DNA of 60,823 bases from IMG/VR virus record IMGVR_UViG_3300021957_000035, positions 1 through 60,823 of that record. The stretch is one strand, 5' to 3'. Position 1 is the stretch's first letter, and each line of letters opens with the position of its first letter. Source of the stretch: a virus. This document shows positions 1 to 60,823 of this stretch, one piece after another. The translations under genes were made by a program, and so were the position numbers. The notes below the pieces were generated by a model. The model ran no database searches and was not told the DNA's origin. It worked only from the letters and a program-made list of their open reading frames with translations.

Positions 1-226
1 GTCTTAACCTTTCTATATCTTCCTCGTCTAACTTTTTACGAGAATAAGTTGTTGAGTAAACGCTAATTTGATAGTCAGGAAAGTTATACAAAGACATAAG
101 CTCATCTCTAATATTAGGAACTCGCCAGAAGTCATCTGTTTCTACTCTAAAATAATGTCGCCATTGAATCGAGTATTCATCAAATTGATTATGTCCCGAA
201 TTTTTTGCAATATTAATTATATACAT
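1..226 (-). CDS. Hypothetical protein, 5' part of a gene spanning the window junction
   Basis: An ATG at 224-226, preceded by AGGTGG, opens a frame that runs without a stop to position 1. Base 1 supplies the first base of a CTG codon whose other two bases are 60823-60822, and the frame continues to the stop at 60588. The joined gene would be 462 bases (153 residues). The N-terminal half is aromatic-rich and the C-terminal half charged and helical. I do not recognise a family. The in-frame join is the main evidence that the window is a closed circle. It lies next to small unidentified genes at both ends. Confidence 0.75.
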   Translation of the reverse strand, partial: MYIINIAKNSGHNQFDEYSIQWRHYFRVETDDFWRVPNIRDELMSLYNFPDYQISVYSTTYSRKKLDEEDIERLR

Positions 227-228
227 TA

Positions 229-516
229 TTACCACCTTTCTGTAACATAATCTTCAGGGCCATAAAGGTCTTCCCATTCTTGTTCCCAATCAGGCTGACC
301 ATCATCATATTCTTCTTCTTCTTGAGGCTCATGGGTTTCAATATGTTCTAGCTTTTCTTCAAAAACTTTTACTTTATAACCCAAACCAGTTTGATGTTCG
401 ATAACATCCTCAACATAATGCCACTCACAACCTTCATGGGTTTGCCAAGAAACTTCTTTATCCCATTCTTTGTGCCAGTAATAAGAAATTATAGTATAAG
501 TTTTTTTACTTTTCAT
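229..516 (-). CDS. Acidic hypothetical protein (95 aa)
   Basis: No family recognised. The protein has a Trp/His-rich N-terminal half and a strongly acidic second half containing an E/D-rich stretch at about residues 66-80. It overlaps the next upstream gene (506-700) by 11 bases and ends 2 bases before the junction gene, the packing usual for this operon. Small acidic phage proteins like this often bind host factors, but nothing here identifies a target. Confidence 0.6.
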   Translation of the reverse strand: MKSKKTYTIISYYWHKEWDKEVSWQTHEGCEWHYVEDVIEHQTGLGYKVKVFEEKLEHIETHEPQEEEEYDDGQPDWEQEWEDLYGPEDYVTERW

Positions 517-700
517 TCCAAACTCCTAACCATGTTTGAGAGCGTTCTATTTCAAAAAGCTCAATTCTACCTATTGTACTGTCCTTTGCAAGTTCTTCTA
601 TTCTTTCGACAGCAGTTTCATAACCAATCCAACTGTCATAATAAGCTCCATCTATTGTTACTTCGTAGAAATAACTTGTTATAGTGTGATCATCCTGCAT
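506..700 (-). CDS. Hypothetical protein (64 aa)
   Basis: No recognisable domain. I chose the ATG at 698-700; a TTG two codons upstream (704-706) is an alternative. The gene overlaps the end of the deoxyribosyltransferase-like gene and the start of the acidic 95-residue gene, so translation is probably coupled. The composition is that of a small soluble alpha/beta protein. Confidence 0.5.
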   Translation of the reverse strand: MQDDHTITSYFYEVTIDGAYYDSWIGYETAVERIEELAKDSTIGRIELFEIERSQTWLGVWNEK

Positions 701-1130
701 ATTCAATACAAGCCTCTACTGCTTCTTCTAAGGCCACATGTACTTCTGTTGCCATTGCAGTCATAAAAGGATTTAGACTATCACTAGGTGTTTTCCAAAG
801 TACTATTACTTTATTTTTCATATGAGCAAACATTACTTCTGCAGCAGTACCTTGCCCTTTAATTCCTGGCAAGTCTCGCATATCAACAAGTACTACTTCA
901 CAGCGAGCTATATCTCTTAAATCTTGTTTAAAGATTCTGTTAGCAATATTGCGGTCTAATCCTCTATCATTAAGTATCTGCTCATGATAGCTAATGCGCC
1001 TAGTAGGATCAAGAACTTTAATATCAGAGTCTCCAAGTTTATCGTGAGCATACCAACGCCATGACTTCATGTCTTGAGCGGTTAACCCCGCCATAGGGCC
1101 AGCTAAATATACACCTCTACACAGTTCCAT
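690..1130 (-). CDS. Nucleoside 2-deoxyribosyltransferase-like protein
   Basis: The N-terminus carries VYLAGPM (residues 7-13), the first beta strand and glycine loop of the nucleoside 2-deoxyribosyltransferase/DUF1937-type fold. A central VVLVDM strand precedes a GTAAEVMFAH motif, where the Glu corresponds to the usual catalytic nucleophile. The length (146 residues) fits the family. Members transfer or hydrolyse the N-glycosidic bond of deoxynucleosides, so nucleotide salvage or modified-base metabolism is the likely role. This would fit the ribonucleotide reductase and MazG genes encoded elsewhere. It overlaps the upstream 54-residue gene by 14 bases. Substrate unknown. Confidence 0.75.
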   Translation of the reverse strand: MELCRGVYLAGPMAGLTAQDMKSWRWYAHDKLGDSDIKVLDPTRRISYHEQILNDRGLDRNIANRIFKQDLRDIARCEVVLVDMRDLPGIKGQGTAAEVMFAHMKNKVIVLWKTPSDSLNPFMTAMATEVHVALEEAVEACIEYAG

Positions 1131-1281
1131 CTTTTCTCATTACCTCGTAGTTGTTCAACATTGCAATACACATGTCTACTGTTTCTAAACTAACATTCAT
1201 TGTTCTACCCCAAGTAATCTCTCTTTTACTATCAGAGTGGTGAATGACAATAATTCCGTTTGATATTCTTCTGTAATACAT
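1117..1281 (-). CDS. Small hypothetical protein (54 aa)
   Basis: ATG at 1279-1281, TAG at 1117-1119. No family recognised. It overlaps the deoxyribosyltransferase-like gene by 14 bases and lies just downstream of a hairpin (1301-1327) that follows the SSB gene. The protein is soluble-looking, with a basic first half and a helical second half. Confidence 0.5.
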   Translation of the reverse strand: MYYRRISNGIIVIHHSDSKREITWGRTMNVSLETVDMCIAMLNNYEVMRKDGTV

Positions 1282-1300
1282 AAGACCTCTTAATAAAATT

Positions 1301-1327
1301 GGGAGAGACCCAAACTGAATCTCTCCC
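1301..1327 (-). terminator. Hairpin after the SSB gene
   Basis: A perfect 8-bp inverted repeat, GGGAGAGA (1301-1308) and TCTCTCCC (1320-1327), separated by 11 bases. Read on the minus strand it is followed by AATTTTATT, a short U-rich tail. It sits directly after the SSB stop codon, so it is a probable intrinsic or attenuating terminator. Confidence 0.6.
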
Positions 1328-1335
1328 TAAGTTAA

Positions 1336-1869
1336 TTAAAATGATAAGTCGTCTTCTAGCTCACCTGATGATGAAAACTGATCTTCATCTACTACTTGAT
1401 TATCTGCTACTTTTACTACTTCCATGTCTACCATTGCAAAGTCATCTTCACGAGGCTTTGGTGTATATTCTTTAAGAGTAGTTACCTGAATAGCCATAAG
1501 CATTGAAGCTATACCTTTACGTCCTGCAATCTCATAGTCATACTGATAAATACGAATGTTACCTACTGAACCATTACCTAAGATATTAGGGTCAATAGGG
1601 CTTAAATCACCTCCCACTAAGTTAACGGGATTTTGTGGTTCTCCGTTAGCTTTCTTTGTTTTCTTCTTAAGACTCGCTTTATAGAACATTCCTTTATCAT
1701 CTTCATCAGGTTTGACGTTGATGTTAAGATCTTTCCACTCTTTAGCCTGTTTCTTGTCACGAGTACGAATCTGAACTTCCCATGTAGGGTTATCAGCATT
1801 AAACCGTGCATTAGGCTTTTTAGGGTCAAGTTTAGCAAAGAATAGTTCTACGTTGTTAAGAATAGCCAT
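1336..1869 (-). CDS. Single-stranded DNA-binding protein, T7 gp2.5-like
   Basis: The 177-residue protein looks like an OB-fold SSB of the T7 gp2.5 type. It has an N-terminal region with basic and aromatic residues, a TWEVQIRT strand near residues 28-36, and a very acidic C-terminal tail ending in DDLSF. A terminal acidic tail with a final aromatic residue is the hallmark of gp2.5, where it contacts the helicase and polymerase. It should coat single-stranded DNA during replication alongside the primase-helicase and exonuclease at 56-59 kb. It is the first gene after an SP6-like promoter whose predicted start (about 1924) lies 55 bases upstream, and a hairpin follows the stop. Confidence 0.8.
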   Translation of the reverse strand: MAILNNVELFFAKLDPKKPNARFNADNPTWEVQIRTRDKKQAKEWKDLNINVKPDEDDKGMFYKASLKKKTKKANGEPQNPVNLVGGDLSPIDPNILGNGSVGNIRIYQYDYEIAGRKGIASMLMAIQVTTLKEYTPKPREDDFAMVDMEVVKVADNQVVDEDQFSSSGELEDDLSF

Positions 1870-1920
1870 AATATTTATTTCCTCTTGGATATATGTAAAT
1901 TAAGTTTTATTTGAACAATT

Positions 1921-1940
1921 GTTCTTTAACGTCAGGTATT
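1921..1940 (-). promoter_or_regulatory. SP6-like phage promoter, copy 1
   Basis: On the minus strand the sequence is AATACCTGACGTTAAAGAAC. It matches the other five copies and aligns base for base with the SP6 core: TGAC, six bases, then GAA, with G as +1 (about 1924). It lies in the gap between the 76-residue gene and SSB and would drive SSB and genes across the circular junction. Confidence 0.75.
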
Positions 1941-1942
1941 TT

Positions 1943-2173
1943 TTATTTAATAATATCAACTAGTTCATCGATATTATCATCGTACATTTCCATGTAAAAG
2001 TCGTCATCAGACTCATGCATGTTTACACCAGAACACATGGCACCAAAACCGTCTTCAAATACATCAGTAACAGTTGCAGTTGGTATTTCTGGCATTGTTT
2101 CAAAAGCTTTTATTCGGATAATGCTACCTTCTTTAAGCAAAGGCAAAGTCCGACTTAAGGACGTCTCTGACAT
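1943..2173 (-). CDS. Hypothetical protein (76 aa)
   Basis: No family recognised. The N-terminal half, with KEGSIIRI and TATVTDVF, looks like a small beta-barrel (SH3-like) fold. The C-terminus is acidic. It overlaps the end of the T7-like RNA polymerase gene by 41 bases, so it is translationally coupled to it and belongs to the same transcript. An association with polymerase regulation is possible but rests only on position. Confidence 0.55.
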   Translation of the reverse strand: MSETSLSRTLPLLKEGSIIRIKAFETMPEIPTATVTDVFEDGFGAMCSGVNMHESDDDFYMEMYDDNIDELVDIIK

Positions 2174-4286
2174 TTAAGTTTCCTTTCTCTGGAATTAAAT
2201 CTTCTGAATCTAGTTGCTGCAGAATATTCTCAAGAGGCAAGCTCTCATAAAGTTCTACAAACTTTTCTCTAACATGATAAAACATCTTATCCATGTTACC
2301 TGCATGACAACCAAAAGAGTCATGTACTACAGTAGTTGGATAGTCTGCATCATGTATACACATAGTTAAGTGTACAGCATCAAGACTATGAACCACATTA
2401 GGTGCAGCACCAGTCTTCTGTTTAGTTTCATTTACAGTTGTTTCTTCCCACACTTGAAGCTGTACTTTAAGAATATCTTCACCGTACTTAAGCTCTGTGC
2501 GCTTATTAGTAGGCTTTCGATAGGCTTGTACAACAGGAAATCCAGTAACAGGGGAAATCCAACTCATATGAACTTTCTTCTTGTTAGCTCTCTCTGCTAA
2601 ACTCTGAAACATCTTAAGTAGCTTTGCTGGCCCCTTAAGCTCTTCATAACAGGTCTTATACACCAGAGCGCCAAGGAGTGCGCCCCAGAGATGCTCTTTG
2701 TCTCTTAGATAGGTAGATATATCTCTAGTGTCTTCTATTACCTGCTGGCCCATACCGTAGGACGTACCACCATAGCCTAGAGTCATTACATTTCTCTTAA
2801 CAGTCTTACGTTGAATTTTCTTATCTTGAATATTCAACCAGTATGTCGGAAATAATTTTTCTCGTAGGTCACGGTTTTGATTACGCCATGTTTGAGCAGT
2901 CTTAAAGGCTACAGACTTTCTTTCAGACTTATCAGGGGCAGTTTCATATTCTCTTTGAAGACTAACAGCTGTTTTAAATACTGCATCAAATTGGTTTTCA
3001 ACAGAAGTATCTCGTTTACGTTCTAAGTTTTCCCATACCTTTTCTGCTATAAACATATAAACATCTCCAGGCAACTCACTTGGAACAAGATTTACTAAAG
3101 GTGCTACTTCATCGTCTTGAGACATAGCTACAAGGTGTTGAACGCCGTTATTAGAACCATCAATGTAAACTGGAAGACAAGAAGGAAAGTCTTCTATATT
3201 TCCCTCCCACTCTGTTAACATTTTAATTTCATAACAAGCGGCAAGAAAGCTAAATGGTTTATCTGCTTTCATCCAGTCAGTGCTTGTCATTGGGTTTGTA
3301 GCATACTCAATAAACGTTTTTGCATTGTCTATTACAAACTGTACTCGATCATCTAGACTTACTTTGTCATTACCCCAAATGTTTGCAGTATGAACATAAA
3401 GCCAATAAACACCGTTTTCCCCTAGCGGTACAGGTTCGTCTAGCATTAAGATGCCTTTAGCATTGTCACTAGACTGCTCATGTAAGAACGCTGTATTAGG
3501 GTAAATACGGCCTCGGAAGTCGAGGTTATACAAGTGATAGAAAGGCTTGCCTACGTGCTTCTCTGCAAGTCTCTGAATAGCTTCTGCTTCAATGATTAAC
3601 GAGGCCCGTTTAATCGGATCAATCTCTTTAGTAAATTTAAAGGGATTAACTTCAGAGTGCATACACGCTTTGTACGTATCAAATACAAAGTTATTAATAC
3701 GCCAACCTGTATGATTAAGTCTATTAAGAGTGTCTACAATATAAGTCATATCACTATTTTCAAAGTGATTTAAAGCTGCTTCGTAGCCTTTTTTAATTAC
3801 ACTTATACCTGTTACTTCGTGATACGGGTCTTTATGCCAGTTTTCAGCAGGTGTGTTAACTGGAAACATATCACATTTCTCAATGTCTACTAAGTCCATA
3901 AGCTCTTTAATAGCTTTCCAGTCTTTAGCAAACAAGAAATAAGATCTATGCTTATCTTTTTTACCGTTTTTATAAGTATGTTTTTTACGATAACCTAGTA
4001 TACCTAACTCAATGTAGCTAATAATTACAAACCAACCACCTTGAACGTCTAGTACACTATTTTGTTTTTGTCTAAGTTTTTGTCTAAGTCGTCTGCCAAT
4101 ACTAGATGCGACTTCTACTAGAGTTGCTTTTCTCTCTAACCCTTTTAGTATGTGTGAATAAGAAAATTCAATAATATCTCTAGGTGACATTGTGTCTAAG
4201 AAACTTGCGGATTGTCTCTTATCTAATGATTTTTGTCGATATTCCAGATCTTCAGTTAATAGGTCTAGAATGGTTTTTTCTTCCAT
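2133..4286 (-). CDS. T7-like single-subunit DNA-directed RNA polymerase
   Basis: All signature motifs of single-subunit polymerases are present, numbered from the ATG at 4284-4286: DFRGR (D256), motif A DGSNNGVQH (D376), motif B KRNVMTLGYGG (Y505), motif C HDSFG (H655, D656) and the C-terminal foot SDFAFA, identical in type to T7 gp1. At 717 residues it is shorter than T7 (883), mainly in the N-terminal promoter-recognition region. A TTG nine bases upstream of the ATG is in frame, but AAAGGAAA is too close to it, so I prefer the ATG. It is the natural partner of the six SP6-like promoters. It lies in the early block and is preceded by a terminator and a possible host-type -10 element. Confidence 0.97.
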   Translation of the reverse strand: MEEKTILDLLTEDLEYRQKSLDKRQSASFLDTMSPRDIIEFSYSHILKGLERKATLVEVASSIGRRLRQKLRQKQNSVLDVQGGWFVIISYIELGILGYRKKHTYKNGKKDKHRSYFLFAKDWKAIKELMDLVDIEKCDMFPVNTPAENWHKDPYHEVTGISVIKKGYEAALNHFENSDMTYIVDTLNRLNHTGWRINNFVFDTYKACMHSEVNPFKFTKEIDPIKRASLIIEAEAIQRLAEKHVGKPFYHLYNLDFRGRIYPNTAFLHEQSSDNAKGILMLDEPVPLGENGVYWLYVHTANIWGNDKVSLDDRVQFVIDNAKTFIEYATNPMTSTDWMKADKPFSFLAACYEIKMLTEWEGNIEDFPSCLPVYIDGSNNGVQHLVAMSQDDEVAPLVNLVPSELPGDVYMFIAEKVWENLERKRDTSVENQFDAVFKTAVSLQREYETAPDKSERKSVAFKTAQTWRNQNRDLREKLFPTYWLNIQDKKIQRKTVKRNVMTLGYGGTSYGMGQQVIEDTRDISTYLRDKEHLWGALLGALVYKTCYEELKGPAKLLKMFQSLAERANKKKVHMSWISPVTGFPVVQAYRKPTNKRTELKYGEDILKVQLQVWEETTVNETKQKTGAAPNVVHSLDAVHLTMCIHDADYPTTVVHDSFGCHAGNMDKMFYHVREKFVELYESLPLENILQQLDSEDLIPEKGNLNVRDVLKSDFAFA

Positions 4287-4345
4287 ATATGTCAATTTCC
4301 TTTAGTTAGGGCATTAAGCTATTGCTTCCCTTATGAGGAACTTTA

Positions 4346-4413
4346 TTAACAATTATTTGTTTTGAATTATCATTACGACAATTAAATAAATAGCAATAAT
4401 TGTTAACATTATA
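4346..4413 (-). promoter_or_regulatory. Candidate control region of the RNA polymerase gene
   Basis: The 150-base AT-rich gap in front of the polymerase gene holds a perfect 12-bp inverted repeat, TTAACAATTATT (4346-4357) and AATAATTGTTAA (4395-4406). A minus-strand TATAAT lies at 4413-4408. The TATAAT is a plausible host sigma-factor -10 box without a good -35. The inverted repeat would lie just downstream of the start and could be an operator. The assignment is speculative. Confidence 0.3.
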
Positions 4414-4443
4414 TCTTTCAAAAAAAAAAAAAGTTTTATTAAA

Positions 4444-4468
4444 CCCCCACCCCCGAAGGGGTGAGGGG
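4444..4468 (-). terminator. Strong intrinsic terminator before the RNA polymerase gene
   Basis: On the minus strand a GC-only stem closed by a TTCG tetraloop (CCCCTCACCCC-TTCG-GGGGTGGGGG, one bulged base) is followed by TTTAATAAAAC and a long T run. It follows the HTH gene (4476-4727), so it should end that transcript or attenuate entry into the polymerase gene. Confidence 0.85.
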
Positions 4469-4475
4469 AATTTTA

Positions 4476-4727
4476 TTATCCTTCTAAACGAGGATTAATT
4501 GTATCAAGTGTTTTAATCCAGTTACGGATTGATTTTACACAGCAACCTATTTCAAAGGCTACGCTATGGATACTTTCGCCGTTAACTACACGGCTTGCTG
4601 CAATTACACGATCGCCATTATTCCAACCTTTTGTTTTAGTTTTAAAGTAATAAGGTTGACCATGTTTAATCACGTAGTTGAAACTCTTTGTAAGTTCAGC
4701 GATAGTCGGTGTATTAGAAATAGTCAT
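4476..4727 (-). CDS. Small helix-turn-helix protein
   Basis: The start is the ATG at 4725-4727, chosen because AGGAGA lies nine bases upstream; longer versions would run into the hairpin region. The 83-residue protein ends with a homeodomain-like helix-turn-helix: HSVAFEIGCCVKSIRNWIKTL at about residues 55-75, of the kind found in transposase-like and phage regulator proteins. The earlier part, KTKGWNNGDRVIAASRVVNG, fits the first helix. It lies between a hairpin array and a strong terminator, just ahead of the RNA polymerase gene. It could regulate that gene by binding the nearby inverted repeat; this is an inference. Confidence 0.6.
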   Translation of the reverse strand: MTISNTPTIAELTKSFNYVIKHGQPYYFKTKTKGWNNGDRVIAASRVVNGESIHSVAFEIGCCVKSIRNWIKTLDTINPRLEG

Positions 4728-4754
4728 TATAGTTCTCCTAGCTAGGGTTGATAT

Positions 4755-4853
4755 CAGCTGTGCAGCTGAAAAGACCCACTGCAAGCAATGGGCAAGTTAA
4801 ACTACACAGGGAGGAGTTTCCATGAAACTCAAAATACTCTTCGAAAAGAGTAT
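4755..4853 (-). other. Array of four short hairpins upstream of the HTH gene
   Basis: Four adjacent inverted repeats occupy a 99-base non-coding gap: the tandem palindrome CAGCTG-TG-CAGCTG (4755-4768); an imperfect CCCACTGC/GCAATGGG (4775-4792); GAGTTTC-CAT-GAAACTC (4814-4830, 7 bp with a 3-base loop); and ATACTCTT/AAGAGTAT with a minus-strand TTCG loop (4834-4853). Short stems with 3-base loops recall the hairpin promoters of phage N4 virion RNA polymerase, but they could equally be RNA processing or attenuation elements. Confidence 0.5.
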
Positions 4854-4861
4854 GTAGTGAT

Positions 4862-5047
4862 TCACGTTGGGGTATCAAAGTCGCCTTGCATTTCTGCAAT
4901 AGCATCAAAGATTTCCTCCATCTCAACTGTCGTATCAGGACAGTCTTCAGAGTAGTCAACATAAGTATGTGACCACTGTTGATCAATAGCTTTCACTAAG
5001 TTTGAGAAAGACATTGCTTCATAGTATTCAGGTGTTTTCTTAGTCAT
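4862..5047 (-). CDS. Acidic hypothetical protein (61 aa)
   Basis: No family recognised. It is acidic and helical, starting MTKKTPEYYEAMSFSNL. The ATG is about 20 bases downstream of one copy of a 25-bp repeated element that resembles a promoter. The hairpin array follows directly after it. The position suggests an early protein. Confidence 0.6.
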   Translation of the reverse strand: MTKKTPEYYEAMSFSNLVKAIDQQWSHTYVDYSEDCPDTTVEMEEIFDAIAEMQGDFDTPT

Positions 5048-5070
5048 ATTTAACCCTTTATGGTATCTGT

Positions 5071-5095
5071 TATAGATGCGTTATTTTTCTCACTT
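5071..5095 (-). promoter_or_regulatory. Early-region repeat element (P2), copy 1
   Basis: A 25-base sequence repeated with one mismatch at 7578-7602. On the minus strand it begins AAGTGAGAAAAA and ends AACGCATCTATA. The ending resembles a single-subunit polymerase promoter core (CTATA before +1) or a TATAAY -10 box. Both copies lie 20-50 bases upstream of a gene start, as promoters would. It overlaps the last six bases of the SleB-like gene. Confidence 0.5.
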
Positions 5096-5482
5096 ATAGA
5101 AGATGTGCTTACCAAGCTTAAACAGCATAGTGTGATGCTTAGCCCAGTATGGATTCACATAGTCTGCATGATAGTGAGTTGCGCCTTTTACATCTAAGGT
5201 AATTTCGTTATCAATAACCATTTGAGCAATCAACTGGCTGTCTCTCCAAGCTACTCTATCGACTTTAGCTGTAAATCTAGTAGGGTCATCATGTTTACCA
5301 TCGTGAGTCCAACTAAATTGTTTTTTATCCCAGACAACAGCACAAATATTGTCTGGGTGTTTTGGTGATTCAACACGGTTCATAGTAACTTCTGCGATAG
5401 CTACTTTCCCCATTAAATCTTCACCTCTACCTTCAAAGAAGATATTTAAAGCCAAACATGTGGCTGCTGCTGTAAGTAACAT
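5090..5482 (-). CDS. Cell wall hydrolase, SleB-like (Hydrolase_2 family)
   Basis: The 130-residue protein matches the SleB/CwlJ catalytic domain: NIFFEGRGED near residues 13-22 with the conserved Glu17, VAIAEVTMNRV, then ICAVVWDKKQFSWTHDG, and a C-terminal ATHYHADYVNPYWA segment. These enzymes are lytic transglycosylase-like peptidoglycan hydrolases. There is only a short hydrophobic N-terminus, so export would need a holin. It overlaps the upstream gene by one base (ATGA type). A second hydrolase of the M15 peptidase type sits near 26.5 kb. The location in the early block, away from the holins, is odd for an endolysin. Confidence 0.85.
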   Translation of the reverse strand: MLLTAAATCLALNIFFEGRGEDLMGKVAIAEVTMNRVESPKHPDNICAVVWDKKQFSWTHDGKHDDPTRFTAKVDRVAWRDSQLIAQMVIDNEITLDVKGATHYHADYVNPYWAKHHTMLFKLGKHIFYK

Positions 5483-5736
5483 TAGTCAATCATTCCTTTT
5501 TTGATTACTTCTTTACGTGTAAGCCAATTCATAAAGTTAAACAAATCTTGCATGTTTTCTAGCATGGTAGGATTTGCCCAATTAGCTTGGCCTTTATTGT
5601 GCCATGAAACTTCAAACCAAGGGTTAGAAGTCCAATCACACTTTATTACTGATACTTCGATATCATCAAAGTCTAGTAAGATTTGTTCATGGACATCTCC
5701 TTCCATGACGGTAAAAAATTCATTAAACTCAGCCAT
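5482..5736 (-). CDS. Acidic hypothetical protein (84 aa)
   Basis: No family recognised. The protein is acidic in the first half (VMEGDVHEQILLDFDDIEV) and aromatic in the middle (NPWFEVSWHNKGQANWAN). Its end overlaps the SleB-like gene start and its start lies 12 bases after the upstream GIY-YIG-like gene. A good GGAG-type ribosome site precedes the ATG. Confidence 0.6.
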   Translation of the reverse strand: MAEFNEFFTVMEGDVHEQILLDFDDIEVSVIKCDWTSNPWFEVSWHNKGQANWANPTMLENMQDLFNFMNWLTRKEVIKKGMID

Positions 5737-5748
5737 GCTCTTGCTCCT

Positions 5749-6147
5749 TTAGCCGCCAGCGATTTCATTCCATATTCGTTTGTCCTTGTGCATAGTATAG
5801 CCTTCAGGACGGTAAAAGTTTTCCATATCTAAGGCTTCTTTGCGAGAAAGACCTTTATGTAATACTTGTAAACCTATTTGTTCTTTTCTCCAAAACTTTT
5901 CTAACATTTGAAGAACAAATCTTTTCTTAGATCTAAGCCCTAAATTTACTTCACGTAATTCTAGTATATAGCGTTGAATAATATCATCATCAGTGTTATA
6001 AGGGCAAATACCTACATAACCCCAACGAGGGCTTTTTCCATACCAGCCTTGTGTGTTGCCAGTATAGAAAAAATGATATACCTTGTAATCTTTAGTTTTA
6101 CAAGTTTCGTGATGAATTCGCATCTTATCAGAATACCATTTAGCCAT
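5749..6147 (-). CDS. Possible GIY-YIG-fold nuclease-like protein
   Basis: The 132-residue protein has a YHFFYTGN strand (about residues 24-31), a central WGYVGI motif and, further on, LSRKEALDMENFYRP. This resembles the order of a GIY-YIG domain: tyrosine motif, YVGI, then a helix with the metal-binding Glu. The first motif is degenerate, so catalytic activity is uncertain. Such genes are often free-standing homing-type nucleases in phages. A second, better GIY-YIG-like protein is at 58061-58525. Confidence 0.4.
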   Translation of the reverse strand: MAKWYSDKMRIHHETCKTKDYKVYHFFYTGNTQGWYGKSPRWGYVGICPYNTDDDIIQRYILELREVNLGLRSKKRFVLQMLEKFWRKEQIGLQVLHKGLSRKEALDMENFYRPEGYTMHKDKRIWNEIAGG

Positions 6148-6272
6148 TATTTGTTTTCCTTTATTAAATGCTGAATACCAAACATTATCCCTGCTGTAAT
6201 GATTCCGGCAAAACTAATAGCAAGAAGCAAAGATGTTGTTACAATCGTAAGTATTATTACAGCCTCAACCAT
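6147..6272 (-). CDS. Single-span membrane peptide (41 aa)
   Basis: ATG at 6270-6272, TAA at 6147-6149, overlapping the next gene's ATG by one base. About residues 4-32 form one long hydrophobic segment, followed by a short basic tail. It could be a small holin-like or membrane-modulating peptide; no family recognised. Confidence 0.5.
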   Translation of the reverse strand: MVEAVIILTIVTTSLLLAISFAGIITAGIMFGIQHLIKENK

Positions 6273-6462
6273 TTTCTTTTTCCTCTTCAGTGCGGAAGTA
6301 TTGAACTAATCTTAACTCATCAAGCTTAGAACGATATTTAGAAACAGAATCATACGCATCTGTATATTCTATTTTATCTTTCCAATGTTCTATCTCTTGC
6401 AAGATATCTTCATCAGACCAAGGTTGATAAACAGCTAACAAATGTTTTCCCCAACTTTCCAT
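6265..6462 (-). CDS. Hypothetical protein (65 aa)
   Basis: No family recognised. A charged, helical protein starting MESWGKHLLAVYQPWSDEDI. It overlaps the membrane peptide by eight bases and abuts the upstream ADP-ribosyltransferase-like gene, so it is part of the same early operon. Confidence 0.5.
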   Translation of the reverse strand: MESWGKHLLAVYQPWSDEDILQEIEHWKDKIEYTDAYDSVSKYRSKLDELRLVQYFRTEEEKENG

Positions 6463-6816
6463 CTATACCCCCATCGCAGATTCAATTTCAACAATAGTTT
6501 TCTTATCGCCACCCGTAAAGGTGACGTAAGAATCGTCTTCTGCCCAACAATGCAAATAAGACTCAAAAAAGTCTTTAGTAGGTTTGTATTCAGTAAACGT
6601 ACCGTGAATACTATCCCCTTCACACAAACTCTGTACAGTCACCAAATGAGGAGGTACCTCATCAAAGACTAAGCATACTACTGCACCTTTAGAGTACATA
6701 GCAGCTTTTTCATATGACTCACACCAATGAGTTATAGAACGTACTTGTTTACCCTCAAGCAGTTGTTGAGCTTCGGCGCGAGTTGTGCCTCTATATAGTC
6801 TTAAAACAACAGTCAT
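6463..6816 (-). CDS. Hypothetical protein, possible ADP-ribosyltransferase-like fold
   Basis: The 117-residue protein starts with a strand and LYRGTT (residues 7-12), then RSITHWCESYEKAAMYSKG and the strand VVCLVFD. An early YRG, a Ser/Thr motif followed by a helix that places an Ala-x-x-Tyr, and a later Glu-containing strand (TIVEIE) recall the R-S-E layout of small mono-ADP-ribosyltransferases such as T4 ModA. The match is weak and the catalytic Glu is not certain. Early location is compatible with host takeover. It could simply be an unknown family. Confidence 0.4.
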   Translation of the reverse strand: MTVVLRLYRGTTRAEAQQLLEGKQVRSITHWCESYEKAAMYSKGAVVCLVFDEVPPHLVTVQSLCEGDSIHGTFTEYKPTKDFFESYLHCWAEDDSYVTFTGGDKKTIVEIESAMGV

Positions 6817-7103
6817 ATTTTTTTCCTCTTGGTTGATGTTGTAATTAAAGATGAAGTAGCTCGAAGTAATTCAGGTAAAAACAAACCTGTTATTACAAAA
6901 CCATTTATATACTCTAAATGAGCATATTCTTCATCTAATGAAAAATAATATACTATAGCAATAGCGCCAAGTATAGGTGGTAAAGAAGGAGTGTTTTTTA
7001 TTTTAAACACTTTTCCAATTGTTATCATAAACAAAATAACAATTATAAATCGCAATACTATTCCAAATAATACTGCAAAAGTTGAATCAATTACTATATT
7101 CAT
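6813..7103 (-). CDS. Membrane protein with about three transmembrane segments (96 aa)
   Basis: Hydrophobic segments lie at about residues 7-30, 42-56 and 66-80, with a basic C-terminal KRKKI. No family recognised. It overlaps the next gene by four bases (ATGA). Its start follows a 16-base sequence (7109-7124) also found upstream of the secreted-protein gene, which seems to supply the ribosome site AGTGGAAA. Confidence 0.55.
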   Translation of the reverse strand: MNIVIDSTFAVLFGIVLRFIIVILFMITIGKVFKIKNTPSLPPILGAIAIVYYFSLDEEYAHLEYINGFVITGLFLPELLRATSSLITTSTKRKKI

Positions 7104-7108
7104 TTTTA

Positions 7109-7124
7109 GTTTCCACTTGGTTTA
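7109..7124 (-). repeat. Duplicated 16-base leader, copy 1 (copy 2 at 7544-7559)
   Basis: On the minus strand TAAACCAAGTGGAAAC occurs identically just upstream of the genes starting at 7103 and 7527. It contains a GGAAA Shine-Dalgarno-like core in the first case; in the second a separate GAGGAAA follows. It may reflect a duplicated 5' leader or a shared regulatory site. Confidence 0.6.
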
Positions 7125-7155
7125 TTAAGCGACCGAAGCCGCCTACTTTCGAATA

Positions 7156-7527
7156 TTAAACTTCACTATTTTCATTATAGAAATAGTTAGCAAGTTTTCC
7201 GTAAGTGTCGGACGCTAAGTTTGAAGCAGACGCGTAAGTATCAGATACAAACTCGGAAGTGTTTTCTGCAACATCGTACTCGTCAAAAACATAGCACGTA
7301 CCATCTACGGCTAAAAGACTGCCACCAACAACAGCACCAGTAACTGCGCCGTTAACAACTGCAATAGCAGGATTTCCGGTAGCTAATAAGGCAATGCCGC
7401 CGGATAACACAGCTGAACTTTTAACAGAGCCAGCAATGTCAACTCTTTCAACCCAGCTGCATATTCCAGCAGAAGCGGCAGTAGTAAGTGCAATAGTAGT
7501 AATGATAGATGCGATAAAAGTTTTCAT
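7156..7527 (-). CDS. Secreted small protein with signal peptide and glycine-zipper region
   Basis: I place the start at 7525-7527 because GAGGAAA lies just upstream. The first 20 residues (MKTFIASIITTIALTTAASA) are a textbook Sec signal peptide with an AxA cleavage site. Next comes GICSWVERV, then a Gly/Ala-rich stretch (about residues 33-75) that could insert in a membrane, and an acidic helical tail. It is the first gene after the tape-measure terminator and a P2 element, so probably early and acting in the periplasm or envelope. Superinfection exclusion is one possibility, unproven. Confidence 0.6.
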   Translation of the reverse strand: MKTFIASIITTIALTTAASAGICSWVERVDIAGSVKSSAVLSGGIALLATGNPAIAVVNGAVTGAVVGGSLLAVDGTCYVFDEYDVAENTSEFVSDTYASASNLASDTYGKLANYFYNENSEV

Positions 7528-7577
7528 TTGGATTTCCTCTCTGGTTTCCACTTGGTTTACTGAACTTATTAGTTCAT

Positions 7578-7602
7578 TATAGATGCGTTGTTTTTCTCAC
7601 TT
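7578..7602 (-). promoter_or_regulatory. Early-region repeat element (P2), copy 2
   Basis: Same 25-base element as at 5071-5095 with one difference. On the minus strand it ends AACGCATCTATA and runs into AT, giving TATAAT. It lies between the tape-measure terminator and the secreted-protein gene, exactly where an early promoter for the block 7527-1943 is needed. It is not of the SP6-like family. Confidence 0.55.
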
Positions 7603-7628
7603 TTTTAGCTGACTTTTTTGATAAAAAA

Positions 7629-7648
7629 GGCCACTCCGAAGAGTGACC
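7629..7648 (-). terminator. Intrinsic terminator after the tape measure gene
   Basis: On the minus strand GGTCACTC-TTCG-GAGTGGCC, an 8-bp stem with one G-T pair and a TTCG tetraloop, is followed by TTTTTT. It lies seven bases after the tape-measure stop, closing the head-tail operon. Confidence 0.92.
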
Positions 7649-7654
7649 CTATAG

Positions 7655-10600
7655 TTATCTACCTTTGTAGTTATTTTCTTTGTTGGTTGCATTAACCCCT
7701 GCAGAAATAGTAGGTAGCATTTTAATAATTTCTTGTCTTGTTTGGCGAGATACGTCACCACTAATTGACAAGTTAACTACGTTTTGTTGCTTACTGGTAT
7801 TGTCTTGATATGACTTAACTTTATTAGCTGGAACAACTAATTCTCCTGGAGTTAACATTGCTGGAACACTATCTACCCCTGCTTTAGAGTAAGGAGTTGA
7901 AGGTACTATACCTCCGTTATTCATAAATAGACTTAACCCTGTAGAAATTAAACCCAGCCAGCCGCCGCCACTGGCACCGCCTGAACCGCCTGAACCGCCT
8001 TGAGGTTTAAGTAATGAGTCAAGTCCTAATTTTAACGACTTACCTAACCCCCCAAAAAAATCAGGAATTTTACCTATCATACCTAATAGACCTCCACCGT
8101 CACCAGTATCAGCTGTTAACCCTTGGACACCGTTTTTAATAGAACTAATTATACTACCAAAAAGACCACCTTCACCAAATAAAGGAGAAGTAAGTTCTTC
8201 GCCTTCTTTAGCCATAGGAGAAGCTTCACCTCCAAAGCTAGCTGCACCACCACCTAATTTTTGTAGTTGACCCATCATACCTGTAGAAGTATATTCTCCT
8301 TTATCTTCTTCTATAGTGCCAAATAAACTATCTGTAAAACCTTGGCTAAAAGAATTTAAATAATTTTTAGTAAAGCTATCTATTAAGTCAATTTGCATAA
8401 AGTCGCCAGTTTGCAAAGCTTCTCTAAATCCTGTTTGGAAATCATCTTTTATGCCTTGAGCAAAAGTTGCACCTAATGCCATTTCTCTTGCAGATAAAGT
8501 TAGTCCTTTAATAGCTTTTGCAACTCCATCTACAGCTTTATTTGCTCCTTTAGCTGCTATTTCTATTTCCTTTTTAAGAGCAATCTCTTCATTTTGTAAA
8601 GGAATTAATCTTTCGTTAATTAAGGCTTGAGCTCCAAGAGAATCATTCAGTACTTCAATATCACCATTAGCTTTTGCAGTTGTTTTTTTGGCGTCTTTAA
8701 GTTTATTTTCCCAATGATCTATTTCTTCTTGAACTCCTTTTAATTGCTGTTCTAAAGGACTAAGCTTTAGTTTAGGTTCTACAGCTGCCATGTTACCCAC
8801 AGGTATATTTAAACGAGAGTTGCCTGTGCCTTGTTGAAATCCTGCAACCATTCCGCTATTAATAGCTTCAAGTATAGGTCTAAACTTAGAAGTTTGTTTT
8901 GCATTTACAACAAATTCTTTATTAGAAAGCATAGCAGGAATTTTGTCGTCAGTAGGACCACCTTCACCTGTTACATAACCTCCTGTTGCAAATTTATTTG
9001 CTTCAAAAGATTTTTTCATTGTGTCTTTAAGACCAAAATTATTATAAAGAAATTTTACTATAGCTGCTTGGGATTTACCACCAATTGTTTTATTACCTTC
9101 TAAAAAAGCTTCATAAAATTCTTCAAACTCTTTAAGTTCAGTTACTTCTAATGAATCTTTAAAAGCTTCAGGAGTTAACGTACCTGATATCATAGACCCA
9201 GCCATATAAGAAGTTTGGCTAGCTCTTAAAGTTTTAAGAGTATCTTCTATATCAGCTAATGAAGTTTGTTTTAGAAAGCTATTTGCGTCAGCTTCTAAAA
9301 CGGTTCTATTAATCCTAGAAGGCCAAGAACTTATATAGTCGTGATCAGTTTTGCCATGACCTGGATTTTCTTTAGCCATATTTAAAAATTGATTAACATG
9401 TCCATATTCATGCAGCCCAACATTATACGCTTGTAAAAACTCATCAAGGCTGTCTGTTAACTTAGGTTCTTTTGTTTGTATGTCTAGAAAAGGGCTATCA
9501 AGAGTTTCATAATACTTTGGAATAACTTTTCCCTGCCAAGTATTATCTATGCTAGTAGATTGAAGACCTACTTTTTCTCGTCCAGAGGGTCTTTGAAATG
9601 ATTCTCTAACTAAGTTATAATGTCTCAACAAATAGTTTAAATCATAACCAGAAGCATCTATTGCTGCTTGACGTTTTTGTTCTTTATTTAAAAAAGATAA
9701 ATCTATTTTACTAAATTTATTTTTAAACGAATCAAAATCAGTAAAATCTAAACCACTTCTCATAGTTGAGTAATTAGAGGGTGCTATCATAGGATGACCA
9801 CGATCATCGTGAGTAGCTTTCTTTTCAAACATATTTAAATCTCTAGCATTACCCATATAGGTTCTATTACCAGAAAGTAAATAGTCTAAGCCACCCATAG
9901 CAGTATACATTGTACCACCAAGTAGCCCATAAAGCGCCGCTTGTACAGGTATACTAGATAAACCTAAACCAGTTTTAACAACACTTGAACCAAATCCAAG
10001 TGCTCCAGACAACAATTTTTTTGGATCACGATTAATTGTTCCTAATACTATATTTCCAAGTCCTTTAAAGGTTCCTAATATAGTTGAACTTAAACCTTTA
10101 AGCGCACCAAATGAAGCACCATACGCTGCACCTTCCGGTGCTAACGGCAAACCATTAAAGAAAGCTTTTCTAAGCTCCGGACCAAAACCAGTAATGTCAT
10201 CCCCTTTAGGTCCATAGAGTCCTTTTTCCCAACCTCTAACAAGTGGACGGTATTGATCAGATTTCCACCTACCACCGCCGCCAATTGCAGCACTAGCAAG
10301 ATTTGCAGTAGTCATTAATGCTTTAGGAATTGTTCTTAATCCATCATATTCAGGAAAATCTATTCCTAATTGCTTAGAAAGAACTGATAATCCTTTGTAA
10401 AATCCGTCAGGGCTATTATATGCATCTTTAGTACTTTTAAGTGTGCCTCTGCGAATTAGATGTTCTTGAATTGCATTAATATTACTTGGGTTTGTTCCTG
10501 TTTCTTTATTAACTAGCTCTATTAATTCTTTTAAAGAATTTTCATCTTTAACATTAATGTTAAGAGCAGGACTTAAATCAGGAGCGTGTTCATTTAAATA

Positions 10601-13600
10601 GTTAAGAACATCACTATCTTTGTCTCCCATAACTTTTTCAAAATAATCTTTACCAGTAAAATTAATACCTGCTATTGCTTTAAGTTTAGCTGCTTCTTCT
10701 CCGCTCATAAATTGAATTAAACTCAAAGATGAAGCACTTAATCCTCCAAAAATAGCTGATTGTGGACCTCCAAGCCCTCCTCCGCTTTTAAATTGAGGTA
10801 CTTGACCTTTATTTAAGGCGTCCATAAAACTAGGACCAAACTTTTTGACCGCAGACGCTTGTACTACATATTCTCCATTAGACAACATGTGAGGTATTTT
10901 ATCGTCTTTTGGACCGCCAGCACCAGTAATCATACCTCCTGATGCCTTCTCCCCAAAGTGAGGAGAAGCTATATTATTTAAATTATTTTGGCGACGTTGA
11001 GCAGCAACAAGTGAATCAAGAAGAACGCCTTCAAAACTAGTAACTGATTCAGCAGTTTCCTTAAAAGCTTTATTTGCTATTAATAGATTAGTATTAAAAT
11101 CAGAAAACTCTGAAGTAACTTGGTTTAACTCTGCTTCTAATTCAGGAATCTTTAATAAATCAATTTGAGTTTGTATTTGATCAATTCTTTGTTGAGCATT
11201 AGCGTCATCACCAACAAAATCATTATTAAGTCTATCTTTTAATCTAGTAATTGATTCTTCAAACCCAGCTTCTCTTTCTTTAGCTTTATCTAAGCGTTCC
11301 TGAAGAGTGGTAATTTGTTTTCCTGCAAGTATTTTCTTTTGTTCGTCTGTCTTTTCAGCAGGAGTAAAGAAGTCTTTAATACTTTTAAAAGTTGTACTAA
11401 TCAGGTTTCCTATGTAATCAATAAAAGAAAGTGCTGCTGATCGAACTTCTGGTGACAAAAATGCGCCAGCAATAGCTCCAATAAGAGTACCTCCAATTGC
11501 GCCAATTAAACCGCCTATTGGACCTGCAACACCTGTTCCTAATAATGCACCTGTTTGCCCTCCTACAAAAGCACCAGATAAAGTTTTACCGTAAGCTTCA
11601 GCTTCTTTTTCGCCTAATCCTGCGGACTGTAACGTAAAAGAAAATATTTCACCTAAAACTAATCCTTTAAAAATTGTTTTTATTGACGTAAGAAGAATTT
11701 TTTTGCCTAAATCTATTAAGTCATTACCAAAAAGAGCACCCGCTAGTCCACTAATAACATACCTAGCAGGTTTAAAACCAACCATCGCTAAAGGTATTGC
11801 AAAAGCTAAAGCTCCTACAAATGCATCTGCAAATTTTGCTTCAAAATCTAAACCAGGAAAAATACCTTCAATAATTCCATCTCCGACTGCTGCCAGAAAA
11901 GCACTTAGATCATTTACAAGACTAGAAGCACCTTTTTGATCTCCTCCAATTATTATGTTTCTAACATCAATTGTAATATCTTTAAAAAAGTTTTTAATTT
12001 TATCTTGATATTCTTGGTCAGAATCAGTACCTTTTATAAAAAGTTCAAATCCCCCAATAGCAAGAAGAACTGGAAGCCCTCTGCTAAACCCAGCTTGGAT
12101 GACGCTAACAAAAGCAAGACCCGCACCAATGGCTGCAAGTTGTAATGCAGCGCCTGTAGTTTCAGGGAATGTTATTGCTAAACCCAACCCTGTAGCAGCA
12201 GCAGCAAGAAGATATTTATTATCTTCTAAAAAGTCAAAAGATTTTTCTATACTACCTGGAGTTTTAATTTTAACTCCTGCTTCTAAAAAGAATTCTTGTC
12301 CAAAAAGATTACTTTCTATCTTTTCAATTTGATCTCTTATTTTCCCAGAAAGATCTGTGTTAGCCTCTGGAACAAGGCCTTCTATGAAACTTTGTGCGTT
12401 TTTGCTTTTCTCATTTAATCCAAGTATTTTTTCTATTTCTGCGTAATACTTTTTTAAACCTGTAGTTGTTCCCTCTAAGATACCTTCGTAGCTTCCAAAA
12501 CCTTTTATAGTTGCTTGAATAGAAGAAATTACTGATGCAACAGTATCGCTAATACTCTTAAACAAAGGTGCAATAGTTTCTGTTAAATTTAAAAGCCTAG
12601 CTATTGCTTCTCCGCTAAACTCAGTTATTTTATTTAAAAACTTGTCGAATAAACCTATTTCAGATTCGACTTCTTGAGATGTAAAAGAAGCTGGAAGAAT
12701 TTTTGCTCCGAATTCTGGAACTTTTTTTATTTTTATTTCTTCGCCAAATAATTCATTAAATAAGCCTTTAATATTTTTTACAAAAGTTAAAACAACTTGT
12801 CCAGCCTTATTAAAGTTGCTTTCAAAACTTTCTGGCAAAATAAATTCTTTAAAAAACTTTGAAAAATCAAATTGATTTGTAGTTTCATCATAAAATTTAT
12901 CAAATGATATTATCTCTTTAGCTTTTAATAAAAACGCGTCAAAATTTTCTTGAAGATTTTTTTGCGCAGTCGCTGGATTAAAATCTATACTAAATATACT
13001 TGTTAACGGGGCAAATAGCTCTTTAACACTATTTATAAAAATTCTAGCTTCTGCTCTATATAATAAAAAAGATATTTTAGCATTGTCTGTAAAAAACTTT
13101 AATGCATTAGTAACTCTTTCAATACTTCCAATAACTATATTAGACCAGCCAGTCTCTCTTGCAATTAAAGATAACGCTTCTTGAAGTCTAAATCTTAAAG
13201 CATTACTAACTGAATCTACTGTCTTTTCAATTAAAGTAAACTCTTGAGCAATTTCTGGAGCAGCTTTTTGAATAGATTTTAATACGGCTTCAGTTGTTAG
13301 CTTACCTTCTGCAGCTGCGTCTCTAAGCTGACCAAAAGGAATACCAATACCATCAGCAATAGCTCTAGCAATACGAGGTGTTTGTTCTAAAACAGAGTTA
13401 AGTTCTTGCCCTCTAAGTTGACCTGAAGCTAAACCTTGACCAAATTGAACAATGGCTGCTCTAGCAGACTCAGAAGAAGCACCAGAAATAGTAACAGCTT
13501 GGTTAATTGTTTTTGTAACATCTAAAAGTTCTTTTGCGCTAGTGCCGCTTCCTCTTAAGGCTAAACCAAATCTATTAAAAGTTTCTGCCGTAGTGCTAAA

Positions 13601-13903
13601 CGAGACTCGTGTCTGAGATGATACTCGTGCTAAAGATTGAAAAGTAGAGTTTAATTCCCTACCTCTGCCAGTAACAAGAGCAATTTTATTTTCCATGTTA
13701 GTAATAGAGTCAGACGCTCTTGTAATGCCTTTTGTAAAAGATGCAAGGCTTAAAAACGCTGCACCTCCAATAGCTATTTTATTAAAAGCGCTTTGTAATC
13801 TTTTAGTAGACTGCTCAATATTACCAACAGATTTTTGTAACTTACCTAGATCTTGTCTAGCTTGAGTACTGTTACTGCGTACTCTAATTTCTACTCCACT
13901 CAT
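7655..13903 (-). CDS. Tail tape measure protein with embedded metallopeptidase-like motif
   Basis: The 2,082-residue protein starts with the conserved tape-measure domain: a coiled N-terminus, then ELLDVTKTINQAVTISG and RGQELNSVLEQTPRIARAIA near residues 130-180. A hydrophobic central part follows. Three copies of a GG-x-V...GGP-x-DDKIP-x-ML-S-x-GEYVV unit occur near residues 985, 1640 and 2000. HEYGH at 1498-1502 with LEADANSF (Glu 1537) forms an HExxH-type zinc metallopeptidase signature between two of these units. Tape measures set tail length and enter the envelope at infection; this one implies a tail of up to roughly 300 nm if fully extended. A strong AGGAGG precedes the ATG. It follows the gpG/gpT chaperones and the tail completion gene, as usual. 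Confidence 0.93.
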   Translation of the reverse strand: MSGVEIRVRSNSTQARQDLGKLQKSVGNIEQSTKRLQSAFNKIAIGGAAFLSLASFTKGITRASDSITNMENKIALVTGRGRELNSTFQSLARVSSQTRVSFSTTAETFNRFGLALRGSGTSAKELLDVTKTINQAVTISGASSESARAAIVQFGQGLASGQLRGQELNSVLEQTPRIARAIADGIGIPFGQLRDAAAEGKLTTEAVLKSIQKAAPEIAQEFTLIEKTVDSVSNALRFRLQEALSLIARETGWSNIVIGSIERVTNALKFFTDNAKISFLLYRAEARIFINSVKELFAPLTSIFSIDFNPATAQKNLQENFDAFLLKAKEIISFDKFYDETTNQFDFSKFFKEFILPESFESNFNKAGQVVLTFVKNIKGLFNELFGEEIKIKKVPEFGAKILPASFTSQEVESEIGLFDKFLNKITEFSGEAIARLLNLTETIAPLFKSISDTVASVISSIQATIKGFGSYEGILEGTTTGLKKYYAEIEKILGLNEKSKNAQSFIEGLVPEANTDLSGKIRDQIEKIESNLFGQEFFLEAGVKIKTPGSIEKSFDFLEDNKYLLAAAATGLGLAITFPETTGAALQLAAIGAGLAFVSVIQAGFSRGLPVLLAIGGFELFIKGTDSDQEYQDKIKNFFKDITIDVRNIIIGGDQKGASSLVNDLSAFLAAVGDGIIEGIFPGLDFEAKFADAFVGALAFAIPLAMVGFKPARYVISGLAGALFGNDLIDLGKKILLTSIKTIFKGLVLGEIFSFTLQSAGLGEKEAEAYGKTLSGAFVGGQTGALLGTGVAGPIGGLIGAIGGTLIGAIAGAFLSPEVRSAALSFIDYIGNLISTTFKSIKDFFTPAEKTDEQKKILAGKQITTLQERLDKAKEREAGFEESITRLKDRLNNDFVGDDANAQQRIDQIQTQIDLLKIPELEAELNQVTSEFSDFNTNLLIANKAFKETAESVTSFEGVLLDSLVAAQRRQNNLNNIASPHFGEKASGGMITGAGGPKDDKIPHMLSNGEYVVQASAVKKFGPSFMDALNKGQVPQFKSGGGLGGPQSAIFGGLSASSLSLIQFMSGEEAAKLKAIAGINFTGKDYFEKVMGDKDSDVLNYLNEHAPDLSPALNINVKDENSLKELIELVNKETGTNPSNINAIQEHLIRRGTLKSTKDAYNSPDGFYKGLSVLSKQLGIDFPEYDGLRTIPKALMTTANLASAAIGGGGRWKSDQYRPLVRGWEKGLYGPKGDDITGFGPELRKAFFNGLPLAPEGAAYGASFGALKGLSSTILGTFKGLGNIVLGTINRDPKKLLSGALGFGSSVVKTGLGLSSIPVQAALYGLLGGTMYTAMGGLDYLLSGNRTYMGNARDLNMFEKKATHDDRGHPMIAPSNYSTMRSGLDFTDFDSFKNKFSKIDLSFLNKEQKRQAAIDASGYDLNYLLRHYNLVRESFQRPSGREKVGLQSTSIDNTWQGKVIPKYYETLDSPFLDIQTKEPKLTDSLDEFLQAYNVGLHEYGHVNQFLNMAKENPGHGKTDHDYISSWPSRINRTVLEADANSFLKQTSLADIEDTLKTLRASQTSYMAGSMISGTLTPEAFKDSLEVTELKEFEEFYEAFLEGNKTIGGKSQAAIVKFLYNNFGLKDTMKKSFEANKFATGGYVTGEGGPTDDKIPAMLSNKEFVVNAKQTSKFRPILEAINSGMVAGFQQGTGNSRLNIPVGNMAAVEPKLKLSPLEQQLKGVQEEIDHWENKLKDAKKTTAKANGDIEVLNDSLGAQALINERLIPLQNEEIALKKEIEIAAKGANKAVDGVAKAIKGLTLSAREMALGATFAQGIKDDFQTGFREALQTGDFMQIDLIDSFTKNYLNSFSQGFTDSLFGTIEEDKGEYTSTGMMGQLQKLGGGAASFGGEASPMAKEGEELTSPLFGEGGLFGSIISSIKNGVQGLTADTGDGGGLLGMIGKIPDFFGGLGKSLKLGLDSLLKPQGGSGGSGGASGGGWLGLISTGLSLFMNNGGIVPSTPYSKAGVDSVPAMLTPGELVVPANKVKSYQDNTSKQQNVVNLSISGDVSRQTRQEIIKMLPTISAGVNATNKENNYKGR

Positions 13904-13922
13904 ATGGACCTCCTTAATAAAA

Positions 13923-13968
13923 TTGCCCCCTAACGATTCTCTTATATTAGAGAGCCATCAGAGGGCAA
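13923..13968 (-). terminator. Hairpin between the tail completion gene and the tape measure
   Basis: TTGCCC (13923-13928) and GGGCAA (13963-13968) close a long imperfect stem with an inner TCTCT/AGAGA. On the minus strand it is followed by TTTTATT. It may partly terminate or process the transcript ahead of the tape measure gene. Confidence 0.5.
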
Positions 13969-13975
13969 AGTATTC

Positions 13976-14395
13976 TTAATCAGGGGTTGGTATGCCAATT
14001 TTAACTAGCACTTGTTCAATAAAGTATTTTGGTGCTTGTTTACTATGACCATTATTTAGTACACTAATATAGTCTACATTATTAAATATTTTTCCTTCTT
14101 GCTTTGCATTGGGGTTAAGCCCTAAAGCAAGTGCTACTAGTGTCTTTTTATTACCAATCCCTAGTGCTTCTTTAACAAGCAAACCAGTATCTAGAGTTGG
14201 TCCTGACATAGTTTTTTCATTTTCCCAACCTTGTCTAGCTTTACCAGTATCAACAGGAGTAACTATTTTAAGTTGTTCAGTAGCATAATCTATTTTTTCA
14301 TGTATATTTGCAGTAGCAAGACTTGAAACTTCTTGTTCAATTCTTTTCATTTCTTTTTGAAAATCAGCTACATCAATATTTACTTTGATAGACAT
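13976..14395 (-). CDS. Tail completion protein, HK97 gp10/gpZ-like
   Basis: The 139-residue protein carries VTPVDTGKARQGW at about residues 67-79 and, near the C-terminus, NNVDYISVLNNGHSKQAPKYFIEQ. These are the two diagnostic patches of the HK97 gp10/lambda gpZ tail completion family. Such proteins cap or complete the tail-head interface. In most siphophages this gene precedes the tail tube; here it lies between the gpT frame and the tape measure. It overlaps gpT by one base. Confidence 0.75.
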   Translation of the reverse strand: MSIKVNIDVADFQKEMKRIEQEVSSLATANIHEKIDYATEQLKIVTPVDTGKARQGWENEKTMSGPTLDTGLLVKEALGIGNKKTLVALALGLNPNAKQEGKIFNNVDYISVLNNGHSKQAPKYFIEQVLVKIGIPTPD

Positions 14396-15038
14396 TATTT
14401 TTGTCTCCAGTCTAAATTATCACCATCTCTAGCAGCTAACATTTTCTTAAGAAATTCGCCTTTAGGTACTGCTCTGTCAGGTTCTTGTAATAGCTTTTTA
14501 TTTGTATTTTCTTTTATAGCTTTTAAAGAAGGAAATAAATTTTCTCCGGATTCTTTAACACCTTGTGCCTTTAAAAGTAAATATGTACGTTGGTCTTCTT
14601 GCCAACCAATTGGTCTTTTATGAAAAAATTCTATCCATCTAAGGAGTTCATTATAAGGCATTTCTTCTTTTAAAACATACACAGGCATTTTTAAATGATA
14701 TGCAATTTCAAAAAGAGTTTCATCCTCTTGAGTTAGTTTCCCTCAGAATTTCCACCAGATAATCCAGAGAATTCAAGAATATTTTCTGATAATTCGTTTA
14801 ATGCAGCAATAGGGAAAGTACTAAATTCTTCGTTACTTAAGTCTTCTGCACCTACTACAGCAATTTTAATTACACCACGAAGGAGTTCTGTTTGAGAGTC
14901 TTCAGCTTTGCTCTTAGAAGTTTTTTTAATCATGTTTTGGACTTTAAGAACTTCACCTACTGACAATTGACGAACTTCAACTTCGTCTCCCATAAAAGGG
15001 AATTTTTTAGTAATTACTTTTCCAACTAAATGTTTCAT
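14395..15038 (-). CDS. Tail assembly chaperone gpG-gpT fusion made by -1 frameshift
   Basis: The gpG frame (15038-14733) ends ...GGA AAC TAA. The same bases form the slippery heptamer G GGA AAC (14742-14736). Sliding back one base gives ..GGG AAA CTA ACT CAA GAG GAT.., a frame open through to 14395 that encodes a gpT-like domain. The gpT part has the hallmark ELLRWIEFFHKRPIGWQEDQR. Fusion length is about 214 residues. In lambda the equivalent GGGAAAG site yields gpGT, which recruits the tape measure and tube proteins. The ATG at 14686-14688 could also allow separate translation, but the upstream open frame argues for frameshifting. Confidence 0.85.
14733..15038 (-). CDS. Tail assembly chaperone gpG-like (unshifted product)
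   Basis: The 101-residue protein starts MKHLVGKVITKKFPFMGDEVEVRQLSVGEVL, typical of siphophage gpG-like tail assembly chaperones that bind the tape measure protein. It ends immediately after the slippery site. The 79-residue gene lies eight bases upstream. Most ribosomes should stop here, giving an excess of gpG over the shifted gpGT. Confidence 0.8.
   Translation of the reverse strand: MKHLVGKVITKKFPFMGDEVEVRQLSVGEVLKVQNMIKKTSKSKAEDSQTELLRGVIKIAVVGAEDLSNEEFSTFPIAALNELSENILEFSGLSGGNSEGN
14736..14742 (-). other. GGGAAAC -1 programmed frameshift site
   Basis: Minus-strand GGGAAAC, read G GGA AAC in the gpG frame, fits the X XXY YYZ slippery rule and is directly followed by the gpG stop TAA. 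The -1 frame beyond it is open for 115 codons. Confidence 0.85.
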
Positions 15039-15046
15039 ATTTCTTC

Positions 15047-15286
15047 CTAACTAATCTTATCTTTTTCTGTAAATAAATTTGGGTTGTTTGCTTGAAAGTC
15101 ATCAAGCATTTTTCTGCACGTATGTAATACTGATAGTGTTTCCATAATTTCTTTTCCAATATCTGAGTCACTATCGAAATCTTGAAAGCGCTCAAAACTC
15201 TTACGAATACTAATATCTACACTTCGGCGCATATGCCTAAAGGTAGTTCGCATTACAAACGTCTTACTAAACGGTTTGTCTGTCAT
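15047..15286 (-). CDS. Small hypothetical protein of the tail module (79 aa)
   Basis: No family recognised. A basic first half (MRTTFRHMRRSVDISIRKSF) is followed by an acidic helical half. It sits between the tail tube gene and gpG, where many siphophages have a short chaperone-like or tail-assembly protein. The tail-tube terminator lies just upstream. Confidence 0.6.
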   Translation of the reverse strand: MTDKPFSKTFVMRTTFRHMRRSVDISIRKSFERFQDFDSDSDIGKEIMETLSVLHTCRKMLDDFQANNPNLFTEKDKIS

Positions 15287-15309
15287 ACTATATCTTTCTA
15301 ATAAGTTAA

Positions 15310-15333
15310 GGAAGCCCCCGCTAAGAGGCTTCC
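15310..15333 (-). terminator. Hairpin after the tail tube gene
   Basis: GGAAGCC (15310-15316) and GGCTTCC (15327-15333) form a perfect 7-bp stem with a 10-base loop, 15 bases after the tail tube stop. The tail is not U-rich. Partial terminators or stabilising hairpins after major structural genes are common in phages. Confidence 0.6.
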
Positions 15334-15347
15334 AAAGTATTTTTAAT

Positions 15348-15878
15348 TTATGGTAGTGTTACTGGTCCAAAGAAATCAGACTGAGTTGACATAGTAACCG
15401 TAGCGGTTGTAGAGTCTGTCAAAGCAGGATTTACAAGGATAGCTTCCATTTTACCTGTAAAGTAAAATTCTGTGTTACCATAAGATAACGCTGTAGTTCC
15501 AGTAGCCAAGCTAGCTGCAAGTGTAGTTGCTTGTGAACACATCATAAAGCGGAATGCGCCTTGTGTACCAATAAGAGCGTGGAAAGCGTCCATGTCTTCT
15601 GGCACGTAGTTTACAGTAACTTCAAGTGTGGGAGCATCAGATTGCCCTTGTACCTGTGATGAAGTGTTTTGTCCATAAACAGGCACGTTTACGATGTTAG
15701 CAGGAGTACCAATTGATGGAAACTCACGTACTGATGGAATTCGTGAAATAGCAGAAGCGTTTGCTGTTACAAACAAACCTGCATACTCTGCTGCTGTGTC
15801 TACAGATGCAGCAGGTGTTGCCGCATGAAAGTCTAGGTATGAAAAAATACCTGAACTCAAAGATGAAATATGAGCCAT
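15348..15878 (-). CDS. Major tail tube protein
   Basis: The 176-residue protein lies between the tail terminator and tail chaperone genes, where the tube protein is expected. It has alternating beta-strand sequence, for example NVPVYGQNTSSQVQGQSDAPTLEVTVNYVPED at about residues 61-92, and ends with TVTMSTQSDFFGPVTLP. The APTLE-type strand and DMDAFHAL loop resemble lambda gpV-like tube proteins. It is followed by a hairpin, as highly expressed tube genes often are. Confidence 0.75.
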   Translation of the reverse strand: MAHISSLSSGIFSYLDFHAATPAASVDTAAEYAGLFVTANASAISRIPSVREFPSIGTPANIVNVPVYGQNTSSQVQGQSDAPTLEVTVNYVPEDMDAFHALIGTQGAFRFMMCSQATTLAASLATGTTALSYGNTEFYFTGKMEAILVNPALTDSTTATVTMSTQSDFFGPVTLP

Positions 15879-15881
15879 TTG

Positions 15882-16283
15882 TTATTCTCCGTATATTTTA
15901 AATGGTATTATATATTGTGCGCTATAAAGCGACTGATTAGCTGGGTCTAGCCCTTCTACATTTAAATAAGATTTTCCAAACTCTGTCTTATTAGTTAAAA
16001 TTTTATTTTCAAATGAATTGTCAAGTATATCTGATAATTGCATAATTCGGGTTTGTCCCTCACCTGCTTTAACAAATATTCTAACAATTAATAAACCTGA
16101 AAGGCTTTTATCACCGCCATAAGCTAAATGATCTGAAGCACTAGGAAGAATATTAAATCGACAAAATTCATTACTGTTTGAAATTGAACCCTGATAGTTT
16201 TCAGGATACATCGCTATGTTATTACTTGTCCAAGCTGATGAGGCAAAAACACTATTAACATCCGCTAAGATATTGTGAAACAT
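15882..16283 (-). CDS. Probable tail terminator protein (gpU-like)
   Basis: This 133-residue protein sits directly before the tail tube gene, the normal position of the tail terminator. It has a hydrophobic strand LSGLLIVRIFVKAGEG (about residues 62-77) preceding ILDNSFENK, matching the alpha/beta layout of gpU-like proteins that form the hexameric ring ending the tube. Assigned mainly by position and fold pattern. It starts two bases after the upstream gene. Confidence 0.6.
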   Translation of the reverse strand: MFHNILADVNSVFASSAWTSNNIAMYPENYQGSISNSNEFCRFNILPSASDHLAYGGDKSLSGLLIVRIFVKAGEGQTRIMQLSDILDNSFENKILTNKTEFGKSYLNVEGLDPANQSLYSAQYIIPFKIYGE

Positions 16284-16284
16284 T

Positions 16285-16620
16285 TTAAGGTTCCTTTGTC
16301 AAAGTGGCTTCAATAGTGAAGTCGTTATCAGTGTGATCTGTTATATTGTAAACTACTGACCCTACAGTGAGTGTATCATAAACTGATAAATCAACGCCTG
16401 ATTTTAGAATAGCTTTATAATTAAAGCCATCTCCTGCAGGTCTTTCTGAAGACTCAATTATAACTGATACTGTAGCAGAAGTAGTAGTACTAACGGTATC
16501 ATCAGTAGCAAAATCATAGCTTGTAACTGCTTTAGTTGATAGTGTAGCAGTCTTAACAAGATCTCCTGTTCTATCAAAAGCTTTATTAACAGCAGCTGTT
16601 ACTTTTGCTGATAAAGACAT
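16285..16620 (-). CDS. Probable head-tail joining (stopper) protein
   Basis: The 111-residue protein is mostly beta, with VSVIIESSERPAGDGFNYKA in the middle and VGSVVYNITDHTDN near the end. Size and position between the adaptor (16620-17126) and the terminator fit a head-closure or stopper protein. It overlaps the adaptor stop by one base. Family not certain. Confidence 0.55.
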   Translation of the reverse strand: MSLSAKVTAAVNKAFDRTGDLVKTATLSTKAVTSYDFATDDTVSTTTSATVSVIIESSERPAGDGFNYKAILKSGVDLSVYDTLTVGSVVYNITDHTDNDFTIEATLTKEP

Positions 16621-17126
16621 TAGTTAGCCCTCCACCAAGAAGAACCCATACCTTCAACGCCTCTCCGAATAAGATGACGTAAAGGTTTAATTACAATACT
16701 TGGTGTAATTGAAGTTCTTGTAACATCTCCATTAGTATCAGACAAGCTAATACTTCCAATAGAAATACTCTCAAAAGTTTGAGTAGTTTGTGCTAACAAA
16801 TCTTCATTGTTTAACAGATGCAATGCTTGTTCATAAACAGCAATTTTAACTGCATTAGGAATTTCTGACTCTGTAAATTTAACTTCTAAGTTTAATCTAG
16901 GATTATAATGAGAAGTATTTTTACGAGGCCATGCCAGAGCTTGGGAAGAACTAACAGCAGAACCAATCCAAGAACGATTGTCTATAAGCTGTGTAGCTGT
17001 TACTAATGCATCTTCTTTTAAAGCCTCTGCTGCGGTAGTCCAATTAGCACTATCGATGCGAGTCTCAAAATAAGTATCTGCAGCAGCAACGGCAACATAA
17101 CTATTAGTATTTAGAACTAAAGCCAT
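16620..17126 (-). CDS. Head-tail connector/adaptor (DnaT-like family)
   Basis: The 168-residue protein starts with YVAVAAADTYFETR, followed by W..A...KE.ALVTATQLIDNRSWIG and QALAWPRKN (near residue 65). This pattern marks the DnaT-like head-tail connector family found just after the capsid gene in many phages. Such adaptors bind the underside of the portal. It lies 17 bases after the capsid gene. Confidence 0.75.
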   Translation of the reverse strand: MALVLNTNSYVAVAAADTYFETRIDSANWTTAAEALKEDALVTATQLIDNRSWIGSAVSSSQALAWPRKNTSHYNPRLNLEVKFTESEIPNAVKIAVYEQALHLLNNEDLLAQTTQTFESISIGSISLSDTNGDVTRTSITPSIVIKPLRHLIRRGVEGMGSSWWRAN

Positions 17127-17143
17127 TAGTCCCTCCTAACTTA

Positions 17144-18262
17144 TTATGAGTGGAAGACTGGCAAAATGCCCAAGTTCAGTGCGCTCATTTTACGAGTCCA
17201 AGATGCAGAAGCAGCATAAGTTGCGTTTGTAGCAAATGCGTTAGTTGCGCCTGACCAGTCATAGCCCATTGGGTGCATGATAAAGCCGTAACGATACCAA
17301 ATATTAGTTGAACCGCCACCAGTGTAAGAAGCCGCATTACGGTCTACTTCAACAGGAGTTGGAACATTTACAGGAGCAGAAGTAATTGAAGCTGGTTTAA
17401 TCAAGAAAGAACACTTAGTTGAACGAGCATTCAAGTCGCCTGAAGCAGCACCTGAAATCATTTGGTTTGCACGAGTCATAACCAAACGGAATTTTCCACC
17501 AAACACGGTTTGGAACTCAAGGTTGCCATCTTGTACACGAGTTTCGTCTACCAAGTTAGCAGCACGCATTTCAGCCATTGTTTCAGGTGAAGTTACGAGA
17601 TACATAAAGTCAGGTTCGTAGTCTTTGAAACCCATACCCAACGCTTTAAACAAACGTTCACCACGAGCAGCACCCGTAGCAGTTGAGTCAAACAAAGCAC
17701 GCTGATCAGATGCGCCTGTTGCAGCAGCACCAAATTCACCAAGTGCGTTAATGTCTACAAAGTGACCAGTGTTAGCAGCATCGCCATTTGTGTCAAATGC
17801 AATGTAACCACCTGCGCCTGAACCACCTTTGTCACCAAGAGTAACTTCGCTAAGTGCTACACCTTTAAGGCAAGACAACAAAGCATTACCTTCGTCATCA
17901 CCGCGTACTTGTGCAAAGTCACGAGCAATTTTGGCAAGACCATCTTGGCGTGAAACTACTTCTTGCAAATTAACTTGTTGCGCACCAAATGTACGAACAG
18001 TTTTAACGTAATCTGCAATGTCAGTTGTGATATCAGTGTAAGTACCATCTGTTGCACTTGACAGCGATGGAACGTTGATGTTAGCTGAAAGTGGCTTGTA
18101 GTAACGGAACTGACCAATAAAAGATTCGCCGTTAGCATTAATATCGTCACGTTGCCCTACAATACCTGAAGAATTTAGTTTCTTTTCAGTTGTGTATGCT
18201 TCATCTGCGTAAGCAGAGATAGCCAACGCTACGTTTTGAAAGTCTGTATTTGTAATAGCCAT
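17144..18262 (-). CDS. Major capsid protein
   Basis: The 372-residue protein follows the scaffold gene by 29 bases and begins the usual series of connector and tail genes. It starts MAITNTDFQNVALAISAYAD and has the alternating beta/alpha composition of an HK97-fold shell protein, with conserved-looking TFGAQQVNLQEVVSRQDGLAKIARDFAQ at about residues 89-116 and a C-terminal YGFIMHPMGYDW segment. Codon use is more GC-rich than in its neighbours, consistent with high expression. A separate scaffold means no protease is needed, and none is seen. Confidence 0.85.
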   Translation of the reverse strand: MAITNTDFQNVALAISAYADEAYTTEKKLNSSGIVGQRDDINANGESFIGQFRYYKPLSANINVPSLSSATDGTYTDITTDIADYVKTVRTFGAQQVNLQEVVSRQDGLAKIARDFAQVRGDDEGNALLSCLKGVALSEVTLGDKGGSGAGGYIAFDTNGDAANTGHFVDINALGEFGAAATGASDQRALFDSTATGAARGERLFKALGMGFKDYEPDFMYLVTSPETMAEMRAANLVDETRVQDGNLEFQTVFGGKFRLVMTRANQMISGAASGDLNARSTKCSFLIKPASITSAPVNVPTPVEVDRNAASYTGGGSTNIWYRYGFIMHPMGYDWSGATNAFATNATYAASASWTRKMSALNLGILPVFHS

Positions 18263-18291
18263 TTTATATTTCCTTGTATATAACTATCTTA

Positions 18292-18966
18292 TTAATAATT
18301 AAAACTACCTAGTTGCCCTTTGGCAGCAAGATTTAACACTTCTTGTGTTGACATCTCACTAAGTGGTTTGTTTTCATTAGTGTTTGAGACACCTGCTGGT
18401 GCCGCTGTACCCGCTCCTGAGTTAGCTTTAACTCGAAACAGGAATGAGTTATCTTCATTATCTGAGTAAGAGGTAATAAAGTCTTGAATAGTAGTGCCTG
18501 ACTTATGAACCCAACTACCGTTGTCATTCTGAACAAGTTGCTCAACAATATCACGGTAAGCTAGTTGACGACTACGATCATTGCGGAAATCTAAACTACC
18601 AAGCAATGAGTTAACAACGCTATCTCGATTTAACTTAGTATTCTCTTCTTCGTAGACTTTTAGTTTAGCTTCAAGATCAGCAATTTTCATTTCTGATAGT
18701 TCTTGAAGTTTTCCTTCTTCTTCGAGCCGCTTCATCGTTTCTTGTTTTTGTTGTTGTTCGATTTCAGCAGCTTTCTTAAGAGCCTCGTCTCGCTCTTTAG
18801 CCATGCGGTCAACATTAGACTTCATTTTAGAAAGTCTATTGGCAACCTCTTGTTCAATTGGATCAACCGTTTCAGATGTTTCCTCCTGAACATTTTCTTG
18901 TTCATTAGTCTCATTGGACTCTGTTGCAGTTACTTCTTCTTCAACTACTGTATTTTCTTCACTCAT
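18292..18966 (-). CDS. Capsid scaffolding protein
   Basis: The 224-residue protein has a disordered, acidic N-terminus rich in Glu and Thr, then a long coiled coil (about residues 45-115: RLSKMKSNVDRMAKERDEAL and so on), and ends with a short, possibly capsid-binding C-terminal region. This composition and its place immediately before the capsid gene are typical of scaffolding proteins that guide procapsid assembly and leave before DNA packaging. Start ATG with GGAAAA upstream. Confidence 0.85.
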   Translation of the reverse strand: MSEENTVVEEEVTATESNETNEQENVQEETSETVDPIEQEVANRLSKMKSNVDRMAKERDEALKKAAEIEQQQKQETMKRLEEEGKLQELSEMKIADLEAKLKVYEEENTKLNRDSVVNSLLGSLDFRNDRSRQLAYRDIVEQLVQNDNGSWVHKSGTTIQDFITSYSDNEDNSFLFRVKANSGAGTAAPAGVSNTNENKPLSEMSTQEVLNLAAKGQLGSFNY

Positions 18967-19051
18967 AATATTTTCCTTTCAAGCACAGCTTGAGGTTAAT
19001 GTTTAATTTTGATTCACAGAATCTAAAAAGGTCATAGGCTATTACAAATAA

Positions 19052-22000
19052 CTATGGCCCGATACCATACCAGTCCTGCCCGTCTTTGAGCGGTGCTAGT
19101 ATGTCTTTTCTTGTTATTTTATTAGGAGGGTCAATAAGACCCTGATCTTTAGCTTCTTTAAGAAGCCTTTGGTAAGTTCTATAAGACATTCCTTGTCTGC
19201 GCATTTCTCTAAGGGTTTTTCTTATAGTATCGCCTTCTAGGGCATCTGCATAGATGGTCCTTAAAGCATCTTTTGCACGTCTTGCTTCACCTATATTAGT
19301 AAAGAAAGCATCGTGAATTGTTCCACTGTCTACGTTATTTTTACGCGCCCATAAATGAAAGCGCCTAACTATAACAGCATCGTTACTGTGGTTTCCATTA
19401 ACACCTAATCCAATCCTAGCATCATTAAGAGAGCCTTTACCTAAAAGCTTTCCGTCTTCAGCGCTGGATTCGTATATGTTAGATATTTTTCTGTTTGTAA
19501 CCGGATCTCTAAATTCAATACGCTCTTGAATTTTAGGACGGTATCTTTGTGTCATTATCTTGCCATCAAATGTAACCCACGGAATATCAACTTTTTGAGT
19601 TTCTTCAACGTAGGCTTTAGCAACTTGTTTCCAATAATTAATAAAATTATCAGTAACAGGTGCTCTATCAGCAAGATTTTTAGACATAATTCTAGATATT
19701 TCTGAGAACTCTTTTGGCCCAATAATACCCCTGCGAGCATTAGTAAGCTTATTAACAAAGTCACCAACATCAGGGTGTATATCTTGAGCTTGTTTTAATA
19801 GTGTACGACCAACAGGTTCGTTTTTATTAATTAACTCTAAGAGTTCGCTGCGAAAACTTTTAAGTTCTTCTACTGTACCTGTTGCACCTAATCGTTCGGC
19901 TACTTTAATTTTACCGTCAACAACTCTAAGGTTAGTACCTAGATTATCTTTAGTAACTGTTATAAAGCCTTTTTCGTCAAGTACTTTAGACAACTTATTA
20001 GCCACGTTAGCGGTTTTCGTAGCAGCTCCAGCGCCATAAAATGATACCATGTTTTGAGCTTTGGCTGCTTTAGCAAGATCTTCCCATGTAAGATTAGCAT
20101 CTCTGAGTGCAGGTATTTTAAGAAATTCTGGGTCATTTACTGTATCCATTGCAACTAAGTCATAAAGACGGTTTTTTTGAGTTGTAGCTAAAACATTTGA
20201 AGCTTGCGATACTGCCCTGTCGCCTGTAGAAAGCCCGATGATCTGAGCTCCACTGGATGAGGCATCATTTTCAATCATAAGTTTTGTTTTATAACTAGTA
20301 AGAGGTTTGTCTTGTTTAAGGTGTTTATTTATTCTAGCATATTCAATTGCCATTCTACCCATCTTAGGTACTTCTGGCCCTTCTAAACCCCGTATTAACG
20401 GATGTTCAAGAAACTCTCTTAGACGTCTGTCTCTTTGAGTTTTAGACATCATAATGTTACCTAGCTCAATAATCTTAGATTCATTACGTTTAAATATAGC
20501 ATTACGACCTGCTTGAGTAAGTGCTTCAGTTCCTGGACCGATTAAAGCTCCCATTTGAATTCTAAGTTCATCTAAAGCTTCAGTGCTCATATTAACAGCT
20601 TTACCTGAATTAAGAAAAGGTCTAACTAGTTCGCCGCCCGTAGGTGTAAGATATCCTCTGTGATATACTCGCCCCCTAGAATCAATAAACGCTTGAGTCC
20701 TAAAGTTTTTCCCTCTTTGAGCATGATACTTAGCAGTAGACATAAGTCCATAACCTTGTTCTCCTCGATTTAAAATTTCATGACGAAACTCATTAATACT
20801 GTCATAGTACTTAGATCTCCCTCTAGGATCTCTGAATCTAGCAATATCGTCCATAAACCCGAAGAACTCGTTATCAACTCCATATTCAACATCCATTACA
20901 TGATTAAGCATTTGAGCCATCTCACGATCAATTTGTTTAGGATCGTAATCTGGAAATTTATCTCTAGAGATTAAAGGTACCCCTGTTTCATTACCTCTGG
21001 CATCTACATATGTCTTTTTGTTAGCTTTTACATAAAGTCGATCTCTATCGTAAACAGTTCCAAGTCTTCTAGCAATAGTTACTTTACGTTCTGCTTCTTG
21101 AAGTTTAAGTAAAGTCTTATCTACAACAATTACTTCTCTAGAAATGCTATCTGCCCAACCACCTGAAGCTCTACCTGTATCTAAATCTAAAACACCTCTT
21201 CGAGTCTTACCTCTAAATTGAACTTTAATAAGGCCTTGATCTACCATAAAGTCAAGTATTTTAGATCCTTCTTTATGAAAGTCTTGCAAAGTATGTTTAG
21301 TAAAGGGTATGATATTCTCAAAATCTTTAGAAAATCTTTTTCCTATATTAATAGCTAAAGTATCATAATCAGTAGATTGCCCTGATGCAACTAGTTTAGC
21401 AATATTAGTTAAACTATCTAAAGCTTTTTCATCAAATAATTTAGAAGTAGGTTTTTTGTTTATAATTAAAAACTCAGCATCTAAAAGTCTACGTATAGTC
21501 TCTCTATTACGAGCAGCTAACTTAGTAATCAAAGAGTCAGAAGGTTCAGTTACTAGCTTTTGTAATTTTAAAAGTTTAGCAAAACCAGAATCTTTTTTTA
21601 ATTGCTTAATAAGTCGTTTTTTATTAGGATATTTATCAGTGAACTTTTTAAAATAAATTCTTAATGGCGCTCTGCCTTTAAAGAACATTTTAGTAGCTAA
21701 TTTTTTACCTTCAGTTCTACGCCATGCATCAATAAATCTTTGATCTTTTAGCTGGCTATCAATTAGGTTTTCAAAAGTATAATACTTACCCATAATTTGA
21801 ACTTGAGGTTTGTCTTGAGATAAATAACTAACAAACATTTCAGAACGCTTACGAGATCGTGTATCTAACAGCCTAGAAACGTTTTGAACAGCAAATCTAT
21901 TTTCTGCTCTTAATACAGCCGAAACATCATTCCAAGGTTTTTTATCTTTAGCATAACGTTCAAATACAACTCTTAAGTTTTCAATTACAACAGTTTGTTG

Positions 22001-23407
22001 ATTAACTGAAACTTTGTCATCTAATCCTGCAGCAATGCTTTCAATAAAATCTTTTTCATCTTGTTTAAGAAGTTTAGAATTACGCATAAAGTCAATACGT
22101 TCTTGATACAAGTTAAAATCAGGATCATAAATGTTATTGTTTTTAATTTCACCTGTTAACGGGTCAGCGCTAAAGTTACGTTCATCAAACTCGTTACCTA
22201 CTCTGCGCCTTGAAGCAGTTTTACCTGCAAGACTAGTACCTTTATAGTCTGTTAAAGACATAGTTTTAGAGTAATCATCAGCATCAAGTAAAAACATTTG
22301 CCTTACTAAAGCTTTCTGTTCTGGTGAGCGTAGCATAGAACTAGGGCGTTTAGCTTGAATATCTACTGCTTGCTCTCTAAGTTTTTGTTTAGGTGCAAAT
22401 ATAGCAGTAGCATTAGTAGCTTTATTTCTCAAAGCTTGAATAGACAATGCTTTACCTTTAGGTGTAACATACTGTTCAGCCTTAAGCCTTCCTTGTCTAA
22501 ATAAATTAGCTTGGTCCATTCCTCCAAGAAGTTTAGCTTGAATATCATAAGCTTGACGTTTTAACCATGCTCCGTAAGATTCTACTTTAGGTGCAACACC
22601 TGAAAGCGATTCTTCTTTCTTTTTAGCAAGGTTTGTTTTATTAAGTCTATTAGTGGTTTCTTTTTGAAGCTCTTCTTTAGATTTTAATACAGGCACCAAA
22701 GAACTACGACAATTCCAATGCAAAGGAGGAGTAAAGCGTCTATCGCTAACATCGTAAATCTTTCCATTATGATAAGAACAAATAGGGCTAGTACGGCTAT
22801 CAAGCACAGCAGTAAATACATAGCCTTTAACTACATGAGAATTTGCTTCTACAACTTTATTTAAAGCTGCTGTTTGAGTACTAGTTATAGAAGTTCTAGT
22901 TAAAGTTTTAGCCTGATGTTCAGTAAGCTTAGTAGTTTTAAGCACGTTGTTAATAATATCTTTAGGTGCTTCGCCTTTAGCAAGTCCTGCTTTTACTTTA
23001 GATTGTATTCTAACAAGTTCACCTGATGAAATGTTTTTCATATTTTGAGTAACTGTTTTAACACCTTTAATGTTTGATCCAGTTATTTCAGCAAGTAATT
23101 CTTTACTACGTGGCTTTGAAACCTTATAAAATTTATTTAGTTCTTTGTTTAGATTGTCCGAATGAAAGTCCAGTTGAGACGTTGAAAATTCTTTTAAAGA
23201 ACTAGTTTGATGAGTTAACATTTCTCGACCAAAGCGATTTACTTCAGGAGTAACATCATTAGTTAGTCTCTCTGAAAGAATGTCTCTTAAACGCTTCCTA
23301 TGCCTACGCATAATACGTCTGTTTTGTAACTGTACGCCTTCTTCGTATAATCTTACGTCAGTCATATGATCAACAATACGATCATAAAGTTTTAAATTGA
23401 TATCCAT
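19052..23407 (-). CDS. MuF minor head protein fused to a single-subunit RNA polymerase (candidate virion RNAP)
   Basis: The 1,451-residue protein has two recognisable parts. Residues 165-245 form a MuF-type head morphogenesis domain, with VLDSRTSPICSYHNGKIY (C210) and PPLHWNCRS (C233) in the classic arrangement. Residues from about 760 onward carry the single-subunit RNA polymerase motifs in the correct order: IDSRGRVYHRGYL (D909), motif A ENDASSSGAQII (D1048), motif B KAQNMVSFYGAG (Y1124) and motif C GTIHDAFFTN (H1365, D1366). The region between (250-760) is basic and helical and I recognise nothing in it. The gene sits in the head operon behind the portal, where MuF minor head proteins belong, so the polymerase is probably packaged. 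Phage N4 carries a virion polymerase in a different architecture. Clear GAGGAG ribosome site. Confidence 0.9.
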   Translation of the reverse strand: MDINLKLYDRIVDHMTDVRLYEEGVQLQNRRIMRRHRKRLRDILSERLTNDVTPEVNRFGREMLTHQTSSLKEFSTSQLDFHSDNLNKELNKFYKVSKPRSKELLAEITGSNIKGVKTVTQNMKNISSGELVRIQSKVKAGLAKGEAPKDIINNVLKTTKLTEHQAKTLTRTSITSTQTAALNKVVEANSHVVKGYVFTAVLDSRTSPICSYHNGKIYDVSDRRFTPPLHWNCRSSLVPVLKSKEELQKETTNRLNKTNLAKKKEESLSGVAPKVESYGAWLKRQAYDIQAKLLGGMDQANLFRQGRLKAEQYVTPKGKALSIQALRNKATNATAIFAPKQKLREQAVDIQAKRPSSMLRSPEQKALVRQMFLLDADDYSKTMSLTDYKGTSLAGKTASRRRVGNEFDERNFSADPLTGEIKNNNIYDPDFNLYQERIDFMRNSKLLKQDEKDFIESIAAGLDDKVSVNQQTVVIENLRVVFERYAKDKKPWNDVSAVLRAENRFAVQNVSRLLDTRSRKRSEMFVSYLSQDKPQVQIMGKYYTFENLIDSQLKDQRFIDAWRRTEGKKLATKMFFKGRAPLRIYFKKFTDKYPNKKRLIKQLKKDSGFAKLLKLQKLVTEPSDSLITKLAARNRETIRRLLDAEFLIINKKPTSKLFDEKALDSLTNIAKLVASGQSTDYDTLAINIGKRFSKDFENIIPFTKHTLQDFHKEGSKILDFMVDQGLIKVQFRGKTRRGVLDLDTGRASGGWADSISREVIVVDKTLLKLQEAERKVTIARRLGTVYDRDRLYVKANKKTYVDARGNETGVPLISRDKFPDYDPKQIDREMAQMLNHVMDVEYGVDNEFFGFMDDIARFRDPRGRSKYYDSINEFRHEILNRGEQGYGLMSTAKYHAQRGKNFRTQAFIDSRGRVYHRGYLTPTGGELVRPFLNSGKAVNMSTEALDELRIQMGALIGPGTEALTQAGRNAIFKRNESKIIELGNIMMSKTQRDRRLREFLEHPLIRGLEGPEVPKMGRMAIEYARINKHLKQDKPLTSYKTKLMIENDASSSGAQIIGLSTGDRAVSQASNVLATTQKNRLYDLVAMDTVNDPEFLKIPALRDANLTWEDLAKAAKAQNMVSFYGAGAATKTANVANKLSKVLDEKGFITVTKDNLGTNLRVVDGKIKVAERLGATGTVEELKSFRSELLELINKNEPVGRTLLKQAQDIHPDVGDFVNKLTNARRGIIGPKEFSEISRIMSKNLADRAPVTDNFINYWKQVAKAYVEETQKVDIPWVTFDGKIMTQRYRPKIQERIEFRDPVTNRKISNIYESSAEDGKLLGKGSLNDARIGLGVNGNHSNDAVIVRRFHLWARKNNVDSGTIHDAFFTNIGEARRAKDALRTIYADALEGDTIRKTLREMRRQGMSYRTYQRLLKEAKDQGLIDPPNKITRKDILAPLKDGQDWYGIGP

Positions 23408-23434
23408 TTAGTACTCCTCTGAGTAGTAAAATGT

Positions 23435-23884
23435 TTAAAATTTTGATAGAAACCTTGCAATGTGATGTACAAAAGGTAACATTGTAAGTGCCATTAATAA
23501 ATTTAAGCCTGTATGAGCTATTGCTATTCTTAGCGTATCACCCTTGGGCATTCCGTCAGATACTAGCAAACCTGCTAGCCAAATAGTTCCTGTAGTTCCA
23601 ATGTTTGCTCCTAGTACCGCTGCTACAGCAGCAGGTAAAGGGACGACCCCTGAAGCCACTAACGCAATAATTGCAGTAGTAGAAAGAGAAGACGACTGCC
23701 AAAGCAGTGTCATTATAATTGCTCCAAAAAACATATAAATCGGGTTAGCAATAAACCAATTTAAATGGTCTACGTTACCTATTGACTTCATTCCTCCGGA
23801 AAACATTTTAAGCCCTACATAAAATACTATAAGGCCAACTACGATTTGTAAGTAATTGTTTGTTAGTACCTGTAAATAATTCAT
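23435..23884 (-). CDS. Half-size Na/phosphate cotransporter-like membrane protein
   Basis: The 149-residue protein has about four hydrophobic segments and the Na/Pi-cotransporter family signature LLWQSSSLSTTAIIALVASG (Q63-S66), plus GANIGTTGTIWL. Cellular NptA-type proteins contain two such repeats in one chain of 300-550 residues; this has only one, so a functional form would need to dimerise, or it may modify a host transporter. It lies between portal and MuF-RNA polymerase genes, with 2-base and 27-base gaps, so it is expressed late with head genes. Phosphate acquisition genes are known in marine phages; this placement is unusual. Confidence 0.8.
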   Translation of the reverse strand: MNYLQVLTNNYLQIVVGLIVFYVGLKMFSGGMKSIGNVDHLNWFIANPIYMFFGAIIMTLLWQSSSLSTTAIIALVASGVVPLPAAVAAVLGANIGTTGTIWLAGLLVSDGMPKGDTLRIAIAHTGLNLLMALTMLPFVHHIARFLSKF

Positions 23885-23886
23885 AA

Positions 23887-25458
23887 CTATTCTTCAATAT
23901 CTATCTGTGGATCAGCGCTAGTTTGAACTGCTAACGGATCAGTTTGTATTTCTTCAATTGCTTCTTCATCACTATAGTCAGCGGGTAAGAAGTCATTGTA
24001 CTTAGCAATGTTAATCCAAGTTGAACGGCTAATAATCCCTGATTGATACCACTCAGAAACAAGGCGCATAGCACCTTCACCACCTACAATAGGAGAAAAG
24101 TCACTAGACATTTGGAATTCTAAGTCATCACCTGTATACATAGTGTTGTAATACCAGTTAAGCATAAATGCCATTACTTCGCGAATAGTACCTGAGACTT
24201 TAGCGTTAAGTGTACCTAGCTGCGCTGTCTGAGAAGCATTACGGATTTCTAGTGCTACACCTGAAGCTGCTTGCTCCGGTGAAAGCATACGAATACCCAT
24301 CTTAGCCATTTCTTCGACTGTACCTTGAATAGCTTTTTCCATGTCGCCTAAAGCTGACGTAGGAGTTTCAAGTACAGTAATAGATTCGTCTTTACGAACT
24401 CTAAGCCAAGTACCTAACCCTGCGTTTACGATGTCGTCAAATTCCTCGTCTGTCATATCTGATTGTACAACAGGGGTATAAGTAGCAGCACCGTAAAGCA
24501 AATGGTTTCGTCTCGATACTTTGTTATAGAGAGAAACTTCACGATCAACTAGCGGCATAAGAACAGGTTCAACTGGTTCATATTGGCCGTTAAGAGGCCA
24601 AGCAGGAATACGCATTAAGCGTTCACCAAACATAGTTGGATAAACTGTATTAACTTTTGTAAAGCCTATTTCGCTAACTGATTCTTTATAGTCTTGAGAT
24701 ATATCACCATTAAGAACTTTAATTTCGTTGTTAGTATCTGGATGTTCATAGTAGTCTAACACAAGACGACCTGATTCATCAATGTAGTGATCACAGACTG
24801 TGTCTACATAATCAGGGTGCCAAGGATTTTCTGGTTTGTATTTTTCTACTAAGTAACGAGTAACCCAACGAGTTAAAGTCTTTTGCCGTGTAATAGGGTG
24901 AGTAGACAACTGAATGTTAATAACGTTTTCAGCTTCAATTACTACTGGATACGGCTTAATCATAGCTCGTTCTTCAGGAGTTAAATTGTCATACTCTTGT
25001 TCGCTAACCTGTGGTCTATCTACATAAACCCAAGACCTTGATGTTTGAAGTTCTTCCCAAAGAGCATTATCAAGAAAGTTAAATAGCGATCTACCGTCTA
25101 GTGTAAAATCATTCTTTAACCATTGTTTAGCATCATCTGGTAGTTCTTCTGGAAGTTCTAAATGAGAGTCTTTACGTAATAAAGCACTAATAAGTACTTT
25201 ACAGTATTGAGCTGTCAAACCTGGAAGTTCTGACTCTGATCGATAAAAGTCATACTGTCGTTGGCTCATGCTAGGTGAAAAAGGAATAAGTAAGTTTTTA
25301 TATTCCGGTTCTAAATACTCATCGTGTGCTTTAACGTTATCTTGTCCTTGCAGAACCGCCCTTGACCGTTTCCAAAGTGGTTTCATAGAATGATAACTTG
25401 CACTTGGATCGGCAACAGACCTTTTAACACTTTTGGTTGGTTTAGTTAACTGTGCCAT
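23887..25458 (-). CDS. Portal protein (DUF4055-like)
   Basis: The 523-residue protein opens with SYHSMKPLWKRSRAVLQGQDNVKAHDEYL (about residues 21-49), then SQRQYDFYRSESELPGLTAQYCKVL, a pattern of the DUF4055 portal group. The middle has LMPLVDREVSLYNKVSRRNHLLYG and the C-terminal part the long helix EEMAKMGIRMLSPEQAASGVALEIRNASQTAQLGTLNAKV cut by usual portal loops. Position upstream of MuF, scaffold and capsid supports the call. It forms the dodecameric DNA entry channel. Confidence 0.85.
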   Translation of the reverse strand: MAQLTKPTKSVKRSVADPSASYHSMKPLWKRSRAVLQGQDNVKAHDEYLEPEYKNLLIPFSPSMSQRQYDFYRSESELPGLTAQYCKVLISALLRKDSHLELPEELPDDAKQWLKNDFTLDGRSLFNFLDNALWEELQTSRSWVYVDRPQVSEQEYDNLTPEERAMIKPYPVVIEAENVINIQLSTHPITRQKTLTRWVTRYLVEKYKPENPWHPDYVDTVCDHYIDESGRLVLDYYEHPDTNNEIKVLNGDISQDYKESVSEIGFTKVNTVYPTMFGERLMRIPAWPLNGQYEPVEPVLMPLVDREVSLYNKVSRRNHLLYGAATYTPVVQSDMTDEEFDDIVNAGLGTWLRVRKDESITVLETPTSALGDMEKAIQGTVEEMAKMGIRMLSPEQAASGVALEIRNASQTAQLGTLNAKVSGTIREVMAFMLNWYYNTMYTGDDLEFQMSSDFSPIVGGEGAMRLVSEWYQSGIISRSTWINIAKYNDFLPADYSDEEAIEEIQTDPLAVQTSADPQIDIEE

Positions 25459-25471
25459 TATTTATTTTCCT

Positions 25472-25759
25472 TTACCACTTTACTTTATTCGCCCAATATG
25501 CAGCAGACATTTTGCCTTTGGCTATATTAGTAGCATGACGAGCTTTCCAAGCTAATCTACGAGATTTATATTTATCAGATTCATTTGCTTTTTTAGGGGA
25601 ACCTACTGCTCCCTGAGAACCGAATCTAATAGTTTTAATTGTATCACCAGACTTAGCCACAACAATATGAGACTTAGTTGGATGGTTAGGAGTACGTTTA
25701 GGCTTATTAAAGCCAGAGACTCCAGCACGAGTAAGTCGTGAGTCTTTCTTTTGAGCCAT
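25472..25759 (-). CDS. Basic small protein (95 aa), conserved marine-phage type
   Basis: A Lys/Arg-rich protein ending RRLAWKARHATNIAKGKMSAAYWANKVKW. I recognise this C-terminal ARHA-N-GK-MSA-AYWA-KVKW pattern as one seen in small proteins next to portal genes in marine phages, function unknown. It is the first gene after two SP6-like promoters and a hairpin, directly before portal. It may bind DNA or the portal. Confidence 0.75.
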   Translation of the reverse strand: MAQKKDSRLTRAGVSGFNKPKRTPNHPTKSHIVVAKSGDTIKTIRFGSQGAVGSPKKANESDKYKSRRLAWKARHATNIAKGKMSAAYWANKVKW

Positions 25760-25848
25760 AACGATTTCTTTCTATTAATAAAAACAATATACATTAAAAT
25801 AAACTTTAAGGTATACTTTAAAGTATATTATAAATAAACCTAGCGGTT

Positions 25849-25868
25849 ATTCTTAAACGTCAGGTATT
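25849..25868 (-). promoter_or_regulatory. SP6-like phage promoter, copy 2
   Basis: Minus-strand AATACCTGACGTTTAAGAAT with predicted +1 G at 25852. It lies about 90 bases before the basic protein and portal genes and should drive the head-tail operon down to the terminator at 7629-7648. Confidence 0.8.
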
Positions 25869-25873
25869 GTGAA

Positions 25874-25891
25874 GAAGCCCCGAAGGGCTTC
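25874..25891 (-). terminator. TTCG hairpin between the two tandem promoters
   Basis: GAAGCCC-CGAA-GGGCTTC is a perfect 7-bp stem whose minus-strand loop is TTCG, followed by TTCACAAT and then promoter copy 2. It would end or attenuate transcripts from the lysis genes and from promoter copy 3. A second imperfect hairpin lies at 25899-25928. Confidence 0.65.
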
Positions 25892-25940
25892 CTCTGAATA
25901 GAGACTGTCAGATGTTTAATCTGTCTCTTTGTTATCTTTT

Positions 25941-25960
25941 ATTCTTAAACGTCAGGTATT
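25941..25960 (-). promoter_or_regulatory. SP6-like phage promoter, copy 3
   Basis: Minus-strand AATACCTGACGTTTAAGAAT, identical to copies 2 and 4, with +1 at about 25944. It begins at the last base of the 3TM holin gene and lies 92 bases upstream of copy 2, giving tandem promoters for the head-tail operon. Confidence 0.8.
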
Positions 25961-26313
25961 TACTTTTTGCCAAAAAACTTACTAACACCTCGCATACCAA
26001 TGCTAGCACTAACAATACCTCCAAGAGAATATTGATACCACGCTGGCATAGCTTCAAGGGCAGCAAAGCCTTGAGCAACAATAATATTACCCCAATCACC
26101 ACAAAAAGCTAAAATTAAAGGTATTGAAAATAATAAAGTAATCCACTCGTCTTTCCACGAGTTTTGAGTAGCTTTAATTGCTTCAATATCCCAATCAATT
26201 TCACCTGTAGCTTGTTTAACTTTAATTTCTGCGTTAGCCTTTTGTACAGCAACTTTACCATCTAGGTAAGTAGTAGCTAAACCACCAACAGCACCTAAAA
26301 TTTGCCCTATCAT
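25960..26313 (-). CDS. Holin of the 3TM (gene-transfer-agent-like) type
   Basis: The 117-residue protein shows a Gly/Ala-rich N-terminal segment, a charged helix QKANAEIKVKQATGEIDWDIEAI and SWKDEWITLLFSIPLILAFCGDW (about residues 52-74), then a C-terminal hydrophobic segment. The NSWKDEW plus following membrane span is the mark of the 3TM holin family first described from gene transfer agents. It would form membrane lesions letting the M15 peptidase reach the wall. It overlaps that gene by four bases. Confidence 0.75.
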   Translation of the reverse strand: MIGQILGAVGGLATTYLDGKVAVQKANAEIKVKQATGEIDWDIEAIKATQNSWKDEWITLLFSIPLILAFCGDWGNIIVAQGFAALEAMPAWYQYSLGGIVSASIGMRGVSKFFGKK

Positions 26314-26765
26314 GAAGCTAATTCAAAGTGAGGACCATCAATAAATGGACGCCTGTTTTGTGATCTTCGAGTATCAATATAAGACATCATAGCAGCCTCT
26401 GCTGTACCTTCCCAAGAGCGAATGTCAGGAATATGCCAAGCAGCTCCCCAACGTATTGGAACACCTTCTGAAACAGCAGCTTCCTTCATAGCGTCTGCAA
26501 GGTCATCATAAACATTAAGTTCCCAACAACCTTTACCGTCTACGTAAGCCATAAGGTCTACAGCATTACCGTCAAGGTGTTTTGATTTTAATGTTTGAGA
26601 CTTACCTGCAGCAACAAGCTTCTTTTGCTCTTCAAGTGTTCTAAGCCCGTACACAACACCAAAGTCTACTTTAGTAAGTTGTATAGCTTTGTGTACAACA
26701 TTAACCAAGTTATGATTAACGCCTTCTAACTTGTCTAAACTTCTTTTACTTAATTTAAAACTCAT
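26310..26765 (-). CDS. M15-type peptidoglycan peptidase (endolysin)
   Basis: I use the ATG at 26763-26765, which has AAGGA seven bases upstream. The 151-residue protein has GVVYGLRTLEEQKKLVAAGKS, then SKHLDGNAVDLMAY (His and Asp zinc ligands, near residues 75-88) and a C-terminal DGPHFEL with the third ligand. This is the VanY/L-alanyl-D-glutamate peptidase pattern of phage endolysins. There is no signal peptide. It is flanked by two membrane proteins, forming a lysis cassette at the end of the tail-tip operon. Confidence 0.88.
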   Translation of the reverse strand: MSFKLSKRSLDKLEGVNHNLVNVVHKAIQLTKVDFGVVYGLRTLEEQKKLVAAGKSQTLKSKHLDGNAVDLMAYVDGKGCWELNVYDDLADAMKEAAVSEGVPIRWGAAWHIPDIRSWEGTAEAAMMSYIDTRRSQNRRPFIDGPHFELAS

Positions 26766-26766
26766 C

Positions 26767-26979
26767 TTAATGTCCTTTATGTTTTTCATTACCAAGCCAT
26801 ACAGCAAAGCAGCCTGTTAGTGCGCCCATGCACACTGAAACTAAGCCACTTTGTTGTATTGTAGGATCTGTTAGCGACATATACCAATGTACAGATTGAT
26901 ACGTTAAAACTGTAACAGCTAACATCATTAAACGAGGCATAATTTGCCACTGTAAAATTCGTTCCATTGCTATTGTCAT
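26767..26979 (-). CDS. Small membrane protein, possible second holin (70 aa)
   Basis: Two hydrophobic segments (about residues 13-30 and 43-61) are joined by a short polar loop, with a basic C-terminal NEKHKGH. Size, topology and position next to the M15 endolysin fit a class II holin or holin modulator. No specific family recognised. Confidence 0.6.
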   Translation of the reverse strand: MTIAMERILQWQIMPRLMMLAVTVLTYQSVHWYMSLTDPTIQQSGLVSVCMGALTGCFAVWLGNEKHKGH

Positions 26980-26998
26980 TTATTTTCCCTTTTTTTTT

Positions 26999-29900
26999 TT
27001 AATCTGATCCAACTATAGTAAACATTATAGTATGAGGGCTAACTAAATTGTTGTCGGTCGGGTCAGTTACAGCGACTGAAAAACCTGTTGAAGTTTTTGA
27101 ATATAAGTCACAAGTTGTACCATTACCAGCACTGACAGCAGTTGAAGACCCTGCGCCATAAGTTACACCATAATTAGAATTTGGCATTGCATTTGAAAAA
27201 GTAACTACAAAAATTCCGTTTACTATTTTGTAAACACTCGCAATATTACCAGAATCTCTTATTGTAGCGGTTGAACTATTACTACCACTACCATTAAAAT
27301 TAACAAATGCTTTTACACCAAATGGCTTTAAATCCATCTTTTTAAGTGTATCAGTTTCAACGGAATAAGTGGCATAGCCACCACCTCCGCGTCCACCGTT
27401 ACCACGGCTCCCAGTACCTCCAGCGCCTCCTGCAGCTAAACTAAATGATATTGTAAAAGGACCAGCATAAGATGTTAAATCATGAGTAAAAACACCAGAT
27501 TGACCTGCGTTACCGCCTCCGCCACCTTTTCGAGAACTAGTCCAAGCAGAAGCATCTCGACCACCGCCGCCACCGCCTCCAGCACCTTTAGAACCAGTTC
27601 CACCTGCGCCATAATTACCACCTCCAGAACCACCTATACCAAATTGAGAATTTTCACCAGCATCTCCATCTGTTTTAGCAGCTCCAAAACCTGTACCTGC
27701 AGCACCGCTTGATACAGTGTTAGTAAATATTGCGGATCCGTTATTATAGATTGTGTAAGAGCTAGAACCACCTGAAGCTGCACCTGTTTGTTGACTGTCA
27801 GCTGCAGCACCGCCACCGCCTGAACCAACTATTGATAAAGTTATAGATTTACTACCAATACCTGTGCTAGAGTTATAACTACCTATTCCTGCTGCACTAA
27901 CATTTAAAACACTAGTTCCTGTATTTTCGTGACTATTTTGAAAAGAAGTATTTGTAGTACCAAGGTAAATATCAGGATTTATAAGCTTTGTTTCTGACTC
28001 TGTAAATTTAACTCCATGAGTATTGCTTGAACCTGCACCACCAGTAGATACAATTGCAAAGTCATGATTAACTCCATTAGAATTAGTTTGAGGGTTTCCA
28101 ACGAAAATACCATTAATAGCATCATCGTCAGGAGTACCTTTATTTACCCTCCATGCACCCCCATCTTCTAACGCAACAGAATTATTTATTTGTAATCTGT
28201 CAACATTAATTTTAACAGCATTTACCTTAGTAAGAAAAGCTTCTTCGCTTATTAAATCATGAGCAAAAAGAGGAGTATCAATTCCTCCAATTTCTGCTGA
28301 ATGATTAGACCAAGTTGAATTAGCAGCATCCCAAGACCTATAACTATAATTATTAGAGTTATCGACTCCATTTGCATTAGTCTGTTGAAATTTTGCCCAT
28401 ACTGCTGATCTAACAGGTATATTTGACATTGCACCTAATTGCGAGTTAGCCTGTAAAAATGCATCAGTTAAATTAGCATTGTTAACTGTATAGTTGCGAA
28501 CATGAGTAGTAATAGTAAGGTTGCTATTGTTAGCAATTGCAAATGTACCTTGACTTTGTACTAGTGTTACATTTAAAAATACAGGCGCTGGGGTAGTATT
28601 AACAGAATCAATATAGTAAAGACCAAAATTACTACTACTAATTTCTACTAAAATAAAATCTCCCGCAACTAATGCATCAAGTTGAGTTGCGTAATTAGTT
28701 CCATTAACATCAGTTCTTTGTATTAAAAGCGCCTCTGCATCTGCCCAGCTTCCATTTTGAGGAACTCTATCATAATATGACCCACCTGACTTTCTTAAGT
28801 ACATTCCTGCGCCACTGGGGTCGTTAGCATTGCTTGTGCTTTCAGGAACAACAGTATAAGTACCTGTAATTGTTATATTAGGATCAGTAAATACTTTGTA
28901 AGGAACAGCAGGACCACCCCAAGAGCTAGATTTGTCTACTCCGGTATACACACTAGACTTTATATAATCCGCATCGTTATTATTTTTTGGATTAGTATCA
29001 ATAAATATTTCTGCACCATTTATAGTAACAATAGTTCCATCTGCACCTTGTTCGCCATCTGCCCCCTTGGGGTTCCAGCCAACCGCATATGAACCTAAAT
29101 TGATTTCTCCACCATATTCCTCAACAGAAACTTCAAACTCAATCATACCAAATGCTTCAGTGGGTGTTGAAGTAATCTTAGCTATTAGCCAGCTATCACC
29201 TTGCGAGAAGGTTAGAAGGCTACCTACTGGACGAGCCGTTAGGTCATTTAGATAATCTGTACCAGCATTTGAGTTTTTATACATTCTGATGTGGGTAAGA
29301 TTGGAAGACCAAGCACCACCCGTTTGGGCATAATAGGTGTCGAATGTTGCTTCGTAAAACAAGAATACTGCTTCACCCGTACTACTAGCGTCAGGAGATG
29401 TGTCTGTGCCAAAAGTCCAGTTATCACTTTGTATGGTTGTAGGGATGCCTTGAGCACCTTGAGCACCTTGAGTACCTACTCTTGAAAGGCTTAATGATTG
29501 AACTTTAGTATAAGTTTCATTACCATTATTTGCTTCATTTCTAATTGTTATAGTATAAGTTATAACTAATGAATCACTAGAAGATGTCCATGAAGAATGA
29601 TCTCCAAATGTAAATGTATTATTGCTTGTAGAAGATGATCCTACTGTTATTCCCGTAACACTTGAAGTTACTTTAAACTCATTTGCAGCATCAACTGTGC
29701 CTGTTGTAGCAGTGAGTGCTGTACTGCCTCTAAACAGTTCAAAACTAGTTCCTGATCCTGTATATACAATATTATTTGTTCCAGTATTTTCAGCAGGGAA
29801 TACATGAGCTTCGTTAGACATAATAATATTAACTATGTTATCTGCAGCAGCTCCAGTTGCGCCATTTGATGCTGTTCTTAATTGTATAATATCTATAGAG

Positions 29901-32900
29901 TCAGTTGCAACTACAGTATTAGTATCTGCTGATTCATACACTTCAACAAGATAAGTACTTTTTGTAGTTGAACTTATCGTATTAGGTAAATTTATTCCGC
30001 TTCCATTTGTAGATAAACTTAAAGTACTAGTAGAAGATATATTACTAGCATTACTACCATCCTTTTTAAAAATAAATTTAGGATTATTAAAGTTTTGAGC
30101 ACTAGCTGTAAGACCTACAGAAGTTGGAGATGGACTTGCACCGCTAGTATTGTATATAACAGAGTAGTCATCAGCCACTAGATTTACTGTTTTAGCTGCC
30201 GTTCCAGTAGCGCCAACATTACCTTGCTTAGATTTACTAAAAGATTGAGTTTTAGTATAAGTCTCATCACCGTCATTAGCTTCGTTTCTAACTGTAATAG
30301 TATAAGTTATTGATCCTTGGTCTGCACTCATTGCTGTGTGATCTGCAAAGGTTACTGTATTACCAGAGGCACTAGGTGAACTACTTGTTGCTAACGTCAT
30401 ATTTGTAGCATTAGCAGATACTTTAAATTCATTTGCTCCTAAAGCTTGTTGTGCAGTTTTGGTAGTTGCAGTTAGTGCTGTAGCACCTCTAAATATTTCA
30501 ATTCCAGTGCCTGAACCTGCAAAGCTAGTAACTGTTCCTGCGTTATTTGCAGCAAAAACATGAGCCTCGTTAGTCATAATAATTGTAACTATGTTGTCTG
30601 CATCTTCACCGTTAGTACCATTAGTTCCATTTGTACCGTTAGTTCCATTTGTACCGTTGGAAGCTGTTTTAAGAGATACTATATCTATAGAGTCTGTAGC
30701 TTCAACACTACCTCCACTTTCTTTAACTTCAACTAAATATGTATTTTTAGTATTAACACTTATAGTACTGGCTATACTATTTGTTCCAGTATTTGCTGTT
30801 GAAAGTCCAAGAGTATTTCCGCTTGCAAATGTAGTAGCTCCCGTTCCATTCTTTTTAAATGAAAATTCAGGATTAGTAAACCCTTGAGAAGAAGCTGTTA
30901 GCGTTGCTGTAGTTGCAGGGCTAGTTGAAATATTTCCACTAGCATCATAAATTAACGAATAATCATCAGAAGTAAGATTAACAGTCTTAGCATTAGTGCC
31001 TGAAGCTCCTGGATTTCCATCAGCACCTGCTTTAGACTTGCTTAAAGATTGACTTTTAACGTAAGTTTCGTTACCGTTATTAACCTCATTTCTAACTGTA
31101 ATAGTATATGGTAATACAATAACATCAACACTAGATGACATATTTGAATGATCAGCAAATACAAATTGGTTACTACTAACAGAACCAGCGCCTTCGGTTA
31201 TGTTTGCATTATTAGCTACAGTAACTTTAAATTGATTTTGTCCTACTGTTCCTGTGGTCGGAGTTAGTTGAGTAGAACCTCTAAATAATTCAAATAAAGT
31301 TCCAGAGCCAGTATGACTACTTACTACACCTGCACTACTAGCTGGAAGAACATGCGCTTCATTAGACATTACAATATTAACAATATTTGCAGCATCAGCA
31401 CCATCATTACCATCAGCACCATCACTACCATCATTACCGTTATTACCATCACTACCATCACTACCATCAGCGCCGTTTGTACCGTTAGTGCCATCTGTAG
31501 CTGTTTTTATAGCAAGTAAAGTTATTGAATCATTAGCTACTTCGGTAGAAGTGTCTGCAGCTTCTACAGTAGAAACATTAAAAGTAAAGGTAGTATTAGC
31601 AGAAATATTACTAGGCAATGTAAAGGTTGCAGTATTTCCTGTTTTATAGCTTGTTTCATCTGTAAAAGCAGTACCGCCTCCTGTAAACTTAAATCTAGTC
31701 GAATTAAAATTTTGAGCATTAGCTGTTAAAGTTATAGAAGAAGGTGAGGGGGTAGCGCCACTAGTATTGTAAATTATAGAGTAATTACTAGATGTTAAGT
31801 TAACAACTTTAGCATTAGATCCTGTGCCATCTACTCCATCTTCACCTACGAATTTTTTAAACTCTAATGTTTGCGTTGAAGCTCTAATAGGTAAATCATT
31901 AGAAGTTAAATCTTCTCCGTTGTTAATAAAGAAAGCAACAAATTGATTATTTCCAACCGTTAAACTTTGATTGTTACTAGCTTGAGTTGCAGTATCAGCA
32001 TAAATAGGTTCTACTTTGCCAACTGTAATAAGATTAAGACCTTGAGTAATATGTACTCTTTCAGATCTTAACCCTGTAATATTCTTAGATCTTACAGAGA
32101 ATTGATATGTTCCTGTTTTAAAACCTATAAGATCAAACTCTGTAGTTGTGCTAGTACCTATACTTCTATAATTACTATAAGTAGTATCACCATTACTATC
32201 TGTTCCGGTTGCGGTTCTAACTTCTATTATATACTCAATTACTGAAGCATCATTTGCTGCAGTCCAAGTAAGTTTACCTGAAGAAGTACCTGATATATTA
32301 GCCGTACTATTATAAGCTAGGCTAGTAGGAGGAGCTACTACAAAATCAAAGTCTGGTTTAACAATGTAGTCTAAATCATTAGGAACATTCCAAGCTAATA
32401 CACTAAAGTCAAATTTATAAGCAGAAATTTCTACTGAAAAATCATTAAGAACTTTTATAGATTCTACTCGATATGCCTCGTTACTTATACTCATTGTAGG
32501 TATATTAACTTTAATAAGATCTCCAGGTTCTACTGTAAGTCCTTCTTTATTAACACTAAAATTTAATATATAAAGCGCTCTAGATTTTCTTACTTGTTGT
32601 TCTGCTAATGCTTGTGCATGATATTTACTAGTAACTCCATCACCTTGCAAAGAAGTTGTTAGCGGTTGATTATTATCTTCTGTTAAATAAGTTTGGTGTA
32701 TAGAACTGTTTGTAGGAGGCCAAGTAAAAGTATCATCTTTAAAATTTTCAAACTCATTATCAAAGCTAACTGTTATTTGATTAAATCTTTCTTGAGCTTT
32801 TGGAAATGCTAATTTAACAGAATCACGTACTATATTATCTTCATTAAAAGTTTGAGTAACTAAAGTATCTTGCTGAGCCTGTGTTTGAGGATAAGATAAA

Positions 32901-34054
32901 ATAAGCTTATACTTACCTTGAGGAGTCCAAACAAGATCAGACAATCCCATTGTATTAAGAATACGCTCAATATTATTTCGAATAGTTTCTTCGGTGCTTA
33001 AAGTAATATTACACTCATAAAGAGGAATAGTAGCTGTAGCAGGTGCAGTAGTTAATGTATAAGCTGCTGTTATATTTTCACCCGAACCTGACTGAGTTTG
33101 AGTGTATAATGTATCAGCAGTTTCATCATAATACAAATAACCAGCCATATAAGGTTCAATGTTTGTACTAGGAAAATCAGATAAAGATGTATAAGAAAAT
33201 ATAGGCTTTACATCATTAACTTCCCCGCCAATAGTAGCGCCTGTTAAAACAGGAGTCTCACAAATATCTGCTGCATTATAAAAAGATTCTAAGTCTACAT
33301 CAGTAGCAGCTAATCCTCTTCCAAAATTACTATTTAATAAATAGTCTAACAAACACAAAGCAGGGTTATTAGAATAAGTATAACTTGAACTTAAAGAATA
33401 AGTGTAATTAGGACTTGAGCCACTACGAGTAATAGCTCGTACTTTTCTTCCTTTAACAATATAACCCATAGAGGGAATGCCGCTGTATTGAGGTTCTTCT
33501 CTATTTAATTTAAAAAAGTTATTAACGTAAGCACAGCCAGTAAATTTATTTGTAGAAGGAAATCCAAAACCAGTTGCAGAAGCGTCTGCTGTTCCACCAT
33601 CTGTGTGTATTAAAAATCTATGATTAAAAGAAGATTTGTTTTCTTTCATTTCTTTAGTATAGCCGCGATAATCAACATCATTAACTAAAATATGTTTTAT
33701 ACCTTCAATACCACCATGGCATAAGGCTGTTTGAACGGCAAGAAATTCGTTTTTAGAACCTAGTTGTTGTCCACTACCAAAATCAGTAGCTAATACTTGA
33801 TCAGCATTTTCAGTAACAGAAGGATAACTTGAGTTTACTTTATAGCTACAATGAATCCCTCCTATTCTTTGTTTTCCATAAACAATAGGCAATGGTGCAG
33901 AAGTTCCAGATACAGTAAACTTTTGCCCTTTTCGGGCATCAGCTGCTGCATCCATTTTCTTTTTCATTTTTTCTGTTTGTTTTTGTTGATACGCCATGGA
34001 AGCAGCAGTTAAAGCCATTTGTATCATTTGTAATGTAAATGGATCTAATCCCAT
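26999..34054 (-). CDS. Central tail-tip/host-specificity protein, gpJ-like, with collagen-like repeats and adhesin tip
   Basis: I start at the ATG 34052-34054 (GGGGGAAAG upstream, overlapping the previous stop), giving 2,351 residues. The N-terminal 550 residues look like a gpJ tip-attachment protein (SAPLPIVYGKQRIGGIHCSY; LCHGGIEGIKHILVNDVDYRG). A fibronectin-like domain follows near residues 590-680 (SGKLTWTAANDASVIEYIIEV). Then come three tandem units of about 210 residues, each with IMSNEAHVFPA and YTITVRNEANNGNETY, separated by Gly-x-y collagen-like runs. The C-terminus has a glycine-rich stretch (27,380-27,800) and a KAFVNFNGSG-type tip domain shared with three separate small genes. It binds the host surface and initiates infection. 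Confidence 0.85.
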   Translation of the reverse strand: MGLDPFTLQMIQMALTAASMAYQQKQTEKMKKKMDAAADARKGQKFTVSGTSAPLPIVYGKQRIGGIHCSYKVNSSYPSVTENADQVLATDFGSGQQLGSKNEFLAVQTALCHGGIEGIKHILVNDVDYRGYTKEMKENKSSFNHRFLIHTDGGTADASATGFGFPSTNKFTGCAYVNNFFKLNREEPQYSGIPSMGYIVKGRKVRAITRSGSSPNYTYSLSSSYTYSNNPALCLLDYLLNSNFGRGLAATDVDLESFYNAADICETPVLTGATIGGEVNDVKPIFSYTSLSDFPSTNIEPYMAGYLYYDETADTLYTQTQSGSGENITAAYTLTTAPATATIPLYECNITLSTEETIRNNIERILNTMGLSDLVWTPQGKYKLILSYPQTQAQQDTLVTQTFNEDNIVRDSVKLAFPKAQERFNQITVSFDNEFENFKDDTFTWPPTNSSIHQTYLTEDNNQPLTTSLQGDGVTSKYHAQALAEQQVRKSRALYILNFSVNKEGLTVEPGDLIKVNIPTMSISNEAYRVESIKVLNDFSVEISAYKFDFSVLAWNVPNDLDYIVKPDFDFVVAPPTSLAYNSTANISGTSSGKLTWTAANDASVIEYIIEVRTATGTDSNGDTTYSNYRSIGTSTTTEFDLIGFKTGTYQFSVRSKNITGLRSERVHITQGLNLITVGKVEPIYADTATQASNNQSLTVGNNQFVAFFINNGEDLTSNDLPIRASTQTLEFKKFVGEDGVDGTGSNAKVVNLTSSNYSIIYNTSGATPSPSSITLTANAQNFNSTRFKFTGGGTAFTDETSYKTGNTATFTLPSNISANTTFTFNVSTVEAADTSTEVANDSITLLAIKTATDGTNGTNGADGSDGSDGNNGNDGSDGADGNDGADAANIVNIVMSNEAHVLPASSAGVVSSHTGSGTLFELFRGSTQLTPTTGTVGQNQFKVTVANNANITEGAGSVSSNQFVFADHSNMSSSVDVIVLPYTITVRNEVNNGNETYVKSQSLSKSKAGADGNPGASGTNAKTVNLTSDDYSLIYDASGNISTSPATTATLTASSQGFTNPEFSFKKNGTGATTFASGNTLGLSTANTGTNSIASTISVNTKNTYLVEVKESGGSVEATDSIDIVSLKTASNGTNGTNGTNGTNGTNGEDADNIVTIIMTNEAHVFAANNAGTVTSFAGSGTGIEIFRGATALTATTKTAQQALGANEFKVSANATNMTLATSSSPSASGNTVTFADHTAMSADQGSITYTITVRNEANDGDETYTKTQSFSKSKQGNVGATGTAAKTVNLVADDYSVIYNTSGASPSPTSVGLTASAQNFNNPKFIFKKDGSNASNISSTSTLSLSTNGSGINLPNTISSTTKSTYLVEVYESADTNTVVATDSIDIIQLRTASNGATGAAADNIVNIIMSNEAHVFPAENTGTNNIVYTGSGTSFELFRGSTALTATTGTVDAANEFKVTSSVTGITVGSSSTSNNTFTFGDHSSWTSSSDSLVITYTITIRNEANNGNETYTKVQSLSLSRVGTQGAQGAQGIPTTIQSDNWTFGTDTSPDASSTGEAVFLFYEATFDTYYAQTGGAWSSNLTHIRMYKNSNAGTDYLNDLTARPVGSLLTFSQGDSWLIAKITSTPTEAFGMIEFEVSVEEYGGEINLGSYAVGWNPKGADGEQGADGTIVTINGAEIFIDTNPKNNNDADYIKSSVYTGVDKSSSWGGPAVPYKVFTDPNITITGTYTVVPESTSNANDPSGAGMYLRKSGGSYYDRVPQNGSWADAEALLIQRTDVNGTNYATQLDALVAGDFILVEISSSNFGLYYIDSVNTTPAPVFLNVTLVQSQGTFAIANNSNLTITTHVRNYTVNNANLTDAFLQANSQLGAMSNIPVRSAVWAKFQQTNANGVDNSNNYSYRSWDAANSTWSNHSAEIGGIDTPLFAHDLISEEAFLTKVNAVKINVDRLQINNSVALEDGGAWRVNKGTPDDDAINGIFVGNPQTNSNGVNHDFAIVSTGGAGSSNTHGVKFTESETKLINPDIYLGTTNTSFQNSHENTGTSVLNVSAAGIGSYNSSTGIGSKSITLSIVGSGGGGAAADSQQTGAASGGSSSYTIYNNGSAIFTNTVSSGAAGTGFGAAKTDGDAGENSQFGIGGSGGGNYGAGGTGSKGAGGGGGGGRDASAWTSSRKGGGGGNAGQSGVFTHDLTSYAGPFTISFSLAAGGAGGTGSRGNGGRGGGGYATYSVETDTLKKMDLKPFGVKAFVNFNGSGSNSSTATIRDSGNIASVYKIVNGIFVVTFSNAMPNSNYGVTYGAGSSTAVSAGNGTTCDLYSKTSTGFSVAVTDPTDNNLVSPHTIMFTIVGSD

Positions 34055-34791
34055 TATACTTTCCCCCACTTAAGATTAATCTCACTGTCTTCGTAAAGAC
34101 TATCAAAAGATGTATCTGAGGCATCTAATTGATCCATGCCATCTTTAGAAACCATTTTTACATTAACTTGATCTAAATCTGCCATTGGCGAAGTTCCTTC
34201 AATTACAGCTAATTTAGTATCCCAGTTATTTTCGATAGAAGGTCCATCAACAAAGCCTGAATACAAATTAATTATATCTTCTGTAGCAATTAAAGGTTGA
34301 TCATTAGCAGGGTTAATAATTCCCACTTTAACTCTTATAGGCGCACCAATAACACCCGCTTTAAAATGAGCAGCAAATTGATCTGAAATATCAGTAATAA
34401 CTATTTTATAGGCTTCTCTGTCTAAAACAGAAGAAAAATTAGGAGCTTCAAATTCAAATAATCCACCATCGGCTATATAAGTATTACTATCCCAAGTAAT
34501 ATTCCTATTATAGCTTGTAAAGTAATAATTAGTTGTTGAATAACCATCTGTTGTATAGTTTATATTAGTACTCCAATTTGAAGAACTTCCACTAGGTGTA
34601 CTATTACTATTATTTGAAGTTGCAATGTATTTTACTTCATTAAGTACTACTATGTCTCCGGTAATATAATTTGTACTACTAGACCATGTAGTAGGCGTTT
34701 TATAATATTTAAATTCTAATTCAATTAAAAAGAAATACTTAAATCGCTCCGCATTAATTGCAGTTTGAACTGCTGAACTAAACTCTCTCAT
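34054..34791 (-). CDS. Tail-tip protein with inserted carbohydrate-binding-like module
   Basis: The 245-residue protein begins REFSSAVQTAINAERFKYFFLIELEF, typical of minor tail proteins of the gpL/DUF2163 group. Residues 35-75 (W-SSSTNYITGDIVVLN, KYIA, PSGSSSNW) look like a chitin-binding CBM5/12 module inserted in the N-terminal domain. The remainder has LYSGFVDGPSIENNWDTKLAVIEG, a baseplate-hub-like segment. It lies just before gpJ with one-base stop/start overlap. The module may contact surface glycans. Confidence 0.65.
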   Translation of the reverse strand: MREFSSAVQTAINAERFKYFFLIELEFKYYKTPTTWSSSTNYITGDIVVLNEVKYIATSNNSNSTPSGSSSNWSTNINYTTDGYSTTNYYFTSYNRNITWDSNTYIADGGLFEFEAPNFSSVLDREAYKIVITDISDQFAAHFKAGVIGAPIRVKVGIINPANDQPLIATEDIINLYSGFVDGPSIENNWDTKLAVIEGTSPMADLDQVNVKMVSKDGMDQLDASDTSFDSLYEDSEINLKWGKV

Positions 34792-35402
34792 TATAACGCC
34801 TCAATTAAATTAATTGTACCAATGTTAGAAAGAATACCGTCCGTATAAGTAATTCCCATTTGATTATCAATGCTTTTAAAATAACTTATAACACAGCTAT
34901 CACCTGTTAATAGGTTAGTACCATTAGGAACAGCAGAAACTAAATTAGGATAAATATTTAAAGTTCTACTAGTTGTAGTTCCGGTAAGAGTAAGCTCATT
35001 AGTAGTAATATATACCTTTGAGTGATTAGCAAATTTAATAAAGCTACCTTTTGGTAATATGCCTTCTTGAGAAGAACTATTATTAATTGATATTGAAGAA
35101 ACACCTGCCGCTGCTGTGGAACCTACATTAGTACTAGAAAGAGTATTTGTATTTCCTTCCTTAATTAATTGAGGCATAATCATAGTATCAGATGTATCAA
35201 AGTTAACTATAGTACTTAAAAATAATTCTGCCGCTTTATCTTCATTTGATAAAGCATTAAAGCTTAATTCCCACCGTTGATGGTCTTGAGAAGCTCTTTG
35301 AGTCTTTAATGAGACTGTTGTCATGTCAAAGTAGGGTTCATTTGACGATATTGTAATGGGCGCAAGTATTTCAGCACCTTGATAAAAATAAGTTTTTGCC
35401 AT
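34791..35402 (-). CDS. Minor tail/tail-tip protein (203 aa)
   Basis: No firm family. The first 65 residues resemble the beginning of a distal tail protein (AEILAPITISSNEPYFDMTTVSLKTQRASQDHQRWELSFNAL); the rest is beta-rich with GSFIKFANHSKVYITTNELTLTG. It lies between a gpK-like peptidase gene and the CBM-containing tip protein, overlapping the latter by one base, so a tail-tip role is likely. Confidence 0.6.
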   Translation of the reverse strand: MAKTYFYQGAEILAPITISSNEPYFDMTTVSLKTQRASQDHQRWELSFNALSNEDKAAELFLSTIVNFDTSDTMIMPQLIKEGNTNTLSSTNVGSTAAAGVSSISINNSSSQEGILPKGSFIKFANHSKVYITTNELTLTGTTTSRTLNIYPNLVSAVPNGTNLLTGDSCVISYFKSIDNQMGITYTDGILSNIGTINLIEAL

Positions 35403-35406
35403 TTTT

Positions 35407-35844
35407 TTATTTCCTTGGTCTAGCTAATTCTAAGTGTCTTTCTAAGAATAGTACTTGTCTATCTTCACGTACACCTAAATTGTCTTCACGAGTAAGATGC
35501 CAAAAGCCATCCCCCGCAATCATTGCCGACCCTTTTTCAAAAGCAATATCACCTAGCTTGGGTCTTCTACTAGGGATGTATTCATAGCCACAATATTCGG
35601 CATAAGTTTTTAGAGTATATCCACTCTTTAATAGTTGATGAAGCCATTCTCTTGATGACTTCCAACGGGCAGTAAATAAGCCTCTAGCCTTACTTGTTCC
35701 TCTAAGTTCTAAGTCGTACTCAGCAAATAAAGCGAAACAATCATTTACACCTCTTGTATATTCTTTGCAAGCATTAGTTAACTGATTTATAGTATCAGTA
35801 GCCCGTTGCAAGGCTGTTAACATTTCTTCGTCTGTATAATACAT
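35407..35844 (-). CDS. Tail-tip NlpC/P60-like (gpK-type) protein
   Basis: The 145-residue protein has VNDCFALFAEYDLELRG (Cys near residue 41) and later AMIAGDGFWHLTREDNL, the spacing of catalytic Cys and His in the papain-like gpK family. Such proteins sit at the tail tip and may cleave peptidoglycan on entry. The normal gpL-gpK-gpJ neighbourhood supports this. Activity is not certain because the third residue is not evident. Confidence 0.6.
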   Translation of the reverse strand: MYYTDEEMLTALQRATDTINQLTNACKEYTRGVNDCFALFAEYDLELRGTSKARGLFTARWKSSREWLHQLLKSGYTLKTYAEYCGYEYIPSRRPKLGDIAFEKGSAMIAGDGFWHLTREDNLGVREDRQVLFLERHLELARPRK

Positions 35845-35852
35845 CTTACTAT

Positions 35853-35879
35853 CTCTCTGCTACAGAGTGCTGCAGAGAG
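35853..35879 (-). terminator. Hairpin between PhoH and the gpK-like gene
   Basis: CTCTCTGC (35853-35860) and GCAGAGAG (35872-35879) form a perfect 8-bp stem with an 11-base loop in the 100-base gap after phoH. There is no strong T run. It may be an attenuator or RNA-stabilising structure. Confidence 0.45.
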
Positions 35880-35945
35880 CAACGATAAAGCTTATTAGAT
35901 AATTACCCCTATACACAAGCCTTAATGCTACTCTCTGTGTCTCTT

Positions 35946-36629
35946 TTATAACTTTTCTTTAATAAACATTCTTACTAGATCTGCTACAATATCACTACGA
36001 ACAATATCATCTACTGTAAACTTAATTACAGGTAGTGGTATGTAATTCTTTTTAATTAAAGCACAAAACTTTAATAAGTCTTGACCTTTGCGCACATCGG
36101 ATTGTGCTGGATCTCCCATAAGCACTAACTTAGAATTTTCCCCTAGACGAGTACTAATTGCTTTAAGTTCATCAATCGAAAGATTTTGAGCTTCGTCTAC
36201 GAGTACTAAAGAGTTCTCAAAAGAACGTCCTCGTATTGTTTCAATAGGTTGAATTTCAATTTCACCCTTATTAATCATGTATTTATATTTTTCTTTACAG
36301 AAAGCCCGTTCAAACACTTCTAGAATAGGCAAGAGCCAAGGTGTCATTTTTTCTTGAATAGTTCCAGGAAAATGACCTAAGCTTTTACCTGTAGATACGT
36401 TAGCACGAGTAATTACAATTTTCTCATAACCGCCTTTTTGGTAAAGATGTGCGACCGTTCCTGTACTGCAGTAGGTTTTTCCGGTTCCAGCGCAACCAAT
36501 AGCAACAGTAATAGGATAGACTTTAATAGAGCGAATGAGTTTATCTTGCTTTTCATTCTTTGGTATGACATGGAATCCTATCCTGTGTATATTATTTTTA
36601 GTAGCATAACGAGATTTTCTTTTGCTCAA
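35946..36629 (-). CDS. phoH: PhoH-like ATPase
   Basis: The 227-residue protein has Walker A GCAGTGKTY (about residues 44-52), LGHFPGTIQEKM, a Walker B-like LVLVDEAQN and LVLMGDPAQSD, all standard for PhoH. The start appears to be TTG (36627-36629) with AAGGAAAT upstream. PhoH is widespread in marine phages; its role is unclear, with RNA or phosphate stress links proposed. It lies within the tail-fibre region rather than with replication genes. Confidence 0.92.
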   Translation of the reverse strand: MSKRKSRYATKNNIHRIGFHVIPKNEKQDKLIRSIKVYPITVAIGCAGTGKTYCSTGTVAHLYQKGGYEKIVITRANVSTGKSLGHFPGTIQEKMTPWLLPILEVFERAFCKEKYKYMINKGEIEIQPIETIRGRSFENSLVLVDEAQNLSIDELKAISTRLGENSKLVLMGDPAQSDVRKGQDLLKFCALIKKNYIPLPVIKFTVDDIVRSDIVADLVRMFIKEKL

Positions 36630-36656
36630 ATTTTTATTTCCTTAATTTCAAGTCAA

Positions 36657-37007
36657 TTAGCTATCAAACGCAATCATACAATGCATATCTACATCATAAT
36701 TTGATTGTGCATCATAAAGACATACAGCGCTCATATAAGCTGATGAAGCATGTGAATAAAAGCCTATATACCGATATGGATTGCTTGCATATCCGGCGCT
36801 CCCTGCTGAAGCAAAATAAATATTAGTCATATTGTTACTAAAATTTGCTCTTACATTTCCAGTTCCTATATCCGTAACACTACTTACATTTTTGCTATCT
36901 TTGATTGTCTGAGTACTATAAGTGTAAGTGTGAACCCAAGCCTTTACAGTATCTTCTGGTGCAACACCGCTATCAAAGTTATCGTTTCCACGGATTGTGC
37001 TAGTCAT
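36657..37007 (-). CDS. Small adhesin-tip protein, paralogue 3
   Basis: The 116-residue protein contains VKAWVHTYTYSTQTIKDSKNVSSVTDIGTGNVRANFSN, aligning with paralogues at 37439-37804 and 38205-38564 and with the gpJ C-terminus (W/F-V-NFNG..IRDSxN(V/I)xSV..). Family members look like receptor-binding tip domains of marine phage fibres. The second half is aromatic-rich and diverged, as expected for host-contact surfaces. Confidence 0.65.
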   Translation of the reverse strand: MTSTIRGNDNFDSGVAPEDTVKAWVHTYTYSTQTIKDSKNVSSVTDIGTGNVRANFSNNMTNIYFASAGSAGYASNPYRYIGFYSHASSAYMSAVCLYDAQSNYDVDMHCMIAFDS

Positions 37008-37008
37008 T

Positions 37009-37368
37009 TTATTCCACCGTTACATTAGGAATTGGTTGAATAGCTTTTAATTCGTTAGGAGTTGTAGCGTTTTCTATAGTTGATAAACCAGGAGCATCAC
37101 GTAAAGCTTGTTTTTGAGCAACAATACTTGATGTATCTGCACTAGTTTCTAAAGCTTTCATGTAAGCTGTATCTAAAGAAGCTAAAGGTTCAGTTCTAGC
37201 CATACGAATTTTATTTCGCCAAATGTCTTTAGCTTTTTCCATATTTACAGAAATTATACCTGTGTCTGTATTAGCTTCCCAACTTTCACGAAAAGTACGC
37301 TCTGCTGGGGTTGTGTAATCTGCGGCGTCATATTCTGTAGCGCCAATCTTAATGAATGTTTGTGTCAT
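37009..37368 (-). CDS. Tail-fibre assembly chaperone-like protein, copy 2
   Basis: The 119-residue protein has PAERTFRESWEANTDTGIISVNMEKAKDIWRNKIRMART and LASLDTAYMKALE, then KQALRDAP. This FR-x-(A/S)W ... VDM-KAK-I ... R-x-LRD pattern occurs in small proteins next to marine phage fibre genes and resembles tail-fibre assembly chaperones. It follows an adhesin paralogue and a 19-codon remnant related to the other chaperone-like gene (37801-38202). Confidence 0.6.
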   Translation of the reverse strand: MTQTFIKIGATEYDAADYTTPAERTFRESWEANTDTGIISVNMEKAKDIWRNKIRMARTEPLASLDTAYMKALETSADTSSIVAQKQALRDAPGLSTIENATTPNELKAIQPIPNVTVE

Positions 37369-37424
37369 TGTGTTACTCCGTGAAAGTTGTCAGGGTCTTC
37401 TAAGATGATGCGGTATTTTGTCAT
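37365..37424 (-). pseudogene. 19-codon remnant of a chaperone N-terminus
   Basis: ATG at 37422-37424, preceded by AAGGAAA, opens MTKYRIILEDPDNF then stops after 19 codons with a TGA overlapping the next ATG. TKYRIILEDPDN closely matches TKYRVVFDDPDN near the start of the chaperone-like gene at 37801-38202. It seems a truncated duplicate, perhaps retained as a coupled leader. Confidence 0.6.
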
Positions 37425-37438
37425 AACATTTAATTTCC

Positions 37439-37804
37439 TTAATAAAAAACAGTAGATACAAACTCTGGCGAATCTGAAGGAGTAAAAGCTGAACCAAGAT
37501 TATTGCTGGATTCGTGATAAAATGCGGTAGTTGTCATTACCGAATTGTTGCGTCTTCCAGCGTGCATTTGAGAAGATGCAGTGCTATTCCACACCGCTGA
37601 TACAGCATAACTGTAATTGCTACTTGGTATTGCCACTGAGAAGTTTGACGTATATGTTCCTGTGCCGTTGTCAGTAATACTACTAACATTGCTATTATCA
37701 CGAATGGATACAGTTCCTGTGCCATTGAAGTTTACCCAAGCCCTAGCAGAATGAAGAGGAGCACCACCTGTAGTTTGTAGGTTATCAACCTTAATCGTAC
37801 TCAT
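37439..37804 (-). CDS. Small adhesin-tip protein, paralogue 2
   Basis: The start at 37802-37804 overlaps the upstream gene (ATGA) and is preceded by GGGAGATGG. The 121-residue protein has ARAWVNFNGTGTVSIRDNSNVSSI, the best example of the tip-domain motif, and C-terminal aromatic beta strands. It is one of four related domains in this genome and probably a receptor-binding fibre tip. Confidence 0.7.
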   Translation of the reverse strand: MSTIKVDNLQTTGGAPLHSARAWVNFNGTGTVSIRDNSNVSSITDNGTGTYTSNFSVAIPSSNYSYAVSAVWNSTASSQMHAGRRNNSVMTTTAFYHESSNNLGSAFTPSDSPEFVSTVFY

Positions 37805-38202
37805 TCCACCATCTCCCAAGCATTACGAAACTGCCTGTCGCTTGGCACTTCCTCTGTACGAACAATCCTAAACATTGGGCGGTTGTGTTCTTCTGCCCAG
37901 CACTTGCGAGGCAAATCTTTCATTACAAGATACTCCATAGCTTCTTCTTCCGTTAATGGTCCAATTCGAGGCGCTTTCCATTGTAATTCGTGTTTTTCTG
38001 GATCATGGCTAAAGCTTTCTATTCGACCTTCTTCTCTTGCTTTGTTTTCGTCATCTTGAAGTTGCCAATAAACCCAAATAGGAGGTAGTTTACCCGCCAT
38101 AGCTTCATCTAGCCACTCTTTTGCAGGAATTAAAACCTTAGTAGTTTCGTCAAGGTTATCTGGATCGTCAAAGACAACACGATATTTTGTATATTCTGTC
38201 AT
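37801..38202 (-). CDS. Tail-fibre assembly chaperone-like protein, copy 1
   Basis: The 133-residue protein starts with TKYRVVFDDPDN and ends RIVRTEEVPSDRQFRNAWEMVE, the FRNAW motif shared with fibre-chaperone-like proteins. It is placed between adhesin paralogues 1 and 2. Its N-terminal sequence recurs in the remnant at 37365-37424 and its C-terminal motif recurs at the start of the copy at 37009-37368, indicating duplication. Confidence 0.6.
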   Translation of the reverse strand: MTEYTKYRVVFDDPDNLDETTKVLIPAKEWLDEAMAGKLPPIWVYWQLQDDENKAREEGRIESFSHDPEKHELQWKAPRIGPLTEEEAMEYLVMKDLPRKCWAEEHNRPMFRIVRTEEVPSDRQFRNAWEMVE

Positions 38203-38204
38203 GA

Positions 38205-38564
38205 TTAATTTATCCCAAAAAAGTAGCTAAAGCCATCATAGTCATATTCAGTGTTTCTATAACCGCTTATCATTCTAATGGATGTTGAAGTTTTAGTTAA
38301 ATAACCAGCGGTGGTTATCCCATCATCTGAATTGCCAAGGCTATCATCGTAACCACAACCACCGTAAGCATAATAAGCAGTTGAATTAGCATTAGAAAAA
38401 TTAAAAGTCTGATTTCCAGTAGCATGGTCTGCTATACTAGATAGAGCACCACTTCCATTTATGCCATTTGATTGAGGTGCGTAATCTACCCAACATCTGT
38501 TGAAAAATACTTTTCCACCGTTAGTAGTTGATTCCTGTATATCATTTACGTTAAGCGTACTCAT
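38205..38564 (-). CDS. Small adhesin-tip protein, paralogue 1
   Basis: The 119-residue protein begins MSTLNVNDIQESTTNGGKVFF and has CWVDYAPQSNGINGSGALSSIADHATGNQTFNFSN, matching the N-terminal layout of paralogue 2 (MST-KVDNLQTTGG...). The second half is diverged and aromatic. Probably another exchangeable receptor-binding tip. Confidence 0.65.
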   Translation of the reverse strand: MSTLNVNDIQESTTNGGKVFFNRCWVDYAPQSNGINGSGALSSIADHATGNQTFNFSNANSTAYYAYGGCGYDDSLGNSDDGITTAGYLTKTSTSIRMISGYRNTEYDYDGFSYFFGIN

Positions 38565-38780
38565 TTATACCACCGTCCATGTTTCACCAGATCCAACTGT
38601 AACTGTAACACCGCTGTTAATTGTAATTGGCCCTGCAGACATTGCATTATGATTATTCCTAATAGTATAACTAGACGCTACCGTAGTAGGATTTTCTTTA
38701 AATACTGCTAAAGAGTTATTATCCATTTCTGTATGTGTTAATGCACTGCCTTTATCCGCTCTTGTTGTAATAGATGTCAT
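38565..38780 (-). CDS. Small tail-fibre protein (71 aa)
   Basis: The 71-residue protein has THTEMDNN near the start and ends GPITINSGVTVTVGSGETWTVV, a beta-helical tip motif commonly found at the end of marine phage fibre proteins. It overlaps the glycosyltransferase-like stop by four bases (ATGA). Confidence 0.65.
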   Translation of the reverse strand: MTSITTRADKGSALTHTEMDNNSLAVFKENPTTVASSYTIRNNHNAMSAGPITINSGVTVTVGSGETWTVV

Positions 38781-39670
38781 CGATAATCATATCCTCTAGT
38801 TGTAGAAACATAATCGTATTTATATTCTTCTCGTTTGTCTAGAATATACTCAAAATACATTTCCATTTGTTTTTGCCAGTTTTCTTGTAGTTCAGGGTTT
38901 ACAATTCCCGATTTAGGGCTATTTAAAGCCTTTTGCATCCAATTATAAGGATCACTATTATTAAATAAATTTCTGTTTATATGGTAAAAAGAACCTTCAT
39001 GTACTCTGTTATAAACATCAATAGGATCTACTTCCTTACCTAAAGCTACAGCATAAACTGCACTTTCTGTCATATGTGATAAGTGTGCTACTTCACAACC
39101 AAGTAGTAACTTATACATATTAATATCTCGATCTAATACTATATCCCCAAGCATGTCTTTTAATTCACCAACAATAGCGTAAGTGGTAAGAGGATGTGGT
39201 TTAAACCAGATATCACCCTCCCACTTATCTCTTAAATAACACAATTTATTTGCACAAATAGTTTCTTTAATTTTATTAGAACCTAACGGTATAATTAAAT
39301 GATCTTTAGGCTCAAGATCATGATCCTTAATATGATCATATTTATTAGAAGTACCGTTAGTAGCTTTTTCTACAAAGTAAGACATAAAATCTGTTTTTAT
39401 TTCACAGTCATCTTCGTGTGCTTCTTCTAGTTGTTTACAACGAAGCATTTGTTGAAGCGGATTCATGGAAAAGCAATGCGCCCATTCAGTGTATTGTATA
39501 GTTTTGAAATAAGGAAGTTCATTTGCAACTACATCGTATGCAGACTCAATCTTATGTTTCTTTTTAAGTTTAAAAAAATGTTTTTCACATTCTTTTAAGT
39601 GCAAAAGAGTTTTTGATTTACGCATATCGCCAATACGCTCTTTAATAGAGGCTTTATTAAACATTTCCAT
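38777..39670 (-). CDS. Glycosyltransferase-like protein (GT-B/capsule-type, KPHP motif)
   Basis: The 297-residue protein has WFKPHPLTTYAIVGE (about residues 156-170), DIVLDRDINMYKLLLGCEVAHLSHMTESAVYAVALGKEV. This resembles the C-terminal nucleotide-binding half of capsule/CDP-glycerol and sialyl-type transferases, which use a K-HP motif and a later S-(S/T) motif before a helix. The N-terminal half is shorter than in known enzymes. It lies nine bases after the Ser/Thr-rich fibre gene, suggesting the fibre as a substrate. The enzyme call is tentative. Confidence 0.5.
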   Translation of the reverse strand: MEMFNKASIKERIGDMRKSKTLLHLKECEKHFFKLKKKHKIESAYDVVANELPYFKTIQYTEWAHCFSMNPLQQMLRCKQLEEAHEDDCEIKTDFMSYFVEKATNGTSNKYDHIKDHDLEPKDHLIIPLGSNKIKETICANKLCYLRDKWEGDIWFKPHPLTTYAIVGELKDMLGDIVLDRDINMYKLLLGCEVAHLSHMTESAVYAVALGKEVDPIDVYNRVHEGSFYHINRNLFNNSDPYNWMQKALNSPKSGIVNPELQENWQKQMEMYFEYILDKREEYKYDYVSTTRGYDYR

Positions 39671-39679
39671 GATATTATC

Positions 39680-41959
39680 CTAACTGTAAAATGAAGTCAC
39701 CCTAAGCGTATTAAACGTAGTTGTGGTGCTTCTACTTGTGCTAAATGTGGTTGTAAACGTACTACTAGTACTAAATGTAGTAGTAAAAGTAGTAATAGTA
39801 CTTTTGCTTGTTGAAAAAGTTGTCGTTGTTGACCTTGTTGTATTAAAAGTAGTAGTAGTACTCCTAGTAGTATTATAATACGTTGTATAAGTTGTAATAG
39901 TACTACGAGTTGTGTTAAACGTTGTAGTTGTACTATGACTAGTTGCATACGTTGTAGTCGTACTTCTACTAGTGCTTGTTGCAAAAGTAGTAGTAGTACT
40001 ATGACTTGTAGCATAAGTAGTTGTAGTGCTCCTACTAGTGCTTGTTGCAAAAGTTGTTGTAGTACTATGACTAGTTGCATACGTTGTTGTTGTACTTTTA
40101 GTAGTATTAAATGTTGTTGTAGTACTATGGCTTGTTGTATGACTAGTTTGATATGTTGTAGTTGTACTTTGGGTAGTATTATAAGTTGTAGTTGTAGCTC
40201 TACTAGTGGCAAACGTAGTAGTAGTACTGTGACTAGTTGTATGTGCAGTCAGATATGCCGTTGTAGTTGACTTACTGGTATTATAAGTAGTAGTAGTACT
40301 CCTAGTAGTATTATAATACGTTGTATAAGTTGTCGTAGTTGAACGACTAGTAGAGAACACAGTTGATGTAGTTCTACTAGTATTAAACGTAGTAGTTGTC
40401 AAAAGAGAAGTGTTTCTACTAGTGTTATACGTAGTAGTTGTAATTTTAGCCGTGTTATAAGTTGTCGTAGTTGTATGACTTGTAGTATAAACCGTTGCTG
40501 TAGTTCTACTAGTTGAAAAGGTTGTAATAGTAGCCATAGACGTATTATAATACGTAGTATACTCTGTTGTTGTACTACGAGTCGTATTAAACGTTGTAGT
40601 TGTACTATGGCTAGTATTAAATGTTGTTGTAGTACTATGGCTAGTGTTATAGCTTGTTGTAGTGCTATGGCTAGTATTATAACTTGTAGTCGTATTATAC
40701 GTTGTTGTAGTGCTTTTACTTGTACTAAATGTAGTAGTCGTATTAAACGTAGTCGTAGTGCTTCTACTTGTGCTTGCACTAGTATTTACAACATAATTTA
40801 CATTCATATAGTTAGTAGCAACGTAGTTTTGAAAACTTGTATTAAACGTTGTTGTAGTACTTTTACTTGTACTGGTCGATCGAGTAGTGTTAAAGGTCGT
40901 AGTTGTACTATGACTTGTGCTTGTTGATCGACTGGTACTATAAGTCGTAGTCGTACTTTTGCTTGTTGAATATGTTGTAGTTGTACTTTTGCTAGTTGCA
41001 TAAGTCGTTGTTGTACTATTACTTGTACTAAAAGTCGTAGTTGTACTATGACTCGTAGTATGACTAGTTTGGAAAGTTGTAGTTGTACCCTTAGTAGTAT
41101 TATAAGTAGTAGTCGTACTATGACTAGTATTATATGTAGTAGTTGTACTATGACTAGTTGCATAAGTTGTAGCTGTAGTACGGCTAGTTGAGAAAGTAGT
41201 AGTAAAAGTCGTAGTAGTAGATCTACTTGTACTAAACGTAGTTGTAGTACCACGAGATGTATTAAAAGTTGTAGTTGTACTATGGCTTGTAGTATGACTA
41301 GTGGTAAAAGTCGTAGTTGTGCTGTGACTTGTAGAATACACTGTTGTAGTACTTTTACTTGTAGAATACACTGTTGTATAAGTCGTAGTGGTACTTTTAG
41401 TAGTATTAAAAGTTGTCGTTGTACTGTGACTCGTAGCAAACGTTGTAGTCGTGCTATGACTAGTATTATAATAAGTCGTATAAGTCGTAGTTGTAGCTCT
41501 ACTAGTAGCAAAAGTAGTAGTAGTACTAGTATTTGTATTATACGTTGTTGTTGTACTTCTAGTAGTGTTTGTATTAAACGTTGTAGTCGTACTTGTATTT
41601 GTATTATACGTAGTAGTAGTACTTCTAGTAGTGTTTGTATTAAACGTTGTAGTCGTACTATGACTAGTATTATAAGTCGTAGTTGTTGCACGACTAGTTG
41701 CAAAAGTAGTAGTAGTACTATGCTCAGTACTATGACTAGTTTGGAAAGTTGTAGTTGTACTATTACTTGTCGCAAACGTAGTAGTTGTAGCTTGACTCGT
41801 ATTGAATGTTGTTGTTGTAGACGCAGTTGTAGCTCTACTAGTATTAAATGTAGTTGTTGTACTTCTACTAGTATTAAATGTAGTAGTCGTAGATTTAGAA
41901 GTGGAGACTGATGTGCTCCACTCCTTTATCCCGTCCATAAATCCAAAGTTGTTGCTCAT
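39680..41959 (-). CDS. Threonine-rich decapeptide-repeat fibre protein
   Basis: After a 14-residue N-terminus (MSNNFGFMDGIKEW) almost the whole 759-residue chain repeats a ten-residue unit, S-T-T-T-T-(F/Y)-N-T-S-x, about 70 times with small insertions and one non-repeat island (YVATNYMNVNYVVN, near residue 380). Thr alone makes up roughly half the chain. The regular aromatic spaced by Thr/Ser suggests a beta-solenoid or intertwined fibre. It lies between the Ala-rich fibre gene and a glycosyltransferase-like gene, and the Ser/Thr surface could be O-glycosylated. I know no characterised homologue. Confidence 0.75.
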   Translation of the reverse strand: MSNNFGFMDGIKEWSTSVSTSKSTTTTFNTSRSTTTTFNTSRATTASTTTTFNTSQATTTTFATSNSTTTTFQTSHSTEHSTTTTFATSRATTTTYNTSHSTTTTFNTNTTRSTTTTYNTNTSTTTTFNTNTTRSTTTTYNTNTSTTTTFATSRATTTTYTTYYNTSHSTTTTFATSHSTTTTFNTTKSTTTTYTTVYSTSKSTTTVYSTSHSTTTTFTTSHTTSHSTTTTFNTSRGTTTTFSTSRSTTTTFTTTFSTSRTTATTYATSHSTTTTYNTSHSTTTTYNTTKGTTTTFQTSHTTSHSTTTTFSTSNSTTTTYATSKSTTTTYSTSKSTTTTYSTSRSTSTSHSTTTTFNTTRSTSTSKSTTTTFNTSFQNYVATNYMNVNYVVNTSASTSRSTTTTFNTTTTFSTSKSTTTTYNTTTSYNTSHSTTTSYNTSHSTTTTFNTSHSTTTTFNTTRSTTTEYTTYYNTSMATITTFSTSRTTATVYTTSHTTTTTYNTAKITTTTYNTSRNTSLLTTTTFNTSRTTSTVFSTSRSTTTTYTTYYNTTRSTTTTYNTSKSTTTAYLTAHTTSHSTTTTFATSRATTTTYNTTQSTTTTYQTSHTTSHSTTTTFNTTKSTTTTYATSHSTTTTFATSTSRSTTTTYATSHSTTTTFATSTSRSTTTTYATSHSTTTTFNTTRSTITTYTTYYNTTRSTTTTFNTTRSTTTTFSTSKSTITTFTTTFSTSSTFTTTFSTSRSTTTTFNTLRVTSFYS
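39720..41900 (-). repeat. 30-bp tandem coding repeat (decapeptide units)
   Basis: Degenerate 30-bp units encoding STTTTF-x-TS-x fill this stretch. Synonymous codons vary strongly between units, so the DNA repeat is old and selection acts on the peptide. Confidence 0.8.
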
Positions 41960-41971
41960 AAGAATCTCCTA

Positions 41972-44900
41972 TTATGCGAAGTTTCCTATATAGTTTACTA
42001 GGACTTCTGTTGAACTTACTACCATATACGATAATACTGATGTTGAATTAGCACCTGTATACTGTGTAATAGTAGCACCTCCGACTGGTGTTTTGCAAGA
42101 AGACGGTAAGGTAAAGTCTCTACCTCCCGTAGAATCTTGTTTTAATACAATAGTACCTGAACTTGTAACTGCATTAGCTAAATTTGATAAAGTAAATGTA
42201 GTATCTGCTTGCATAGTAACTACATGAAAGTTAGATGCAGTCATATCAATAGTAGTAGCCGAAGTAGAGGCAGTAACAGTATTTGCTGTTGATTTAACAA
42301 TACCACCAACATTAGCAGTACCAGACAAGTGAAGGTCTTTCCAACGCTTATCGGATTTACCTAAGTCTATCGCATTGTCTGCATCAGAGCCATTTTGTTT
42401 AGGAACAATGGTATTGTCTTTAAAGCGCAATCCTGAATGATTAGCACTACCGTCTATAACAAAGTCACCGTTGCTGTCAGTCCCAATACTCCCCACAGTG
42501 GTGCCATCTTTGCGGAACACTGCAATGTCGCCGTCACTATCTTCACGATTAAGTATTTGTGCAATGCCAGTTCTTGTTGCCGTTAATAAACCACTAGCCT
42601 GTAACTCAATACCATTTGTATTATTGTAAGTATCTGCTGAAGTCTTACCCACCAACAAGTTACCGCTGCTGTCGATGACTAATCTATTTGCAGAAGCATC
42701 TACGTCCCTTATCGTAAAACCGCTATTGGCAACTCCGGGTGTACCTGCTGTTATTTGAAAGTTATCGGCATTTGCATTACTGTGGCTTAGATTTATTGCA
42801 GGGAGTGATGATGAGCCTGTGCTAATGCTTAGGTTGCCAGTCATAGTACCGCCAGCTAAAGGTAATTTAGTAGCAATTGAATCAGTAACAGTAGTGCTAA
42901 AGTTAGCGTCATCATTTAAAGCTGCTGCTAACTCGTTAAGAGTATCTAAAGTAGAAGGTGCTGAGTCAACAAGGCTAGACACAGAAGTGTCAACATACTG
43001 TTTTGTTGCTGCACCTAAATTAACACTAGGATTAGCATTAAGAATTAAATTGCCAGTCATAGTGCCACCAGCTTTTGGCAATGCTGCGTTAGCAGTAGTA
43101 CCCTGTGCGGCTGTAGCATAGTCGGAGCTATCAAATGCTTTAACTTGTGATAGGTTAGTAACTTCGCTATCCATTAAGGCACCAGCGGCAGTAACATTAG
43201 TAGTATCTGTTACATCAGCAGAGGCTTCTATGTTATTTAATTTAGTATGATCACTGTCAGTAAATACATTACTATCTGTAGCCGATTCTACAAGAGTACG
43301 TATTTCAGCTGCAGTTTGATCTGCAGTTGCAGAGGCTTCAATTCCATTAATTTTAGTTTTATCCGCTGCAGACATTAATCCTGCTGCAGAAGTAGTAGCG
43401 GCACTATAAACAGTATCACTATCATCTACCCATGCATAATCACTACCATTCCAAGCTAAAATTTGATTATTACCTGCCGAGGATTGATTAAGATGTGTAT
43501 CTACATCACTATTAGCATATCCTGCAGGAACACTTGCCCAATCATAATCACTACCATTCCAAGACAAATATTCTCCGCTTGAAGCTGTAGAAGTATTTAA
43601 ATGAGAATCTACATTACTATTGGCGTATTGAGCACTTCCTGAAATTGTAAGAGAGTTACCCGCATCATTATAGTTTAAAGTAATTCCAGTTCCAGCTGTA
43701 AGTAACCCACCTACAACATCTTGAATAGCTTCTGTTGTAGCTGCTGTAGCTCCCCAATTTGATCCATCATAAACTTTAAGCGAACTATCAGTTGAGTTAA
43801 AATACAATGCACCTGTTATAAGAGCATTACCGTCGTTGTCAACTGAAGGATCAGAAGATTTACTTCCTAAGTATCGATCATCAAAACTGTCTAAAGCAGC
43901 TTCAGCTGCTGTTTGAGCAGTCTGAGCGGAAGTCGCACTTGATGCAGCACCAGTTGCTGAACTTGCAGCCGCAGTAGCACTACTAGCAGCATTTGTCTCT
44001 GCTGTTTCTGCATTAGTTTCAGCAGTCTCCGCAGCAGTTTTAGCGGTCTCAGCAGCGACCTTTGAAGTATTAGCAGCAGTAGCAGAATTAGAAGCATTAG
44101 TAGCACTTGTAGCTGCTGCAGTAGCTGAGTTTCCAGCATTAGTTGCAGAAGTAGACGCGCTCGTAGCACTAGTAGTAGCCGAAGTAGCAGCGTTAGTTGC
44201 TGTTACAGAAGGCGCTTGCCATGCTGAACCACTATAAAATTTAATTACATTGTCAGTGCTATTATAATACATAGCACCTTCTACTAAGGCATTACCGTCA
44301 TTATCAACACTTGGATCAGAACTTTTGGTTCCTAAAAACTTATCGTCAAAATTATCAAAAGCTAATTCGGTTGCTGCTTGCGCTGTTTGTGCTGCTGTAG
44401 CAGACGTAGCTGCATTAGTAGCAGAAGTTGAGGCACCGCTTGCAGAAGTAGCCGCATTAGTAGCTGAAGTAGATGCTCCACTAGCAGAGGTAGCAGCATT
44501 AGTTGCTGATGTAGCAGCAGCGGTTGCGCTATTACCTGCGTTAGTAGCTGATGTAGCAGAATTAGTAGCACTAGTCGAAGCACTGCTTGCGCTTGAAGCA
44601 GCTGCTGTAGCTGAGTTCCCTGCATTAGTTTCTGAAGTGGCTGAGTTAGTAGCGGATGTAGCAGCACTAGTTGCAGATGTAGCTGCTGCTGTAGCACTAT
44701 TAGAAGCTGCTGTGGCACTTGTCGCTGCATTATTTGCTAAAGTGCTAGCAGTTGATGCACTACCCGCAGAATTATTAGCTGACGTTAAAGAAGAGGCCGC
44801 TGAAGTGGCGGCACTAGTGGCACTAGTAGCTGCTGCTGTAGCACTATTAGAGGCTGCTGCTTCAGGGGATTCCCATGCTGTTCCATTATAAAACTTAATA

Positions 44901-45985
44901 GCATTATTTGTACTGTTGTAGTACATAGCACCTTCTACTAAAGCATTACCATCATTATCTAGAGTTGGATCTGATGCTTTAGTGCCTAAGAACTTATCAT
45001 CAAAGTTATCAAATAATAACTCTACTGCTGCTCTGTCTGTTGCTGTATCAGTCTTATAGTTAAGAGCACTTGCAGCTGAAGCAGTAGCTGAAGTCGCACT
45101 ACTAGCTGCACTTATAGCATTTGCTGCTGCATTAGAAGAATGATTCCCCGCTGTAGTAGCTGAGTTAGCCGCTGCAGTAGCTGAAGATCCTGCACTAGCT
45201 GCACTATTAGCAGAATTAGTTTCTGAGGTGGCTGCAGCAGTTTTACTAGCTGTGGCGCTAGTATCAGAACTAGAAGCAGACGTAGCAGATGCAGCAGCTG
45301 CAGTAGCGCTATTCCCTGCATTAGTTTCTGAAGTAGCCGCATTGGTTTCGCTAGTAGCTGCATTAGCTGCTTTCGTAGTAGCTGTTGAAGCACTCGCTGA
45401 AGCATTAGTAGCACTCGTGGCTGCATTAGTTTCTGCTGTTTCAGCGTTAGTCTCTGCTGTTTCAGCTGCGACCTTAGAAGTGTTAGCTGCTGTCGCAGAG
45501 GTAGCTGCTGCTGTAGCCGAAGTAGCTGCTGCGGTAGCACTGTTAGCCGCTGCAGTAGCCGATGTAGTTGCTAATGCAATAGGATATTGCCAAGTATTTA
45601 CGTTGTATACACCTAAAGCAGAGGTTGTAGTATCAAAGTACATAGCTCCGTTTTGAAGAGCATTACCATCATTATCGAGGCTAGGTGCTGAAGACTTAGA
45701 GCCTAAAAACACATCATCAACAGTATCTGCTGCTGTTTCTGTAGCGACCTTTAAAGCAGTAATAGATGCAATTAAATTAGCACCACCAAGATTTACATCT
45801 TGTACTTGTTGTCCTGCTGAGTTACTTATTATTACGTGAAAGTCTCCATTACTATCAATAGAGGCATTTGTGATAGAATCACCTTTAGCGCCTTGACCAC
45901 CTGTTCTAGACAGGGTAAGGTTAACATCTTGTGATGTGCTTGTTAAAGCATAGTTGTTTCCATTAATTGTAATAGCATAAGACAT
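41972..45985 (-). CDS. Long tail fibre with Ala/Ser/Thr-rich coiled repeats
   Basis: The 1,337-residue protein begins MSYAITINGNNYALTSTSQDV and a short GQGAKGDS collagen-like turn. Four copies of a folded module (FDDKFLG-K-SDP-DNDGNAL-EGAMYYNST) are joined by long SATNAATSA-type repeats, likely trimeric coiled rods. The C-terminal 450 residues are beta-rich (SSGNLLVGKTSADTYNNTNGIELQASG and so on) and end with VSSTEVLVNYIGNFA. No S74-type chaperone end is seen. It should form a side or central fibre used in host recognition. Confidence 0.85.
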   Translation of the reverse strand: MSYAITINGNNYALTSTSQDVNLTLSRTGGQGAKGDSITNASIDSNGDFHVIISNSAGQQVQDVNLGGANLIASITALKVATETAADTVDDVFLGSKSSAPSLDNDGNALQNGAMYFDTTTSALGVYNVNTWQYPIALATTSATAAANSATAAATSATAAATSATAANTSKVAAETAETNAETAETNAATSATNASASASTATTKAANAATSETNAATSETNAGNSATAAAASATSASSSDTSATASKTAAATSETNSANSAASAGSSATAAANSATTAGNHSSNAAANAISAASSATSATASAASALNYKTDTATDRAAVELLFDNFDDKFLGTKASDPTLDNDGNALVEGAMYYNSTNNAIKFYNGTAWESPEAAASNSATAAATSATSAATSAASSLTSANNSAGSASTASTLANNAATSATAASNSATAAATSATSAATSATNSATSETNAGNSATAAASSASSASTSATNSATSATNAGNSATAAATSATNAATSASGASTSATNAATSASGASTSATNAATSATAAQTAQAATELAFDNFDDKFLGTKSSDPSVDNDGNALVEGAMYYNSTDNVIKFYSGSAWQAPSVTATNAATSATTSATSASTSATNAGNSATAAATSATNASNSATAANTSKVAAETAKTAAETAETNAETAETNAASSATAAASSATGAASSATSAQTAQTAAEAALDSFDDRYLGSKSSDPSVDNDGNALITGALYFNSTDSSLKVYDGSNWGATAATTEAIQDVVGGLLTAGTGITLNYNDAGNSLTISGSAQYANSNVDSHLNTSTASSGEYLSWNGSDYDWASVPAGYANSDVDTHLNQSSAGNNQILAWNGSDYAWVDDSDTVYSAATTSAAGLMSAADKTKINGIEASATADQTAAEIRTLVESATDSNVFTDSDHTKLNNIEASADVTDTTNVTAAGALMDSEVTNLSQVKAFDSSDYATAAQGTTANAALPKAGGTMTGNLILNANPSVNLGAATKQYVDTSVSSLVDSAPSTLDTLNELAAALNDDANFSTTVTDSIATKLPLAGGTMTGNLSISTGSSSLPAINLSHSNANADNFQITAGTPGVANSGFTIRDVDASANRLVIDSSGNLLVGKTSADTYNNTNGIELQASGLLTATRTGIAQILNREDSDGDIAVFRKDGTTVGSIGTDSNGDFVIDGSANHSGLRFKDNTIVPKQNGSDADNAIDLGKSDKRWKDLHLSGTANVGGIVKSTANTVTASTSATTIDMTASNFHVVTMQADTTFTLSNLANAVTSSGTIVLKQDSTGGRDFTLPSSCKTPVGGATITQYTGANSTSVLSYMVVSSTEVLVNYIGNFA

Positions 45986-46432
45986 TTAGCTTGCCTCCGT
46001 AGGAGAGTAGCGTACTTCTACAAGGCCACGCATAGGTTTCCAAATTTGTTGTGCTGTTCCTACACCCGTGTCTTTAATTTCAAGACCTATAAAACCATAG
46101 ACAGGTTTATCAGGAATAGGGTAAGTTCCCCATGTATCGATAAGAGTATGTGGAATAACAATTTCAAATTGATTATCTGTAGGAGTACTATCAAGAATAG
46201 TTAAAGTAGTAATAACAGGATTACTAGAGTCAACATCAGTGGGTGTAGCTCCAGTTCCTTGAGTGTTATTACCCTCTACTACTTTAGCAGTAATGGTGTA
46301 GCCTGATAAGTTAGTAAGCCAACCTACAGTAATATTTAATCTTGTTTGTTCACCTTTTACAACAGATGCAAGTATAGCACCGTCATCCGTTATTAAGTCT
46401 TTTGACTTAGATGTTATATTTGAACGCGGCAT
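45986..46432 (-). CDS. Fibre-associated structural protein (148 aa)
   Basis: A beta-rich 148-residue protein with VKGEQTRLNITVGWLTNLSGYTITAKVVEG and a C-terminal PVYGFIGLEIKDTG. Similar proteins commonly precede the main fibre gene in marine phages and may connect the fibre to the tail. It directly abuts the 1,337-residue fibre gene. No named family recognised with certainty. Confidence 0.55.
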   Translation of the reverse strand: MPRSNITSKSKDLITDDGAILASVVKGEQTRLNITVGWLTNLSGYTITAKVVEGNNTQGTGATPTDVDSSNPVITTLTILDSTPTDNQFEIVIPHTLIDTWGTYPIPDKPVYGFIGLEIKDTGVGTAQQIWKPMRGLVEVRYSPTEAS

Positions 46433-46474
46433 GTGTAGTTTCCTTTCTACCGATCCTCAGATGGGCATTAAAAG

Positions 46475-46855
46475 CTATTTCTTTTTATTTAATTTCTTTT
46501 TAATCTTTTTCGGTTGTTGGGAAACTTTCTTTCCCTTTGCAAGATCAGCTCGCTTTTTTCGAGTGGTGGCGGCATACTGAGCTTTGGTAAGCTTGTTGCG
46601 CTCTGCTTTAGGAAGATAACGCTCACCAGTAGCGTTTTTACCACTAATGCTATTCTTCCCACTCTTTGTTCCCCAATCTTGCTTAGTCCATTTAGTCATA
46701 GACTTTTGGGCTTTAGTTTTTGAGCCTGTGTACTTGCCGCCTCTTTCTTTATAGATCTTAGCGGCAAGTTGCATTGCTCTAGCAGAATGCCCACCCATAC
46801 GAGACACTGCTGTTTTCTTTGCGCTTTCCCATAAGCGTGGATTTGATCTGCCCAT
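46475..46855 (-). CDS. Basic protein of the packaging region (126 aa, DUF5872-like)
   Basis: Strongly basic. The N-terminus NPRLWESAKKTAVSRMGGHSARAMQLAAKIY and central KSMTKWTKQDWGTKSGK are recognisable from marine phage and virus proteins of unknown function (DUF5872-like). The tail is nearly all Lys. It is one of four consecutive basic proteins downstream of the large terminase gene; DNA condensation in the virion is a reasonable guess. Confidence 0.65.
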   Translation of the reverse strand: MGRSNPRLWESAKKTAVSRMGGHSARAMQLAAKIYKERGGKYTGSKTKAQKSMTKWTKQDWGTKSGKNSISGKNATGERYLPKAERNKLTKAQYAATTRKKRADLAKGKKVSQQPKKIKKKLNKKK

Positions 46856-46856
46856 T

Positions 46857-46928
46857 TTATTTCTTCTTGCCGCCTTTTTTAGGTGGACGACCGCGTTTAG
46901 TTCCGTAAGTACCTTTACCTGATGGCAT
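46857..46928 (-). CDS. 23-residue AT-hook miniprotein
   Basis: ATG at 46926-46928 and TAA at 46857-46859. It encodes MPSGKGTYGTKRGRPPKKGG plus a KKK tail, with RGRPPKK a canonical AT-hook core (minor-groove binder). AAGGAAATAA precedes the start. It lies two bases from each neighbouring basic gene, supporting translation. Similar tiny GKGTYG-GRP proteins occur in marine phages. Confidence 0.7.
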   Translation of the reverse strand: MPSGKGTYGTKRGRPPKKGGKKK

Positions 46929-46930
46929 AA

Positions 46931-47281
46931 TTATTTCCTTCCTGTTGATCGTTGTCTACGAGCTTTTGCAGAAGCTAATTGAGCCTTGCGTAAAGCTGCT
47001 TTTTGTTTTCCAGTCATAGGACGACCTTTAAGTCTATCTTCACGAATGTATGGCCCCATTCGAGGATCTGCTTGAATTGCACCATGTAGTCCTTTAAGCT
47101 TGCCTATGCTTTTAGGATAATTCGTAATGCCAAATTTAGATGCATATGAACTTACAGACTTACCTTTAAACATCTTAGCTGCTATGCGATTTGTTGATAC
47201 TCGTGATTTTATAGCTTGTAGTCTTATGCTTCTTTCTTCTCTTAATTTTTTGCGTAAAGCACTTGTATATGAACTTGCCAT
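46931..47281 (-). CDS. Basic hypothetical protein (116 aa)
   Basis: Lys/Arg-rich throughout, starting MASSYTSALRKKLREERSIRL and ending RKAQLASAKARRQRSTGRK. No family recognised. It is embedded in the cluster of basic proteins between terminase and fibres and may bind nucleic acid. Confidence 0.6.
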   Translation of the reverse strand: MASSYTSALRKKLREERSIRLQAIKSRVSTNRIAAKMFKGKSVSSYASKFGITNYPKSIGKLKGLHGAIQADPRMGPYIREDRLKGRPMTGKQKAALRKAQLASAKARRQRSTGRK

Positions 47282-47292
47282 AATAATTTCCT

Positions 47293-48102
47293 TTATCTAT
47301 CGGTAACTCTACGTTTATTAAGACCTAAACGCCGACCAAGACGACTATTTGAAAGGTCATTCCCTTTTCTTCTAGCTGCAGCTGAAGCTTTTCTGGCTTT
47401 TTCTAATGCAGCTTTTTGAGCAGCACTCCCCCATTTTTTAGCATTTCCAGGAGCACTCTTTGCAGTAGCTTTTACATTCTTTTTAGCCATAAAAACTTTA
47501 CCACTAGCAATAGTTTTAGCTCTAGAAAACTTTGAACCAAACCCAACATTATCTTTTACAGCGGCTTTAACCTTACGACCTGTTTCCGAATTTTTTGCTC
47601 TACGAAAACTTTTAACTAATCTGCTTGGTGTTTTACTTCCGCTTTGGCCAAATTTACGGTTAGCTTTTTCACGACCACTTTCACCTTTAAATCTGTTAGT
47701 TTGACGAGTAGCTCTTTCACGACCACTTTCTTTAATAGATGTAGCTGCTTTACGAATACCTTTTTCACGACCAGTTTGACGTACCGTCGAACCTGTCTTG
47801 CGAACAGCCTTTTCACGACTAGTTTGGCGTACTGTTGAACCTGCCTTGCGAACAGCCTTTTCACGATTAGTTTGAGTTACAGTAGAACCTATTTTACGAA
47901 CCGCACCCTCTCGTGCAGTTTGAGTTACAGTAGATCCTATCTTACGAACAGCTTTTTCACGACTACTTTCGTAAATAAATTCCCCTGCATCTTTAATGCC
48001 ACCCTCCCTAGCGTCAGGTCTACGAGAGGCTCTGTATGCCGCAATTTTTCCTAGTATTTTGTTATATGCTTTTTGGGATGGTCTATAATATTTTTCTGCC
48101 AT
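47293..48102 (-). CDS. Basic repeat protein (269 aa) with seven 16-residue repeats
   Basis: Residues 48-159 consist of seven 16-residue units, the best being REKAVRKIGSTVTQTA. Each has about five basic residues in its first half, so the chain could lie along DNA. The C-terminal 110 residues are Lys/Ala/Arg-rich, like histone tails (KAAVKDNVG, KKNVKATAKSA). It lies 15 bases after terminase large subunit. A DNA-compacting or packaging-associated virion protein is plausible; no homologue known to me. Confidence 0.65.
   Translation of the reverse strand: MAEKYYRPSQKAYNKILGKIAAYRASRRPDAREGGIKDAGEFIYESSREKAVRKIGSTVTQTAREGAVRKIGSTVTQTNREKAVRKAGSTVRQTSREKAVRKTGSTVRQTGREKGIRKAATSIKESGRERATRQTNRFKGESGREKANRKFGQSGSKTPSRLVKSFRRAKNSETGRKVKAAVKDNVGFGSKFSRAKTIASGKVFMAKKNVKATAKSAPGNAKKWGSAAQKAALEKARKASAAARRKGNDLSNSRLGRRLGLNKRRVTDR
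47626..47961 (-). repeat. 48-bp coding tandem repeat, seven units
   Basis: Seven in-frame 48-bp units encode the REKAVRK...STV.QT repeats. The first four are closely alike in DNA and the last three are diverged, suggesting growth by duplication at the 5' side. Confidence 0.8.
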
Positions 48103-48117
48103 TTATTTATTCCTTTG

Positions 48118-49446
48118 TTAAAAACTAAACCCGCGCTTAACGACTTTAGTTCCTGCTCTAATTGGGTACAGATATTCTACTGCATAACGCAGGGCATCTG
48201 TCCAGTGTTCAATACCTTCCTTTTTGTCAATCGTAGCACTATCTGGGTTAGACTCTACCCACTGTGTACGCTCTAGAGACCTTATTGTATTAACACACTT
48301 AGGGTGTATAAGCATGTCAATATCACCATTGGCGTTCTTAAACTTTTTATTTACAGCTGCTACTGAGTCTACAATCGGTGGAGCTTTTGTGTGTGCTCTG
48401 GTGACGATCTTGTTTGTCTCTAGGATCTTGAAATCGGTAACACCGACAGCAGCTGAAGTTTTTCTCGCCCTCCCAGAAGGATCCGGATAGCTAATGATAC
48501 GATGACCATTATACTTTTCCGTAAGCGCCCTTGCTAGGGTTTCAGTATCGGGATGTCCTTGCATCTCATCTAAGATGTGTATTTGACTACCCCTAATTGC
48601 GAAGATAACTGATGCCATAATACCAACGTTAAAGTCGATAGCTACATGAACATCCTCTTCGTCTTGGAATGAAGGAAGTGTTTTGTCTATATGATCCTTG
48701 CGGTTAAATGTATAGAATACATTGGTGCCAGAGTCTTCGAAGCTTGCAGTATACTCTCTGGCAAACTTTAAAGGATCAAGTGTTAGTTTTACTCTCTCAA
48801 TTTCCTCTTCATCAAGGAATGGAGAATCGTGATATGTGTAATGATAGTTCTTCCAGTCTTCATCAGAATCTTGTCTGTTATACATCTCATAAAAGTAGTC
48901 ATAACCTTTGGGAGTGCTAATAATAAGCGCTCTACCTGAGTTAGCTCCAAACTTCTTAGCGTTTTGAGGAGACCAACGAGTACTAACACAAGGTTGTATA
49001 ATAGATTCCCAAGACTCCTTGAGATTCATACCTGCACCCTTCCATGAAGTAACCTCATCGGCTACTACAAAGTATTGACCTGTACCACGCATACGCTGTG
49101 ATGCCTCATACGACCATAACTTTAATTGTACATTTCTAGGAAACCAAAACGTACCAGCAGCTTTAGATGCTTTATCAGCAAAGTCTTCCATGCCTAACTG
49201 CCAAGCTATTAGTGGATAGTAAATATCTACTGCCTGAGAGTAAGTAGGTGCTATTAGTGCTACGTTCTTATTAGGTACTGACTCGTCTAATTCCATTAAC
49301 TCTTGTACTGCTACGATAGCTGCTGTTGCTGCTAAGTAAGACTTACCAAAGCCACGACTAGCATTAACTACTGCATATCTGCAAGACTTATCTACGAACA
49401 GATCTCTGATAACATCAGACTGTCCTTCATGTAAATTAATTTCCAT
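48118..49446 (-). CDS. terL: Terminase large subunit
   Basis: The 442-residue protein has Walker A VVNASRGFGKSYLA (K35), Walker B QYFVVADEV (about residues 124-132), a coupling motif LIISTPKGYDYFYEMY and a nuclease-type start VHVAIDFNVGIMASVIFAI with the first catalytic Asp. It is the ATP-driven motor that packages DNA through the portal. It lies downstream of the putative small subunit and two small membrane-protein genes. Confidence 0.95.
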   Translation of the reverse strand: MEINLHEGQSDVIRDLFVDKSCRYAVVNASRGFGKSYLAATAAIVAVQELMELDESVPNKNVALIAPTYSQAVDIYYPLIAWQLGMEDFADKASKAAGTFWFPRNVQLKLWSYEASQRMRGTGQYFVVADEVTSWKGAGMNLKESWESIIQPCVSTRWSPQNAKKFGANSGRALIISTPKGYDYFYEMYNRQDSDEDWKNYHYTYHDSPFLDEEEIERVKLTLDPLKFAREYTASFEDSGTNVFYTFNRKDHIDKTLPSFQDEEDVHVAIDFNVGIMASVIFAIRGSQIHILDEMQGHPDTETLARALTEKYNGHRIISYPDPSGRARKTSAAVGVTDFKILETNKIVTRAHTKAPPIVDSVAAVNKKFKNANGDIDMLIHPKCVNTIRSLERTQWVESNPDSATIDKKEGIEHWTDALRYAVEYLYPIRAGTKVVKRGFSF

Positions 49447-49455
49447 AACTATTCT

Positions 49456-49920
49456 CTAATTTAATGTTGTTAACCATACAAAGCCTGTGAGACAGCCTAG
49501 CAAGAATATTAATAAAAATATTCCAGCACTCCACTCAATTATAGACTGTTTGAGTTCCATCTTACGAAACTCATGGTCCTTTTTCTTTTTACGAATCTCT
49601 GCTTCAATACCTAGAAGCTCTTCCCAATGTGATGGGCCATAGGCAACACAAATAAAGTCTTTTAACTCTTTACGCATTGCTTCTTTTTTCTTTTGTGCAG
49701 CAAATAACTGCATAGCTTGTGCTTCTGTACCACCTCCTAAAGCTTTATACCAAGGTGGATTATCTGTTTGTTTCTGAGCAAAGTCTATGTCAGCCATAGC
49801 ACCTGCCCATTGAGAGAGTTGACCTCCCATGTCTTGTAAGTCTCTACCTATACTGATGCCTTTTTTGATAGCGTTAAACGCAGCCGAGGCTCCAGCAATA
49901 GCAGTAATTGGATCTATCAT
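49456..49920 (-). CDS. Membrane-anchored protein near terminase (154 aa)
   Basis: Starts MIDPITAIAGASAAFNAIKKGISIGRDL, has a charged helical middle and a single C-terminal transmembrane span (WSAGIFLLIFLLGCLTGFVWL). Similar proteins lie near terminase genes of T7-like marine phages. The role is unknown; lysis or virion-internal functions are possible. A second membrane protein gene precedes it. Confidence 0.6.
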   Translation of the reverse strand: MIDPITAIAGASAAFNAIKKGISIGRDLQDMGGQLSQWAGAMADIDFAQKQTDNPPWYKALGGGTEAQAMQLFAAQKKKEAMRKELKDFICVAYGPSHWEELLGIEAEIRKKKKDHEFRKMELKQSIIEWSAGIFLLIFLLGCLTGFVWLTTLN

Positions 49921-49963
49921 AGTATTCCCCTAGCTGTTATTAGTGCTATCAGGGATATATCTT

Positions 49964-50242
49964 TTATCTACCTTGTATACTTTTCTGTCTATCTTGTTCC
50001 ATCATATCTCTGATGGCCTTTATATTCTCATCCATACGTACCATAGTTAAAGCTTGAGTCTGAACTATATCTTCTAAAGCTTCTAAGCGAACCTCTTGGC
50101 GCATTAAGTCTCTAGTATTATTCTGTATAGCATTATCTAAGCTAGATACATACCATACAAGAGCTATTGTTTGAAATAAGATGGCTAAAATAAATGTTAC
50201 AGGCACACTCTTAGAGAGATGCCAAGCGTCTGAATCACTCAT
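49964..50242 (-). CDS. Single-span coiled-coil membrane protein, possible inner spanin
   Basis: The 92-residue protein has one transmembrane span at about residues 12-33, followed by a long coiled coil (RDLMRQEVRLEALEDIVQTQALTM...). N-in, C-out with a periplasmic coil is the topology of Rz-type inner spanins, which in T7-like phages lie near the terminase genes. No outer-membrane lipoprotein partner was found, so the call is tentative. It overlaps terS by eight bases. Confidence 0.45.
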   Translation of the reverse strand: MSDSDAWHLSKSVPVTFILAILFQTIALVWYVSSLDNAIQNNTRDLMRQEVRLEALEDIVQTQALTMVRMDENIKAIRDMMEQDRQKSIQGR

Positions 50243-50603
50243 CGTCTTTTTCCTTATTATTAGTGAGTAATATAGAGATAGGTTTCTTTTCAGTAACCTC
50301 TTGCTCGATCTTGTCAGGGATTTTCTTATAGCCGTACATCATTAAGTTATTAATGAGAGTGCCTTGAGTAGCTACTAGTTGAGCATATGCACCACCACCT
50401 AAAGGTGTTTTACCGCTATGATGATGAGCTAACTGCTCTTCAATGTAGTTATATTTCTTAACCATCATTTCAATAGGATCAAATTGAAGCTCTTCAAGCT
50501 TTCTAACAGACGCCATAGAGTTAATATTCTTAGACCCTTTAGGACGACCAGCGCCTTCACGCCGACCACCCATTTGAGGCTTAGTCGGATTCGGATTAGC
50601 CAT
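50235..50603 (-). CDS. terS: Probable terminase small subunit
   Basis: The 122-residue protein has GGRREGAGRPKGSKN near its start, the AT-hook-like N-terminus frequent in phage small terminases, then a helical central part (EEQLAHHHSG, LVATQGTLINNLMMYGYK) for oligomerisation. It lies upstream of terL and downstream of a structured leader that could include the packaging recognition site. Confidence 0.65.
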   Translation of the reverse strand: MANPNPTKPQMGGRREGAGRPKGSKNINSMASVRKLEELQFDPIEMMVKKYNYIEEQLAHHHSGKTPLGGGAYAQLVATQGTLINNLMMYGYKKIPDKIEQEVTEKKPISILLTNNKEKDDE

Positions 50604-50764
50604 TTTGTTCAGTCCTTCTTTCTGGAATGTTTTTCAATTGAAATTTTTTATAATTATTTTCATATATTTAAAAGAATACTATAATAACTTATTGAAAACA
50701 TTTAATTTCTTATTTATAACCAACCAATACAAAAGTATAGTTTTTAATACTTACACTAAGGATA

Positions 50765-50886
50765 CCAAAGTGATATCAATAACCCCCCGCGCTGTATACG
50801 CAAGAAGCATAGAGAGGATACTATCGGGGGGCATTCAGATCATTCTCTTTCAAGTATCAGTAGAGAAGTCCTAGATATCACTTTGG
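50765..50886 (-). ncRNA. Three-way-junction-like structured element in the terminase leader
   Basis: A perfect 13-bp closing stem (CCAAAGTGATATC 50765-50777 with GATATCACTTTGG 50874-50886) encloses CCCCCCG/CGGGGGG (50783-50789, 50825-50831) and TTCTCT/AGAGAA (50843-50848, 50862-50867). The first inner arm has a further GCG/CGC and a self-complementary GTATAC loop. It begins about 31 bases after promoter copy 4. The remainder of the 320-base gap (50604-50764) is AT-rich with no feature I can name. A packaging RNA, cos/pac site or leader RNA are alternatives. Confidence 0.5.
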
Positions 50887-50913
50887 CAGAGCCTTAGCAA
50901 AGTTATTAAGTTT

Positions 50914-50933
50914 ATTCTTAAACGTCAGGTATT
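50914..50933 (-). promoter_or_regulatory. SP6-like phage promoter, copy 4
   Basis: Minus-strand AATACCTGACGTTTAAGAAT, identical to copies 2 and 3, +1 at about 50917. It overlaps the last codons and TGA stop of the methyltransferase gene. It should drive the terminase, basic-protein, fibre and tail-tip genes. Confidence 0.8.
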
Positions 50934-51455
50934 ATTTTTTACAAATACTGCTAAGTGGCTTGAAGTATTATAATAAGTATTTTCTATAGTAAAATAATCT
51001 TTAAACTTATTTAACCACCACTCACTATCTTGTATTATCAAGTGAGCATTTCTACCATCGCTTAAAGTATGTCCTGCAGCAACTAAGCAAGGTTGAAGTA
51101 CTGCCCCGTAAGTATTTATTAATTGAATGTGTGATAATACATCACTTAAACACTCTGGTTCTACGTGTTCAAGAACATCAAAACAAACTACTATGTCAGC
51201 TTTTTTAGGACAAATATCTTTACTAATAATCGCAGGATCATATTCTAATACTGATACATCAGGGAAAAGTTTATTACAGACTTTTTTAAATGTTCCATTA
51301 CCACAACCATAGTCTAGCACTGTATCAATAGAATTATTCAAATAAGTTTTTGCTTTAGGTATAATCCACTTAACTTTAGTGCCTACACCACCACCCCAAC
51401 TTATTTTATTATGTTTTTGCTGAAGTTGTTGTTTATAATTTTCTGTATATAACAT
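50925..51455 (-). CDS. SAM-dependent methyltransferase
   Basis: From the ATG at 51453-51455 (a TTG six bases upstream is possible) the 176-residue protein has DYGCGNGTFKKV (motif I), SVLEYDPAI (acidic end of strand 2), and VVCFDVLEHVEPECL (motif IV/V with FDVLEHV), as in the small-molecule class I methyltransferases. No DNA-methylase DPPY-type motif is seen, so the substrate is more likely a small molecule, sugar or lipid. Its end overlaps promoter copy 4. Confidence 0.8.
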   Translation of the reverse strand: MLYTENYKQQLQQKHNKISWGGGVGTKVKWIIPKAKTYLNNSIDTVLDYGCGNGTFKKVCNKLFPDVSVLEYDPAIISKDICPKKADIVVCFDVLEHVEPECLSDVLSHIQLINTYGAVLQPCLVAAGHTLSDGRNAHLIIQDSEWWLNKFKDYFTIENTYYNTSSHLAVFVKNNT

Positions 51456-51457
51456 TT

Positions 51458-51739
51458 TCAAACCGATATGTCTAGAACTTCACCTTGAAATAATCGTTGT
51501 CTTTCATAGTAAGTGTTGTTTTGTTGTTTTTGTAACTCCATTAACTTCTCAGCTTTTTCTCTCCAGTTTTCTTCTAAAACCTTTTGAGATCTTTTATCTT
51601 GAGCTGTTAACATTTCTTCCCTAGTTTCCCGATAAGCACCATCTTCAGGCATTAAAGCTTCATTATAAGGCTTAAAGAGAATGTTGTCGTGAGTTTGGAA
51701 AGGCATACTTGGTAAAGGCATGTGAGATAATAATGTCAT
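51458..51739 (-). CDS. Hypothetical protein (93 aa), coiled-coil C-terminus
   Basis: I take the ATG at 51737-51739, preceded by AGGAAAG; a longer frame reads back through the terminator and is unlikely. The N-terminus is Pro/Met-rich (MPLPSMPFQTHD), the remainder a charged helix (EENWREKAEKLMELQKQQNN). No family recognised. It overlaps the methyltransferase region by a few bases. Confidence 0.55.
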   Translation of the reverse strand: MTLLSHMPLPSMPFQTHDNILFKPYNEALMPEDGAYRETREEMLTAQDKRSQKVLEENWREKAEKLMELQKQQNNTYYERQRLFQGEVLDISV

Positions 51740-51771
51740 AGCTTTCCTATTTGAAAAAAAAAAAATAATAT

Positions 51772-51821
51772 CCCCACACCTCCCCAACCACCCCCGAAGG
51801 AGCAGCTAGAGAGATGTGGGG
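51772..51821 (-). terminator. Intrinsic terminator after the beta-barrel-like gene
   Basis: CCCCACA (51772-51778) and TGTGGGG (51815-51821) close a long GC-rich imperfect hairpin. On the minus strand it is followed by ATATTA and eleven T residues. It lies seven bases after the stop of the 120-residue gene. Confidence 0.8.
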
Positions 51822-51827
51822 AAAAAT

Positions 51828-52190
51828 TTAATAAGAGAAGATACTGTCTTTAATTTCTAGACCAACAAAGATATTACTTGCAATATCATCTGTATCAAAG
51901 TCTGTTAGGTTTGTTTTAGCAAAAGCTTGTGTGCTATTACCTAATGCATAACCTAGTTTTAAAGAGGGAGTAAATTCTTCTGCATCATCGTCATAAGTAA
52001 TTACACCGTGTAGTGATACAGCATTTACACCAACAGTATAAGAACCATAGTAAGATACATCTTTAGTGCCTTCGTAATTAACACCTAGTGCAGCGTTATT
52101 ATAAGCGAATTCTACGTAAGGCGTGATGGTTGGATACTCATCTACCTTTTCAATTTGTGCTGCTAGTGCAACGCCAACTAGTAAGTCCAT
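51828..52190 (-). CDS. Small beta-barrel-like outer-membrane-type protein (120 aa)
   Basis: Start at 52188-52190, with AAGGAAAATAAA upstream. Alternating polar/hydrophobic strands with aromatic girdles run along the chain (TITPYVEFAYNNAALGVNYEG, VSYYGSYTVGVNAVSLHGVITYDDD, PSLKLGYALGNSTQAFAKTNL), and the last residue is an aromatic Tyr, as for outer membrane beta barrels. There is only a weak N-terminal hydrophobic stretch (MDLLVGVALAAQ) that could be a short signal. It is a single gene ended by a strong terminator. A role in altering host surface or blocking superinfection is conjecture. Confidence 0.5.
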   Translation of the reverse strand: MDLLVGVALAAQIEKVDEYPTITPYVEFAYNNAALGVNYEGTKDVSYYGSYTVGVNAVSLHGVITYDDDAEEFTPSLKLGYALGNSTQAFAKTNLTDFDTDDIASNIFVGLEIKDSIFSY

Positions 52191-52209
52191 TTTATTTTCC
52201 TTTGTTAAG

Positions 52210-52416
52210 TTAGGGTATGTATCCCTCTGTACTGGCAACATAGCCAGCAAAATAAGAGTATCGAGGATCCCATCGGAGCTTATACTCTTGTTTGTTAAAT
52301 TCTACTACCATGATGTCATGGTCCATAGGGTCTTTTGAGCTTTGCATTTCAATAAAATCTACAAGTAAGTAGCTAAGACCTTGATTATAAGGGATAAATG
52401 TTTCAGTAGTATTCAT
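52210..52416 (-). CDS. Hypothetical protein (68 aa)
   Basis: No family recognised. Starts MNTTETFIPYNQGLSYLLVDF and contains KLRWDPRYSYFAGYV. It overlaps the upstream AT-hook-like protein gene by one base, so the two are coupled. Confidence 0.5.
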   Translation of the reverse strand: MNTTETFIPYNQGLSYLLVDFIEMQSSKDPMDHDIMVVEFNKQEYKLRWDPRYSYFAGYVASTEGYIP

Positions 52417-52814
52417 TACACTTCTTCCAATACAATAAACTTTACGTTATAAGGGTTAGGTAACTTTTTAACATCATCAATGTGATCTTTAGATACTACC
52501 ATAACTTCTACTAAAGGCTCTTCAACAAAGCCTACGTGATGTCGTGTATCCCAACGATACATAGAAAAGCTTCTTTGACCAATCTTACGATTAATATTAG
52601 ATAACTTAGATTCATTAGGGTCAGTGCAAATAATAGACATATCAGGGTGTTTCCATAAGTAGTCTATCAAGTGTTCTGTAAATTCATCTACCCCATAAAT
52701 AGCACAAACACCTAACTCTCCATACTTTTTGTAATAATCATCAGCAGAAGTTTTAGGGTTATGTTTTAGCTTTATCTTAGCGGGTCTACCTGCCTTCTTT
52801 TTAGTTGTTGTCAT
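52416..52814 (-). CDS. Hypothetical protein with basic AT-hook-like N-terminus (132 aa)
   Basis: The first 17 residues include KKKAGRPAKIKLK, an AT-hook-like DNA-binding sequence. The rest is an alpha/beta protein with GVCAIYGVDEFTEHLIDYLWKHPDMSIICTDPN, reminiscent of Rossmann-like folds but not diagnostic. It overlaps glutaredoxin by 14 bases. Function unknown. Confidence 0.55.
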   Translation of the reverse strand: MTTTKKKAGRPAKIKLKHNPKTSADDYYKKYGELGVCAIYGVDEFTEHLIDYLWKHPDMSIICTDPNESKLSNINRKIGQRSFSMYRWDTRHHVGFVEEPLVEVMVVSKDHIDDVKKLPNPYNVKFIVLEEV

Positions 52815-53022
52815 CCCTTAGTCTTTCTGTTAATTCTTTATAACCACCAATTAAATTTAGTACTACTGGTACAGTTGTCATTCCTAAATCTAACTTAATT
52901 AAATCCATGTACTGAGGATTAATATTAATATCTTTGTATACATAAGGGGTGTTAGTACTATCCAAAAGGTTAATTGCTTGAGTACAATGTCCACATTTCT
53001 CTCGCCCTAATACCAAATACAT
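52801..53022 (-). CDS. Glutaredoxin-like protein
   Basis: The 73-residue protein begins YLVLGREKCGHCTQAINLL, with redox motif CGHC (residues 10-13), and has the cis-proline motif TTVPVV (about residues 49-54). It is a short single-domain glutaredoxin or NrdH-type redoxin. It most likely recycles electrons for the class II ribonucleotide reductase encoded 900 bases upstream. It overlaps the neighbouring small gene by one base. Confidence 0.9.
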   Translation of the reverse strand: MYLVLGREKCGHCTQAINLLDSTNTPYVYKDININPQYMDLIKLDLGMTTVPVVLNLIGGYKELTERLRDDNN

Positions 53023-53189
53023 TATTCTTCCTCATCCTCTTCAGAGGCAGCTAAACAAGCCATAAACCCTGCTTCAAACAAAACATGAAATATATCATTT
53101 AATGAGTTATCAGAGTTTAAATCAAATCCATCTTCCATAAATTCATTAAAATACTCTAATACTATAGCATCTAATTCTTCAGGTGTCAT
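53022..53189 (-). CDS. Acidic hypothetical protein (55 aa)
   Basis: ATG at 53187-53189 with AGGAAAAAG-type ribosome site, TAA at 53022-53024 overlapping the glutaredoxin ATG by one base. A helical acidic protein ending in a run of Glu/Asp. No family recognised. Confidence 0.55.
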   Translation of the reverse strand: MTPEELDAIVLEYFNEFMEDGFDLNSDNSLNDIFHVLFEAGFMACLAASEEDEEE

Positions 53190-53382
53190 TTCTTTTTCCT
53201 GTTTTCATTTTATCTTTTTCTAACCAAATTAAGTGGCTAATATCACCACGGCTTAACCCAATGTCTTGAAGAGTTTGATCATCTAAACTATTAAGCTGTT
53301 TAATAGTTTCTCGATGTGCTCTCCAGGTTTTTAAGTATTTAACGTATCGAACAATAATATGTTCTTTTAAGTATTTAAGCAT
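53179..53382 (-). CDS. DUF1127 (YjiS-like) protein
   Basis: I use the ATG at 53380-53382 (GGAG six bases upstream). The 67-residue protein contains the DUF1127 signature W-R-x-H-R-x-TIKQLNSLDDQTLQDIGLSRGDI. DUF1127 proteins are small Arg-rich helical proteins common in proteobacteria, especially alphaproteobacteria, and linked there to RNA turnover and phosphate or carbon physiology. A phage copy is unusual and suggests host-derived regulation. Confidence 0.8.
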   Translation of the reverse strand: MLKYLKEHIIVRYVKYLKTWRAHRETIKQLNSLDDQTLQDIGLSRGDISHLIWLEKDKMKTGKRNDT

Positions 53383-53560
53383 TATCACTCCAAGCTATGC
53401 ACTTCCAATCGTGTGCAACCCATCTGCGTTCTTCAACATAAGCAATACCAAACCCTATTTGTTTTTCACATTCTTCTTTAGATGCAAATAAATTAGGATT
53501 AGCAAAACCTCTACATTCAGTTCCTTCTATAGTACATGCTAATATAATTGCAGTAAACAT
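53375..53560 (-). CDS. Cys-containing small protein, possibly secreted (61 aa)
   Basis: Short hydrophobic start (MFTAIILAC) followed by four further Cys-containing segments (TECRG, EECEKQ, WKCIAW). The pattern suits a short periplasmic disulfide protein. It overlaps the DUF1127 gene by eight bases. No family recognised. Confidence 0.5.
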   Translation of the reverse strand: MFTAIILACTIEGTECRGFANPNLFASKEECEKQIGFGIAYVEERRWVAHDWKCIAWSDNA

Positions 53561-53572
53561 TTCTTTTCCAAT

Positions 53573-53686
53573 CTAAAATGGTAGCCATCCTAGCCAAGCA
53601 AGAAAGTATAGTCCGACCCACGTATTAACTATACTTCCTGCAATAAACCCGAATGCATACCCTATTAATTTAAAGGTATTATCCAA
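53573..53686 (-). CDS. Putative membrane peptide (37 aa, TTG start)
   Basis: TTG at 53684-53686 with CGGAG upstream opens a frame to TAG at 53573. It encodes one hydrophobic, Trp/Gly-rich segment (LIGYAFGFIAGSIVNTWVGL and onward). It overlaps the upstream gene by eight bases, as is normal here. Start codon and expression are uncertain. Confidence 0.4.
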   Translation of the reverse strand: MDNTFKLIGYAFGFIAGSIVNTWVGLYFLAWLGWLPF

Positions 53687-53870
53687 TTTTATACTCCGAT
53701 TTAAGGGCTATAATATCCATAATATATTCATTACAAGCATCCCAATTAGTAAATACTTTTTTAGTATTATTATAATCACCATCTTCAGTTCGACCACTAT
53801 AATTTAACACATAACCATTTTCACAAAAGTCTACAGAAAAATCAGATACTTCTTTTACAATTTTATTCAT
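53679..53870 (-). CDS. Hypothetical protein (63 aa)
   Basis: No family recognised. A small acidic alpha/beta protein beginning MNKIVKEVSDFSVDFCENGYVLNY. It is the first gene after promoter copy 5, with the start about 27 bases downstream of the predicted +1. Confidence 0.5.
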   Translation of the reverse strand: MNKIVKEVSDFSVDFCENGYVLNYSGRTEDGDYNNTKKVFTNWDACNEYIMDIIALKSEYKIG

Positions 53871-53893
53871 TTATATCTCTCTTATATAATATT

Positions 53894-53913
53894 ATTCTTT
53901 AACGTCAGCTATA
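53894..53913 (-). promoter_or_regulatory. SP6-like phage promoter, copy 5
   Basis: Minus-strand TATAGCTGACGTTAAAGAAT, +1 at about 53897. Same TGACGTTAAAGAA core as the other copies, with G in place of one C before TGAC as in copy 6. It overlaps the end of the ribonucleotide reductase gene, whose TAG stop forms part of the promoter. Confidence 0.75.
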
Positions 53914-55780
53914 TTTCACAACCACCCGCTCCGCAAGCTAAGGTTTGAGCACCTTCAGTTTCATCTTCAAGTTCATAGTTAGGTAACAAAGAAAAGTCTA
54001 CTTTAGGAAAGGCGTGAACTGCTTTAATATACTCTTGCTCAGTACAAGGTGAATAAGGTGCTTGTGCGTAAGTATGTTCGCTATAAGGCAAGAAGCTAAT
54101 GCCAGTTACGTTATCAAAGTTCTTAAATACCCAATCACCTACTTCTAACCATTCATGTTCTTTTACATAGATAGTTACTGAGACTGAATGCTCTGACCAC
54201 CAAGTTTGATAAGCCAACCAGTTTTCAAGCTGCTCGATAGCTGTTTGTTCGTTAGCTAGTGTAGCACCTGCTGGTGATTTAATTGGGAAATAGAACACAG
54301 TAGTACGTTCTAAGTTCATAGCGTCTGGTTCGTTAGGTACACCTTGATCTTTAAGAAGTTGTGTTAAAGGATCATTGTTTGACTGACGAACAGATCGAAT
54401 ATAATAAGGGGCAAAGCGACCATGAATGCCACTAGCGCTGTCAACAAGCTGGCTAACAGTACCACTTGGCTTAACTGTAGTAATAGCTGTAGCGGGGTTA
54501 ATAGAAAGCCTTTCGGAATAGTCTCTATTAGTTTGAATGGCAACATCTTTCATTTCCTTTAACAGCTTTGGATCAGGATTTTGTAACAATTTACAGTCCT
54601 GAATACCAGTTAAGCTTACACCTAGTAAGCTTTCTTCTTCACAATTCTTTTGCCATACTTTACGCACGTATTTAAAGTCTGTTAGAGATGCTTGGAATGT
54701 ACCAAGAATAGTAGCAATGCGTACTTTATGCTTGAGATCTTCTTCTGTGTCATCAACACGACAGACTACTTCTGATAAGTTACACAGTTGCCCTGAACGT
54801 AGTAAGATTTCTGCACAAGGATTTGTACCACGAATTTGTGAACTATCTCTGCGACCACCGTTAGTGTTACGTTGAGCACCATAGCGACTGTAAATACCGC
54901 GCTCGCCAGAGCCTGATTTCTTAAGCGCTAACCACTCTTCCATGAATACATCCATAGAAGGCTTTTGATCGTAAGCTGCAGAGTTATTAGCTAAAGCACG
55001 TTGTGAGTTATTCTCCCACCACATACCTGATTTAGCATCCCGTACTTCTGGATCTGTAAGATCACTTAAAGAAATTAAAGCAGAGCGGCGTACACCACCT
55101 ACCACAACAATCTCTGCAATCTTACATACAATATCGTGTACTTCAATAGGGCGTAGTTTACGTCCTGCTGCGTTTTTAAAAGTAGTTGTTACAAACTCAA
55201 ACAAACGTTTAAGAGGTTCAGGACCAGAAGCCCGACCACCCATAGTTTTAAGACGCGCACCTTCTGGTCTAACTTTAGAATAATCCCATTCATGAATATT
55301 TCCTAAATATAAGTCTGCTACAAGTTTACGTAATCCCTTTGCCCAACCTTCAGCACTATCTTCAATTGGAATAGTACGTTCTGTTTTAACAAACTGATCG
55401 TTAATAATAGGTAGTTTATTTACGGCACTGGCTTCAGCTGAAAAGCCTACACCTGTTCCTGCCATAAGAATATAAAGTATTTCATCAAATACTCTAGGGT
55501 GATCTACTTCTACAAAGCTACAGTTGTAACCTCGAAAGTGATTCTTTGATAGTGCGTCTCCAGCACTCCACATAGAGCGCATAGAGGGCATGACTTCTTT
55601 GTTGTATACAGCATCATGCACCTCTTGGAATTCCGCATCAGTAATAACGTTATTACCAATTTGTTCTTTCCAAAATCCGATGAGTCTATCTACAGTTTCG
55701 TTCCACGTTTCGCGCCGATTCCAGTCAGCTATAAAACGTGAGTATCGTGAAAGATGGATAAAGTCTTCGTAAGCTTTCAT
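53909..55780 (-). CDS. nrdJ: Class II (B12-dependent) ribonucleotide reductase
   Basis: The 623-residue protein has MPSMRSMWSAGDAL and GYNCSFVEV (first redox Cys), the active-site loop GTNPCAEILLRSGQLCNLSEVVCR (C322 and C333), ITTVKPSGTVSQL, and a C-terminal CGAGGC (C616, C621) for electron transfer. This is the monomeric adenosylcobalamin class (RTPR-like), here somewhat shorter than cellular forms. It makes dNTPs, oxygen-independently, from ribonucleotides. Glutaredoxin lies nearby. The host must supply cobalamin. Confidence 0.93.
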   Translation of the reverse strand: MKAYEDFIHLSRYSRFIADWNRRETWNETVDRLIGFWKEQIGNNVITDAEFQEVHDAVYNKEVMPSMRSMWSAGDALSKNHFRGYNCSFVEVDHPRVFDEILYILMAGTGVGFSAEASAVNKLPIINDQFVKTERTIPIEDSAEGWAKGLRKLVADLYLGNIHEWDYSKVRPEGARLKTMGGRASGPEPLKRLFEFVTTTFKNAAGRKLRPIEVHDIVCKIAEIVVVGGVRRSALISLSDLTDPEVRDAKSGMWWENNSQRALANNSAAYDQKPSMDVFMEEWLALKKSGSGERGIYSRYGAQRNTNGGRRDSSQIRGTNPCAEILLRSGQLCNLSEVVCRVDDTEEDLKHKVRIATILGTFQASLTDFKYVRKVWQKNCEEESLLGVSLTGIQDCKLLQNPDPKLLKEMKDVAIQTNRDYSERLSINPATAITTVKPSGTVSQLVDSASGIHGRFAPYYIRSVRQSNNDPLTQLLKDQGVPNEPDAMNLERTTVFYFPIKSPAGATLANEQTAIEQLENWLAYQTWWSEHSVSVTIYVKEHEWLEVGDWVFKNFDNVTGISFLPYSEHTYAQAPYSPCTEQEYIKAVHAFPKVDFSLLPNYELEDETEGAQTLACGAGGCEI

Positions 55781-55786
55781 AGTAAG

Positions 55787-56032
55787 CTACTCCTGTTCGT
55801 TTTCGTTAAAGTATTTAAATGAATCCAACGGTTTAGCCGCTGGTTTTTTATTTTTAGGTTTTGGTTTAGGCTTTAATACCGCTGAATACCACATAGTGCT
55901 AATTACATCTAATGCAGCTTGCGGGTACAACTTTCTAATATTAGGATTAAGAAGCCATTTATCAAAGTCTTCGTTTGAAAACCCTTTTTTCTTAAGCGAG
56001 TTATAAACCGCTGTCATTGTTTGAGTATACAT
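55787..56032 (-). CDS. Hypothetical protein (81 aa)
   Basis: No family recognised. A helical N-terminal half (LKKKGFSNEDFDKWLLNPNIRKLYPQAALDV) is followed by a Lys/Pro-rich linker (KPKPKPKNKKPAAKP). It overlaps the upstream 84-residue gene by one base and ends six bases before nrdJ. Confidence 0.55.
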   Translation of the reverse strand: MYTQTMTAVYNSLKKKGFSNEDFDKWLLNPNIRKLYPQAALDVISTMWYSAVLKPKPKPKNKKPAAKPLDSFKYFNENEQE

Positions 56033-56286
56033 TAATGCATATTCCTTTTTGATTGTAAGTGTGAATTCATTATCGTGTCTGCAAAATAATAAAACCTGTC
56101 ACCTAACTCTGTACTTTGTTCGTTAATGTTGTGAAAAGAATTAACTATCTTTTCTATAAATTCCATTACATTAGGATTAATTTCTGATACATCTGCACCA
56201 CCATCTAGTAGTTGCAATATTATAGACATCCAAAACTCGTCTGGTGGAGAATCAAACTCGCTCAAAGTTCTCTTCGTTGAATTCAT
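56032..56286 (-). CDS. Acidic hypothetical protein (84 aa)
   Basis: No family recognised. Acidic and helical, starting MNSTKRTLSEFDSPPDEFW. It overlaps the end of the primase-helicase gene by 35 bases in another frame, so it is probably coupled to it. Confidence 0.5.
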   Translation of the reverse strand: MNSTKRTLSEFDSPPDEFWMSIILQLLDGGADVSEINPNVMEFIEKIVNSFHNINEQSTELGDRFYYFADTIMNSHLQSKRNMH

Positions 56287-57892
56287 CGGAACCCTTTCTT
56301 AATCTGCCTGTGTCAAAGTTATAAAACATAGAACCTGATGGACCAGTTAAACCTGTGTATCTACATTTAAGAACTTTAGTCCTAATAGTATTTCTTTCTT
56401 CTTCGCTTTCTGAACCAACATTTCTAGCAAAAGCAATAATATCCATACTGATTTGTTTAATACTACCTGAACCGCGGATATCATCCATAGAGGGTAGTTT
56501 ACCTTCTTCAAAGCTTTTACCTTTGTTATCTGTTTTACGCAAATGGCTAATAAGACCTAGCCATACGTTATACTTCTTAACCAACCGTAAAAGGTCATTC
56601 ATAATTTTATCTATCGCTTCATTTCCGGTGAGTCCTTCAGTTCCTTCAGAAGCAAGTATAGTAATGTGGTCCACAAAGAGATACTTACAACCGCTAAGAC
56701 ACATATACTCAAGAAAATCCATGATGGAGCCATCAGATATAGAACCTTGATGATCAAGGACCATAACACGGTTATCACTGAAAATAGTATCAAATCCTTC
56801 CTTAAGTTCATCTATAGGGATCTCCTCTTTGGCAGGGTTTCTACTAAGAGCCATTCCAGACATTTTTCTTGCAGTCTCAGCGGGACTTTCTTCCAGACTG
56901 ATAAGGCCGATTTTATCTTCAGTTCTTTCAAGAAGATGTACAGCAATTTCCCGAAGAAGCGTACTTTTACCTGATCCGGTTCCGCTAGTCCAGAGAGTGA
57001 TTTCTCCGAATCGCATACCCTTAAGCTTCTCATTAAGACCTTCCATAAAGTCGGGATAAGGTACAGATTCAATTTCATTGTAAGCCTCCAGTTGAGTCCA
57101 TAGTTCATCTTTAGTAAGAATACCTGCAGGTGTGTAGTCTACAGCATCGTAGATCACTTTTAATACTTTGTCAGGGTCTTTGATCCAAAGATCACTAGCA
57201 TCTTTCTCTGATGATTTAGCTATCTTAATCTTATCATAACCTATTATACGAGCAGCTTCTTTTACTGCCTTTTCTCCAGCTTCGTCCTTATCAAGCCATA
57301 AAATAACTTCATCAAAGTTACGAATCCAGTCACGACATTCGATAAGATCTCGTATAGAACTAGCACTACGAATACTAACTACAGGATAAAAAGTTTTATA
57401 CTTCTTATACCAAGCTGATTGGACTGCCATAGCATCTAGCTCGCCCTCCGTTATTACTAATCTTTTACCACCGTTGTAGAGTTGTTGTCCAAATAGTCCA
57501 CCTTTAACGGTGCCACATGAGGTAAAGGTTTTGGGTAGATCTCTGACTTTGTAACCGGAGATCTTGTTGCCCACATAATAAGGATAGTAATGGCTAGAAA
57601 TATCTCCGTCGATATTATAAGATACTTTAACACCGTAATGCTCCGATACTTGTTTATAAATGTTTCTTTCTTTAAAGCCACGTATCGGATAGTCTTCTGT
57701 AATTTCTTCTACTGTATCATTATTAACGGCTACCCATTGTGTTTCTGCTGGTTGCATGTTGCCCTCCTTTGGGGCAGGGAAAGAGGCTCTACAAGAAAAA
57801 CAAAATGCAGAGCCTTCTTCATAAATTTGTTTGGCATCTGAACTGCCACACTTTTCACATGGTTGATTACGAGTGACTATTGTCCCCATCAT
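56252..57892 (-). CDS. Primase-helicase, T7 gp4-like
   Basis: The 546-residue protein has an N-terminal zinc-binding motif (C12, C15, C31, C34), a TOPRIM primase core with LVITEGELDAMAVQ and VILWLDKDEAGEKAV (about residues 145-210), and a DnaB/gp4-type helicase domain with Walker A SGTGSGKSTLLR (K309), Walker B CKYLFVDHITIL and a C-terminal GSGSIKQISMDIIAFARN region. It unwinds the fork and makes primers. It is the central replication protein in this genome, which lacks a recognisable DNA polymerase. Confidence 0.95.
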   Translation of the reverse strand: MMGTIVTRNQPCEKCGSSDAKQIYEEGSAFCFSCRASFPAPKEGNMQPAETQWVAVNNDTVEEITEDYPIRGFKERNIYKQVSEHYGVKVSYNIDGDISSHYYPYYVGNKISGYKVRDLPKTFTSCGTVKGGLFGQQLYNGGKRLVITEGELDAMAVQSAWYKKYKTFYPVVSIRSASSIRDLIECRDWIRNFDEVILWLDKDEAGEKAVKEAARIIGYDKIKIAKSSEKDASDLWIKDPDKVLKVIYDAVDYTPAGILTKDELWTQLEAYNEIESVPYPDFMEGLNEKLKGMRFGEITLWTSGTGSGKSTLLREIAVHLLERTEDKIGLISLEESPAETARKMSGMALSRNPAKEEIPIDELKEGFDTIFSDNRVMVLDHQGSISDGSIMDFLEYMCLSGCKYLFVDHITILASEGTEGLTGNEAIDKIMNDLLRLVKKYNVWLGLISHLRKTDNKGKSFEEGKLPSMDDIRGSGSIKQISMDIIAFARNVGSESEEERNTIRTKVLKCRYTGLTGPSGSMFYNFDTGRLRKGSDEFNEENFERV

Positions 57893-58061
57893 CTGCTCCT
57901 ATATGTGCTGTGAATTTAGACATTTCTTGAAACAATAAAAAGAATATAATACTTGTAATAGGATTAACTAAGTGATAACCCATAATTTCTGAGACTAAAG
58001 TAAAGGCTAATAAACCTACACTTACAATCCACAGAGCTACTGCCATTGGTGATACTTCCAT
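57867..58061 (-). CDS. Small membrane protein (64 aa)
   Basis: Two hydrophobic segments (about residues 6-25 and 31-48), then a short acidic tail with His. It overlaps the primase-helicase start by 26 bases and the GIY-YIG gene by one. No family recognised. Confidence 0.55.
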   Translation of the reverse strand: MEVSPMAVALWIVSVGLLAFTLVSEIMGYHLVNPITSIIFFLLFQEMSKFTAHIGADDGDNSHS

Positions 58062-58525
58062 TATAAAAACCTTTTCTTTAATACATTAACATACCTCTTG
58101 GTTTTTGTAGTAGGAAACTCTTTTGGTACAAACCTGATAGCAGCAATTTGTCTATTGTAAAACCTAGGTGTAATATTGTCAGGTAAGTACTCAGTCATAC
58201 AATCAGATAACATTTGTAGATAAGCCTCTGCATAATACAATCCACCTTTAGTTTTATAAAGGTCTACAATCTCAAATCTAAAGTTATCTTTTTTGTACTT
58301 GCCAATATCTTGTTTTAAAGCTTTAGAAGAACCTACATAGGTTTTCCATGTCATTGCTTTACCATAAGTCCTAGACTTCTTTTTACCACCATGCCAAAAT
58401 TGTTTCTTTCCAATATAATATTGTTTAGTAGTTAAATTTTCTATACAATATACAAAGCCAAACCAATCACTAGGATCAAACTTTTTATTATATTCCCAGT
58501 GACCTTTATCTGTTAACATAAGCAT
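58061..58525 (-). CDS. SegE-like GIY-YIG endonuclease-type protein
   Basis: I take the ATG at 58523-58525; a longer frame would overlap the exonuclease gene more. The 154-residue protein has FVYCIENLTTKQYYIGKKQF near residues 22-41 (the GIY and YIG motifs as VYCI and YYIG), WKTYVGSSKALKQDIGKYKKDNF and then a helix with YYAEAYLQM (metal-site Glu). This fits the SegE-like GIY-YIG family of free-standing phage endonucleases. It overlaps the exonuclease by 20 bases. Confidence 0.7.
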   Translation of the reverse strand: MLMLTDKGHWEYNKKFDPSDWFGFVYCIENLTTKQYYIGKKQFWHGGKKKSRTYGKAMTWKTYVGSSKALKQDIGKYKKDNFRFEIVDLYKTKGGLYYAEAYLQMLSDCMTEYLPDNITPRFYNRQIAAIRFVPKEFPTTKTKRYVNVLKKRFL

Positions 58526-59219
58526 TATACTTTTCTTTTGGCAAGTTGAAGTGATCGTCTTGTTTACGCCAGATATGTAATAGCTTTCCATTCGCTAACA
58601 TATGAGCGTGACCTTCATCAATGTAAAAATCATTGTATGCCTTACAAACAATTTCTTTTCGATGCGCAGGTAACGTTGTACCTTCAAGCATTTTTTCAGC
58701 TTTCTTAGGTCCAATTTTAGGAATACCTGGGATATTGTCTACACTATCACCCATAAGTAATTGTTTCCAATAGAAATAATCAGCATAGTCTTTGTCAATT
58801 GTATAAGTTTCTTTTTTACGAGGATTGTAGTGAAGACCTTCAATGCAGTCTAAGTCCTTATCTACAGTAACAATTGCATAATTTTGTTTACATTCGTTAG
58901 CCCAAATGCGAACCATGTCATCAGCTTCACAATTATCTGTTAGTATACAACCTTCATACTCGTTTACAACATCTGATTTCAAATCTAAGAACCAGTCTGG
59001 TCTTGTAGATTTTGACTTTGATCGATTAGCTTTATACTCAGGGTATACGTCTATTCTAAAGTTATCAGGACCACCTAACGCCATGACATAATCAGTTGTA
59101 AATAAGTCTTCTAGTATAGCAGTAAAAAGACTATCAAAGTTTTTTCGTGCTTCTTCCTTAGTTTCTGCACCCCATATACTCATGTATAGTAGTACATCAC
59201 CATCAACAATAGCTAACAT
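58506..59219 (-). CDS. 5'-3' exonuclease (T7 gp6/PolA N-domain-like)
   Basis: The 237-residue protein begins MLAIVDGDVLLYMSIW (metal Asp7), has EADDMVRIWA and IVTVDKDLDCIEG (central acidic cluster), and the helix-3-turn motif GDSVDNIPGIPKIGPKKAEKML (about residues 156-177), all diagnostic of the 5'-nuclease family. It removes RNA primers or degrades DNA ends during replication. It is the first gene after promoter copy 6. Confidence 0.92.
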   Translation of the reverse strand: MLAIVDGDVLLYMSIWGAETKEEARKNFDSLFTAILEDLFTTDYVMALGGPDNFRIDVYPEYKANRSKSKSTRPDWFLDLKSDVVNEYEGCILTDNCEADDMVRIWANECKQNYAIVTVDKDLDCIEGLHYNPRKKETYTIDKDYADYFYWKQLLMGDSVDNIPGIPKIGPKKAEKMLEGTTLPAHRKEIVCKAYNDFYIDEGHAHMLANGKLLHIWRKQDDHFNLPKEKYNAYVNR

Positions 59220-59236
59220 AGTAGCTCCTTTATATT

Positions 59237-59256
59237 GTTCTTTAACGTCAGCTATT
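59237..59256 (-). promoter_or_regulatory. SP6-like phage promoter, copy 6
   Basis: Minus-strand AATAGCTGACGTTAAAGAAC, +1 at about 59240. It lies just after the 55-residue gene and 20 bases before the exonuclease ATG, driving the replication block. Confidence 0.8.
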
Positions 59257-59258
59257 AT

Positions 59259-59426
59259 TTACTCTTCGTTTTCTTCGGCTTCTATACCTCTACGAACTAA
59301 CTCAAGAAAACCCATGTTAAAGATTTGAGCAAAGGTTTCTTTGTCGAGATCTAACTCTAACGTTGCTGATCCGTCTTCATGTTCATCAATAGAAGCTACA
59401 TGAATACTATGTATTTTACTTTCCAT
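59259..59426 (-). CDS. Acidic hypothetical protein (55 aa)
   Basis: ATG at 59424-59426 preceded by AGGAGAG, TAA at 59259-59261. It overlaps the MazG-like gene by 11 bases. Acidic with an amphipathic helix; C-terminus Glu-rich. No family recognised. Confidence 0.55.
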   Translation of the reverse strand: MESKIHSIHVASIDEHEDGSATLELDLDKETFAQIFNMGFLELVRRGIEAEENEE

Positions 59427-59673
59427 TTAATACTCTCCTTTCAAGCTTATTAATATTTGCTAACATAATATCATCTAAGTTTAATCCTGCATTATCCGTT
59501 AAAACAGTAACGTACCATAGTACATCACCTAGTTCATCAATAAGATTTTCACGGCTAGTAGCGTTACATACTTCTTCTACTTCTTCACGAATACCTGCTT
59601 TTAAGTTGTCAGCGTGTACGTGAGTGTCACCATAGAATTGAACAGCTAATGATTGATATAATTCGTTATTCAT
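59416..59673 (-). CDS. MazG-like nucleotide pyrophosphohydrolase
   Basis: The 85-residue protein has GIREEVEEV (about residues 27-35) and LIDELGDVLWYV (about residues 44-55), the EExxE...ExxD magnesium-binding motif of MazG-fold enzymes. It is a short, single-domain form. In phages such enzymes clean up nucleotide pools or alter alarmone signalling, which fits the RNR and deoxyribosyltransferase-like genes. Confidence 0.85.
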   Translation of the reverse strand: MNNELYQSLAVQFYGDTHVHADNLKAGIREEVEEVCNATSRENLIDELGDVLWYVTVLTDNAGLNLDDIMLANINKLERRVLNGK

Positions 59674-59912
59674 TTTTTATCCTTAATAAGCTCTAATTTA
59701 AATAAACCTTCAGGGCTGTTAACGGCAGCAACAATATCAAGTAACTGTTGAAACGTCATTACTACAACATCAAACTCGTTTTTGTATTCTTGCCACTGCC
59801 TAACAAACACAGTAGAATTATCACCAATAATAACTTGAACGTCTTCTTGGTCATCATCCTCTGACATAGTAGTTATAACAGCATCGTCATCAATAAACTC
59901 TACTGTATACAT
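59670..59912 (-). CDS. Acidic hypothetical protein (80 aa)
   Basis: No family recognised. It starts MYTVEFIDDDAVITTMSEDDDQEDV and is beta-strand rich in the first half. It overlaps its neighbours by one (59912) and four (59670-59673) bases, so it is coupled on both sides. Confidence 0.55.
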   Translation of the reverse strand: MYTVEFIDDDAVITTMSEDDDQEDVQVIIGDNSTVFVRQWQEYKNEFDVVVMTFQQLLDIVAAVNSPEGLFKLELIKDKK

Positions 59913-60193
59913 TATTCTTCCTCTTCTTTCTTTGCCGCTGTATAACCATCATCCCAACCATCGTCATAACCGTCTTCACGACCGTTTTCAAAACCGCTTT
60001 CATAGCCGTTTTCGTACCATTCTTCTGCTTCCGTACTCTTTTGACTTGTTGTAATTTCAATGCAATCAGCTTCTAAGTCTTCAATGTCTTTTATTAAATC
60101 TCGACTTAACTCAATTCCTTGAAATTTAAGTTCTTGGAAAAATTTACTGAAATGAGTTTGAATCATAACTTCCATAGATGTAGTAATACTCAT
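59912..60193 (-). CDS. Hypothetical protein with acidic Gly/Tyr repeat (93 aa)
   Basis: The last third has a four-residue repeat (ENGYESGFENGREDGYDDGW), a pattern G-(Y/F/R/W)-x-x-G also found in some bacterial surface and secretion accessory proteins. The first half is helical. No family assigned. Confidence 0.55.
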   Translation of the reverse strand: MSITTSMEVMIQTHFSKFFQELKFQGIELSRDLIKDIEDLEADCIEITTSQKSTEAEEWYENGYESGFENGREDGYDDGWDDGYTAAKKEEEE

Positions 60194-60342
60194 TGATCTG
60201 TCTCCTTATTAACTTTACGAAGTCTTTTATTATAAGCACGTTTAATCTTTTTTAAGTCTCCTCTTTTAAAGTTAAAAAATTTACGATATTTGCTAAAAGC
60301 ATCATACTCATCCGCAGATTTTAAAGGAACTCTTTTAATCAT
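60190..60342 (-). CDS. Basic small protein (50 aa)
   Basis: ATG at 60340-60342, TGA at 60190-60192, with ATGA overlaps on both sides. Strongly basic (KRGDLKKIKRAYNKRLRK). It may bind nucleic acid; no family recognised. Confidence 0.55.
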   Translation of the reverse strand: MIKRVPLKSADEYDAFSKYRKFFNFKRGDLKKIKRAYNKRLRKVNKETDQ

Positions 60343-60425
60343 TTATTCATCTCACTTATTACTATCCACATAAATCCTAAAATTAAAAATAGTAAAATAG
60401 AGCCACCCGTAAATGCTTCAGTCAT
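60339..60425 (-). CDS. Membrane micropeptide (28 aa)
   Basis: ATG at 60423-60425, TGA at 60339-60341. It encodes a single hydrophobic span (GGSILLFLILGFMWIVI) and a short polar tail. The ATGA overlap with the next gene supports translation. Confidence 0.45.
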   Translation of the reverse strand: MTEAFTGGSILLFLILGFMWIVISEMNK

Positions 60426-60573
60426 TACTAACTCCTATACATGGTAACAGTATTGTTTGTTTACAATATTTAGGGTAGTCATCGTATGTCATAGCTATTA
60501 GTACAGGTGGTGCTGCAATTAATAAAGCAACAATTGCTGCTGCTTTAATTGCTCCATTAATATTACCTCTCAT
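60418..60573 (-). CDS. Small exported or membrane-anchored protein (51 aa)
   Basis: ATG at 60571-60573 preceded by AGGAAAA, TGA at 60418-60420. Residues 8-28 are hydrophobic (IKAAAIVALLIAAPPVLIAM), followed by a short soluble tail with two Cys. Possible signal anchor. It overlaps the micropeptide by eight bases. Confidence 0.5.
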   Translation of the reverse strand: MRGNINGAIKAAAIVALLIAAPPVLIAMTYDDYPKYCKQTILLPCIGVSND

Positions 60574-60587
60574 ATTTTTCCTTTTCT

Positions 60588-60823
60588 TTAGTCAGTGTAG
60601 TTGGGTTTGACTTTGTAATGCTCATGAATACTTTTCTTTACGTTAGATTTCATACGTTTAACTTCTAACGCATGTTGATACTCAGGTTTATCTAATAAAA
60701 CTTCCATAAACTCTTCAATAGCTTCTACTCTAGCTTCTAAAGATTTTTTAGGAAAGTTACCAAAAGGATCATGCATATTAGCTATCGCTCTTTCTTTAGC
60801 TCTATTTCTTTCTTCATCAGTCA
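60588..60823 (-). CDS. Hypothetical protein, 3' part of the junction gene
   Basis: This frame is open from the window edge to the TAA at 60588-60590 and continues the frame of 1-226 in register. The charged helical sequence DEERNRAKERAIANMHDPFGNFPKK leads into a basic C-terminus. An internal ATG at 60774-60776 exists, but the upstream open frame and the circular join argue for the long form. Confidence 0.7.
   Translation of the reverse strand, partial: TDEERNRAKERAIANMHDPFGNFPKKSLEARVEAIEEFMEVLLDKPEYQHALEVKRMKSNVKKSIHEHYKVKPNYTD

Follow-up and report, generated by a model that had tools for sequence, protein, structure and literature searches.

A MuF Minor Head Protein Fused to a Single-Subunit RNA Polymerase: A Probable Virion RNA Polymerase of New Architecture in Tailed Phages

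In the window, the whole stretch of 60,823 nucleotides analysed here, one gene encodes a MuF minor head protein fused to a single-subunit RNA polymerase (ssRNAP) with a conserved active site. Considering that a polymerase with an intact active site is fused to a minor head protein, it is probable that the enzyme is packaged inside the phage head and enters the cell together with the DNA, so as to start the phage's own transcription. We propose that this product, MuF-RNAP, is quite probably a virion RNA polymerase of new architecture, which would be anchored at the portal, enter with the DNA, and transcribe the early genes, including that of a second polymerase. The proposal takes into account the fusion, the predicted fold, the conservation of the active site, selection, the operon position, the co-occurrence of ssRNAPs, and the repeated promoter-like motifs, all of them computed here. 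The fusion was found in two phage clades, one Naomviridae-like (naom clade) and the other EBPR-siphovirus-1-like (sister clade).

Results and Discussion

The MuF-RNAP Gene and Its Modules

The gene lies on the minus strand, the first-pass annotation having given none, and has an ATG start, a GGAG Shine-Dalgarno sequence, and no internal stops.

19052–23407, minus strand: MuF-RNA polymerase fusion gene, single unbroken ORF of 1451 aa
22409–23230, minus strand: MuF/SPP1 gp7-type head morphogenesis region, residues 60–333 (phrog_241, E 2.9e-49)
22700–23011, minus strand: PF04233 core, residues 133–236 (E 9.9e-15)
19055–21490, minus strand: ssRNAP module as modelled, residues 640–1451 (AF2, Foldseek, and PF00940)
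20669–20683, minus strand: DSRGR motif, residues 909–913 (T7 D421–R425); all 59 homologues have D909, R911, and R913
20243–20266, minus strand: motif A, DASSSGAQ, residues 1048–1055 (D1048 is T7 D537); invariant
20033–20062, minus strand: motif B, K1116 to Y1124-G1125 (T7 K631, Y639, and G640); invariant
19379–19390, minus strand: HSND, residues 1340–1343, the HSxD stretch of T7-type RNAPs; H1340, N1342, and D1343 invariant in the family profile A3
19304–19315, minus strand: motif C, HDAF, residues 1365–1368 (H1365 and D1366 are T7 H811 and D812); invariant

A MuF domain had been placed at about residues 165–245 in the first-pass annotation, and the profile searches agree with it: PF04233 scored 55.7 bits against a cut-off of 29.6, and the SPP1 gp7 model TIGR01641 scored 67.7 bits against 39.65 (E 1e-18). 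By these scores and by the position of the gene beside the portal and capsid genes, the N-terminal part is a MuF/SPP1 gp7-type protein.

The T7-like polymerase region was also recovered. PF00940 matched residues 1027–1414 (E 6.6e-7, 28.9 bits against a cut-off of 22), phrog_414 matched the polymerase part (E 4e-24), and all 59 homologous C-terminal regions, taken alone, matched PF00940 with E ≤ 0.01. When profile A3 was searched against PDB sequences, T7 RNAP was found (E 3e-7), and the alignment took in the stretches of DxxGR, motif A, and motif C. A single-sequence phmmer search of the whole protein against the PDB gave no matches, and T7 was reached only by the profile and fold searches. 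The AF2 model of residues 640–1451 (m6a2763533af0, pLDDT 84.3) was compared with the PDB by Foldseek; it matched T7 RNAP (E 5.9e-19), and the top 50 matches were ssRNAPs without exception. The C-terminal part as modelled thus has the right-hand ssRNAP fold, with the palm and fingers that had been expected of it, and the N-terminal boundary of this module is uncertain, being perhaps near residue 490 by comparison with T7. Taking together the model cut-off, the order of the motifs, and the modelled fold, MuF-RNAP can be assigned to the PF00940 ssRNAPs, with predicted polymerase activity.

Operon, Second Polymerase, and Promoter-Like Elements

The features that surround the fusion gene or may bear on its expression are the following:

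23887–25458, minus strand: portal protein; its gene lies next to that of MuF-RNAP, on the upstream side, in the same operon (phrog_145, E 1e-52)
18292–18966, minus strand: head scaffolding protein (phrog_206, E 7e-13)
17144–18262, minus strand: major head protein (phrog_247, E 5e-28)
2133–4295, minus strand: second, canonical T7/SP6-like RNAP, about 717–720 aa (PF00940, E 8e-88)
25940–25958, minus strand: promoter-like site of the T7/SP6 class, TACCTGACGTTTAAGAATA; it opens a tandem pair that precedes the portal/MuF-RNAP operon
25848–25866, minus strand: promoter-like motif, second of this tandem pair
1920–1938, minus strand: promoter-like motif, 3′ of the second RNAP gene and ahead of a gp2.5-like SSB gene
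50913–50931, minus strand: promoter-like motif
53893–53911, minus strand: promoter-like motif that overlaps the RNR gene at its 3′ end
59236–59254, minus strand: promoter-like motif, just upstream of the 5′-3′ exonuclease gene
4420–4467, minus strand: hairpin (4444–4467), 11 nt, and a T13 tract, upstream of the second RNAP gene; candidate early (virion RNAP) promoter, or terminator
51754–51815, minus strand: second hairpin and T12 element, upstream of small genes; candidate early promoter, or terminator

In both clades the operon order is portal, MuF-RNAP, scaffold, and major capsid, the fusion adjoining the portal. The tape measure protein is encoded by a separate gene (7655–13903), and other siphovirus genes are also present. 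The fusion had been called a "second" polymerase, a wording that suits the genome: the canonical ssRNAP at 2133–4295, which matches T7 RNAP by sequence (E 4e-62), would be the non-virion polymerase (nvRNAP). A canonical ssRNAP accompanies MuF-RNAP in 13 of the 17 records examined (window counted), including every record longer than 60 kb. The identity between clades in the core blocks of the two polymerases was 52% and 56%, and this similar divergence is what is expected of a co-inherited pair. The possibility that MuF-RNAP is a duplicate of the phage's own nvRNAP was also considered. The core identity between them is 15%, below that of MuF-RNAP with T7, and a small tree separates the nvRNAPs from the MuF-RNAPs and places the former with SP6 (support 90); since the branches are long, duplication is disfavoured rather than excluded. 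For the RNAP pair of Thermus phage P23-45, an origin by duplication has been proposed.

The promoter-like motif was found by a repeat search of the sequence, with six exact sites on the coding strand versus 0.33 expected, while a de novo k-mer motif search of the intergenic regions yielded A-rich noise only. Conservation of the tandem pair extends to many relatives and to DSS3_VP1. It is likely that these motifs are nvRNAP promoters and, as the tandem pair precedes its operon, MuF-RNAP is probably made late. The hairpin and T-tract upstream of nvRNAP were seen in every genome of both clades where the region was read, with a tract of only seven T residues in DSS3_VP1 and in L186, and there are usually one or more further copies elsewhere in the genome. 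Scans for sigma-70 promoters around nvRNAP and the small-gene region stayed at chance level, with no enrichment. We tentatively suggest a closed cascade of two ssRNAPs in which MuF-RNAP might initiate at the elements formed by a stable hairpin and a T10–T24 tract, although we regard this as rather doubtful; if true, these phages would have arrived at promoters of the hairpin type without common origin with those of N4.

Proposed Cycle of MuF-RNAP

Late in infection, nvRNAP would transcribe the portal, MuF-RNAP, scaffold, and capsid genes from the tandem T7/SP6-class promoters. By homology to other MuF proteins, the MuF domain would then dock a few copies of MuF-RNAP on the portal inside the procapsid; SPP1 gp7 binds the portal and is present in 1-2 copies per capsid (PMC5576092). 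At infection MuF-RNAP would exit with the DNA via the long tail, presumably unfolded, and in the new cell it would transcribe the first genes, that of nvRNAP included, after which nvRNAP would transcribe the middle and late genes and, among them, the next MuF-RNAP. Genes for a later RNAP, or for cofactors of it, are among those that the virion RNAP transcribes in N4 and P23-45 (PMC4496689, PMC10770324). The operon position and the late-type promoter motifs upstream fit the packaging of MuF-RNAP. Some points count against its being a virion polymerase. Given the siphovirus genes, tape measure included, a protein of ~160 kDa would need to pass a narrow tail tube; besides, the arginine of motif B is replaced by alanine in the naom clade.

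A packaged MuF-RNAP could also work mainly as an entry motor, pulling the genome in by transcribing it, with early expression being secondary or carried out by the host RNAP. The proposed position at the portal would suit this role, the hypothesis for the P23-45 vRNAP is that it transcribes while the genome is being translocated (PMC10770324), and early products of N4 are needed for bringing its genome in (PMC4496689). The phage has, however, its own second ssRNAP and repeated promoter-like motifs, which fit a transcription cascade, and we consider a predominant motor role unlikely; it is not mutually exclusive with early transcription. It seems quite unlikely that MuF-RNAP is a late polymerase of the producing cell, its RNAP region being soluble there or freed, for example, by proteolysis, and not delivered. 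It is true that the protein is encoded in a structural operon under apparent late promoters and that a cleavage step is possible, but the canonical ssRNAP is already a better candidate for the T7/SP6-class motifs and, self-splicing introns aside, the coding sequence stays fused in two clades, as would be expected if delivery depends on MuF.

Conservation of the Active Site

The residues D909, D1048, K1116/Y1124, and H1365/D1366 sit where the first-pass annotation had placed them. Together with the rest of the D909 to R913 stretch's key positions, they were invariant across the 59 homologues, which are 33–96% identical, and no loss of the motif A and C aspartates was seen. All five motifs were kept, by pattern, in 90 of 96 near-full-length ORFs, and the exceptions seen were contig-end truncations or HMND in place of HSND. 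An order and spacing of T7/N4 type had been claimed; the order is the same as in both, but the DxxGR-A, A-B, and B-C spacing, 139/68/249 in MuF-RNAP, differs from T7 (116/94/180) and from N4 mini-vRNAP (139/111/280). At the position of the motif-B arginine (T7 R627, N4 R666; four before the Lys), which is often conserved in ssRNAPs but was not taken to define them, the naom clade has Ala1112 followed by a conserved Lys1113, and the sister clade mostly keeps the arginine, with Arg in two of the three members shown by position and Gln in L137. The dN/dS of MuF-RNAP was 0.03–0.19, with its minimum, or close to it, in residues 900–1451 (0.03–0.10), and the protein is under strong purifying selection. 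In the sister clade, the gene is interrupted by group I introns, which lie at its motifs B and C. Introns of this kind prefer sites of high conservation, and their location supports an intact polymerase. In-frame inserts near motif A in L134 and L155 were considered as inteins; the sequences inspected gave no support, and no Pfam domain was found.

Taking these data into account, it is very improbable that the polymerase region is an inactive relic, retained in the head protein for a structural or DNA-binding role, as had been judged at first. The low identity to known RNAPs (13–26% in core blocks) and the Arg to Ala change in the naom clade would agree with a relic, but the invariance of DxxGR, D1048, K1116, Y1124, H1365, and D1366 over such a divergence, the low dN/dS, and the introns at catalytic motifs argue against it.

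Distribution

At least 549 IMG/VR stretches matched the RNAP part, and there were dozens of full-length fusion ORFs. The fusion is also present in the isolates DSS3_VP1 and DSS3_PM1 (62%) and in EBPR siphovirus 1 (29%); a chimeric assembly or chance motif matches are refuted, since independent isolates carry the fusion. The phage family with MuF-RNAP is widespread, tailed, and mostly uncultivated. This record shares with DSS3_VP1 (Naomviridae) the 62% full-length orthologue and the late-gene order. A pattern search for a prophage source in 84,980 species genomes returned generic MuF matches only, which is weak negative evidence because the patterns spanned just MuF and linker stretches.

Comparison with Known Systems

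The roseophages DSS3_VP1 and DSS3_PM1 (Naomviridae, Noahvirus) carry a full-length orthologue, gp108, in the same position after the portal and, as in this record, a separate annotated RNA polymerase gene. Gp108 is annotated as "minor head protein-like" or "head morphogenesis", and its RNAP half is unnamed in GenBank/RefSeq. This orthologue also gave the best BFVD structure match of MuF-RNAP (A0A7S5FRK7, 68% identical). Both isolates have dU-DNA and its enzymes (PMC12697855), whereas the deaminase and phosphatase families of DSS3_VP1 linked to it had no match in this incomplete record or in 10-11 related records, among which the deaminase search had no positive control. EBPR siphovirus 1 has the same architecture after the portal in gp47/gp48/gp49, annotated as "head protein", "HNH endonuclease", and "hypothetical protein". 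Gp47 and gp49 cover two exons; within motif B the gene is interrupted by a group I intron that carries an HNH ORF, unlike the unbroken ORF of this record.

The PF00940 polymerases of T7, SP6, and LKA1 have the same fold and catalytic residues as MuF-RNAP, without a head-protein fusion. In these phages the host RNAP makes the phage RNAP first. The N4 virion polymerase (gp50; Schitoviridae) shares the ssRNAP fold; it is carried in the capsid and acts first, and a second phage RNAP follows it in series (PMC4496689, PMC12633501). It differs in being a podovirus protein of ~3,500 aa whose large N- and C-terminal domains are unrelated, with no MuF reported, and it has TxxGR instead of DxxGR; MuF-RNAP has 1451 aa, a MuF N-terminus, and an RNAP reaching almost to the C-terminus. 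The core-block identity of MuF-RNAP was 13% with N4 vRNAP, 22% with T7, and 26% with LKA1, with weak tree placement. The early comparison with N4 is thus apt for the way of working and not for descent, N4 being below the T7-type enzymes. P23-45 is also long-tailed; it joins an RNAP and a virion morphogenesis protein in one fusion and has a second, non-virion RNAP (PMC10770324), but its vRNAP is a two-barrel enzyme homologous to cellular RNAP and is fused to the tape measure, not to MuF; here the tape measure is separate.

In polyvalent proteins and MuF polymorphic toxins, an enzymatic domain, presumably delivered, comes after the MuF head domain; the effectors described include ADP-ribosyltransferases, RNases, and RelA/SpoT (PMC5512222, PMC5576092). 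In one of these sources virion RNAP modules are placed only in N4-like phages (PMC5512222). The MuF-RNAP fusion was not found in the passages of the literature surveyed, which did not include the main Naomviridae paper.

Conclusions

The known virion RNAPs are the giant ejection protein of N4, the multisubunit complexes of jumbo phages, and the RNAPs of P23-45 and crAss-like phages, which are fused to large virion proteins. The architecture of MuF-RNAP is previously unnamed for a virion RNAP. If true, these widespread phages would have a solution distinct from the known ones, an ssRNAP carried on the MuF protein at the portal, and it would account for their two ssRNAP genes; existing isolates lend themselves to a test. 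The RNAP region, of up to ~1,000 residues, is a candidate reagent. It is also predicted that some "head morphogenesis" annotations conceal an enzyme that starts transcription.

The MuF-RNAP and Its Predicted Fold

The protein under study is encoded by the following gene of the window, which is a 60,823-bp virus record from IMG/VR.

19052-23407, minus strand: MuF-RNAP ORF, ATG start with a GGAG ribosome-binding site 5' of it, 1451 aa

By homology, this single ORF is both a MuF protein and a single-subunit RNA polymerase (ssRNAP), as the first-pass annotation had claimed. Three libraries gave strong matches to the MuF domain (PF04233, E 9.9e-15; phrog_241, E 3e-49; TIGR01641, E 1e-18), and the polymerase part exceeded the PF00940 cut-off and matched phrog_414 (E 4e-24). 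PF00940 was also matched independently by 59 of 59 homologous C-terminal regions. The search of PDB sequences with the single sequence gave no match; the profile of the 59 homologues found T7 RNAP there (E 3e-7) with the motifs aligned. The AlphaFold model of residues 640-1451 (pLDDT 84) was compared with the PDB by Foldseek, and all 50 matches listed were ssRNAPs, T7 RNAP being the best (E 5.9e-19), which agrees with the polymerase fold that had been expected. A longer model covering residues 256-1451 (pLDDT 78) led to the same outcome. In a viral structure library the top match was a 1463-aa protein, 68% identical and evidently the orthologue of phage DSS3_VP1, followed by T7-like RNAPs and then by N4-type virion RNAPs.

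Distribution

The isolates DSS3_VP1 and DSS3_PM1 have a full-length orthologue (62% identical), annotated as "head morphogenesis" or "minor head protein-like", and many IMG/VR relatives of this naom-like clade are 63-98% identical. A second clade is formed by EBPR siphovirus 1 and 48 IMG/VR contigs, whose RNAP parts show about 33% identity. At least 549 IMG/VR stretches encode motif A by pattern search. In the annotated phage collection, only DSS3_VP1, DSS3_PM1, and EBPR siphovirus 1 matched the RNAP region end to end, and the remaining matches were ordinary phage RNAPs with weak E-values. A search of 84,980 species genomes, able to miss members, yielded nothing beyond generic MuF matches.

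Some relatives carry in-frame inserts. One of about 125 aa (GESHT...HEFYED...MGNDH) lies at the boundary between MuF and linker in record L069 (10748-11155) and at the same place in L055 and L107; that of L069 had no Pfam match, and we take the insert to be possibly a TraB/ChaN-like domain. Others, of about 145-150 aa and at least two unrelated sequences, lie in the polymerase region between DxxGR and motif A (L134, L147, L148, and L155); those scanned, from L134 and L155, had no convincing Pfam match.

Active Site and Constraint

In the anchored comparison, D909..R913, D1048, K1116/Y1124, and H1365/D1366 corresponded to D421..R425, D537, K631/Y639, and H811/D812 of T7, and no variation was seen at the equivalent positions of 59 sequences, which share 33-96% identity with the window. 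All five motifs were present by pattern in 90 of 96 near-full-length ORFs, the exceptions inspected being contig-end truncations or cases with NHMND replacing NHSND. The dN/dS was 0.03-0.19 for the whole protein and 0.03-0.10 for residues 900-1451. The T7/N4-like arrangement proposed at first stood for the catalytic motifs, which align to T7, but not for their spacing, which is unlike that of both T7 and N4. Four residues before the motif-B lysine, the window has Ala1112 instead of arginine, with Lys at 1113; in the sister clade this position is mostly Arg. Taken together, the invariant motifs, the low dN/dS, and the diverged spacing and motif-B arginine point to a diverged yet apparently working enzyme and not a relic; the earlier judgement that the catalytic residues are retained was borne out.

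In the EBPR siphovirus 1-like clade the gene is interrupted by group I introns.

23179-23405 of record L082, also in L112, L114, L120, L125, L129, L131, L151, L157, and L159: group I introns in the MuF-RNAP gene

The intron of EBPR siphovirus 1 (E 1.9e-8; 40.5 bits, short of the curated Rfam threshold of 50) contains an HNH ORF and breaks the gene in motif B, the upstream exon ending in ...KAQNMV and the frame restarting at FYGAG; the exons are annotated as separate proteins. Its relatives have more introns, and these exceeded the Rfam threshold. The ORF of the second exon in L125 and L129 spans motif B to TIHD, which puts the break at motif C. Five group I matches lie around the gene in L159. 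Introns were located at motifs B and C and in other places. Self-splicing introns tend toward highly conserved sites, so those at motifs B and C support constraint on these motifs.

The Second Polymerase and Its Putative Promoters

That the MuF-RNAP is a second polymerase was confirmed by PF00940, which also detected a canonical ssRNAP in the window. In a PF00940 search of 16 whole records, 12 had one beside the MuF-linked RNAP (13 of 17 counting the window), the other four being partial, 34-54 kb. Between clades, core blocks were 52% identical for MuF-RNAPs and 56% for canonical RNAPs, and the two polymerases of the window were 15% identical. In a small tree, whose long branches make deeper placement unsafe, MuF-RNAPs formed one group and canonical RNAPs joined SP6 (support 90). 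From these identities and this grouping we infer that the pair was already in the common ancestor of both clades and that its members are not recent duplicates of each other.

Promoter-like sites (TANCTGACGTTWAAGAAYA, T7/SP6 class) and hairpin/T-tract elements of the window
1920-1938, minus: promoter-like site
25848-25866, minus: promoter-like site
25940-25958, minus: promoter-like site
50913-50931, minus: promoter-like site
53893-53911, minus: promoter-like site
59236-59254, minus: promoter-like site
4420-4467, minus: hairpin/T-tract upstream of the canonical RNAP gene
51754-51815, minus: hairpin/T-tract

The six TANCTGACGTTWAAGAAYA sites are exact, and with up to three mismatches there were seven matches (0.33 expected). 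They lie at gene boundaries in coding direction, and two of them stand in tandem before the portal/MuF-RNAP operon, an arrangement found again in many relatives. A diverged version, ATAGGKTRCGTTAAAG, is present 13 times in DSS3_VP1, where two copies likewise form a pair upstream of the portal gene. Since both motifs resemble the SP6 promoter (AATTAGGTGACACTATAGAAG occurs in SP6) and the tree places the canonical RNAP with SP6, they are probably promoters of the canonical RNAP; their place upstream of the operon would, on sequence grounds, make the MuF-RNAP a late product.

No exact TANCTGACGTTWAAGAAYA copy immediately precedes the canonical RNAP gene in the window. The genomes read, from both clades, have at this place a stable hairpin and, after a gap of 8-17 nt, a T tract, which is mostly T10-T24 and is seven long in DSS3_VP1 and record L186; the element is also found there in L184, L201, L202, L206, L207, and L208, and further copies occur elsewhere. 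Only two tracts of at least 12 T are present on the coding strand of the window (0.06 expected), each preceded by a hairpin; the corresponding 50-mers come to -20.8 and -24.0 kcal/mol (-20 is reached by 0.15% of random 50-mers). A standard terminator scan flagged the element at 51773-51820 as terminator-like and left the other unflagged. These elements may be virion-polymerase promoters or terminators.

Other Features of the Window

A GIY-YIG SegE-type endonuclease ORF (58061-58591, minus; PF19835, E 3e-30), a possible homing endonuclease, overlaps the 5'-3' exonuclease gene (58506-59219). Two long, very repetitive ORFs of 759 and 1337 aa occupy 39680-45985; the latter matches many tail fibre families and the former matched no family. 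In DSS3_VP1 the DNA polymerase I gene sits between RNAP and exonuclease, a stretch whose equivalent would fall beyond the window ends; considering that no such gene was seen among the window ORFs tested, the record probably represents part of a genome of about 70-75 kb.

Proposed Mechanism

Packaging of the MuF-RNAP is suggested by homology to SPP1 gp7, of which 1-2 copies per capsid are bound to the portal (PMC5576092). The comparison made earlier with the N4 virion RNAP holds as a likeness in the proposed way of working, and not as membership of the N4 family. In P23-45 a two-barrel RNAP is fused to the tape measure (PMC10770324), whereas here an ssRNAP is fused to MuF. Polyvalent proteins, as described in PMC5512222, join MuF to other enzymes, and that work places virion RNAP modules only in N4-like phages. 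No MuF-RNAP came up in the literature search, which covered neither the original paper on Naomviridae (Curr Biol 2021) nor a related one in Nature Microbiology (2025), so an earlier mention is possible. The chief physical doubt is the passage of a protein of about 160 kDa through a long tail tube, for which unfolding would be needed. The simplest reading to account for MuF, for the intact polymerase with a second one beside it, and for the late operon is that the MuF-RNAP would be made late in infection, docked at the portal, and ejected at infection to carry out early transcription, which would then be handed over to the canonical RNAP, a hand-over with precedents in N4 and P23-45 (PMC4496689, PMC10770324).
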